Source: Clostridia bacterium
GTDB taxonomy: Bacteria > Bacillota > Clostridia > Oscillospirales > CAG-382
Direction of reading: 5' to 3'
Assembly (NCBI GenBank): GCA_017466805.1
Contig: JAFTTN010000027.1
Span: forward strand, 1-35,489
DNA length: 35,489 nt
Part shown: positions 1 through 35,489 of the stretch, in pieces
Layout: each line of letters opens with the position of its first letter
How positions within the stretch are numbered: the first letter of the stretch is position 1
The notes under the pieces: model-generated
What the model was told of the DNA's origin: nothing
Database searches by the model: none
What the model saw: the letters and a program-made list of their open reading frames with translations, nothing else
Position numbers and translations under genes: made by a program

Positions 1-340
1 GGCGCGTGTTGAATGGTGCGTCGGGGACGCGCCAGACCGCGCCACAGCTCCGCCCCGGGGTCCCCAAAAATGAGCCAAGGAATTTTTGGGGTGGACGAAG
101 GCGGGCGAATCCCTTGCGGCGTGCCAAGAACAGACGGGTAAATCCCGTCTGTTTTTGTTTGTGTAATATGGGATTCGAAGGGCGCGTGTTGAATGGTGCG
201 TCGGGGACGCGCCAGACCGCGCCACAGCTCCGCCCCGGGGTCCCCAAAAATGAGCCGAGGAATTTTTGGGGTGGACGAAGGCGGGCGAATCCCTTGCGGC
301 GTGCCAAGAGCAGACGGGTAAATCCCGTCTGTTTTTGTTT
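1..340. repeat. Tandem structured intergenic repeat, two units with 180-bp period
   Basis: Positions 1-160 and 181-340 match at 158 of 160 bases; the differences are A77/G257 and A130/G310. The 20 bases between the units (161-180) are not part of the matched block. Each unit contains an inverted repeat (CCCCAAAAAT at 62-71 with ATTTTTGGGG at 82-91, and again 180 bp on), further outer pairing potential (GTCC/GGAC and CCGCC/GGCGG around it), and a terminator-like hairpin at its end. Both differences fall outside the paired arms. The window begins at the same base as the second unit, so more copies may lie upstream. The apparent reading frame across it simply follows the repeat, so I do not call a protein. 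Function unknown. Confidence 0.93.
131..160 (+). terminator. Terminator-like hairpin in repeat unit 1
   Basis: CAGACGGG (131-138) pairs with CCCGTCTG (144-151) over an 8-bp stem with a 5-nt loop, followed by TTTTTGTTT. This has the form of a rho-independent terminator on the plus strand. Confidence 0.65.
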
Positions 341-345
341 TTTCG
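311..345 (+). terminator. Terminator-like hairpin in repeat unit 2
   Basis: The same 8-bp stem as in unit 1 (311-318 with 324-331) is followed by a longer T-rich tract. It isolates the downstream promoter at 363 from upstream transcription. Confidence 0.65.
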
Positions 346-362
346 TCAGTAGGCTTGCGGTG

Positions 363-391
363 TTGACATAATTCGTGTTTTGTGGTATATT
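363..391 (+). promoter_or_regulatory. SigA-type promoter of the GH73 surface-protein gene
   Basis: TTGACA at 363-368, a 17-nt spacer, and TATATT at 386-391. The ribosome binding site AAAGGAG at 411-417 lies 7 nt before the GTG start at 425. Confidence 0.8.
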
Positions 392-424
392 TAAAGTGAT
401 TAAGTATCCGAAAGGAGCATTTTC

Positions 425-3076
425 GTGAAATTATCACGCTATATATCGTTTTTGGTTGCCGTGTTAATGCTGTTTTCTGCGGCTTGCCTGCCGTTTTCCG
501 CAAGCGCGGCTGTCGATTTGTCGGAATTCAACCTTACCACAGGGCAAAAATATTTTCTTCGCGTGCTCGGCTCGCTTTCGCGCGCGGATTATTATCAGAC
601 CGACGTTTTGGGCTCGGTCACGCTTGCGCAGGCGATATACGAGGGCGGCTGGGGCAGATATTCGCTCCCTGTCGGCGGCAATAACCTTTTCGGCATAAAG
701 GCATACAGTTCTTGGCCCGGAATGGTTTACGACCAAAAAACGTCGATACTTTATTCCTGCTACTCCGATTATTTGTTTGCCGAGGGGCAGGGACATATTA
801 ACACCTATTCGGCTTGGCGTGCGCACGAGAATTGGGCGGAAAGCGTTGCCGTACATAGCGCACTCTTCCACAACGAATCGAAATACGCGGCTGTCGTCGG
901 CGAAAAGAACTATAAGGTTGCCGCAAAGGCGATAGTCGATGCAGGCTATTGTAACGATTACGGCTACGTCGATACGGTTATAAAGCTTATCGAGCAATAC
1001 GGGCTTACCGAATACGACGATTTAACCCCCGATGAAGACGGTGTTGTTGCCGTAGTTACCGAGCCGGAAAGAGTTCTGCTCGATATCGGAAGCGAATATA
1101 CCGTTCCGCTTACCTATTATCCCGAAACGGCTGTCGCTTCGAGCGTTACCTGGGCAAGCGATAACGAAAGCGTTGCCACGGTTGATGAAAACGGCAAGGT
1201 TACCGCACTTGCACACGGTATGACGCTTATTACCGCAACGCTGGCAAACGGCAGGGAAGCCTGCTGTATAGTTTACGTCGATTGCAACGCAACGGTTATC
1301 GATAAGGATGCGACGGTTTATACCTCGCCCTCGACCTCTGCCGATAATAACGGCAAAATTTACCGCGGTATCGCAGTAAAGGTGCTCGACGAAACGGTTT
1401 ATACCGATACCGACGGTACTGGATTTTACAAGGTCGAAGGCTACAACAGCAAAAACGAGCTTGTGAACGGTTACCTGCTTGCACAGTATATTTATTTAAA
1501 CAAGCGCAACGTTTCTACTATCGCGGTGGTTAAGGACAATATAACGGTTAAGCTTGGCGAAAGCTATACGGTTAAAACGGTTGTTGCTCCTGCCGATGCG
1601 GTCGATACAACGCTTATATGGACAAGCGATAACGAAAGCGTTGCCACGGTTGACGAAAACGGCGTTATAACCGCAAACGCTATCGGAAGTGCGGTGATTA
1701 CCGCTTCTGCTTTCGGCGGCTGCGAAAGAAAAATAAGCGTTACTGTTGCCGAGGAGTACCGCGAATATAAGGCACTTGTTTCGGCTTACGAAACGCTTAC
1801 CGTGCGTACCGAGCCGAAATCCGATTCGGCGCGTGCGGGCAAGCTCGATTTTCTTTCGAGCGTAACGGTTATCGGCGAAGCAGAGGGCGAATGGTACAAA
1901 ATTAGCGGCACCGAAGCCGATGGCGACAGCGTTGTAGGCTACGCAAATTCTGCGTATATACGCATAATCGAAGATTCACACACGGTTACCTATGGCAATG
2001 CGCCTGCCGATATAAAGGTTTACAGCGAAAAAAATACGAATTCGATTTCCTACGGCACGCTTACCGAAGAAAGCGTATATGCAATACTCGAGCTTGACGA
2101 CGAAAACGGCTGGAGCTATATTGTAGGTATAAAAACCTCCGACGAGGCGGTACACGGCTATGCACAGCTCGACGGCTCGGGCTCGACGGTAACACCGCCC
2201 GATATCGAGCAGGGAAGCGATATCCCCGCAAACAGCTATTACGGCAGAACGACAAGCGATTTGTACGTTCGCAGCGGTGCGGGTAGCGGCTATGAAGCGG
2301 TCGGTCAGTTTGCAAACGGCTCGCAGATAATAATTATCGGCGATGCGGTAGACGGCTGGTATTCGGTTATGGGTATCGATAAGGACGGCAACGAAATTTC
2401 GGGCTATTCCTCGGCGGATTATATAACCGTTTTGTATTCGGGCAGCGTTAATGCAACCACGCTTAACGTGCGCGATGCCGCGGTAAGCGGCGAGGTCGTC
2501 GGTCAGTTTAAAAAGGATGAAAAGATTATTGTGGTCGGCGATATTATCGACGGCTGGTATTCTGTCGAAAGCCTCGACGGAAGCATAAAGGGATATTGCT
2601 CGGGCGATTATATTGTTTTGAACGGCAGGCTCGAGCCGCCCAAGGAGGAAGACCCCGAGCAGAGCTTCGAAATCCTCGATAACAGCCTTTCTATCACCGA
2701 AGGGGTGCTGACGGGAGTTAAGCTCGAAACGAGCGCAGAGGCGTTTTTGGCGTGCTTTAACGGCGACGTAAGGCTAACCGATGCAGAGGGCAATCTTTTG
2801 GAGGGCGAAGCACTCGTCGGTACCGGCTGCAAGCTTATATTAAGCACCGACAGCGAGGAAAAAACGCTTGCCGAAATACTTGTTAAAGGCGACGTCGACG
2901 GAAACGGTAAGGTGTCCGAGATGGATTATATATTAATCAAGCGTCACTTCTTCGGTACCTATACCCTGCAGGGCTTATATTACGAAGCGGCGCTGTTGAG
3001 CGGCGAGAATTACGTTGACGTGCTCGATTACGTATTGGTAAAACGTCATTACTTCGGCACTTACGTGATAAGTTAG
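425..3076 (+). CDS. Secreted GH73 glucosaminidase with Big_2, SH3 and dockerin-like modules
   Basis: An 883-residue exported peptidoglycan hydrolase. GTG is chosen as start because AAAGGAG sits 7 nt upstream. Residues 1-28 form a signal peptide ending in A-S-A. Residues about 60-195 are a GH73 (mannosyl-glycoprotein endo-beta-N-acetylglucosaminidase-like) domain; the family motif A-Q-A-I-Y-E-G-G-W-G places the likely catalytic glutamate at E73. Then follow Big_2 Ig-like (209-286), SH3-like (289-358), Big_2 (366-441), and four further SH3-like repeats (about 448-515, 518-583, 604-670, 672-733). A short domain at 746-820 precedes a dockerin-like C-terminus (820-883). The first calcium-type loop, D-V-D-G-N-G-K, is intact; in the second copy it is lost although the K-R-H-Y-F-G-T helix remains. 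The role is probably cell-wall turnover or daughter-cell separation at the surface. The glycosidase call is strong; linkage specificity is inferred from the family. Confidence 0.9.
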   Translation: MKLSRYISFLVAVLMLFSAACLPFSASAAVDLSEFNLTTGQKYFLRVLGSLSRADYYQTDVLGSVTLAQAIYEGGWGRYSLPVGGNNLFGIKAYSSWPGMVYDQKTSILYSCYSDYLFAEGQGHINTYSAWRAHENWAESVAVHSALFHNESKYAAVVGEKNYKVAAKAIVDAGYCNDYGYVDTVIKLIEQYGLTEYDDLTPDEDGVVAVVTEPERVLLDIGSEYTVPLTYYPETAVASSVTWASDNESVATVDENGKVTALAHGMTLITATLANGREACCIVYVDCNATVIDKDATVYTSPSTSADNNGKIYRGIAVKVLDETVYTDTDGTGFYKVEGYNSKNELVNGYLLAQYIYLNKRNVSTIAVVKDNITVKLGESYTVKTVVAPADAVDTTLIWTSDNESVATVDENGVITANAIGSAVITASAFGGCERKISVTVAEEYREYKALVSAYETLTVRTEPKSDSARAGKLDFLSSVTVIGEAEGEWYKISGTEADGDSVVGYANSAYIRIIEDSHTVTYGNAPADIKVYSEKNTNSISYGTLTEESVYAILELDDENGWSYIVGIKTSDEAVHGYAQLDGSGSTVTPPDIEQGSDIPANSYYGRTTSDLYVRSGAGSGYEAVGQFANGSQIIIIGDAVDGWYSVMGIDKDGNEISGYSSADYITVLYSGSVNATTLNVRDAAVSGEVVGQFKKDEKIIVVGDIIDGWYSVESLDGSIKGYCSGDYIVLNGRLEPPKEEDPEQSFEILDNSLSITEGVLTGVKLETSAEAFLACFNGDVRLTDAEGNLLEGEALVGTGCKLILSTDSEEKTLAEILVKGDVDGNGKVSEMDYILIKRHFFGTYTLQGLYYEAALLSGENYVDVLDYVLVKRHYFGTYVIS

Positions 3077-3094
3077 AATTTAATAAAAAAATAT

Positions 3095-3133
3095 GCGAGA
3101 GGAGCTTTTTATAAAAGTCCCTCTCGCTTTTTT
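3095..3133 (+). terminator. Rho-independent terminator after the GH73 gene
   Basis: GCGAGAGG (3095-3102) pairs with CCTCTCGC (3120-3127), with extra CTTTT/AAAAG pairing inside the loop, followed by six T residues. Confidence 0.85.
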
Positions 3134-3226
3134 GTATTTTTTTACGGTGCGACACTGTTGCTTTAATATGAATGTGACAACGACACACTATAAAAATTTA
3201 ATCCTAAAAATTTTTAGGAAAGAGCA

Positions 3227-3260
3227 CGAGAGAACCCTTTTTATAAAAAGGGTTCTCTCG
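3227..3260 (-). terminator. Perfect 34-nt hairpin after the minus-strand gene, CGAGAGA family
   Basis: Bases 3227-3243 are the exact reverse complement of 3244-3260 (17 bp, no loop left over). It follows the stop codon of the gene ending at 3288 and has flanks like those of the hairpins at 6644-6677 and 19048-19079. There is no U tract on the gene's strand, so it may act as a 3'-end stabiliser or processing site as well as, or instead of, a terminator. Confidence 0.7.
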
Positions 3261-3287
3261 TAAAAACTAATATTAAAACCTAAAAAC

Positions 3288-6200
3288 TCAACCAATCACG
3301 AATGTGCCGAAATAGTGGCGCTTGATAAGTATGTAGTCGTACTGGTTAACCGCGCCGTCGCAGTTGACGTCTGCGGGAAGCATTTCGTCTTCGGTGAGAT
3401 AACGGGTTTCGAAGTAGTGACGCTTAACGAGAATGTAATCGTATTGGTCGATCTTGCCGTCTGCGTTAACGTCGCCGAGAACGTATTCGGGTGCTTCAAA
3501 GGTGACCGTATCTGAGAACAGAACGGTTTCGTCATTGAAGAGTATTCCGCAGATATAGGTTTCGCCGCTTGCGGCTGCCTTAAGTTCGGCTTCGGTTTCG
3601 TCTTCAATGATGGTATAGAGCGTGAGAGTACCGCTTGCGGTGAAGGTCGTATCTTCTTCATAGCTGTCGACGTAGAAGTAGTAGTGTCCGTCAAAGGGAG
3701 CTTCAAGGGTGAAGGTTCCGTCTTCGTATACAACCTTGAAGCTAACGGAATCGTCGTAAGCTTCGTCATAGATGACCCACAGTCTATCGTTTCTGACGTC
3801 GGTGCTGGGAGTGATCGAGATCACGTCGCCTTTCTTCAATTCGATATTGAAGATGTCGTATTCATATATGGGTACTATTTCATAATATTCATCCCAGTAC
3901 GAATCGCTGTGAGAATAACCATTGAGACCTTCGACCAGCTCGAGGTCAGCGGTCTGGTCGGTGCCGTTGTTGAATATAACGTATTCTGCTTCTTCGGGAA
4001 GATCGTAGTAGTATATACCGTTATCTTCGTCGTAGGTCATTGCTTCGCCGGGCCAGCTGGTGAGTTCGGAGTTGTCATCGCTCCAGAAGAATACGTTTGC
4101 GTTTGTCCAATCGGTATCAACGAAATAGACTCGGTTGGGAACCATTTCGTCACTTGTGCCTTCCCACTCGTCATAAAGCGAGGGAACCCAATAGCCATTT
4201 TCTTTATCGTAGTAAGAGGGCTCGCCAATGGTCTCGCCATCGTAATAGACGGGGTCTGCGTATTCATCGGTGATAATTACGTCTTCAACGGTGACCTTGA
4301 ACCACTGATAAGCTACGACGCCTTCGGGGAAGTTGACCTCAACAGAGGGATCCTCGACGGTGGGCTGCTTGGTTATTGCGTAGTCCATCCTGAAGTGATC
4401 GGAAACGAGAGCCGTGTCGTCTTCATAAGTTGCCTCTGCGCCGTAAACACTACCGTATTCGAAGGAGGAAAGCGTTTTGTCGGTTTCGCCCTCGATAGGC
4501 TCGAAGTCGTAGGAGCTTATTTCGAACTTGACGGTCGTGGTTTCGGGATCAATGCAGTAGTGATATACATTGTAAGTGTCGGATTTGGTGATTACTACGC
4601 TGCCAACGCCCGATTCGTCGAATTCGACGTATTCGGTCGAAGAATCTCCACTGAAACGCATTTCGGGGTCAGATGGAGACATCGCGTCGGGATTGGTGAG
4701 TGTTACGTTTACAAGCGTACCTGCCTCGAGGTAAATATCAAAGTACTCGGATATGTATTCCATATATCCCGAATAGCTATAGGGCTCGCCGTGCTCGCCC
4801 GTCCAGATGCCTGTTTCGGAGTCGTACGTGCCGACTGCATTCGATACCATAGTATCGTCTAAGGGTGTGATTACGGGAGTGCCGATGAACCATTGGAACT
4901 CCGCTTCGTCCTCGAAGGACACCAAAAGGGTGGGGTCTGCCGCGGTGGGCTGAGAAATGATTCTGTAGTCTGCCGCGAAGAAATAGGATGCGAGAGCAGA
5001 ATCGTTCTTATCGGTGATAAGGCAACGGTAAACATTGTTGACGTCCATTTCGGTAAGAGTGCTTTCGGTTTCGCCCTCGACGTCTTCAAAGGAAGCAACC
5101 TTTCCGCTTGCCATACATCCGATTTCGGAGGGATTGACGTAAGAACCGACAGCTAAGGTATAAATGCCTGCTTTGTCAACCGTGGTATAAAGGACGCCGT
5201 TCTCATCTTCTTCAAACTCGTATTCGATCATAGTGTCCATATTGGACAGTGTGATGTTCATAATATAGGACATATCCGAAAATTTAACGTAAACGTCGCC
5301 TTCCTCGAAGTACGCGCTGAAATATACGGCTACGTAAACGCTGTCCGGAGCGGAAACGTACGTGGATGCGGAAGCGATCGTGGGAGTGGGAATCTCAATT
5401 TTTGCGACTGAAGGGTACCACGCGCTGATTTCGTCTGAAATTTCAACGTAAGAGCTGTTGGGGACAAGGGTTTGTATTTGGTCAAAAAATCCTGCGGGCG
5501 CAATGTCGCTGATACTTGCGAACAGCTCGCCTAAGTCGGCGGGAGATGCGCAGTCGGGCGTGATAGGCTGCTCGCTCGATTCGCCGAGGATCTGCCACTG
5601 GTAGGATTTGACCTCGTCGGGCAAAGAAACCTCAACGGAGGGGTCGCCGATGGTGGGCTGCTTGGTTATAACAAGCTCTGCTTTGACGCGGTTGGATTTT
5701 ACAACGGTCTCGCCTGCGGTCACTTCGCAGAAATAGGTCTTGCCGAGAACGTATTCGGAAAGGGTGCTTTCGGTTTCGCCCTCGATCGCGGTGCTTGCGT
5801 AGTCGTTGAGCCATGCTTTAGCTGTCGGAGCGTCGCCTGCTATCCTCGACGTATACGTCGTAATGGGGGCTGCGGCGTAGGCAAAAAGCACGTAGTATGC
5901 GCCTGTGTCGACAGTGATGGTATAGCTGCCGGCTTCGTTGGAGATGCCGTGGCAAGCCTTTCCGCTTTCGTAATCGCCGAGTCCGCAGCCTTCCACGGTA
6001 TCATCGCTGAATTCTACGGTGATGCTTTCGCCTGCTTCAAGGTAGATGGCGAAATATTCGGCGTACTCGCCGTCGGACATAGGGATCCAGGTGCCGAGCT
6101 CTTCATTGTAGGAAGAGGTGCCGGTAAGCTGCGGGGTGTTTTCCACGGTGGTAGCAATGGTATCGTCGATAGCGGTGAGCACGAGGTTTTCCTTATCGAC

Positions 6201-6365
6201 CTCATACCATTGATAAGTGACGCCGCTGTCAAGGTTGACCTCAACAGACATATCGTCGGCTGTGGGTTGCTTTGTTATTAGCAATTCGGTGTCTTCCGCC
6301 GATACGATAACCGTGCAGGAAAGCACCATAATGAGTGCTAACAAAATACTTGTAAAGCGTTTCAT
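3288..6365 (-). CDS. Secreted Ig-like repeat protein with nested CBM26-like module and dockerin-like C-terminus
   Basis: A 1025-residue surface protein; no catalytic domain is recognised. Signal peptide about 1-23. Four repeats (about 29-230, 232-467, 469-662, 664-958) each begin with K/S-Q-P-T, then a Y-Q-W or F-Q-W strand, and close with E-G-E-T or similar plus T-L and an aromatic-x-C-type strand, resembling bacterial Ig-like domains. Between those halves each carries an inserted PPC-like beta-sandwich (around Y-L-E-A-G-x-x-x-x-V). In repeat 4 a starch-binding CBM26-like module (about 743-812; V-Y-F-V-D, W-P-G-E-A-M-T, V-I-F-N-N, Q-T-A-D-L) is inserted again. The C-terminal dockerin-like pair (962-1025) has loops D-V-N-A-D-G-K and D-V-N-C-D-G-A. 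The ATG follows a GGAGG site. The likely role is a polysaccharide-binding or adhesive surface stalk (inference). It is a paralogue of the next gene (6700-10881). Confidence 0.8.
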   Translation of the reverse strand: MKRFTSILLALIMVLSCTVIVSAEDTELLITKQPTADDMSVEVNLDSGVTYQWYEVDKENLVLTAIDDTIATTVENTPQLTGTSSYNEELGTWIPMSDGEYAEYFAIYLEAGESITVEFSDDTVEGCGLGDYESGKACHGISNEAGSYTITVDTGAYYVLFAYAAAPITTYTSRIAGDAPTAKAWLNDYASTAIEGETESTLSEYVLGKTYFCEVTAGETVVKSNRVKAELVITKQPTIGDPSVEVSLPDEVKSYQWQILGESSEQPITPDCASPADLGELFASISDIAPAGFFDQIQTLVPNSSYVEISDEISAWYPSVAKIEIPTPTIASASTYVSAPDSVYVAVYFSAYFEEGDVYVKFSDMSYIMNITLSNMDTMIEYEFEEDENGVLYTTVDKAGIYTLAVGSYVNPSEIGCMASGKVASFEDVEGETESTLTEMDVNNVYRCLITDKNDSALASYFFAADYRIISQPTAADPTLLVSFEDEAEFQWFIGTPVITPLDDTMVSNAVGTYDSETGIWTGEHGEPYSYSGYMEYISEYFDIYLEAGTLVNVTLTNPDAMSPSDPEMRFSGDSSTEYVEFDESGVGSVVITKSDTYNVYHYCIDPETTTVKFEISSYDFEPIEGETDKTLSSFEYGSVYGAEATYEDDTALVSDHFRMDYAITKQPTVEDPSVEVNFPEGVVAYQWFKVTVEDVIITDEYADPVYYDGETIGEPSYYDKENGYWVPSLYDEWEGTSDEMVPNRVYFVDTDWTNANVFFWSDDNSELTSWPGEAMTYDEDNGIYYYDLPEEAEYVIFNNGTDQTADLELVEGLNGYSHSDSYWDEYYEIVPIYEYDIFNIELKKGDVISITPSTDVRNDRLWVIYDEAYDDSVSFKVVYEDGTFTLEAPFDGHYYFYVDSYEEDTTFTASGTLTLYTIIEDETEAELKAAASGETYICGILFNDETVLFSDTVTFEAPEYVLGDVNADGKIDQYDYILVKRHYFETRYLTEDEMLPADVNCDGAVNQYDYILIKRHYFGTFVIG

Positions 6366-6403
6366 TTTTTTTCCTCCTTAATGGTTTTATATAACCTATA
6401 ACA

Positions 6404-6469
6404 ATTATATCACGCTTTGAATAAAAAAACACTACACCAAAACGTAAAAAAATGGGTAGTGTTTTTGTG
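6404..6469 (-). promoter_or_regulatory. Promoter region with conserved 40-nt upstream block and inverted repeat (gene B)
   Basis: On the minus strand TATAAT lies at 6409-6404. Exactly 20 nt upstream is a 40-nt block (6430-6469), 35/40 identical to one before the paralogous gene (10965-11004). The block holds CACTACACCAAAAC and TAGTGTTTTTGTG (plus-strand reading). Here it also forms an inverted repeat, AAAAACACTAC (6425-6435) with GTAGTGTTTTT (6456-6466). No clear -35 hexamer is seen, so activator dependence is plausible. Confidence 0.6.
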
Positions 6470-6643
6470 AATATTATCATATATTTTTTGTGTGCTTTGC
6501 GTTGCTACGCTTTGCTTTCGACGAAAAGCGAAGCGTAGAACAGACAATAGACAGATAGGTTATCCCGCTGCCGCAAATTCAAGAGATAGCAGCAATGATA
6601 CACCGTAAATTATTATTGCTTTAAAAGTTTTTGGGAGAGAGCG
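6470..6643. other. Intergenic segment with a 14-bp hairpin; no gene seen
   Basis: Between the two large repeat-protein genes. It contains an inverted repeat with arms 6505-6518 and 6525-6538 (14 pairs including one G-T, 6-nt loop). No open frame with a ribosome binding site, RNA gene or T tract was recognised. It may be part of the 3' untranslated region of the gene ending at 6700 or an upstream operator of the gene starting at 6365. Confidence 0.55.
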
Positions 6644-6677
6644 CGAGAGAGGACTTTTTTCAAAAAGTCCTCTCTCG
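6644..6677 (-). terminator. 34-nt hairpin after the minus-strand gene, CGAGAGA family
   Basis: Arms 6644-6659 and 6662-6677 pair perfectly over 16 bp. It follows the stop codon of the gene ending at 6700. The flanks (AAAAGTTTTTG and AGAGAGCGCGAGAGA on one side, TCTCTCGTAAT on the other) recur at 19028-19083 and, partly, at 3210-3262. Confidence 0.7.
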
Positions 6678-6699
6678 TAATCTATTTTCGATTAAAAAC

Positions 6700-9600
6700 T
6701 CAACCAATAACAAAGGTGCCGAAGTAGTGGCGTGCGATAAGGATGTAATCGTATTGGTCGACCTTGTTATCCTTGTTGACGTCGGCACGAATCGCTTCGT
6801 CTTCCGTAAGAATGCGGGTTTCGAAGTAGTGGCGTTTTACAAGAATGTAATCGTATTGGTCGATTTTGCCGTCGTCGTTAACGTCGCCGAGAACGTAGGA
6901 GGCTTCGAGGTATGCGGGAGTCGAAACAAGCTTGAAGCCCTCGCCGTAGGTGATAACGCAGTAGTAAAGACCCGATTCGAAATCGCCGAGCGTCTTTTCG
7001 GTTTCGCTCTCGATAGCTACCGCTTCTTCGAATTCGCCCAAATATGCCTTGAAGGTGATATCCTTTGCAAATGTTTCTACGTAGAAGCTGTAAGTGCCAT
7101 CAACGGGAGCTGTGAAGGTGTAAACGCCGTTATTATAGGTCCAGCAATCGTAGTCTACGTAAGAATTTATTGTCGACGCATAGATAAACCTGTATTTGAT
7201 CTCGTCGCTCGGGATAATGGTGAGAACGTCGCCCTCCTTGAGCTCGATTTCAAAGATGTCGAATTCGTAGAGTTCAACGTCGCCGTATTCTTCGATTTTA
7301 TAAAGCGAGGGTACCCAGTAGCCGTTTTCTTCGTCGTAGTAGGAGGGGTCGCCTTCGGAGTCGCTGTAATGCGCAGAGGATGCGTTTTCCTCGGTGATTT
7401 CTTCGCCGTTGCCTGCGTTAAAGTACCACTGATATTCGGTATCCGCATTTTCGAAGTTGACCTCGACACTCGGGTCGTCGGAGGTGGGGTTCTTGGTTAT
7501 AACGGGAGCGGCGATGAAGGTGTTGGAGGCAAGAACCGCGCCGTCTTCATACGTTGCAACGCATACGTAGTAATTGCCGAGAGTGAGGGCGGAATCGGAA
7601 AGCGTCTTTTCGGTCTCGCCCTCAAGCGCTGTATTTTCGAAGGATACGAATTCAAAGCGCGCGCTTATTTCGGGTGTCAGCGCATAGCTGTAGAGCTCAT
7701 AAGTGCTGCTTTCGGGAGCCTCGAAGATGTAGGTCCCTTCGTATGCGGGGCGTACGTATATTGAATAGCCTTCTTCATAAGAATAGAAGCGGAATTCATT
7801 GTCGATCGAAATGGCGGAGGGATCCTCAAAGGTGACGAACACTGCGTCTCCCTTTTCGAGGTATATATCAAACCATCCCGCCATGTATTCGGTGATGCCG
7901 TAGTAATCGCTTCCTTCGTCGTCACTTGCGGTCCAGTATCCGGTTTCCTTGTCGTAGGAGGCGTCGATGTCATCTACATAGGTGTCGTCGATGGTGACGA
8001 ATTCGGGCTCGGACTCGTACCACTGAAATTCCGCCTTATCCTCAAAGGTAACCTCAAGCGTGGGATCCTTTGCGGTGGGCTGCTTGATGATTTTGCCATT
8101 CGCGCGCAGGATATCCGATTCGAGAATCGTGTCGTCCGGATAGGTTGCGGCACAAATATAATGATAATTGTACTTGATGTTGCTTAAGGTCTTATCGGTT
8201 TCGCCCTCGATAGGCTCGAAGTCGTAGTCGGAGATTTCAAACTTGGCGGTTACTTCTTCGTCAATAGTGTAATTGTAAAGAAAGTAGTAATCGCTTTCGG
8301 GAGCCTCGAATACGTAGGTCTTGCCGTCGGCCCCGGGGGCAACCGATTCGGTGTAGTCTTCGTAGTAGAGAGAAAAATAGAATTTATCGTCGAGGGCAAT
8401 AACAGACGCGTCGTCGAGGGTGATCGTTAAAACCTCGCCCTTGTTGAGGTATAACTCGAACCATTCGATTTCATACATGGTAGCATCCGCATATTCAAAG
8501 GAACCTGCCGCGTAGCCGGTCCAGCGTTCGGTACCCTCATCGTAGCTTGCTGCCGAATCGTATACGTCGTCATCGTTAAGGCTTGTGTGTACTAAAGGCG
8601 ATTCGTACCATTGGAATTCGGCGCTGTCCTCGAAGGTTACTTCGAAGGTGGGGCGTGTAACGGTAGGGTGCTTGATTATGTCGGGTACTGTCGAAATTAC
8701 GTCGGACTCGACGTTCATTCCAAACGGGAAGGAGGCTTCACAGTAATAGCTCTTTCCGTATTCAAGCGCAGAGAGCGTGTCGGTGGTTTCGCCTTCTACT
8801 GCGGTTACGGATTCGTCGTCATTTATTGCATACCACTGATATTTCGCTTCGTTCGCGAAGGTTACTTCAAACGTGGGATAATCCGCGGTGGGCTGGGATA
8901 CAACAGTCGGGATTGCACGGAAGCTGTTGGAGCCGAGCGTGATTTCGTTGCCGAAGTCAGCTACGCAGTAGTACAGGTAGCCGGCAGTCATATTGTTTAA
9001 GGTGTTTTCGGATTCGCCGTCCATAAGTACGGGCTCGCTCTGCTCGATCATAAACGCCTTGATCTTGGAATCGAGCGAGGGGGTGTTTGCAGAAACGATA
9101 TAGGTCGCATCGTTTTCGGAAGAGAATACCATAACGTTGCCTACCATACTGTAGGAGGGGGTGTGTCCTTCGAATCTGTCGGGGTCGAAGAGCATAAGCT
9201 CGGTTATTTCGGGCGGGCAGTCGAAATAAACTACGTCGCCTGCCTTCAATTCGATCTCGAAATAGAACAGCTCGTGTCCGTCGCCCGCATCGCAACGCTT
9301 CGCACCCGTCCAGAGCTCTGTTACGGGGTCGTACGTGGAGGTGACGTCGGTTTCACAGGTCGAGCAAACGTTAGAAGCATTTTCATTCGTGAAGAGCTTT
9401 TCGGTAAGCACGGTTTCGTACCACTTGTATGCTTCTACCGGATTATTGGGATACACATCAAAGGTGGGCTGGCGGAACGTGGGCTGGCGATCGACGTAGG
9501 GAACGGTGCTGAAGCTGTGCTCGATCTTGTTTTCGCCGATAGAAACGATTAATTTGTAGTTCTTGTTTACCTTGGGGGTAATAGAGCTGCCGGTTGCATC

Positions 9601-10881
9601 TGCGATGAGCTCGCCGTCTTCATACCATTCGTAAGTTGCCGAATCGGCAAAAGCTTCGTCGATCTCTACGTAAGGCTCATCGGCGGTGGGTTTGTGCGTG
9701 ATAAGCTCGACCGCAACAATATTGCCGCCGTCGTCGCAGGTAATTATCTTACTCGGCTGATCTGCGAAGAAGTACCTTTCCATACCCTCGAGGGTGGTAA
9801 GGCTTGCTCCGTCGGGAGCTGCGACGTATTCGTTTGTATGTGTGTACAAATCAACGCATATTTTGCTGCCCACGCCCAATTCCTCGCAAACGGTGAAATA
9901 ACCCGTTTGATCGTTGAATCGTAGGTTAAGCGCTTCGCTTCCTTCGTAAATTCCCTTTTCTTCGTTATAAGTGCCGTTCTTGACGTTATCGCTTATAACG
10001 ATGACACCGCCTGCCAAAACAGCGTTTTTATCAATGAATACGCCGTGGTCCGAGGACGAGTTGCCGTAGATCTTGGTGTCGATAAAGGTGGGGACGCATT
10101 CCGAAAAATATACGCTTCCGCCGAGATCGACTGCGCTGTTTCCGTAAATTTCGCATCCGTCGAGCGTGACGAAGGATTTCTTCGAGTAGATCGCGCCGCC
10201 CGAGGCGCTTGCCTTGTTGTTGTAAAGCTTTGTGTTGGTAACGTTCAGCGTCACGTTGCTTTGAGTATAAATGCCTGCACCGCTATACGCTTTGTTGTTG
10301 AATATCTCACAGTTTTTAACGTTGAGTGTTTTGGGGGAGTCGTTCGTTGTCTTTATAGCGGAGTCTGCACAATCGTGTACACGGCAGCTGTCGAGCGTGG
10401 TCGTTGAATCTGCCGTACAGCGTACGGCAGAGCTCGTACCTTTAATATCGATTCCGTAAAGGCTTGTGCTGCCGTAGTTTGTTACGTCGCCATTACCGTT
10501 GCAGCGTATGCCGTTATCGCCGCCGGATGCGCAGTCGCAAATATTCAAAGTGCCGCCCGGTACGACGAATACCACGTAATAGTTGGCGTCGTTCTGGATG
10601 ATGGAATAACCGTTGAGACAGAGGTTCAACGTTGCACCCTTCGAAACCGTAATGCAATAGGTGCTGTCAAAGACCAGGTCCTCGGTAAGATAGACGTTGG
10701 CATCGGACGTATAGTCTAAAGTGCCGTCGTACGGGGTGAATTCGAGCTGCTCGCCATCGGTGGTAGAGCAATCGACGCACATTGCGTGTGAATGAGTCTC
10801 GACCGCGAAAACCGCAAGCGGCGCGATCGAAAGCAACATAAACAACGAAAGAATAATGGATAATAACCGTTTTGCTTTCAT
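6700..10881 (-). CDS. Giant secreted beta-helix and Ig-like repeat protein with dockerin-like C-terminus
   Basis: A 1393-residue surface protein. The ATG at 10881 is chosen because AAAAGGAG precedes it; an in-frame ATG 14 codons earlier has no such site. Signal peptide about 1-26. A His/Cys-containing segment (30-38) is followed by a right-handed parallel beta-helix region (about 80-300) with repeated N-N-K-A / Y-G-N-S and G-G-A-I-Y or similar turns. Six K/R-Q-P-T-type Ig-like repeats follow: two bare (394-463, 659-733) and four with an inserted PPC-like sandwich (464-657, 735-927, 930-1124, 1127-1326). The dockerin-like C-terminus is at 1330-1393, with loops D-V-N-D-D-G-K and D-V-N-K-D-N-K, ending in R-H-Y-F-G-T-F-V-I-G. 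Very acidic and Tyr-rich. It is a paralogue of the gene at 3288-6365 but lacks its CBM26-like insert. Adhesin or carbohydrate-contact function is inferred. Confidence 0.8.
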   Translation of the reverse strand: MKAKRLLSIILSLFMLLSIAPLAVFAVETHSHAMCVDCSTTDGEQLEFTPYDGTLDYTSDANVYLTEDLVFDSTYCITVSKGATLNLCLNGYSIIQNDANYYVVFVVPGGTLNICDCASGGDNGIRCNGNGDVTNYGSTSLYGIDIKGTSSAVRCTADSTTTLDSCRVHDCADSAIKTTNDSPKTLNVKNCEIFNNKAYSGAGIYTQSNVTLNVTNTKLYNNKASASGGAIYSKKSFVTLDGCEIYGNSAVDLGGSVYFSECVPTFIDTKIYGNSSSDHGVFIDKNAVLAGGVIVISDNVKNGTYNEEKGIYEGSEALNLRFNDQTGYFTVCEELGVGSKICVDLYTHTNEYVAAPDGASLTTLEGMERYFFADQPSKIITCDDGGNIVAVELITHKPTADEPYVEIDEAFADSATYEWYEDGELIADATGSSITPKVNKNYKLIVSIGENKIEHSFSTVPYVDRQPTFRQPTFDVYPNNPVEAYKWYETVLTEKLFTNENASNVCSTCETDVTSTYDPVTELWTGAKRCDAGDGHELFYFEIELKAGDVVYFDCPPEITELMLFDPDRFEGHTPSYSMVGNVMVFSSENDATYIVSANTPSLDSKIKAFMIEQSEPVLMDGESENTLNNMTAGYLYYCVADFGNEITLGSNSFRAIPTVVSQPTADYPTFEVTFANEAKYQWYAINDDESVTAVEGETTDTLSALEYGKSYYCEASFPFGMNVESDVISTVPDIIKHPTVTRPTFEVTFEDSAEFQWYESPLVHTSLNDDDVYDSAASYDEGTERWTGYAAGSFEYADATMYEIEWFELYLNKGEVLTITLDDASVIALDDKFYFSLYYEDYTESVAPGADGKTYVFEAPESDYYFLYNYTIDEEVTAKFEISDYDFEPIEGETDKTLSNIKYNYHYICAATYPDDTILESDILRANGKIIKQPTAKDPTLEVTFEDKAEFQWYESEPEFVTIDDTYVDDIDASYDKETGYWTASDDEGSDYYGITEYMAGWFDIYLEKGDAVFVTFEDPSAISIDNEFRFYSYEEGYSIYVRPAYEGTYIFEAPESSTYELYSYALTPEISARFEFVSFENTALEGETEKTLSDSALTLGNYYVCVATYEDGAVLASNTFIAAPVITKNPTSDDPSVEVNFENADTEYQWYFNAGNGEEITEENASSAHYSDSEGDPSYYDEENGYWVPSLYKIEEYGDVELYEFDIFEIELKEGDVLTIIPSDEIKYRFIYASTINSYVDYDCWTYNNGVYTFTAPVDGTYSFYVETFAKDITFKAYLGEFEEAVAIESETEKTLGDFESGLYYCVITYGEGFKLVSTPAYLEASYVLGDVNDDGKIDQYDYILVKRHYFETRILTEDEAIRADVNKDNKVDQYDYILIARHYFGTFVIG

Positions 10882-10914
10882 TTTTTCTCCTTTTAAAAAA
10901 TAAATGTTTTTTAT

Positions 10915-10948
10915 TAAATACATTATAGCATTAAATACATTATAGCAT
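10915..10948 (-). promoter_or_regulatory. Duplicated extended -10 promoter element (two 17-bp direct repeats)
   Basis: Bases 10915-10931 and 10932-10948 are identical, and each reads TGCTATAAT on the minus strand, an extended -10 (TGnTATAAT). The distal copy (10944-10939) keeps the 20-nt spacing to the conserved upstream block that is seen at gene B. The proximal copy (10927-10922) could start a second transcript 17 nt downstream. Confidence 0.7.
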
Positions 10949-10964
10949 GACTTTATTCAAAATT

Positions 10965-11004
10965 CACTACACCAAAACATAGAAAAAAGGATAGTATTTT
11001 TGTG
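10965..11004 (-). promoter_or_regulatory. Conserved 40-nt upstream block (gene C copy)
   Basis: 35 of 40 bases match 6430-6469. Both boxes, CACTACACCAAAAC (10965-10978) and TAGTATTTTTGTG (10992-11004), are 13 nt apart as in gene B. The outer inverted repeat is less complete here, so the primary sequence is conserved better than the hairpin. Probably a transcription-factor site. Confidence 0.6.
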
Positions 11005-11100
11005 TAAATTAATGTTTTAACTAAGGTATAGCCGACATTTTCGGTTCGAACATGTTGACGCAAACGGTAGATTTTAAGAATCCATTACGGCGCAATTGTG

Positions 11101-11129
11101 TTGACAACTGTTTTGGGGTGTGTTACAAT
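11101..11129 (+). promoter_or_regulatory. SigA-type promoter of the GHL10 gene
   Basis: TTGACA at 11101-11106, a 17-nt spacer, and TACAAT at 11124-11129. GGAG at 11148-11151 serves the ATG at 11158. Confidence 0.8.
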
Positions 11130-11157
11130 TTGCATATAAACAGTGTTGGAGAAACGT

Positions 11158-13728
11158 ATGAACAAATTGTTGGCTTTGGTTACGGCGGTTGCTGTTTTTA
11201 TAATATTTACTCCGTTTTCGGTCTCGGCGGACAGTATTGTGATTGAAATAGATGACGTGAATGGTTCAAGAGGCGAGAACCAAACGATTTTATATAATAA
11301 TTCCGGCGAAACGACCGGCACAAACGAGTGGGGATGTGAAATATCAGTAACCTGCGGGGTAGTCACATCTGTCGAAGGGTTCAATAATATCATACCTTAC
11401 GGTGAAAACAGTTTTGTTGTTTCGGGACACGGGACTGCGGGCGATGTATTAAAGTCTGTAACAGTCGGAATGAAGGCTGTATTCGATTCGAAAGAGCAAA
11501 CCGTTACCTTTATAAAAGATTCCGATACGCATAAGGTGCATATCGACATAGCAAGAAGCACTGCTCTGCAAGCAAAAAACAATGCCGAAAAACAGTGTCT
11601 TGCCGTAGATAAAAACGCCGACGTCCGCCTTCGAACAGCCGAAGAAAAATATTCTTCGTTAGACGGCGATATAGACGAAGCAAGGGCAGAGGCGTTGATA
11701 AAGGAGTATAATTATATAGCTTCTTTGTTTCGCGAACGTTCTGTTTCTCAATACCGCGCTATTTGGATTACTCCTTCACAGAAAAACTATGCGGAAGTCG
11801 AAGCATTCGTGAGAAAATGCGCAGAGTCGGGAATAAATACCATATCGCTCGAAACGTTTACCGATGGTACGATGATCTGCCCTATGCCCGCAGATAGCTT
11901 ATTTGAGCAAAATCCCGATCTCAACGATTTCGATTTGCTCGGGGCTTTCGTAGAGGTCAGCCATAAATATAACATCGAGCTGCACTGTTGGATGCCGAAT
12001 TTTATCTCGGGCAACACGTTGAGTCGAAACTGGGAACGCACCTTGGCGGCAAAAAAACCCGAATGGAGATTGCTTACAAATCACGGCTCTCCCTTCGCGG
12101 CAAATCAAACGGACGGTAACGTATATTTGAATCCCGCATTGGAGGAGGTCAGAGAAACGCTTGCCGAGAGCTATCGGTATATTTTGGAAAACTATGACAT
12201 TGATGGCTTCGAACTTGATTATATACGTTACGAAGGCTCGTCCGCAACCGACGATTTCGGATATGACTATGTAACCATCGAGAAATTCAAGGCCGAATAT
12301 CCACAGTATTCAAGTTGTGAAATAATCTACGATAAAACCGCAGATTATTGGACCGCGTGGGTTGATTTCCGCGCCTCGCAGGTTAGTGAGTTCGTGAAAT
12401 TGATGCGAGAAACTATTGACCAAACCGGCAAGGATATTATTTTATCGGCCGATGTCGGCAGCGTTTCTGCAGATTCCTACAACGTTCATTATCAGGACAG
12501 CAAAAGATGGTTATCGGAAGGTTGGCTCGATATGATTCACCCGATGGCATACGGAGAATTCGATGCCGACAATGTTGCCACCTTTTTTTCCAATATGCCC
12601 GAGGGATGCCTTATGGTTCCTATATTGGGTATATACCGAGATATATTTGATGCAGAGGATATGTTCGTTCAAACCTCTCGGATGTTTGACGTGGGATGCC
12701 ATGGTATTGGTTATTTCGCAGAAGAAGCTTTCTTTACCAAAAACTGCGGAGCTTTTCTCGGCGAAACGCTGTTTACCGAACCGGCTGTAGCACCTCATTT
12801 TAATAATTCCAACACAACGGTCGCCGAGCTTTGCAGATTTGTCGAACGACTCGAAACGGCGCATAACTCGAATTATATCACCGACGAAGATAAATCCAAG
12901 CTTGCGTCTATTGCGGACAAGGCTATACATCAAACAAAAGCAAGCTCTGCTAAAGACGCCAAAGAGATAATAAAACAAGCGATAACCTATCTCGAAACCA
13001 ATCTTGAAGAAACCGCTCTGCGAAATAGATTACAGCTTGATTTAAAAAATGCATATTTTGCCGCAATTTCCGACAACGGTGACGATTATGATGAAACTAT
13101 TGGTATAGTTACAGCTTTTCCCGAATCCGCACAAGGAAAAATACAGCTCACTATCGATAAAATAAACAGCGTCCATAAAGGAGAAGATTCGATTATTATC
13201 ACAGATCCCGAAGCTATGTCGGACTGTTATGTTAACTATGCTTACGTAATGCTGTTGTCGCCTGTTGAAGAAGTCGGCGGTGTATATGAGTTGGTTGAGG
13301 CGGCTCAAAACTACGGCACTCCCGGCACTTTTAAAACGCAGCTCAAAGAGGGGATGATAGTCGTTTCTTTCCATACCGATGAAACCGGCGGCGGACTTGA
13401 ACGCCGCAATCTCGCAAGAACGGTAAGTATCGGCTCCGAGTTTGTTCTTTGGGGTATCGATGCCGCTACCGGCGAGTATACTGCGCTTTATTCTATGCTT
13501 TATGAATATACCCGGTCTTCCGATGCCGAGTCAACAATCGGCGACGTAAACGGTGACGGAGATATTGATCAATACGATTACATTCTCGTTAAGCGCCACT
13601 ATTTCGAAACGCGTATTCTTTCCGAAAACGAAGCTTTGCGCGCAGACGTAAACAAGGACGGCAAGATCGACCACTACGATTATATACTTATTTGCCGCCA
13701 CTACTTCGGCACGTATACCATAGCTTGA
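11158..13728 (+). CDS. Secreted GHL10-type (DUF187/YngK-like) glycosidase with dockerin-like C-terminus
   Basis: An 856-residue exported protein. The ATG at 11158 has GGAG 6 nt upstream and gives a clean signal peptide (about 1-24); an upstream in-frame start at 11143 has no ribosome binding site. An all-beta N-terminal domain (about 28-120) is followed by a glycosyl-hydrolase-like 10 TIM barrel (about 197-540): R-A-I-W-I-T-P near 200, L-H-C-W at 275, N-P-A-L-E-E-V at 325, G-F-E-L-D-Y-I-R-Y at 350-358 with probable catalytic residues E352/D354, and M-I-H-P-M-A-Y at 459-465. Predicted helical bundle about 555-650, a beta region, then the dockerin-like pair (793-856) with two good loops. GHL10 relatives act on wall or secondary-wall polysaccharides, but substrates are poorly defined. 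Codon use is more AT-rich than in gene A, a mild hint of a separate origin. Confidence 0.85.
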   Translation: MNKLLALVTAVAVFIIFTPFSVSADSIVIEIDDVNGSRGENQTILYNNSGETTGTNEWGCEISVTCGVVTSVEGFNNIIPYGENSFVVSGHGTAGDVLKSVTVGMKAVFDSKEQTVTFIKDSDTHKVHIDIARSTALQAKNNAEKQCLAVDKNADVRLRTAEEKYSSLDGDIDEARAEALIKEYNYIASLFRERSVSQYRAIWITPSQKNYAEVEAFVRKCAESGINTISLETFTDGTMICPMPADSLFEQNPDLNDFDLLGAFVEVSHKYNIELHCWMPNFISGNTLSRNWERTLAAKKPEWRLLTNHGSPFAANQTDGNVYLNPALEEVRETLAESYRYILENYDIDGFELDYIRYEGSSATDDFGYDYVTIEKFKAEYPQYSSCEIIYDKTADYWTAWVDFRASQVSEFVKLMRETIDQTGKDIILSADVGSVSADSYNVHYQDSKRWLSEGWLDMIHPMAYGEFDADNVATFFSNMPEGCLMVPILGIYRDIFDAEDMFVQTSRMFDVGCHGIGYFAEEAFFTKNCGAFLGETLFTEPAVAPHFNNSNTTVAELCRFVERLETAHNSNYITDEDKSKLASIADKAIHQTKASSAKDAKEIIKQAITYLETNLEETALRNRLQLDLKNAYFAAISDNGDDYDETIGIVTAFPESAQGKIQLTIDKINSVHKGEDSIIITDPEAMSDCYVNYAYVMLLSPVEEVGGVYELVEAAQNYGTPGTFKTQLKEGMIVVSFHTDETGGGLERRNLARTVSIGSEFVLWGIDAATGEYTALYSMLYEYTRSSDAESTIGDVNGDGDIDQYDYILVKRHYFETRILSENEALRADVNKDGKIDHYDYILICRHYFGTYTIA

Positions 13729-13739
13729 ATGACGATATC

Positions 13740-13767
13740 AAAAACCGGGGAGAGATCCTCGGTTTTT
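13740..13767 (+). terminator. Rho-independent terminator after the GHL10 gene
   Basis: AAAAACCG (from 13740) pairs with CGGTTTTT (ending 13767), with further G/C pairing inside; a T-rich tract follows. Confidence 0.8.
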
Positions 13768-13808
13768 AATCTTTTTTGAAAAATGTGTCTTAATATTTCA
13801 AAATGTTA

Positions 13809-13837
13809 TTGACATTTAAGGTAAAAAAAGTTAAACT
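13809..13837 (+). promoter_or_regulatory. SigA-type promoter of fba
   Basis: TTGACA at 13809-13814, a 17-nt spacer, and TAAACT at 13832-13837. Confidence 0.75.
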
Positions 13838-13877
13838 AACTGTGCATGAAAATATTGTAACTAAAGGAGATTTCAAA

Positions 13878-14813
13878 ATGCCTCTCGTAACAACAAAAGA
13901 AATGTTTGAAAAAGCCTATAAGGGCGGTTATGCAATCGGTGCGTTCAACGTGAATAATATGGAAATTATTCAGGGTATCACCGAAGCTGCAAAGGAAGAA
14001 AACGCACCTCTTATTCTTCAGGTTTCCTCCGGCGCAAGAAAGTATGCTAACCACACCTATCTCGTAAAGCTCGTTGAAGCAGCTATCGAAGAAACCGGTC
14101 TTCCCATCGCTCTTCACCTCGACCACGGCGACACCTTCGAGCTCTGCAAGTCCTGCATCGACGGCGGCTTCACCTCCGTTATGATCGACGGCTCGCACCA
14201 CTCCTTCGAAGATAACATCGCTCTTACCAAGCAGGTTGTTGAATATGCTCACGCTCACGGCGTTTCCGTTGAAGGCGAGCTCGGCAGACTTGCAGGTATC
14301 GAAGACGCAGTTAACGTTTCCGATAAGGACGCTTCCTACACCGATCCCGATCAGGTTCAGGAATTCGTTGAAAAGACCGGCGTTGACTCTTTGGCAATCG
14401 CTATCGGTACTTCTCACGGCGCGTATAAGTTCAAGCCCGGCCAGAAGCCCCAGCTCCGCTTCGATATTCTCGAAGAGGTTGAAAAGAGACTTCCCGGCTT
14501 CCCGATCGTTCTCCACGGCGCTTCTTCCGTAATTCCCGAATACGTTAACATTATCAACGCTAACGGCGGCAGAATGCCCGACGCTATCGGTATTCCCGAA
14601 GATATGCTCCGCAAGGCAGCTTCTATGGCAGTTTGCAAGATCAACATCGACTCCGACCTCCGTCTTGCTATGACCGCTGCTATCCGCGAGCACTTCAACC
14701 AGTACCCCGAACACTTCGACCCCAGACAGTACTTGAGCCCTGCTCGCGCTAACATCAAATCTCTCGTTAAGCACAAGCTCGTTAACGTTCTCGGCTGCAA
14801 CAACAAAGCATAA
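13878..14813 (+). CDS. fba: Class II fructose-1,6-bisphosphate aldolase
   Basis: A 311-residue cytoplasmic TIM-barrel enzyme that cleaves fructose 1,6-bisphosphate into DHAP and glyceraldehyde 3-phosphate in glycolysis, and the reverse in gluconeogenesis. The ATG at 13878 has AAAGGAGA 7 nt upstream; 25 extra codons in frame upstream are rejected because they run through the promoter. Class II zinc-site motifs are present: L-H-L-D-H-G-D, V-E-G-E-L-G, G-T-S-H-G-A-Y-K, and the phosphate-binding H-G-A-S-S. Also C-K-I-N-I-D-S-D-L-R near the C-terminus. The length is normal for the family. The gene has its own promoter and a strong terminator, so it is a single-gene unit. Codon choice is strongly biased to C-ending codons (CTC, GAC, ATC), unlike its neighbours, as expected for very high expression. 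Confidence 0.97.
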   Translation: MPLVTTKEMFEKAYKGGYAIGAFNVNNMEIIQGITEAAKEENAPLILQVSSGARKYANHTYLVKLVEAAIEETGLPIALHLDHGDTFELCKSCIDGGFTSVMIDGSHHSFEDNIALTKQVVEYAHAHGVSVEGELGRLAGIEDAVNVSDKDASYTDPDQVQEFVEKTGVDSLAIAIGTSHGAYKFKPGQKPQLRFDILEEVEKRLPGFPIVLHGASSVIPEYVNIINANGGRMPDAIGIPEDMLRKAASMAVCKINIDSDLRLAMTAAIREHFNQYPEHFDPRQYLSPARANIKSLVKHKLVNVLGCNNKA

Positions 14814-14827
14814 AAACGTTTTTTATA

Positions 14828-14860
14828 AGACCTGCGGAGCAGCTTCTCCGCAGGTCTTTT
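14828..14860 (+). terminator. Strong terminator after fba
   Basis: AGACCTGCGGAG (14828-14839) pairs perfectly with CTCCGCAGGTCT (14846-14857), 12 bp with a 6-nt loop, followed by T residues. Confidence 0.92.
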
Positions 14861-14884
14861 TAAAGACAAAAACAGGTATATTAA

Positions 14885-15997
14885 ATGTTAGATAACGGTT
14901 TAAACAATCAACAAGAGCAATTTGCGGAACCCCCTGCTTTGCAAAGCAGAAAAAAGGATAAAAAAACGGTTAAGGCGTGTATTGCGCTGGCGGTTGCAGC
15001 ATTGCTGCTCGTTGCTTCGCTTATTGCCGCGCTGTTTCAGTTCGGCGGGCAAGAGCAAGCAGAAAGCGCGGGCGCCGAAGGCTCGGAGCAGAGCGCGTAT
15101 TTTGCCGAATCGAGCGAAACAAGCGCCGAAAGCGAAGAGGTAAGCGAGGAAATATACGAGGAATCTTTGGAATTATTTCCGCAAATCGAAGCGGTACTGC
15201 CCGAAAACTGCCAAGCGGCAGGAATTTACGAATTTGGTTCGCTATATTGCATTTTTGCCGAAAACGCAACCGAAAAGCGCAGTCTTGCAAGCATAACCAA
15301 GCTTATTACCGCATCGGTTGCGCTTAAATACCTTTCGCCCGAATACGAAATTACCGCCGGAAGCGAGCTCGATTTGGTGAAGCCCGATTCGAGCGTTTGC
15401 GGATTGCAAAAGGGATACAAGCTTACACTCGAACAGCTTTTATACGGACTTTTAATGTCCTCGGGTAACGATGCGGCGTATACTGTGGCGGTGAATGTTG
15501 CGCGCGAGGTAAGTGAAAGCGAGCTTAACGATAAAGAGGCGGTCGAATATTTTTGCGTGCTTATGAACGAGCTTGCCGAGGAAATCGGCGCGGTTAACAG
15601 CTCGTTTGCCAATCCGGAGGGCTGGGACGACGAAAATAACTATTCCACTATTGCCGATATAGCGCTTATTGCAAGATATGCAAAGGAAATCGAGCTTATT
15701 GCCGAAATTTCCAAAACCGATCATTATACTGCCGTTATTTCCTCGGGCGAGGAAATGGTATTTTCGAATTCGAACTTTATGCTTCACCCCGAAAGCCAAT
15801 TTTATAATTCTGCGGTGACGGGCTTAAAAACCGGAAGCACGAGCGGTGCGGGCAAATGTCTTGCGGCAACGCTTGAAATAGACGGATTTGAGTATATCGC
15901 GGTGGTTATGGGCTGCCCCGACGAGCAATCACGCTACGGCGCGATGAAAACGCTTATAGAATATGTAGAGGAATATCACGAATTGAAATTTTCGTAA
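14885..15997 (+). CDS. D-alanyl-D-alanine carboxypeptidase (S11 family penicillin-binding protein)
   Basis: A 370-residue membrane-anchored enzyme that trims the terminal D-Ala of peptidoglycan stem peptides. There is a short cytosolic N-terminus, one transmembrane helix (about 31-53), then an acidic Ser/Glu-rich linker (55-98). The S11 catalytic triad of motifs is complete: S-I-T-K at 136-139 (nucleophile S136), S-G-N at 193-195, and K-T-G-S at 315-318. The C-terminal beta domain of DacA-type proteins is absent, so this is a short DacF/VanY-independent type. The ribosome binding site before ATG is weak (ACAGG region). The gene starts 25 nt after the fba terminator and no clear promoter was seen between, so expression is either low or from read-through. 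Confidence 0.92.
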   Translation: MLDNGLNNQQEQFAEPPALQSRKKDKKTVKACIALAVAALLLVASLIAALFQFGGQEQAESAGAEGSEQSAYFAESSETSAESEEVSEEIYEESLELFPQIEAVLPENCQAAGIYEFGSLYCIFAENATEKRSLASITKLITASVALKYLSPEYEITAGSELDLVKPDSSVCGLQKGYKLTLEQLLYGLLMSSGNDAAYTVAVNVAREVSESELNDKEAVEYFCVLMNELAEEIGAVNSSFANPEGWDDENNYSTIADIALIARYAKEIELIAEISKTDHYTAVISSGEEMVFSNSNFMLHPESQFYNSAVTGLKTGSTSGAGKCLAATLEIDGFEYIAVVMGCPDEQSRYGAMKTLIEYVEEYHELKFS

Positions 15998-16060
15998 AGT
16001 ATGAGTGCTTTTCCGATTTCGTACGTATAATTAGCAAAGCTAAAAAAGGAGTAAACCGCT

Positions 16061-16780
16061 ATGAACGGAAAAAACAGATGCAGAATACTAAAGGATATCC
16101 GCAAAAAAATTGCCGATGAAAACGGTATTGAATTTGTAACGAGCGAATGCAAATACAAGGGCGATTGCTTGGGCACCTGTCCGAAATGCGAAGCCGAGGT
16201 GCAGTATTTGGAGCGCGAGCTTGCAAAAAAGCGCTCGCTTGGCAAAAGGGTTGCTCTTGCAGGCGTTGCGGCGGGTGTTGCGCTCGTTGCATCGGGCTGT
16301 GAATCGATAAAAAGCAGGCTTGGATTGGGAACCGAGCTTCAGGGCGAAATGCCCGACGCTTCTTATACCGAAAGCTCGGAATATTGCGTAACAATGGGCG
16401 AGGAAATTCCCGAAAGCAGTAAGGTTTCGGATATTGTCGACGGCGAAATGGTAGAGGTAGTCGGCGAAATGCCCGATATATCTCTGCCCGAAATTTCAAG
16501 CCCCTATAGCGATATAATGGGTGACTACGAGGTTTTCGATATCGATATAAACGAGGTTGCCGAAATGGATAACAATGCCGCGTTCGAAGCGTTAAAAAAT
16601 TGGTCCCGTGCGCATATCGATTACGCGTGGCAGGAAAAAATCAATTTCCGCGATACCCACATAACCGAATTTATTGTAAGCGGTGTTGCGGTTATAGACG
16701 TTTATTTCGATGAGCAGGGCGCAGTTACGAAGGTCATCATCTCCGCAGACGAAGAGCTGATGGGCGATATTCCCTCATGA
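16061..16780 (+). CDS. Cys-motif protein (CX5CX3CX2C) with internal lipobox-like segment and TonB-C-like end
   Basis: 239 residues. ATG follows AAAAAAGGAG. The N-terminal 60 residues hold C30, C36, C40 and C43 in the pattern C-x5-C-x-G-T-C-P-x-C-E, then L-E-R-E-L; I recognise this as a conserved gut-bacterial hypothetical family, not as a defined enzyme. Residues 62-79 are hydrophobic and end in V-A-S-G-C80, which looks like a lipobox placed after a charged domain rather than at the N-terminus. The middle is acidic with two G-E-M-P-D segments. The last 60 residues (F-E-A-L-K-N-W to D-E-Q-G-A-V-T-K-V) resemble a degenerate TonB C-terminal fold, odd for a monoderm. The stop overlaps the radical SAM start (ATGA), so the two are translationally coupled. 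Function unknown; a metal- or Fe-S-binding role is inferred from the cysteines. Confidence 0.8.
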   Translation: MNGKNRCRILKDIRKKIADENGIEFVTSECKYKGDCLGTCPKCEAEVQYLERELAKKRSLGKRVALAGVAAGVALVASGCESIKSRLGLGTELQGEMPDASYTESSEYCVTMGEEIPESSKVSDIVDGEMVEVVGEMPDISLPEISSPYSDIMGDYEVFDIDINEVAEMDNNAAFEALKNWSRAHIDYAWQEKINFRDTHITEFIVSGVAVIDVYFDEQGAVTKVIISADEELMGDIPS

Positions 16781-17391
16781 AAGCACCGTTTGTTGCAATA
16801 GCGCGTCACAGAATACAAACCGACGGTCAGGGCGTTACCACGCTGTGCGGCTTTTACGGTTGCCCTTTGCGCTGTAAATACTGCATAAATCCCCAATCCT
16901 TTAACGAAAAAACCAAAACGACGGCGATGACACCGCAAGAGCTTTACGAGCGTGTAAAAATCGACGACCTTTATTTCGTCGCAACGAACGGCGGCGTAAC
17001 CTTTGGCGGCGGCGAGCCTTTGCTGTATGCGGGCTTTATTGCCGAATTCCGCAAGCTTTGCGGAGATAAATGGCGGCTTTGCGCCGAAACGAGCCTGAAC
17101 GTTCCAAACGAAGCGGTAAGGGTTGCGGCAGGCTGTATAGATGAATTTTTTGTTGATATAAAGGATATGAACGTCGATATTTATAAAAGCTATACCGGCT
17201 TGGATAATACCGCGGTTACCGATAATTTAAAGCTGCTTTTATCGCTTGTCGGAAGCGAAAGAATCACTTTGCGTATCCCTTTAATCAAAAATTACAATAC
17301 CGAGCGGGATAGGGAGAGCAGTGTTGATATTCTTAAATCGCTCGGGTTTACAAAATTTGATTTATTCGAATATAAAATCAAGGAGAAATAA
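16777..17391 (+). CDS. Small radical SAM protein, glycyl-radical-enzyme activase-like
   Basis: 204 residues, shorter than PflA (about 245). The cluster motif C29-x3-C33-x2-C36 binds the 4Fe-4S cluster that cleaves S-adenosylmethionine. G-G-V-T-F-G-G-G-E-P (72-81) is the SAM-contacting GGE motif typical of pyruvate formate-lyase activases. D-I-K-D-M-N near 127 is also typical. No ferredoxin-like cluster insert and no SPASM domain. The start overlaps the previous stop by 4 nt (ATGA), and the stop overlaps the next start by 1 nt (TAATG), so it sits in the middle of a three-gene operon. No glycyl radical enzyme lies in the window, so the target is either encoded elsewhere or is the Cys-motif partner. 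Radical SAM membership is certain; activase role is inferred. Confidence 0.88.
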   Translation: MKAPFVAIARHRIQTDGQGVTTLCGFYGCPLRCKYCINPQSFNEKTKTTAMTPQELYERVKIDDLYFVATNGGVTFGGGEPLLYAGFIAEFRKLCGDKWRLCAETSLNVPNEAVRVAAGCIDEFFVDIKDMNVDIYKSYTGLDNTAVTDNLKLLLSLVGSERITLRIPLIKNYNTERDRESSVDILKSLGFTKFDLFEYKIKEK

Positions 17392-18032
17392 TGTATAACT
17401 ATATCCTTTTCGACCTCGACGGTACGCTTACCAACCCCGCAGAAGGCATTACGAATTCGGTTGCTTATTCGCTTTCCAAATACGGAATAGAGGTAAGCGA
17501 CAAAAAAGAACTGTATAAATTTATCGGCCCTCCCTTAAAGGATTCGTATATCGAATATTACGGCTTTTCGGAAAGCGACGCTTTGCAGGCAATCGAATAT
17601 TACCGCGAATATTTCAAGCCGAAGGGAATGTTCGAAAATAAGGTTTATTCGGGTGTGCCCGAGCTTTTAAACACCTTGAAGCAAAGCGGCAAAAGGGTTA
17701 TTCTCGCAACGAGTAAGCCCGAGGTGTTTTCGACCGAGATTTTAAAGCACTTCGACCTTTATAAATACTTCGATTTCGTTTCGGGCGCAACGCTCGACGG
17801 CACACGCAGCAAAAAGGCTGATATAATCGCCTATGCGCTTGCCGAAATGCGAATAACCGAAAAGGAAAAATGCTTGATGGTCGGCGACAGAGCGCAGGAT
17901 ATAAACGGCGCGATTGCAAACGGAATCGATTCGCTCGGTGTGCTGTACGGCTACGGCGACAGAGCCGAGCATATACGCGCAAACGCAACCTATATCGCCG
18001 AAACGGTAGAGGATATATTAAAATTTGTGTAA
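17391..18032 (+). CDS. HAD-family phosphatase (phosphoglycolate phosphatase-like)
   Basis: 213 residues. HAD motif I, D8-L-D10-G-T-L-T, gives the aspartate nucleophile and acid/base. Motif II is A-T-S-K-P near 105-109, the motif III lysine lies in R-S-K-K-A-D, and motif IV is M-V-G-D-R-x-x-D. A helical C1 cap is present, as in Gph and PpaX. The likely reaction is dephosphorylation of 2-phosphoglycolate or another small phosphate ester; substrate cannot be fixed from sequence. AAGGAG precedes the ATG inside the end of the radical SAM gene, and the start overlaps its stop by one base. The operon ends at the hairpin just downstream. Confidence 0.9.
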   Translation: MYNYILFDLDGTLTNPAEGITNSVAYSLSKYGIEVSDKKELYKFIGPPLKDSYIEYYGFSESDALQAIEYYREYFKPKGMFENKVYSGVPELLNTLKQSGKRVILATSKPEVFSTEILKHFDLYKYFDFVSGATLDGTRSKKADIIAYALAEMRITEKEKCLMVGDRAQDINGAIANGIDSLGVLYGYGDRAEHIRANATYIAETVEDILKFV

Positions 18033-18036
18033 AATA

Positions 18037-18075
18037 ACAGCAGGAACGAATAATTTTCGTTCCTGCTGTATAATT
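18037..18075. terminator. Bidirectional terminator between convergent genes
   Basis: ACAGCAGGAACGAA (18037-18050) pairs perfectly with TTCGTTCCTGCTGT (18056-18069), 14 bp with a 5-nt loop. AT-rich tracts lie on both sides, so it can serve the HAD gene (plus) and the membrane-protein gene (minus). Confidence 0.88.
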
Positions 18076-18963
18076 TTATTTGTTTTCTGTTTCTGTTTGT
18101 CTGTCGTGACAAATTCCAACGTTAACAAGCAACACTATAGGATAAAGAATTTCGAAAAATGCGTCTAAAAACTGTGTATATAGCCAAGGATAATTTTCGG
18201 GAACGACGAGAAAAGTTTTGAAATATATCTCATATAGATTGTAAAGTTGTGAGTGCTCCCCGAGGTTAAAAGGAGAAGCTTCAAAAATCACCAAAAACAT
18301 ATCGATATAGAATAGAAACAGCCATATTAACAATACTATATTTGCAATTTTGATAATTCTAAATAAATTTTTCTTTTGTAGTGAAAGTGGCAAGAATATC
18401 GATAGGGGAGATAAAAAAGAAATAAAAGCTGCTATTACGGAAAAAACGTAAGTGTAGCGTAAGACTGTCGTGCCGTTCATTATACCGAATGAAATTGCCA
18501 AAATTGCAAACAACACCTTGGGAAGTACCTTGCTGTTTAGGTTTAAACGTTCTTCTCGAAGATGATAAAACAGCATTGCTACTGCAATTAACAATAAAGC
18601 ATACGAAAGCAAGACGAAACTGTACGTATATAGCGATCTGGATTTGGATAATCCGACAAATACAGTAAATGCCGGTTGAACAATAAGAAATATCGACGTC
18701 ACGCTTGTAGCTATTTTGTATAAAAAATCGTTCGCCGTGTGTAATGCAAATGCTTCAAGCGCGAAGACAATTAGTGCAACAGTACAATAAATATTAAGAT
18801 TACCCGATCCTTCATAGTTCATATGAAGGTTGTAAGAGATCGAAAAAACAATAGAGAGTATTACGAGAATAATAGGAAACAACAAAAAGCTAAAGGGTAT
18901 AGGAGCGCGCTCTGCGAGCAAAACTTCTTTTTCTTGGCTGCCGTTTTTTTCTTCTGTATTCAT
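18076..18963 (-). CDS. Multi-pass membrane protein of unknown family
   Basis: 295 residues from the ATG at 18963, which has GGAGGTG just upstream; an in-frame start 13 codons earlier lacks a site. The N-terminus is polar (about 1-22), followed by roughly seven to eight hydrophobic segments separated by short charged loops, for example starting at P-F-S-F-L-L, T-V-A-L-I-V-F-A, S-F-V-L-L-S-Y-A, V-L-F-A-I-L-A and I-V-L-L-I-W-L-F. No motif that I recognise; composition is Phe/Leu/Ile-rich and clearly more AT-rich than neighbouring genes, with many AAA/ATA/TTT codons. It has its own promoter and is transcribed alone. Function not assignable. Confidence 0.75.
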   Translation of the reverse strand: MNTEEKNGSQEKEVLLAERAPIPFSFLLFPIILVILSIVFSISYNLHMNYEGSGNLNIYCTVALIVFALEAFALHTANDFLYKIATSVTSIFLIVQPAFTVFVGLSKSRSLYTYSFVLLSYALLLIAVAMLFYHLREERLNLNSKVLPKVLFAILAISFGIMNGTTVLRYTYVFSVIAAFISFLSPLSIFLPLSLQKKNLFRIIKIANIVLLIWLFLFYIDMFLVIFEASPFNLGEHSQLYNLYEIYFKTFLVVPENYPWLYTQFLDAFFEILYPIVLLVNVGICHDRQTETENK

Positions 18964-18985
18964 AATTACACCTCCTTGTAAATTA

Positions 18986-19014
18986 ATTCTAACATTTTGC
19001 AATTAATTAGTCAA
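18986..19014 (-). promoter_or_regulatory. SigA-type promoter of the membrane-protein gene
   Basis: Minus-strand TTGACT (19014-19009), a 17-nt spacer, and TAGAAT (18991-18986), 23 nt before the ATG. Confidence 0.7.
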
Positions 19015-19047
19015 GGATTTATGCTTGAAAAGTTTTTGAAGAGAGCA

Positions 19048-19079
19048 CGAGAGAAGCTTTTTACAAAAAGCTTCTCTCG
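19048..19079 (-). terminator. 32-nt hairpin closing the asnA-cysK-pdxY operon, CGAGAGA family
   Basis: CGAGAGAAGCTTTTT (19048-19062) pairs with AAAAAGCTTCTCTCG (19065-19079), 15 bp with a 2-nt loop. It begins 6 nt past the pdxY stop. Flanks match the hairpin at 6644-6677 although the inner stem sequence differs and is compensated on both arms. Confidence 0.72.
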
Positions 19080-19085
19080 TAATAG

Positions 19086-19919
19086 TTATCTGTTCAATTC
19101 TTCAATCAAATAAGGTATAGCGGTTTCGAACTTAGCGCCGTAGCGGTGGGATTCGTCGCCCTGCGAGTTTTCGATGCAGCGCAATGTGAAGTTTGCCGCA
19201 ACGCGAGCCGAATCGTATTCGCTCTTGCCGCGCAGCAATGCGCCCGAAAATGCGCTTGCGAAAATATCGCCGGTGCCGTGGCAGCCTACAGGTATTTTGC
19301 GGTGAGTGTAGTATTCGGTTTTACCGCCGATTTTAATAATAACGCCGGTGGTTTCGTCGTCGTAGCTTATGCCGGTAAGAATTATGTTTTTCATACCGTC
19401 CTTTTCCAAAGCCGCGAGTATTTCGTTAACGTATTCCTTGCCGTAATTTTCCTTGTATTCGATACCTGTCATAAAGCAGGCCTCGGTAATGTTGGGAAGA
19501 ACTATATCGGCGTGCTTGCAAAGACGCGTCATCGCATCGGCATAGGCTTGGTCGAAGCCGTAATAGAGCGTGCCGTTGTCCGCCATAGCGGGATCGACGA
19601 TTTTAATTGCATTTTCGCGCGCGAGCGTTTTAAAAATATCGGTCACCATATCGATCTGCTTTTCGCTTCCCAAGTAACCGGTGTAGATAGCGTCGAAATC
19701 GATTCCCTCGCTCTTCCAATGTGCCGCGATTTTGGGAATATCGTCGGAAAGGTCGCGGAAGGTAAAGCCTTTAAATCCGCCCGTGTGGGTGGAAAGCACT
19801 GCAGAGGGAAGAATTACGGTTTCGATACCGCAGGCGGAAAGAATCGGCAACGCTACGGTTAACGAGCACTGTCCGAAGCAGGAAATGTCTTGAATAGTTA
19901 AAATTCTTTTGTAGTCCAT
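19086..19919 (-). CDS. pdxY: Pyridoxamine/pyridoxal kinase
   Basis: 277 residues, cytoplasmic ribokinase-fold enzyme that phosphorylates pyridoxal or pyridoxamine with ATP in vitamin B6 salvage. The start M-D-Y-K-R-I-L-T-I-Q-D-I-S-C-F-G-Q-C-S and S-T-H-T-G-G-F near 43-49 are hallmark PdxY/PdxK substrate-site motifs; the C-H-G-T-G-D segment (213-218) supplies the anion hole and catalytic base D218. Length is as expected. It is the last gene of a four-gene unit, 17 nt after cysK, whose product needs pyridoxal phosphate, so cofactor supply and a cofactor user are encoded together. The exact vitamer preference cannot be decided. Confidence 0.93.
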   Translation of the reverse strand: MDYKRILTIQDISCFGQCSLTVALPILSACGIETVILPSAVLSTHTGGFKGFTFRDLSDDIPKIAAHWKSEGIDFDAIYTGYLGSEKQIDMVTDIFKTLARENAIKIVDPAMADNGTLYYGFDQAYADAMTRLCKHADIVLPNITEACFMTGIEYKENYGKEYVNEILAALEKDGMKNIILTGISYDDETTGVIIKIGGKTEYYTHRKIPVGCHGTGDIFASAFSGALLRGKSEYDSARVAANFTLRCIENSQGDESHRYGAKFETAIPYLIEELNR

Positions 19920-19936
19920 AATATTTCGCTCCCTTT

Positions 19937-20869
19937 TTATTCGGCAAACATTTCGGTCGAAAGATATCTGTCGCCGCGGTCGGCAAGAAGCACGACTATA
20001 ATTTTGCCCTCGTTTTCATCGCGCCGGGCAATTTCTATCGCCGCGTGCAAAGCCGCACCCGATGATATTCCGCAAAGCAGACCTTCGTCCCTTGCAAGCG
20101 CTCTGCCGACGGAATACGCCTGCTGCTCGGTAACGCAAAGAATTTCGTCGATAAGGCTTGTATCGAGAATCGACGGTATAAATCCCGCACCGATACCCTG
20201 CAAGCCGTGCGCGCCCGCCGCCCCGCCCGAAAGCACGGGAGAGCCTTTTGGCTCGACGGCAACGATTTTTATATCTTCGTTTTGTTCCTTTAAATATTTT
20301 CCGACACCGCTTATCGTGCCGCCGGTGCCCACGCCCGCAACGAAAATATCAACGCTTTCGTCGCAATCGCGCCAGATTTCAGGCGCGGTGGTTTCGTAGT
20401 GGGCAATAACGTTTGCTTGGTTGTTGAATTGGTCGGCGATAAAGCTGTTTTCTATGCTTGCGTGCAGCTCCTTCGCCTTTTCGATACTGCCCGCCATACC
20501 AAGCTTGCCGTCGGTCAGCACTACCTCGGCTCCGTATGCGCGCATAAGCGCGATGCGCTCCTTCGACATAGTGTCGGGCATAACGATAATAACGTTGTAG
20601 CCCTTTGGGATAGCCACAGCCGCCAAGCCGATGCCGGTGTTGCCGCTGGTTGCTTCGATAACCGTTGCGCCCGGCTTTATAAGTCCGCGCTTTTCGGCTT
20701 CCTCGATAATATACAGCGCCACTCTGTCCTTTGCCGAGCCTGCGGGGTTCATACCCTCGACCTTTGCGAGTATGCGCGCTTTGGTTTGGTATTTTTCGGC
20801 TGTTGCTTTTAGCTCTATTAAAGGTGTTTCGCCGATAATTTCGGCGGTGGAATTAAAAGTAAGTATCAT
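19937..20869 (-). CDS. cysK: Cysteine synthase A (O-acetylserine sulfhydrylase)
   Basis: 310 residues, a pyridoxal-phosphate fold-type II enzyme making L-cysteine from O-acetylserine and sulfide. The PLP-binding lysine is K47 in N-P-A-G-S-A-K-D-R; the substrate loop T-S-G-N-T-G lies near 70-75; the phosphate-binding G-T-G-G-T is near 176-180. The C-terminal half has C-G-I-S-S-G-A-A, the CysK type. The length fits CysK. It lies 4 nt after the asnA stop, so is almost certainly co-transcribed and possibly translationally coupled. No serine acetyltransferase gene is in the window. Confidence 0.96.
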   Translation of the reverse strand: MILTFNSTAEIIGETPLIELKATAEKYQTKARILAKVEGMNPAGSAKDRVALYIIEEAEKRGLIKPGATVIEATSGNTGIGLAAVAIPKGYNVIIVMPDTMSKERIALMRAYGAEVVLTDGKLGMAGSIEKAKELHASIENSFIADQFNNQANVIAHYETTAPEIWRDCDESVDIFVAGVGTGGTISGVGKYLKEQNEDIKIVAVEPKGSPVLSGGAAGAHGLQGIGAGFIPSILDTSLIDEILCVTEQQAYSVGRALARDEGLLCGISSGAALHAAIEIARRDENEGKIIVVLLADRGDRYLSTEMFAE

Positions 20870-20873
20870 AATA

Positions 20874-21878
20874 TTACAGCAAATGAATGTCGTTCTGCTT
20901 GCAGATTTCTATATCCTTTTCCTCCCAGCGCGACGACTGCACCTCGCCGATGTGGGCTTTGCGCAGGAAGAACATACACATTCTCGATTGACCGATACCG
21001 CCGCCCATAGTAAGCGGAAGCTTGTTTTCGAGCAGAGCCTTGTGGAAGGGAAGGGTTGCGCGATCCTCACAGCCCGAAATTTCGAGCTGGCGTTTAAGCG
21101 TTTCGGCGTCGACGCGTATACCCATCGATGAAAGCTCGAGCGCAATATCGAGCACGGGGTAGTAAACGATAATATCGCCGTTCAAGCTCCAATCGTCGTA
21201 GTCGGGCGCACGTCCGTCGTGCTTGCTGCCCGATTTCAAAACACCGCCGATTTGCATTAGGAATACCGCGCCGTGCTTTTTAACGGCTTGATATTCGCGC
21301 TCCTTCGGGGCAAGGCTTGGGTATTCGTCCTCTAATTCCTGCGCGGTGATAAAAACTATTTTTTCGGGCAGAAACTTGCCGACAAAATCGTAATCCTCGG
21401 CAATATAGGTTTCGGTGTGGCGCAGTGCGGTGTATATCTGCTTTACCGCGCGGCGCAAGGTGTCGACAGTGCGTTGCTCGGCGGTAATAACCTTTTCCCA
21501 GTCCCATTGGTCGACAAAAACCGAATGTATATTATCGGTGTCTTCGTCGCGGCGGATAGCGTTCATATCGGTATAAAGCCCCTCGCCTGCCGAAAAGCCG
21601 TATTCTCCGAGCGCCATTCTTTTCCATTTCGCAAGCGATTGAACTATTTCGTTGTTGCCGGACATCCCCTTTATATCGAACGATACGGGGCGTTCGACAC
21701 CGCTAAGGTTATCGTTAAGACCGCTCGAAGCGTCGACGAAAAGCGGCGCGGAAACACGCGTAAGATTTAGCTGTATAGCCAAATCGCGCTCGAAAAAGTC
21801 CTTTACCTTTTTTATTGCAACTTCTGTCTGGCGGATGTTCAATGCGGGGGAATAGCCCGCGGGTACTGTTACTGCCAT
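20874..21878 (-). CDS. asnA: Aspartate--ammonia ligase (asparagine synthetase A)
   Basis: 334 residues, a class II aminoacyl-tRNA-synthetase-like enzyme that uses ATP and ammonia to convert aspartate to asparagine in the cytoplasm. Family marks: the A-I-K-K-V-K-D-F-F start, R-V-S-A-P-L-F-V near 42-48, G-L-N-D-N-L-S-G-V-E-R-P-V, F-V-D-Q-W-D-W-E-K-V-I, and a C-terminal M-G-G-G-I-G-Q-S-R. Length is normal. AAGGG precedes the ATG. It lies 16 nt after the VTT-protein gene and 4 nt before cysK. The promoter-to-first-gene leader is too short for a T-box, so direct asparagine control is not visible. Confidence 0.97.
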   Translation of the reverse strand: MAVTVPAGYSPALNIRQTEVAIKKVKDFFERDLAIQLNLTRVSAPLFVDASSGLNDNLSGVERPVSFDIKGMSGNNEIVQSLAKWKRMALGEYGFSAGEGLYTDMNAIRRDEDTDNIHSVFVDQWDWEKVITAEQRTVDTLRRAVKQIYTALRHTETYIAEDYDFVGKFLPEKIVFITAQELEDEYPSLAPKEREYQAVKKHGAVFLMQIGGVLKSGSKHDGRAPDYDDWSLNGDIIVYYPVLDIALELSSMGIRVDAETLKRQLEISGCEDRATLPFHKALLENKLPLTMGGGIGQSRMCMFFLRKAHIGEVQSSRWEEKDIEICKQNDIHLL

Positions 21879-21894
21879 TTATAAACCCTTTTCT

Positions 21895-22677
21895 TTACTT
21901 GTTTTCTTTTTTGTGCTCGCGGAAGCTTATCAGCTTGCGGTAGAAGAATATACCCACAAGCGCAAGCGCGCCGGTTATTGCAAAAATAATTATCGTTACC
22001 AAAAAGTTTTGCTTCGTTGCCTGCTCGCCCGCTATTGCCGAGCTTACTATCGATGGGATTCGCGCAACCATTTGTATCCATACGAATTCCCAGATATTTA
22101 TTTTCGTAAGCCCGAAGAAGAATATAAGCGGGTCCTTCGGCGTGCCGGGGATAAGATAAAGCAGAAACACGGTGCGCTTTAGCTTTTTTTCGTTGTTTAT
22201 AAAGCGAAGCTCGTTTATTTTTTCGGTGGAAACGAACAGCTCGACAACCTTAACGCCGAATTTGCGTACGAAAAGCATTATTATCGCCGCGGCAACGGCG
22301 CCGCCGAGCATACATATCACCGTACCCCAGAACCAGCCGAAGCAAAGTCCCATACCTACCTCGACCACTTCGCCGGGGATAGGTGAAACGACGACCTGAA
22401 GCACCTGTATGCCGAATGCAACTATCCAGCCCCAATTACCGTAGCCTTCGATAAGAAGCTGAAAATTCTTTGCGGTTGCCATAAGTCCTTCGCCGCTGTC
22501 GATAGTGCTTAATATGGTTTTTGTCAAAAACCAGCCGAGCCACAAAAACAAGGCAACGGCGATGACGACCGATATTACCGCAATTATTCTTTTACGCTTC
22601 AAGAGCTTTTTTTGCTCGGCTTCGGTTTTGGGTATATCGAAGCGGTCAAGCTCTGTTAGATTGTCCTTGTGTTTCAT
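21895..22677 (-). CDS. VTT-domain (TVP38/TMEM64, DedA-related) membrane protein
   Basis: 260 residues. The basic N-terminus (Q-K-K-L-L-K-R-K-R, about 22-30) is followed by TM1 (31-53). The VTT motif S-P-I-P-G-E-V-V-E-V-G-M-G (98-110), a glycine-rich F-G-W-F-W-G-T, and a second Y-L-I-P-G-T-P-K-D-P near 170-182 mark the two re-entrant loops of the family. About five to six membrane segments in total; a basic C-terminal tail. Relatives act as lipid scramblases or transporters in the membrane (established for DedA/VTT proteins in general, not for this one). It is the first gene of the operon with asnA, cysK and pdxY; no functional link to amino-acid synthesis is evident. Confidence 0.85.
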   Translation of the reverse strand: MKHKDNLTELDRFDIPKTEAEQKKLLKRKRIIAVISVVIAVALFLWLGWFLTKTILSTIDSGEGLMATAKNFQLLIEGYGNWGWIVAFGIQVLQVVVSPIPGEVVEVGMGLCFGWFWGTVICMLGGAVAAAIIMLFVRKFGVKVVELFVSTEKINELRFINNEKKLKRTVFLLYLIPGTPKDPLIFFFGLTKINIWEFVWIQMVARIPSIVSSAIAGEQATKQNFLVTIIIFAITGALALVGIFFYRKLISFREHKKENK

Positions 22678-22705
22678 CGCTACCTCGTTTTTTTACTATC
22701 TTGTA

Positions 22706-22734
22706 ATTATACTCCCGCAATCCTTTATTGTCAA
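22706..22734 (-). promoter_or_regulatory. Consensus SigA promoter of the VTT-asnA-cysK-pdxY operon
   Basis: Minus-strand TTGACA (22734-22729), a 17-nt spacer, and TATAAT (22711-22706), a perfect consensus pair. The leader to the first ATG at 22677 is only about 20 nt, leaving no room for a riboswitch. Confidence 0.9.
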
Positions 22735-22772
22735 TAAAAAAGCCTTGAAAATACGCCTGATTCAAAGTTTTT

Positions 22773-25091
22773 TTACATTTTATTTTTCAAAAGCTCGCTT
22801 CTTGTGGCTTTGTCGGGAAGTCCCGTCGGCTCCAAGCCTCTGCTGCTTTGCCAATCGGCAAGCGCTCTTCGGCTTTTTATTCCAAAAATCGGACCGCTCC
22901 CCACGTTTATTCCGTTTTGCCGCATAATATCCTTCAGCTCGGAAACCTTTATTTCGCGCACCGCCTCGCTTTTCGCAAAAGCCGCCCTTGCACCGCTCGG
23001 CAGACAGCCGTTTATCACCGCGGCGTAGATATAGTTTACAAGCAGGTGGGTGCTTTCGTTAACGGTTGCCGTTTCGGTCAGCCCGAATACGCGCTGCAGT
23101 CTTCCTACAGCGTTTGCCGTGGCAGAGCCGTAAAGTCCGTCGACGGTTAACTGCGGTATATATGGAATTGCACCGTGAATTGTATTTATCCTGCTTTGAA
23201 TATACCGCACGCTATCGCCGCTCGAGCCGATATTAAGAATCGTATTCGGGTATGGCATAGCGTTTTCACTTTCGGCGGTTGCGAATATGCAGTTTTTTAA
23301 AACGGTTGCGTATATTTGATTTATCTTATCCCAAAGCGGTTTATCGATACTTCCGTTTTGCGAATAGCCGAAAAGCTCGGCGAAAGCGTTTACCGCGCTT
23401 GCCGTGGCAGAGCCGAAAATACCGTCCTCATCAAGCTCGGGAATTGTTAAAAATACGTTGTTTATAATATTCAAAACCTGCTGTATATAGCGCACGTATT
23501 CGCCGTTTGCGCCCGATGACAGCACGAAATCGGGGTAGGGTATAGGCGTTATTGCGTTCGATGGCTCGTCGGTGTTATCGAGCGTGCCGTTGTATATTTC
23601 GACTATTCTGCTCCAAACAAATTCGTCGACAATTCCCGTCGGGCTCAAGCCGTATGCGTTTTGGAACGATTGCACGGCGCGCGCCGTGTCGGCACCGTAG
23701 ATTCCGTCGAGCCGAGGGGATTCGACTATAGGGTTAAAACGGCTTATTCTTTGCAGATAAAACTGTATTTCCTGTACCTCCGAGCCGCGCGCACCGTTTT
23801 TCAGCGGCTCGCCGGGGTATAGCTGTTGGTTATAAGCGGCGCGCTGGCCCTCGCTCGTTATTTCGGCAAGCCGTTTTACCGATGCATATATCTGCGAAAT
23901 TCTGTACCAGGTCGCCTTGTCTGTAACCCCGGTTATTTCCAAAATAAAAAGCCTTTGAAATTCGCGCACGCTGTTTACCGTCTGCTCGTTGTAAATCCCG
24001 TTCACCTCGATAAGCGGTATAAGCGGGAAATTTATCGCAATACGGTTTAACTGCTCTTGTATTATTCTTACGTTTTCGTTGCTGTCGCCGAACGATAACG
24101 GCTCGCCGGGGTAGGATTCCTCGGGCGTGCGTATATCGTCGGTTTGGGTAATGCTTATATCGCCGTAATAAAAGGCAAGTATATCGTCGCTCGTCTGTCC
24201 GCTTTCGGCAAGCGCAACCGTGCCCCATTGCGAAAGTCCCGCGCAGGTGGTTGTGGTGCCGTTGCAATATGAAGCAAACAGCGGCTCGATGCGGTTAGGC
24301 CGTACGATGTAATTGTTGAAAATATCGTCTACTATAACGCTTACCTCGTCGAAAATATTTCTGCCGTAGACGAATGCCTGGTCGAAGGCGGTTGAATTGG
24401 TTATGTCGAAATCATATCCTCGACTTCGGTACCATTCGGTATATATTCGGTTAAGCGTAAGCGATATTTGCGCAAGGATATTCGAGCGCAACGCCTCCTT
24501 CGGCCAGGTGGGGTATATTTCGCTGCTGGCTACGTTTTTTATATAATCGGTGAACGCAACCGTAACGTTGGGGGCGCTTTCGTCGGGCGTGCCGAGATGT
24601 ACGGTTACCGTTTCGGGTATAAATACCCCTTCGCCGATAGCAACCGCAGGCAAAGCCGCGGTCGGAATGCTTTCGCCTTGAAGGGTGCCGCCGCTTTCGC
24701 GCAGGGCGTGCTCGGGTATGCGTATAATAATCGTTTCGGATTCGTTTGGCACTCTTTCGCCCTCGGGCAGAGGTACAAGGTCTATCGGAAGCCGTGTAAC
24801 CGTGCCCTCGAATATTTGTACCCCGAATATCTGCATTCGGTACCAGCCCTCCGCAAGCACGGTTACGTTGTAGCGCGAATAGGGAAGGACTGCGTTGGCA
24901 TCGCTGTCGAGCGATAAGCTTTTTTGCGGTGCTTCAAGCTTGGCGGTGCGGGTAATTCCTCCGCTTGCCGCGGTTAAAAACTCATAAAAAACGGTTTGCC
25001 CGCTTTCGTCGGTTACGGTTACCGCTCCGCTGTTTATCGGCAACGCGTTTTTTGCACTTCTTAATACGAAAACAAGATCGCCCGTCGGCAT
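22773..25091 (-). CDS. SpoIID-like protein with five peptidoglycan-binding repeats
   Basis: 772 residues from the ATG at 25091, which has AAAGGA 8 nt upstream; two ATGs 6 and 9 nt earlier sit too close to that site. N-terminal beta-rich part (about 1-185); SpoIID/LytB-like domain (about 185-310; P-K-E-A-L-R-S-N-I-L-A-Q-I, F-D-I-T-N-S-T, S-Q-W-G-T-V-A-L-A, I-L-A-F-Y-Y-G); then five PG_binding_1 repeats (about 333-402, 432-500, 523-594, 620-689, 712-767) with G-x-x-G-x-x-V-x-x-I-Q and D-G-I-Y/F-G-x-x-T-A cores. SpoIID is a lytic transglycosylase used in spore engulfment. No signal peptide or TM helix is visible, so how it reaches the wall is unclear; it might be released on mother-cell lysis or be a spore-associated protein. 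A related uncharacterised clostridial family is the best match. Confidence 0.82.
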   Translation of the reverse strand: MPTGDLVFVLRSAKNALPINSGAVTVTDESGQTVFYEFLTAASGGITRTAKLEAPQKSLSLDSDANAVLPYSRYNVTVLAEGWYRMQIFGVQIFEGTVTRLPIDLVPLPEGERVPNESETIIIRIPEHALRESGGTLQGESIPTAALPAVAIGEGVFIPETVTVHLGTPDESAPNVTVAFTDYIKNVASSEIYPTWPKEALRSNILAQISLTLNRIYTEWYRSRGYDFDITNSTAFDQAFVYGRNIFDEVSVIVDDIFNNYIVRPNRIEPLFASYCNGTTTTCAGLSQWGTVALAESGQTSDDILAFYYGDISITQTDDIRTPEESYPGEPLSFGDSNENVRIIQEQLNRIAINFPLIPLIEVNGIYNEQTVNSVREFQRLFILEITGVTDKATWYRISQIYASVKRLAEITSEGQRAAYNQQLYPGEPLKNGARGSEVQEIQFYLQRISRFNPIVESPRLDGIYGADTARAVQSFQNAYGLSPTGIVDEFVWSRIVEIYNGTLDNTDEPSNAITPIPYPDFVLSSGANGEYVRYIQQVLNIINNVFLTIPELDEDGIFGSATASAVNAFAELFGYSQNGSIDKPLWDKINQIYATVLKNCIFATAESENAMPYPNTILNIGSSGDSVRYIQSRINTIHGAIPYIPQLTVDGLYGSATANAVGRLQRVFGLTETATVNESTHLLVNYIYAAVINGCLPSGARAAFAKSEAVREIKVSELKDIMRQNGINVGSGPIFGIKSRRALADWQSSRGLEPTGLPDKATRSELLKNKM

Positions 25092-25132
25092 TGGCATCAT
25101 CCTTTATTCAAATCTTGTTACAGTATATGCTG

Positions 25133-25167
25133 CAAAAAAACAAAATCGAAGCCGAAGCCTCGATTTT
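25133..25167 (-). terminator. Terminator of the ABC exporter/nucleotidyltransferase operon
   Basis: AAAATCGA (25142-25149) pairs with TCGATTTT (25160-25167), with inner GC pairs. On the minus strand it is followed by GTTTTTTT, and it lies 4 nt past the stop at 25171. Confidence 0.88.
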
Positions 25168-25170
25168 ATA

Positions 25171-26274
25171 TTATAATCCCAGCATTGTTAAAAGCTCGCC
25201 GCAGTCGTTCGATTTCGATTTGCCCCGCAGCTCGCTCTTCGCCGCCTTAAATTTGCTTTTGTTCAACAGCGTAAACCAACGTTTTACCCAATAATAAGGA
25301 ATTAAAATCGGATATTTATCGATTTTCGGGTATACCAAGCGCAGCTTTTCACGCGGCATAAATATGCGGTTTAAAAGGTATTTTGCATATCCGCCCTTTT
25401 TGTGCTTGCCCAATCCGCCAAGATTTTCGCGGCTTCCGTATACCCCGCCCGAAACGATATATTGTTCCATCAGCTTTGTTAAACGGTCGTGCGCCCGTCC
25501 TTCGAACCACACCTCGCAAAGCGATATAACTCCGTTGTAAAAATCAAACGCACCGCATTGCTTTAATAATTGCGAAAGCAGGCTCGCGTCGACATTGTGC
25601 GCTTTGTTATACAGCCAAAGGTCGATAAACGGACGTATTCCGCAACCGCCCTCGGTAAAATGAGCAAGCATATGCGCGATATGGTAAAAAACGAAAAATT
25701 CCTGTGTGAAGGCGTATTCGTTTTTGTCTACCGAAATTGTATAGTCCCAAGCGTTTATAAGTATTTTGTTCAGCGCTTCGTTATCGCATAACAGCGAAAA
25801 ATGAATTTCGGCATTAACTCCGCTTTTGGATATAAACGAAATATCCCTCTCGCCGTCGCTTTCCTGATTGTAGCCCGCGGAACGCAGCCTTTCGGTAGCG
25901 CGCGATTTGTGCTCGGGCTTAATAAGTATATCTATATCACAGCTCGTTCGCATCCACGCCTGCGGATATAAATTTTTCATCACCGCGCCCTTAAGCAGAA
26001 TATAGGGAATTTCTTCGTTTTGAAAAATCGAGGTGATGCGCGTAAGCTCGTAATCCTGCTGCTCGCGGCGCATTATTGCCAAAAGCTTTTGCTTTTTCAA
26101 GCTCGCGCCGAGCTCGCCTTTCGGCAGTACGTCTTGCTTTTCGAGCGCACCCGATATAAGATGCGCAAGGTCGTGCCTTTCGGAAACGGCGCAAACCGTA
26201 TTTATATCGCAGCCGTTCGGCAAAACGTATTCGCTGTCGGTTATATACGCCTTGATTATATCGGTAATTATCAT
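25171..26274 (-). CDS. Nucleotidyltransferase-family protein (NTP_transf_5, PF14907-like)
   Basis: 367 residues, cytoplasmic. The nucleotidyltransferase core includes Y-I-L-L-K-G-A-V-M (91-99) and R-T-S-C-D-I-D-I-L-I (109-118), with D113 and D115 as the metal-binding pair; E156 or so in A-E-I-H-F may be the third acidic residue. A helical C-terminal part follows, with F-Y-H-I-A-H-M-L-A-H-F. Length fits PF14907. Such proteins often sit in polysaccharide or peptide-product loci, but no substrate is established. The gene follows the ABC exporter pair by 18 nt on the same strand and is the last of that operon, so a role linked to the exported compound (modification or immunity) is a reasonable inference only. 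Confidence 0.82.
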   Translation of the reverse strand: MIITDIIKAYITDSEYVLPNGCDINTVCAVSERHDLAHLISGALEKQDVLPKGELGASLKKQKLLAIMRREQQDYELTRITSIFQNEEIPYILLKGAVMKNLYPQAWMRTSCDIDILIKPEHKSRATERLRSAGYNQESDGERDISFISKSGVNAEIHFSLLCDNEALNKILINAWDYTISVDKNEYAFTQEFFVFYHIAHMLAHFTEGGCGIRPFIDLWLYNKAHNVDASLLSQLLKQCGAFDFYNGVISLCEVWFEGRAHDRLTKLMEQYIVSGGVYGSRENLGGLGKHKKGGYAKYLLNRIFMPREKLRLVYPKIDKYPILIPYYWVKRWFTLLNKSKFKAAKSELRGKSKSNDCGELLTMLGL

Positions 26275-26292
26275 TGCGCCGCTCCTCCTTTT

Positions 26293-28176
26293 TTATTGAT
26301 TAAGCAAAGCCTTGTCCTGCTGCAGCTTATATAGACCGTAATATCTGCCCTTTTTGTCGAGCAGCTCTTGGTGCGTGCCCGATTCGATTATTTCGCCGTG
26401 CGAAAGGTAAATAATTCTGTCGGCGTTGCGAATTGTCGAAAGCCTGTGTGCAACGATAAGCAGAGTTCCGATGCTCATCAGCTTTTCGAGCGAATCCTGA
26501 ATAAGAATTTCGGTTTCGGTATCGATGTTTGCCGTCGCCTCGTCGAGAATCATAATTTCGGGCTTGTGAATTATCGTGCGGGCAAAGGAAATAAGCTGTC
26601 TTTGCCCTGCGGAAAAGTTCGCACCGCGCTCCATAACCTCCTCGTCAAGCCCGTTTTTGAGCTTTGCGATAAGCTTGTCGGCGTTAACGTAACGGCAGGC
26701 GTCCGTAACGCTTTCATCGCTTATACCCTCCTTGCGCAGAAGTATGTTCGAGCGTATTGTGCCCGAAAACAGAAATACGTCCTGAAGCATCTGCCCGAAA
26801 TGCTTGCGAAGCGAGGAAATTTTAATTTTTCTTATATTAATTCCGTCGATAAGGATTTCGCCCTTTTGAATATCGTAATTCCTGCAGATAAGCGAAAGAA
26901 TAGTGGTCTTACCCGAGCCCGTCGAGCCGCAAAACGCAACCGTTTCGCCTGCGTTTACCTTAAACGAAACGTCTTTTAGCACCCAATCCTCGCCCTTGTA
27001 GGCAAACCATACGTTTTTAAATTCTATTTCGCCGTTTACCTCGGTCAGCTCGATAGCGCCCTCGTCGTCCACTACGTCGGGCTTTATATCGAACACGGTA
27101 AAAATCTTTTCGGCAGAGGCAAAAGCCGATTGCAGCCAGTTGAACTGCTCGGCAAGGCTTTGTATGGGGTTAAAGAACTTCGAGATATACATATAGAACG
27201 ATACCACTATACCGCTCGTAACCGTTTGCCCCATAAATTCGGTGTTTTTAATATATCCGCGCGCGCCGAGATACAAAAGGCAAAGCACCGAGGTGATATA
27301 AAGCATATATACCATCGGTCTGAATATGCCGAAAACGAACATCTGGCGGTATTTTGCCGCCTTCAGCTTGTTGTTCTTGCCGTCGAACTCCTGCATCTTT
27401 CGGTCCTCGCGGTTAAAGATTTGAATAATCTTCATACCCGAAAGGTTTTCGGAAAGGAAGGTGTTTATATCGGTCGTGCCGTCCTTTACCTCGCGGTACG
27501 CCTTGCGCGAGAATTTGCGGAATATAACCGTAAACAGCGCGATAAACGGCGCGAAGCAAAGCACCATAAGCGTAAAGCCGTAATTTAGCAAAAGCATTGC
27601 GCCGACAACGCCGAAGATAACGAAAACATTCTTTACAAGGTTAACCAGAATATTCGTAAACAGCATCGATATAGCGTTGGTATCGTTGGTTACACGCGTT
27701 ACCAGCTTGCCGACAGGCATTGTGTTAAGCTGCCCGTGCGAAAGACTTTCGATGTGCGAGAACAGGTCTTCACGCAGGGCGGAAAGAATTTTTTGCCCGG
27801 TTTTTTGCAAAACTATCGCTTGGATATAGGTGCAGATTAGCGAAATTATAAGTATGCCCGCATAAATAATAACGTAGCTTAAAAGCCTGCTGTATTCGAA
27901 ATCGGTTTTTATCATTTCCTCGATATCGCCGATAAGCGTGGGGGCGATAATATCGTAGGAAATCGAAAACAGCATTATTAAAAGGACGAAAGCAAAGCTT
28001 TTTGCGTGGGGGCGCGCGTATTTCATCAAACGGCGCACTATTTCGCCGTCGGTCATATTGCGGTCAAAGCCGATAGCTTCCTTTTTGTCCTTTATCGAAA
28101 AATAAGCGCAGATAAATATTGCCGACATCAAGCCGATAACGCCGCCGACTATAAGCAGAGGATAAAACTCGTACAT
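26293..28176 (-). CDS. Heterodimeric ABC exporter subunit with canonical Walker B
   Basis: 627 residues: an extra N-terminal membrane helix (about 5-27), a six-helix exporter domain (about 58-345), then an ATPase domain (about 383-627). Walker A G-S-T-G-S-G-K-T (417-424), signature F-S-A-G-Q (521-525, degenerate), Walker B I-M-I-L-D-E with catalytic E546, H-loop H577. A good GGAGGG site precedes the ATG. Twelve bases separate it from the partner gene upstream. The canonical Glu with a degenerate signature is what is expected of the BmrD/TM288-type half of an asymmetric multidrug or peptide exporter. The exported substrate is not known; the downstream nucleotidyltransferase gene is the only contextual hint. 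Confidence 0.93.
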   Translation of the reverse strand: MYEFYPLLIVGGVIGLMSAIFICAYFSIKDKKEAIGFDRNMTDGEIVRRLMKYARPHAKSFAFVLLIMLFSISYDIIAPTLIGDIEEMIKTDFEYSRLLSYVIIYAGILIISLICTYIQAIVLQKTGQKILSALREDLFSHIESLSHGQLNTMPVGKLVTRVTNDTNAISMLFTNILVNLVKNVFVIFGVVGAMLLLNYGFTLMVLCFAPFIALFTVIFRKFSRKAYREVKDGTTDINTFLSENLSGMKIIQIFNREDRKMQEFDGKNNKLKAAKYRQMFVFGIFRPMVYMLYITSVLCLLYLGARGYIKNTEFMGQTVTSGIVVSFYMYISKFFNPIQSLAEQFNWLQSAFASAEKIFTVFDIKPDVVDDEGAIELTEVNGEIEFKNVWFAYKGEDWVLKDVSFKVNAGETVAFCGSTGSGKTTILSLICRNYDIQKGEILIDGINIRKIKISSLRKHFGQMLQDVFLFSGTIRSNILLRKEGISDESVTDACRYVNADKLIAKLKNGLDEEVMERGANFSAGQRQLISFARTIIHKPEIMILDEATANIDTETEILIQDSLEKLMSIGTLLIVAHRLSTIRNADRIIYLSHGEIIESGTHQELLDKKGRYYGLYKLQQDKALLNQ

Positions 28177-28188
28177 TTGCGCCCCTCC

Positions 28189-29964
28189 CTACATATTGCT
28201 TTCGAGCGCGTTTAACCGCTGAAGCTCGACCATATTATGATAAGCTGTGCAACGGCTGTAAAGCTCTTCGTGCCTGCCGACGTCGATAATTTCGCCGTCG
28301 TCGATAAAAATAATCTTGTCCATATTTTCGATAGTGGTTATTCTGTGTGCTATAAGTATCGTCGTTTTGCCCTTGCGGGTGTTTTTCAAATTATCGAGAA
28401 TTACCTTTTCGGTCTTTACGTCAACCGCCGAAACCGAATCGTCGAGTATTAAAATTTCGGCGTTCTTCATCAGCGCTCTCGCAATAGAAATGCGTTGCTT
28501 TTGCCCGCCCGATACCGTAACGCCGCGCTCGCCCAAAACCGTTTCGTAGCCCTCGGGGAAATCGACTATGTTTTCGTGAACGTCGGCAAGCTTGGCAGCG
28601 TTTTCTATATCCGCTTTTTCGTTTCGGTCGGATGCAAACGCAATGTTTTCGGCAATGGTGTCGCTAAACAAAAAGTTGTCCTGCGGGACGTACGCCGCGT
28701 GCTCGCGCAGTGCCTTTATCGGAATATCGTTCACGTCGATTCCGTCGATAAAAATACTGCCGTTCGGCACGTTGTAGGTGCGCAGTATAAGGTCGGCAAC
28801 GGTGGTTTTGCCGCAGCCGGTGCGCCCCACTATACCCACGTTTTCGCCGGCTTCGATGCTAAAGGAAACGTTTTTCAGAACGTCGTAATCGCCGTCGGGA
28901 TAGCGGAAGGTGAGGTTTTTGAATTCGATTTTGCCCTTTATTCCTTCGGGTGCGGAAATACCCTTTCTGTCGGTCATTTCGGGGATAGAATCGAGCAGCT
29001 CGCTTATTCGGTTAAGCGACGCCTTCCCGCGTGAATTCATTTCTATAAGCTGTGAAATAGCCATTATCGGCCATACTATCGCCGTGAAATAGCCGATAAA
29101 TTCAACAAGCTGTCCGGCATTGAATTCGCCGATATATACCAAATAACCGCCGTATCCGAGCACAACGCAAACCACCGATTCGACAAGCAGGGTGACCGCA
29201 ACGTTAAGCTTTACCGAAAGCTTGGTGTATTCGATATTCGCGTCCTCGTTTTGCTTGTTTAGCTTGCGGAAGGCAAGAAGCTCCAACGCTTCCTTTACAA
29301 ACGCCTTTATTACCGCAATTCCAGCAAAGCTTTCCTGCGAAAAATCCGAAAGCGCCGAAAAGGCCTCTTGGCGCTTTTCCCATTTTAATGTCATATATTT
29401 GCCGAGAATCAAGCCGCCTATAAGCAATATTGCCATAGGTATCATCGAAAACGCGGTAAGTATTGCGTCCATTCGGAACATTTTGTATAGCGCAAGCACA
29501 CCGAGCAGCAATGCGTCGAAGAACATCATAATGCCCATACCGAAGCAGTCCTGCACGGTTTCCAAATCGTTTGTAAACAGCGACATCAAATTGCCGACCT
29601 TGTTGTGCTGGTAATAGTTCTGCGAAAGATTTCTGCAACGGTCGAACATTTTGCTTCGAAGCGCGGTTTCGATGCGTATACCCGAGCCGAAGAAGCATAT
29701 TCTCCAAAGGAATCTGCCGAATATCATTGCAAGAATAACGAAAAGCAGAGGTCTGCATATTTCGTCAAGCAAAAAATTCATATCGAACGGGACGGTAACG
29801 CCGTCCTTTATTGCATAGCCGTTGTTTATGCCGTTTATAACCGTGCGGTAAAGCTCGGGCACGACAAGCTGCATATAGTCTACCAGCACGAGCGATAAAA
29901 TACCGAGCAAAAGCCACGGCGAATATTTAAAATAATATTTGTTAATGTGCTTTCCGAAAAGCAT
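28189..29964 (-). CDS. Heterodimeric ABC exporter subunit with degenerate Walker B (Asp for Glu)
   Basis: 591 residues: six-helix exporter domain (about 15-310) and ATPase domain (about 345-591). Walker A G-R-T-G-C-G-K-T (380-387), canonical signature V-S-G-G-Q (484-488), Walker B I-L-I-L-D-D with D509 at the catalytic glutamate position, H-loop in A-H-R. This complements its partner exactly: together they form one good site (partner Walker motifs with this signature) and one degenerate site (this Walker B with the partner's F-S-A-G-Q), as known for BmrC/BmrD and TM287/TM288. GGAG precedes the ATG. First gene of a three-gene operon whose -35 overlaps the end of the GNAT gene. Confidence 0.93.
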   Translation of the reverse strand: MLFGKHINKYYFKYSPWLLLGILSLVLVDYMQLVVPELYRTVINGINNGYAIKDGVTVPFDMNFLLDEICRPLLFVILAMIFGRFLWRICFFGSGIRIETALRSKMFDRCRNLSQNYYQHNKVGNLMSLFTNDLETVQDCFGMGIMMFFDALLLGVLALYKMFRMDAILTAFSMIPMAILLIGGLILGKYMTLKWEKRQEAFSALSDFSQESFAGIAVIKAFVKEALELLAFRKLNKQNEDANIEYTKLSVKLNVAVTLLVESVVCVVLGYGGYLVYIGEFNAGQLVEFIGYFTAIVWPIMAISQLIEMNSRGKASLNRISELLDSIPEMTDRKGISAPEGIKGKIEFKNLTFRYPDGDYDVLKNVSFSIEAGENVGIVGRTGCGKTTVADLILRTYNVPNGSIFIDGIDVNDIPIKALREHAAYVPQDNFLFSDTIAENIAFASDRNEKADIENAAKLADVHENIVDFPEGYETVLGERGVTVSGGQKQRISIARALMKNAEILILDDSVSAVDVKTEKVILDNLKNTRKGKTTILIAHRITTIENMDKIIFIDDGEIIDVGRHEELYSRCTAYHNMVELQRLNALESNM

Positions 29965-29996
29965 ATTCGTTTCTCCGTAATAAAAGGTTAAATTTT

Positions 29997-30025
29997 ATTA
30001 TAACACACAGCTTGCCGATTTACAA
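29997..30025 (-). promoter_or_regulatory. SigA-type promoter of the ABC exporter operon
   Basis: Minus-strand TTGTAA (30025-30020), a 17-nt spacer, and TATAAT (30002-29997). The -35 overlaps the last codons of the acetyltransferase gene. Confidence 0.7.
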
Positions 30026-30505
30026 TATTTTTTCGTAAGCAAGCCGTTCGTCGCCCGATTCGAGATATATTATTCCGCAATAAGTAAACCCGTTTTTTGA
30101 AAGCGATTTTTGCATCGGTATATTGTCGCGGTGGGTGTCGATCCGCAAAGCACCGTTTTTCGAAATGCCGTAATTATAGCATTCCGCCGCAACGCCTGCG
30201 CAGTGCTTTACAACGGCAATGCGGTGGATAACGTAATATTCACCGTCGGTAAGCCATTTGCCGTTATATATTTTATTATAGGTCCTGTCGGGCCCTTTAA
30301 AAAGGCAAAACACCCCCAATATTTCGCCGTTTTCCTCGCAAATATAACAGCTTTTGCTTTCTATATCGCGTAATATAAGCGAAAGCTCGGGGTAATCGCC
30401 GCCCCATTGGTGCATATTTCCGCTTGCACGCATAAAAAGCTTTGCGTTTTCGTATATTTCTTTTATTTTTTGCGCCTCGTTTACAAAAGCGTTTCTTATA
30501 TTCAT
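30020..30505 (-). CDS. GNAT-family N-acetyltransferase
   Basis: 161 residues, cytoplasmic. The GNAT order is visible: N-terminal helix and strand (I-R-N-A-F), N-G-E-I-L-G-V-F-C-L-F at about 59-69 (beta4), then H-R-I-A-V near 94-98 with an acetyl-CoA loop that lacks the usual Q/R-x-x-G-x-G/A. The C-terminal R-I-D-T-H-x-D-N-x-x-M-Q-K-S-L-S-K-N-G-F is typical of the small-molecule acetyltransferase group. Substrate unknown. It could continue into the ABC operon (55 nt between stop and start), but that operon also has its own promoter. Confidence 0.85.
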   Translation of the reverse strand: MNIRNAFVNEAQKIKEIYENAKLFMRASGNMHQWGGDYPELSLILRDIESKSCYICEENGEILGVFCLFKGPDRTYNKIYNGKWLTDGEYYVIHRIAVVKHCAGVAAECYNYGISKNGALRIDTHRDNIPMQKSLSKNGFTYCGIIYLESGDERLAYEKIL

Positions 30506-30521
30506 AATGTCACCCCAATAT

Positions 30522-30549
30522 ATTTTATACGATAAGTTTATATTGTCAA
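30522..30549 (-). promoter_or_regulatory. Probable promoter of the GNAT gene
   Basis: Minus-strand TTGACA (30549-30544), a 16-nt spacer, and TAAAAT (30527-30522). It lies back to back with the plus-strand promoter at 30561. Confidence 0.55.
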
Positions 30550-30560
30550 GATAAAAAGAC

Positions 30561-30589
30561 TTGAAAAATTATTTGCAAAATGGTATACT
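30561..30589 (+). promoter_or_regulatory. SigA-type promoter of the ECF S-component operon
   Basis: TTGAAA (30561-30566), a 17-nt spacer, and TATACT (30584-30589). Confidence 0.75.
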
Positions 30590-30624
30590 GTATCAGCGAA
30601 ATTTGTTTTGATTCGGAGAATAAA

Positions 30625-31170
30625 ATGGCAAAAGGAAAAAACGCCGCGCTTGCACGGCTTCTTTATTCGGCAATGTTTCTTGCCTTGGGGCTTTTGTTGC
30701 CCTTTTTAACCGCACAAATAAAGCCATTCGGCTCGGCATTGTGCCCTATGCATCTGCCCGTGCTTCTGTGCGGATTTATATGCGGTCCATATTGGGGAAT
30801 GGCTGTCGGTATTATCACGCCGATATTGCGCTCGGTCACCTTCGGTATGCCCGTGCTTATGCCCGATGCGGTCGCAATGGCATTCGAGCTTGCGGCATAC
30901 GCCTTTATTGCGGGTATGCTATACAAAAGGCTCGATAAAAATATGTTTCTTTTCTACGTCGAGCTTATCACCGCAATGGTTTGCGGCAGGCTTGTGTGGG
31001 GGCTCGTAACCTTCGCGTTTATCTTTTTGGGTATGGCAAACGGCACTATCGGTATTTCGATTATTTGGACTAAAACGGTTTTGCAAAGCATTCCCGGTAT
31101 AGTGCTTCAGCTTGTGGCGATACCGCCGATAATAAACGTACTTCGTAAAAACAGATTAATGCTTAACTGA
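30625..31170 (+). CDS. ECF transporter S component (substrate-binding membrane protein)
   Basis: 181 residues. ATG at 30625 has GGAG 6 nt upstream; the longer in-frame start overlaps the -10 box and is rejected. About six membrane helices. The sequence has the pattern of a common clostridial ECF S-component group: L-P-F-L-T-A-Q-I near the first helix, C-P-M-H-L-P-V-L-L-C-G-F-I-C-G-P, L-R-S-V-T-F-G-M-P-V-L-M-P, A-M-A-F-E-L-A-A-Y and C-G-R-L-V-W-G. S components bind a vitamin or related micronutrient and use the shared EcfA-EcfA'-EcfT energising module, which is not in this window. The vitamin cannot be read from sequence. It is followed 17 nt later by a solute-binding lipoprotein gene. Confidence 0.85.
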   Translation: MAKGKNAALARLLYSAMFLALGLLLPFLTAQIKPFGSALCPMHLPVLLCGFICGPYWGMAVGIITPILRSVTFGMPVLMPDAVAMAFELAAYAFIAGMLYKRLDKNMFLFYVELITAMVCGRLVWGLVTFAFIFLGMANGTIGISIIWTKTVLQSIPGIVLQLVAIPPIINVLRKNRLMLN

Positions 31171-31187
31171 TAAAAGGAGCAAAAGCA

Positions 31188-32708
31188 ATGGCAAAACGTG
31201 TTTTTTCGGTTTTTCTCGCACTTTCTCTTTTTGCACTCTGCCTTTTAACCGGCTGTAATGGCGACGGCGATGAATCGCAAGCAAGCTCGCAAGCGGTTTC
31301 GGAGGAGGATAAAACCTTCTATGGTCTTGCTCTGCCCGAGGAGCTTTACTTCGACGGCAGGGAAATAACCGTGCTTACCACCTCCACGGCGCAAAGCCCC
31401 GGCAACTACCAAATACAGCCCAACGATAACGATATGTATTCCGCCGAAACGGCAACCTCGGTTACCTCTGCGGCTGCAGAATGCACCCGACTTGTCGAGC
31501 AAAGGCTGGGTATCACCGTGCACGAGGAGGTCGTATACACCTGGTCGCGCTATGGCGGCGATATGTACAAGCGTATTCATCAGGACGCAATGAGTTATAC
31601 CGGCGATTACCTTTTCGCTATGCCCTGCTCTATCGAAGCGGGTATGCTTTCTATCGAAGGCTTGCTCCACGATCTTCACAAGGTTCCCAATATCGATTTA
31701 AGCCGTGAATGGTGGTGCCAGGCGTTTAACGACGGCGTAACCGTAGACGGCAAATGCTATTTCGCAATCGGCGATATAGGCACTGTAAGCAAGGAAGCGA
31801 CGTTCTTTGTTGCCTTTAACAAAAAAATGGCGGAAAGCAACGGTCTTGCCGAAAAATACGGCTATTCCTCGCTTTACGAAATGGTCGATAAAAAGGCTTG
31901 GACGCAGGATGTTATGTACGAAATGGCAAAGTCGGTTTATCAGGACCTTAACGAAAACAATATCTGCGATGCGGGCGACGTAAACGGTATCGCAGGTCAG
32001 GACGGCGCTATCTACAATATGCTCACCTCCGCCGGCGAAAAGATTATTTCGGTCGAGGACGGATACCCCAAGCTTACTATTTACAACGAAAGAGCGATAA
32101 ATATTATCGGCGACGCGCAGGATTATTTTCAGGATCCGCAAAGCGGTTTTATTTCCGCTAACGATTATTTCGACCAAAGCAACGTTCCGGTTGCCGACGT
32201 AATCGTGCCCGAATTCAAGGCAGACAGACTTCTGTTCTTTATGGACGCGATAATGAATCTTAACAATATTCGCGATATGGAAAGCGATTTCGGCGTGCTC
32301 CCCTCACCTATGTACGACAGCGATCAAGATGGCTACGTTTCGCAAATCGGCTGCTGGTCTACAAACTGCATCGTCGTTCCCACCTTCGTAACCGGCGAGG
32401 ACCTTGAATTTGTCGGCTACGTTATCGAAGCGCTTTCGGCTGTTTCGAACAAAAAGCTCAACCCCGTTTATTACGAGCAAACGCTTCAGTACCAAATCTC
32501 GCGCGATGACGATTCGATGCGTATGCTCGATATAATCTTCGATAACCGTACCTGCGAGCTTGCCGAAATATATAACCTTGATATTTACAGCACGGTTTGC
32601 GGTATGCTTAAAGCCAAGCCCGATACCTTCGCTTCGGCTTACGAGGCTATCGAGGGCAAAACCCAAGCAAGACTCGATGAAATTATCGAATCGTATAAGG
32701 GCAATTAA
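31188..32708 (+). CDS. Extracellular solute-binding lipoprotein (ABC importer type)
   Basis: 506 residues. Lipoprotein signal peptide with lipobox L-L-T-G-C, acylated Cys 23, then a Ser/Gln/Glu linker (24-42). The mature part has the two-lobe solute-binding pattern seen in carbohydrate-type (family 1) binding proteins: F-D-G-R-E-I-T-V-L-T near 55-64, Y-D-L-L-like Y-L-F-A-M-P, a central D-L-H-K-V-P, and a late P-S-P-M-Y segment. A calcium-loop-like D-L-N-E-N-N-I-C-D-A-G-D lies near 255-266. No permease or ATPase gene is adjacent, so it is orphaned in this window. AAAGGAG precedes the ATG, and it is probably co-transcribed with the ECF S component. Confidence 0.8.
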   Translation: MAKRVFSVFLALSLFALCLLTGCNGDGDESQASSQAVSEEDKTFYGLALPEELYFDGREITVLTTSTAQSPGNYQIQPNDNDMYSAETATSVTSAAAECTRLVEQRLGITVHEEVVYTWSRYGGDMYKRIHQDAMSYTGDYLFAMPCSIEAGMLSIEGLLHDLHKVPNIDLSREWWCQAFNDGVTVDGKCYFAIGDIGTVSKEATFFVAFNKKMAESNGLAEKYGYSSLYEMVDKKAWTQDVMYEMAKSVYQDLNENNICDAGDVNGIAGQDGAIYNMLTSAGEKIISVEDGYPKLTIYNERAINIIGDAQDYFQDPQSGFISANDYFDQSNVPVADVIVPEFKADRLLFFMDAIMNLNNIRDMESDFGVLPSPMYDSDQDGYVSQIGCWSTNCIVVPTFVTGEDLEFVGYVIEALSAVSNKKLNPVYYEQTLQYQISRDDDSMRMLDIIFDNRTCELAEIYNLDIYSTVCGMLKAKPDTFASAYEAIEGKTQARLDEIIESYKGN

Positions 32709-32718
32709 TTAAAAAAGC

Positions 32719-32752
32719 AAAAGGTTTTCGTCCGTTTGGGCGAAAACCTTTT
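32719..32752. terminator. Bidirectional terminator between convergent genes
   Basis: AAAAGGTTTTCG (32719-32730) pairs with CGAAAACCTTTT (32741-32752), 12 bp, with A/T runs on both outer sides. It serves the binding-protein gene (plus) and the peptidase gene (minus). Confidence 0.88.
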
Positions 32753-32755
32753 AAT

Positions 32756-33694
32756 TTAAATCAAATCAACCAATTTTACCGAGCCTTCGGTGAGGAAAAC
32801 AATATTTTCGGAGCGGAAGATAATATCGCGCTTGGTGTGGATTCTGCCGACGTAAAGTATGCCGCCTTTGGTTTTGTTGAATGCGGCAACGCCGATACCG
32901 AGCGGGAAGCTCATATTGTCCGAGGGGTAAAACACGAATCCGTCGGCGATTTCGCAATCGACCGCTTCGTTGCTCGAAAACGCATTATTCAGCACGGACG
33001 CAAAAGCACGCGTTTGCTTTTTGGTTGCAAACAGCATATTTCTACCGTCGGAAACGCAGTCGAAATTCAAAACAAGCTTGCTTTTAAGCGCCTTTTTGTG
33101 CTTCGCGTAAAACCCCTGCGAGCCGAATAAGCCCATTTCCTCCAAATCGAAGAAAACAAAGCAGACTTGGCTGCGCTTTTCCTCGGGCAATGCGTTCATG
33201 ATTTCGATAAGCGTTACCACGCCCGAGGTGTTGTCGTTCACCGTGTGCTTGTTGGCGGGGCCGAAAAGCATTAAAAGCAATATACCAATGTAAATAAATC
33301 GAGGTAAAAGCTTTACGATAAGCTTTAGGGTAAGGTTGTCGGTGGAAATATAGCTTGCCGCTAAGCCGACGGTAAAGCCTATTGCAAAAAATATTGCAAA
33401 CGAAGCAACCAAAATCGCCAACATATAAAGAATATAGATAAGCATATTCTTCGGCGTAAGAAAATTGGGGAAGGGAAGCGCGGGTGCGGTATCGTAGTGT
33501 GCGGTGTAAACCACCTTTGCCGTTTCGGGATCGCCGATTACGACGTTTCTCGCACCGAGCTGGCCTTTTTCGATTCTCGATTCGTATCCAAGCTTTTTGC
33601 AGACACCCTGCAAATATTCAATAAACGCGCTTTTTTGCTTTTTGGTCTTGCGAACCTGAAATTTTTCGATAATTTCTTTTGTGAATTCGGTCAT
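32756..33694 (-). CDS. M28-family metallopeptidase with a membrane hairpin inserted in the catalytic domain
   Basis: 312 residues. M28 zinc ligands are all visible: H66 in T-A-H-Y-D-T (D68 backs it), D154 in V-N-D-N-T-S-G, catalytic E185 and ligand E186 in F-D-L-E-E-M-G-L-F-G-S, D212 in N-F-D, and H286 in R-I-H-T. Between H66 and D154 lie two hydrophobic segments (about 84-114 and 122-146) that look like a transmembrane hairpin, so the enzyme is probably membrane-embedded with its active site formed by parts on the same side. No signal peptide. The likely activity is aminopeptidase or related hydrolysis; the substrate is unknown. Its start abuts the stop of the DUF362 gene, with which it forms a two-gene unit. 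Confidence 0.88.
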   Translation of the reverse strand: MTEFTKEIIEKFQVRKTKKQKSAFIEYLQGVCKKLGYESRIEKGQLGARNVVIGDPETAKVVYTAHYDTAPALPFPNFLTPKNMLIYILYMLAILVASFAIFFAIGFTVGLAASYISTDNLTLKLIVKLLPRFIYIGILLLMLFGPANKHTVNDNTSGVVTLIEIMNALPEEKRSQVCFVFFDLEEMGLFGSQGFYAKHKKALKSKLVLNFDCVSDGRNMLFATKKQTRAFASVLNNAFSSNEAVDCEIADGFVFYPSDNMSFPLGIGVAAFNKTKGGILYVGRIHTKRDIIFRSENIVFLTEGSVKLVDLI

Positions 33695-34561
33695 TTATTT
33701 TACCTCGACCAATTCGTAATCGCTGCTGCCGATGCCCAATTCCTCTGCCGCCTTAACGGTAAGAGCGCCGTTGCGCGATTCGATACGCTCGATAAGGTGC
33801 GCCTTGCCCGCATCGTCGCTTGCGTAAACGAGGTCGAGGCAGGCCTTGTCGATAGCAACGGGGTCGGTGGAGGCAAGCATACCAATGTCGGCAATGCAGG
33901 GGTCCTCGGCAACCGCGCAACAATCGCAATCGACCGACATATTCTTCATAACGTTTATATAAACAGCCTTTTCGCCGAAAAGGTCAACAACCGATTTTGC
34001 CGCGTCTGCCATCGAAACAAGGAAGGAATCGTGGTCGGCAGTCCATATTTTTTCGGGCTCGCCCGCGCCGTGAATATACGCCTTGCCGTATGAAGAAGCA
34101 ATGCCGATAGATAACTGCTTCAACGCTCCGCCATAGCCGCCCATTGGGTGCCCTTTGAAGTGCGATAAAACAAGAAGCGAATCGTAATTCAGCAAATTTT
34201 TGCCCACGTAGTTCTTTTTAATACATTTTCCGTTCGGAATTTCAAGCACCGCGTCGGGCCCTTCGGCATCGAGCAGATCGAAATCGAAATATTCGCTCCA
34301 GCCGTGGTCCTTTAGCGTTTTAATATGCTTTTCGGTCGTGTTGCGCGTGCCGTCGTATGCAGTGTTGCACTCAACCGCAACGCCGCCGACCTTGTCTATA
34401 ATAGGCTTCCAAAAATCAGGGCCCAAAAAGTTTTGGTTGCCGGGCTCGCCGGAATGCAGCTTTATCGCAACCCTGCCGCAAAGCTCTCTGCCGACCAAAT
34501 CGTACAGCGCGCAAACGGCTTCGGGATCAAGACTTTTTGTAAAATATACCTTCGGTTTCAT
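33695..34561 (-). CDS. DUF362 domain protein
   Basis: 288 residues, cytoplasmic by absence of signal or membrane segment. DUF362 (PF04015) features: V-A-I-K-L-H-S-G-E near 31-39, P-I-I-D-K-V-G-G-V-A-V-E-C-N-T at 53-67, L-S-H-F-K-G-H-P-M-G-G-Y-G-G-A-L-K-Q-L (132-150), and near the C-terminus D-C-D-C-C-A-V-A-E-D-P-C (C212, C214, C215, C222) with I-A-D-I-G and D-P-V-A-I-D-K-A. The cysteines suggest a metal or iron-sulfur site. Some DUF362 proteins carry ferredoxin domains; this one lacks a classical 2x[4Fe-4S] module. GGAGGTG precedes the ATG. First gene of the operon with the M28 peptidase. Confidence 0.88.
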   Translation of the reverse strand: MKPKVYFTKSLDPEAVCALYDLVGRELCGRVAIKLHSGEPGNQNFLGPDFWKPIIDKVGGVAVECNTAYDGTRNTTEKHIKTLKDHGWSEYFDFDLLDAEGPDAVLEIPNGKCIKKNYVGKNLLNYDSLLVLSHFKGHPMGGYGGALKQLSIGIASSYGKAYIHGAGEPEKIWTADHDSFLVSMADAAKSVVDLFGEKAVYINVMKNMSVDCDCCAVAEDPCIADIGMLASTDPVAIDKACLDLVYASDDAGKAHLIERIESRNGALTVKAAEELGIGSSDYELVEVK

Positions 34562-34592
34562 AAAAACACCTCCGTATCCTTTTTTCGATAAT

Positions 34593-34622
34593 ATTATACA
34601 TTACAGCAATAGTCGGTGTCAA
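34593..34622 (-). promoter_or_regulatory. SigA-type promoter of the DUF362-M28 operon
   Basis: Minus-strand TTGACA (34622-34617), an 18-nt spacer, and TATAAT (34598-34593), about 30 nt before the ATG. Confidence 0.8.
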
Positions 34623-34659
34623 TGAAAAATTTTTTTGACTGCGAATTTCAAAAATGCTA

Positions 34660-34688
34660 TTGACATAGCGGATATTTTGTGTTATTAT
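34660..34688 (+). promoter_or_regulatory. Promoter of the tRNA pair
   Basis: TTGACA (34660-34665), a 17-nt spacer, and TATTAT (34683-34688), about 13 nt before the tRNA-Leu 5' end. Confidence 0.75.
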
Positions 34689-34701
34689 AATCGAGCGGCT
34701 T

Positions 34702-34790
34702 GCCGGAGTGGCGGAATTGGCAGACGCCCTGGACTTAAAATCCAGTGAGGTTAAACCCTCGTACCGGTTCAAGCCCGGTTTCCGGCACCA
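34702..34790 (+). tRNA. tRNA-Leu (anticodon UAA)
   Basis: An 89-nt cloverleaf with a long variable arm as in leucine tRNAs. The acceptor GCCGGAG pairs with TTCCGGC (last pair G-U), discriminator A, encoded CCA at the end. The anticodon stem CTGGA/TCCAG (34729-34733 with 34741-34745) closes the loop holding TAA at 34736-34738. The T arm has GGTTCAAGCC. It decodes UUA and UUG. Confidence 0.96.
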
Positions 34791-34835
34791 AATTTATCAA
34801 GCCCGGTGCGAAAGCATCGTTAATATATTCAATAT

Positions 34836-34911
<76 letters not shown>

Positions 34912-34915
34912 AGTA

Positions 34916-34939
34916 CCGGTGCCAAAAAAGATGCACCGG
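34916..34939 (+). other. Short hairpin between tRNA-fMet and the terminator
   Basis: CCGGTGC (34916-34922) pairs with GCACCGG (34933-34939) over 7 bp with a 10-nt A-rich loop. No T tract. Possibly part of the tRNA 3' trailer. Confidence 0.5.
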
Positions 34940-34972
34940 AGAAAACCCGAGGTTTCCTCGGGTTTTCTTTAT
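34940..34972 (+). terminator. Terminator of the tRNA operon
   Basis: AGAAAACCCGAGG (34940-34952) pairs perfectly with CCTCGGGTTTTCT (34956-34968), 13 bp with a TTT loop, followed by T-rich sequence. Confidence 0.9.
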
Positions 34973-35084
34973 TTTTCTCGCGTTTTCTCGATTTTTCAAA
35001 AATCGAATAACATTGCGGTTAAAAAGATGCAAACCTCGGTTTTCGACCGTCGGGAGGGATCTGAACCAAAGAATAGGCACTTTA

Positions 35085-35129
35085 GGGGCATATTTGACGA
35101 TATTTTCTCGTCAGATATGCCCCTTTTTT
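35085..35129 (+). terminator. Strong terminator-like hairpin in the tRNA to 35218 gap
   Basis: A 16-pair stem (35085-35100 with 35108-35123, one T-G pair) with loop TATTTTC is followed by TTTTTT. No gene is seen between 34970 and this hairpin. The stretch also contains a palindrome TCGATTTTT/AAAAATCGA (34988-35006). The hairpin may end a small unrecognised transcript, or be a remnant of a neighbouring locus. Confidence 0.75.
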
Positions 35130-35217
35130 GTTTTTATAATTGTTAATTCTTTGTGTCTTGGACATCCACCTCGTTACGAACGAGATTGGCATAAATATCA
35201 TAAAGAAAGGAGAAAAA

Positions 35218-35489
35218 ATGTTTACAGCAATTATCGAAAACGAAGGCAACACCTTAGTCATGGAATTCCCGTGCAAGCGTTACCTTATGGCTGACCACCT
35301 CGGCTCCATCGGCATCAGAAAGCCGGCACATGAAATCAAGTGCATGGATGAAGAGGAAGAACCGATCAAGGTGAAGATCGTCGGAAACAACGAGTTTGAG
35401 AAAAGGCTCGCCCTGTTGATCTCCCCCTCAGATACTCTCTCCCTCGTAAATACCATGTGTGAGTTCTATCAGAACCTGCCCTACCAAAA
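35218..35489 (+). CDS. Unidentified protein, 3' end cut off by the window; possibly mobile-element-associated
   Basis: At least 90 residues are open to the window end. ATG at 35218 follows AAAGGAG. It begins M-F-T-A-I-I-E-N-E-G and contains A-D-H-L-G-S-I-G-I-R-K-P-A-H-E-I-K, an acidic run D-E-E-E-E and L-S-L-V-N-T-M-C-E-F-Y. The H-L-G-S-I-G-I and P-A-x-x-I-K pattern reminds me of N-terminal domains of ArdA/antirestriction-type proteins encoded on clostridial conjugative elements, but I cannot confirm that. Codon use differs from the rest of the window (AAG, ATC, CTC, CCG are common; the GAA/TCG-rich style of neighbours is absent), consistent with transferred DNA. No integrase or attachment repeat is visible before the window ends. 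Confidence 0.6.
   Translation, partial: MFTAIIENEGNTLVMEFPCKRYLMADHLGSIGIRKPAHEIKCMDEEEEPIKVKIVGNNEFEKRLALLISPSDTLSLVNTMCEFYQNLPYQ

What the first reader, a model, noticed from the sequence alone, without database searches (positions are those of the whole stretch)
425..13728. Four secreted proteins in one cluster share a distinctive C-terminal dockerin-like tag ending in R-H-Y-F-G-T
The proteins at 425-3076, 3288-6365, 6700-10881 and 11158-13728 have unrelated N-terminal domains (GH73, Ig/CBM26, beta-helix/Ig, GHL10) yet end in the same two-repeat module: G-D-V-N-x-D-G-K-I-D-Q-Y-D-Y-I-L-V-K-R-H-Y-F, a spacer T-R-x-L-x-E-x-E, then a second loop and K/A/C-R-H-Y-F-G-T-Y/F-x-I at the extreme C-terminus. 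The calcium loops are dockerin type I-like, but the strictly kept aromatic K-R-H-Y-F-G-T helix at the very end is not the usual cohesin-contact pattern. It may be a sorting or docking tag with an as yet unknown receptor. No cohesin is in the window.
Basis: partly seen in the sequence, partly recalled or inferred. Interest (0 to 1): 0.75.

Follow-up and report, generated by a model that had tools for sequence, protein, structure and literature searches.

The report
Dockerin tags of a cellulase-free cellulosome-like system
The shared protein ending is a standard dockerin plug in a species-specific spelling, the same genome encodes likely sockets (cohesins), and the tagged proteins include bacterial cell-wall enzymes but no recognised cellulases, so this is a known docking architecture with unusual cargo.

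Summary
The four C-terminal modules are type I dockerins. Three of four carry the full pattern; the GH73 protein has a degenerate second calcium loop and no such spacer. KRHYF sits in the helix positions that known dockerins use, so it is not an unusual surface. The tag is genome-wide: 37 dockerin hits, 24 with RHYFGT, 23 of those near the C-terminus. Candidate receptors exist in the same genome: a cohesin protein with a hydrophobic tail, in two overlapping pieces on C36 and C21, and a protein with two cohesins plus a dockerin on C86. Relatives share this layout. RHYF is one species' dialect: dockerins resemble their genome-mates more than their orthologues in 37 of 48 pairs. The cargo has no recognised plant-wall glycosidase; 7 of 37 proteins hold wall-hydrolase families. 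Dockerin-bearing wall hydrolases, and the idea of a bacteriolytic 'lyticome', are already in print (PMC6403190), so I rate this a new member of a known kind.

The parts
425..3076 (+). GH73 glucosaminidase with Big_2 and SH3_3 domains and a C-terminal dockerin; signal-like N-terminus by eye
   Evidence: Pfam Glucosaminidase 73.8 bits, four SH3_3 and two Big_2 stretches; sequence
2888..3073 (+). Dockerin module of divergent subtype: loop 2 lacks the calcium ligands at positions 1, 3 and 5
   Evidence: more like its orthologues in G011 and G019 than the own-genome average
3288..6365 (-). Protein with a CBM26 module and repeated segments, C-terminal dockerin; signal-like N-terminus by eye
3291..3476 (-). 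Symmetric dockerin module (Q-Y at positions 10/11 in both repeats)
6700..10881 (-). Repeat protein, C-terminal dockerin (open frame to 10923; likely start MKAKRLL at 10881)
   Evidence: Dockerin_1 41.9 bits; no other family over its cut-off; sequence
6703..6888 (-). Symmetric dockerin module (Q-Y at positions 10/11 in both repeats)
11143..13728 (+). GHL10 glycosidase-like protein, relative of Cwp19, C-terminal dockerin; signal-like N-terminus by eye
   Evidence: GHL10 77.7 bits, Dockerin_1 45.9 bits; PDB 5oq2 Cwp19, E 1.5e-7
13540..13725 (+). Symmetric dockerin module (Q-Y and H-Y at positions 10/11)

Best explanation
The shared C-terminal module is a type I dockerin. After export, a tagged protein most likely folds its two EF-hand-like loops around calcium and plugs into cohesins of the same cell: a cohesin protein with a hydrophobic C-terminal tail (C36/C21), or a two-cohesin-plus-dockerin adaptor (C86) that carries the same dialect of dockerin and could itself plug into the tailed cohesin. 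The result would be surface display, or small complexes, for up to 36 proteins besides the adaptor. Q-Y at positions 10/11 and K-R-H-Y-F at 17-21 are this species' recognition dialect. By cargo it is not a cellulosome: wall hydrolases, phosphodiesterase-type proteins, GDSL proteins, transglutaminases and many proteins of unknown role. Shown: dockerin identity, number of carriers, cohesin-family domains and their layout, genome-wide dialects, cargo families. Inferred: binding, which cohesin takes which dockerin, export and anchoring, and the role.
For: Dockerin_1 in the four window proteins and 37 hits in the genome. Best cellulosomal matches in the PDB are 2ccl_B and 1ohz_B, E 9e-9 and 1e-8. 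Cohesin hits over the cut-off at C21, C86 and C36. The C36 and C21 ends share 141 identical bases and the pieces read as an N-terminal region, a cohesin and a hydrophobic tail ending KTRK. A profile of this family finds solved cohesins: 5nrk_A and 5nrm_A at 0.0017-0.0018, 4ums_A at 0.0034, 3ul4_A at 0.0041. The C86 protein holds two homologous cohesin modules (36% identity, E 1e-16) and a dockerin whose second repeat is QYDYILIKRHYFGT. Cohesin in 44 and dockerin in 52 of 60 genomes, this one included, at E 0.001. Nine adaptors align, this one included. Dialects, first repeats: positions 10-11 are QY in 26 of 36 here; SM, AV, SI or AM in 30 of 47 in G011; AA or AS in 16 of 37 in G019. The nearest dockerin is from the same genome in 107 of 118, and cargo orthologues carry dockerins less alike than own-genome paralogues in 37 of 48 pairs, as expected if a cell's dockerins track shared cohesins.
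Against: No binding or structural test: structure prediction was off. Own cohesin scores are modest: 28.8-29.4 bits; by protein 35.4 (C86), 30.4 (C21) and 23.0 (C36 piece, under the 24.1 cut-off). The C21 piece alone finds nothing in the PDB up to E 1. Only two cohesin proteins are assembled for 37 dockerins; the draft is 73% complete. The other 11 of 48 pairs, all from four families (GH73, SH3_3, Amidase_3, subtilase), have dockerins that follow the orthologue, so a second specificity may exist. Same-genome likeness could also come from gene conversion: the C64 and C39 dockerin genes share an identical 141-base end. Three of the 24 genomes of the genus have dockerins but no cohesin hit (G003, G010, G016). 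The tail lacks a strict LPXTG. The Amidase_3 protein shows no evident signal peptide by eye; no signal predictor was run.
Confidence: 0.82

Rival explanations
1. The assembly is murolytic: a surface complex that dismantles peptidoglycan and phosphodiester wall polymers of other bacteria, as food or in competition (the 'lyticome' idea of PMC6403190).
For: Wall-hydrolase families in 7 of 37 own dockerin proteins: GH73, GHL10 twice, GH25+CHAP, GH25, CHAP, Amidase_3. Also two NAGPA, one GDPD, one deacetylase, two GDSL. GH73, GHL10, Amidase_3, GDPD, NAGPA, Metallophos and GDSL recur as dockerin cargo in G011 and G019. An S11 carboxypeptidase and a SpoIID-like PG-binding protein in the window, and one of two Amidase_3 genes (C7), are not among the dockerin hits.
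Against: Most tagged proteins lack such domains. In G019 only GH73, GHL10 and Amidase_3 appear (at most 3 of 37 ORFs), with no GH25 or CHAP. F5/8C domains are in 16 of 45 G011 ORFs. That GDPD or NAGPA proteins act on wall polymers here is recalled, not tested. The enzymes could serve the cell's own wall.
Confidence: 0.22
2. General surface display: dockerin-cohesin docking holds many envelope and adhesion proteins on the cell, including enzymes that remodel its own wall.
For: Very mixed cargo. Few cohesins and many dockerins, a class that PMC6118326 reads in R. albus as surface anchoring rather than a bona fide cellulosome (passage). One sortase hit and SLH hits in two proteins in the genome.
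Against: The two-cohesin adaptor with its own dockerin suggests assembly as well as display. Some wall proteins are untagged.
Confidence: 0.52
3. One reading: a sorting or docking tag for an unknown, non-cohesin receptor.
For: Strong conservation of K-R-H-Y-F-G-T; three genus genomes with dockerins but no cohesin hit.
Against: Cohesins in the own genome and in 44 of 60 genomes; the helix aligns with the usual contact helix.
Confidence: 0.06
4. Structural or self-associating calcium domains with no partner in trans.
For: Calcium loops alone do not prove docking; degenerate loop 2 in the GH73 protein.
Against: Genome-wide dialects at recognition positions and co-occurring cohesins.
Confidence: 0.05

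Closest known systems
Type I dockerin (Pfam PF00404; xylanase dockerin of PDB 1ohz/2ccl)
   Same: Two duplicated calcium loops, each followed by a helix with a conserved R; aligned over 56 residues at about 1e-8; mostly C-terminal
   Different: Q-Y instead of S-T at positions 10/11 and H-Y-F in the helix; one of four window modules has a degenerate second loop
Ruminococcus champanellensis cellulosome with lysozyme activity and dockerin-bearing cell-wall hydrolases; the 'lyticome' proposal (PMC6403190, passage seen; PMC6780208, passage; the primary papers Morais 2016 and Bensoussan 2017 not seen)
   Same: Cell-wall hydrolases joined to a cohesin-dockerin system
   Different: A cellulosome producer; here no cellulase or GH48 is recognised
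Lachnoclostridium sp. MSJ-17 'scaffoldin-containing' microbe (PMC11557425, section 15 read)
   Same: Single-cohesin proteins with C-terminal transmembrane helices, a two-cohesin scaffoldin with a dockerin, 39 dockerin proteins, presumably non-cellulolytic
   Different: Its scaffoldin dockerin is N-terminal; that section does not describe its cargo beyond one plant-wall enzyme
R. albus / R. bromii class: many dockerins, few cohesins (PMC6118326, passages seen)
   Same: 37 dockerins and two assembled cohesin proteins
   Different: R. bromii docks starch enzymes; here one CBM26 and no amylase among the scanned cargo
R. flavefaciens RflaF_05439, NlpC/P60 protein with X-dockerin (PMC3573020, passages seen)
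   Same: A peptidase of a wall-hydrolase superfamily docked to a surface cohesin; about half of R. flavefaciens dockerin proteins are not carbohydrate-active
   Different: X-dockerin dyad in a full cellulosome
Mucinolysome of Limousia (PMC12997984: abstract and outline, section 20, passages)
   Same: Cellulosome-like system with non-cellulose cargo and a wall-anchored cohesin in gut Clostridia
   Different: Mucin glycosidases such as GH101, GH84, GH33 there; none recognised here, one GH20 each in G011 and G019

Membership tests
Type I dockerin (PF00404) | Sequence match over the curated cut-off across both repeats | tested here: met
   Four of four window modules in the six-frame search; three of four in the whole-protein scan, GH73 protein 22.7 against 22.9 bits
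Type I dockerin (PF00404) | Two calcium loops with D-x-N/D-x-D ligands | tested here: met
   Met in three of four window modules; not met in loop 2 of the GH73 module
Type I dockerin (PF00404) | Binds a cohesin | not testable with these tools
   No binding data; structure prediction off
Cohesin-dockerin system | Cohesin-bearing proteins in the same genome, with export signals | tested here: met
   C21, C36 and C86 over the Pfam cut-off; signal-like N-termini and a hydrophobic tail by eye only
Cellulosome | Scaffoldin with several cohesins | tested here: inconclusive
   Largest seen in this genome holds two; the tailed protein is split at a 141-base overlap, so its number of cohesins is unknown
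Cellulosome | Dockerin-bearing cellulases or hemicellulases, GH48 | tested here: not met
   None by Pfam in the 37 own dockerin proteins, some scanned as partial frames, nor in 37 G019 and 45 G011 ORFs at E 1e-5, where two families of one G011 list are not displayed; nearest are pectate-lyase-like helices, Mannosidase_ig and DUF4015. GH48 over the cut-off in 0 of 60 genomes
Amylosome | Dockerin-bearing amylases | tested here: not met
   One CBM26 protein, no amylase domain among the 37 scanned
Mucinolysome | Dockerin-bearing mucin glycosidases | tested here: not met
   None among the 37 own proteins; one GH20 each in G011 and G019
Lyticome (proposed bacteriolytic complex) | Complex whose dedicated activity is bacterial wall lysis | not testable with these tools
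   Wall-hydrolase families in 7 of 37 own proteins; activity and assembly unknown
Sortase-anchored scaffoldin | LPXTG-type motif, hydrophobic stretch, basic tail | tested here: inconclusive
   VVPGDAS, hydrophobic stretch and KTRK end in L035; PVTGDASS in a G011 protein; one sortase hit

The most novel reading that the evidence does not exclude
These gut Clostridia carry a working lyticome: a cohesin-dockerin machine, free of cellulases, whose main substrate is the bacterial cell wall (peptidoglycan plus phosphodiester wall polymers). Glucosaminidase, GHL10 and GH25 enzymes, amidase, phosphodiesterases, deacetylase and GDSL proteins dock through a species-specific dockerin dialect onto a tailed cohesin, so that gut bacteria are degraded the way cellulosomes degrade plants. 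The concept was proposed in PMC6403190; a dedicated example would be new to what I saw.
Probability: 0.2. Interest if true: 0.72.

Novelty: new member of a known kind. Interest (0 to 1): 0.38.

Why it matters
Cohesin-dockerin assembly is best known for plant polymers, then starch and mucin. A genus that keeps the architecture without recognised cellulases, and docks wall hydrolases and many other proteins, is a candidate for testing the proposed lyticome and for seeing docking as general surface display. The three species compared each spell the recognition residues differently, which gives natural material for learning cohesin-dockerin specificity.

Tried and rejected
Unknown non-cohesin receptor: set aside once cohesins were found. 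A recent four-gene duplication: rejected, since 37 hits lie on many contigs with different partner domains and DNA identity among the window modules is 49-80%. C91:24391 as a cohesin: rejected, 15.3 bits and membrane-protein-like. Classical cellulosome: rejected on cargo and GH48. SLH anchoring of the cohesins: not seen in the two assembled cohesin proteins; one SLH lies in a protein with an N-terminal dockerin. Five weak own-genome matches of the tailed-cohesin profile (C64, C36:10639, C35, C60, C24) looked by eye like other proteins with similar hydrophobic ends. The C21 piece alone found nothing in the PDB. Limits of the counts: one search dropped ORFs with identical last 60 residues (C41:401 duplicates C66:597), so 36 own ORFs remain; one search then dropped two own dockerins cut by contig ends (118 of 120). 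Of G011's 50 hits, C3:1031 and C8:47304 were not fetched, and two ORFs under 100 residues were left out of the scan. For G024, 30 of 89 hits were fetched and 29 of 33 ORFs scanned as partial frames. One search printed 40 cohesin frames, its output was cut, and some of the cut ones were read. On checking, I withdrew an earlier claim that dockerin-bearing wall hydrolases were not in print, and lowered novelty and interest for that reason.
Full report
What is in the window. The window is contig C22 of a draft genome of 1.89 Mb in 92 contigs, 73% complete. The module has two intact calcium loops in the CBM26, repeat and GHL10 proteins. In the GH73 protein the second loop lacks the ligands at positions 1, 3 and 5 and the spacer differs.

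Is the tail unusual? By position, no. Against the xylanase dockerin of PDB 1ohz and 2ccl the module aligns over 56 residues: Q-Y lies on S-T at positions 10/11, KRHYF on KRSVL, and the last helix on SRYL. Positions 10 and 11 of each repeat are established specificity determinants (PMC8063739, passage).

How widespread is it? The genome has 37 Dockerin_1 hits. RHYFGT is present in 24 of the 37 frames, in 23 of them 10-14 residues from the C-terminus; 35 of 37 frames contain R-x-[YF]-F followed by G/E/D/N/K somewhere. Most dockerins are C-terminal. Three precede the other recognised domains: with F5/8C domains (L023), with a pectate-lyase-like helix and SLH (L025), and with a polysaccharide deacetylase (L039). 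One is internal, in a subtilase.

Is there a receptor? Cohesin hits over the cut-off lie on C21, C86 and C36. The C36 frame runs off its contig inside a cohesin and the C21 frame starts inside the same cohesin; the ends share exactly 141 bases. Such exact overlaps suggest a repeated stretch; pairs of contigs ending in the same 141 bases of a cohesin gene are seen in G002 and G006 too. That these are several cohesin proteins per genome is inference. The C21 piece ends in PGDAS, a hydrophobic stretch and KTRK; the same kind of tail recurs in relatives. The C86 protein has two cohesin modules that match each other at 36% identity, of which Pfam reports one, and a dockerin of the local dialect. 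Nine such adaptors align, this one included. A profile of the tailed cohesins finds solved cohesins at modest E-values, 0.0017-0.0041 for the best four; the C21 piece alone finds none.

Relatives and dialects. In 60 genomes including this one, cohesin is found in 44 and dockerin in 52; three of 24 genus members have dockerins but no cohesin hit. Dockerin consensus differs by genome: QYDY with KRHYF here, S/A-x-DY with KR[AV]YF in G011, A-[AS]-[DE]YAM with KR[HA]xL in G019, NSLDAAQVL in G024 of another genus. Among 118 dockerins of the first three genomes the nearest relative is from the same genome in 107. In 48 reciprocal-best cargo pairs the orthologue's dockerin is less alike than the own-genome average in 37; the other 11 pairs are all GH73, SH3_3, Amidase_3 or subtilase proteins, which may carry an older, second dockerin class. 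The window's GH73 protein is one of them.

Cargo. All 37 dockerin proteins of this genome were scanned with Pfam, some as partial frames; one is the adaptor. Seven hold wall-hydrolase families: GH73, GHL10 twice, GH25 with CHAP, GH25, CHAP, Amidase_3. GHL10 relates to Cwp19, which I recall as a peptidoglycan-lytic enzyme. Others hold NAGPA (two), GDPD, polysaccharide deacetylase, GDSL (two), transglutaminase (two), CotH, metallophosphatase, LRR, subtilase, F5/8C or nothing recognised. No plant-cell-wall glycosidase family was seen; nearest are a CBM26 and a pectate-lyase-like helix. In G019 (37 ORFs) and G011 (45 of 47 ORFs) GH73, GHL10, Amidase_3, GDPD, NAGPA, Metallophos, GDSL and GH20 appear in both; GH25 and CHAP only in G011; no cellulase family is displayed, with two families of one G011 list unseen; G019 also shows Mannosidase_ig, DUF4015 and a pectate-lyase-like helix. 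GH48 is over its cut-off in none of 60 genomes. G024, scanned in part, shows Amidase_3 and CHAP cargo too. Untagged wall proteins exist: an S11 carboxypeptidase and a SpoIID-like PG-binding protein in the window, and an Amidase_3 on C7 that is not among the dockerin hits. The tagged Amidase_3 protein shows no evident signal peptide by eye.

Organism. The adaptor is found in ten named MAGs: eight Clostridia from yak, sheep, goat or water-buffalo gut sites, one Oscillospiraceae MAG (SIG634) and one uncultured Clostridia assembly. The window's own record is not named; a ruminant-gut member of the Clostridia is my inference.

Literature. Non-cellulose cohesin-dockerin systems are in print: R. bromii and R. 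albus (PMC6118326, passages), the mucinolysome (PMC12997984, section 20 and passages), Lachnoclostridium MSJ-17 (PMC11557425, section 15). Non-carbohydrate cargo is common: about half of R. flavefaciens dockerin proteins (PMC3573020, passages), and in a bovine rumen gene catalogue only about 24% of dockerin proteins carry a CAZyme domain (PMC7260996, passage). Wall hydrolases with dockerins and lysozyme activity of the R. champanellensis cellulosome are reported, and a bacteriolytic 'lyticome' has been proposed (PMC6403190, passage; GH25 in a scaffoldin, PMC6780208, passage). The listings (15 of 64 shown), judged by title and start of abstract, showed no dedicated cellulase-free wall-degrading complex; most full texts were not read.

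Verdict. What remains of interest is the cellulase-free cargo and the species dialects. Binding, export, anchoring and role are inferred.

Noticed in passing
window 1-340: A 160-base direct repeat occurs twice, 180 bases apart and 99% identical, at the contig start upstream of the GH73 gene.
   Followed up: no
window 2888-3073: The GH73 protein's dockerin has a degenerate second calcium loop and resembles its orthologues in G011 and G019 more than the own-genome average; degenerate second loops also occur in several adaptor proteins of relatives. Possibly a second dockerin class.
   Followed up: partly
L040 and L041 (contigs C64 and C39 ends): A CHAP and a GH25 dockerin gene on different contigs end in the same 141 bases inside the dockerin, a sign of recent exchange or duplication of the tag.
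   Followed up: partly
L025 (C24) and L211:7146-9473 (G019): A conserved protein with an N-terminal dockerin, in L025 followed by a pectate-lyase-like helix and an SLH domain; the same families appear as singletons in the G019 list that holds its orthologue.
   Followed up: partly
L036, L021, L115, L109: A similar uncharacterised segment (in L036 FWVTHVADNTVEGSGVIFTEAY) is found by eye both in cohesin proteins and in a dockerin protein.
   Followed up: no
L259 (G011:C16): Two open frames of 78 and 84 residues that are little more than a dockerin.
   Followed up: no
window 14885-15997 and 22773-25100: An S11 D-alanyl-D-alanine carboxypeptidase and a SpoIID-like protein with five PG_binding_1 stretches, both without dockerin.
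   Followed up: partly
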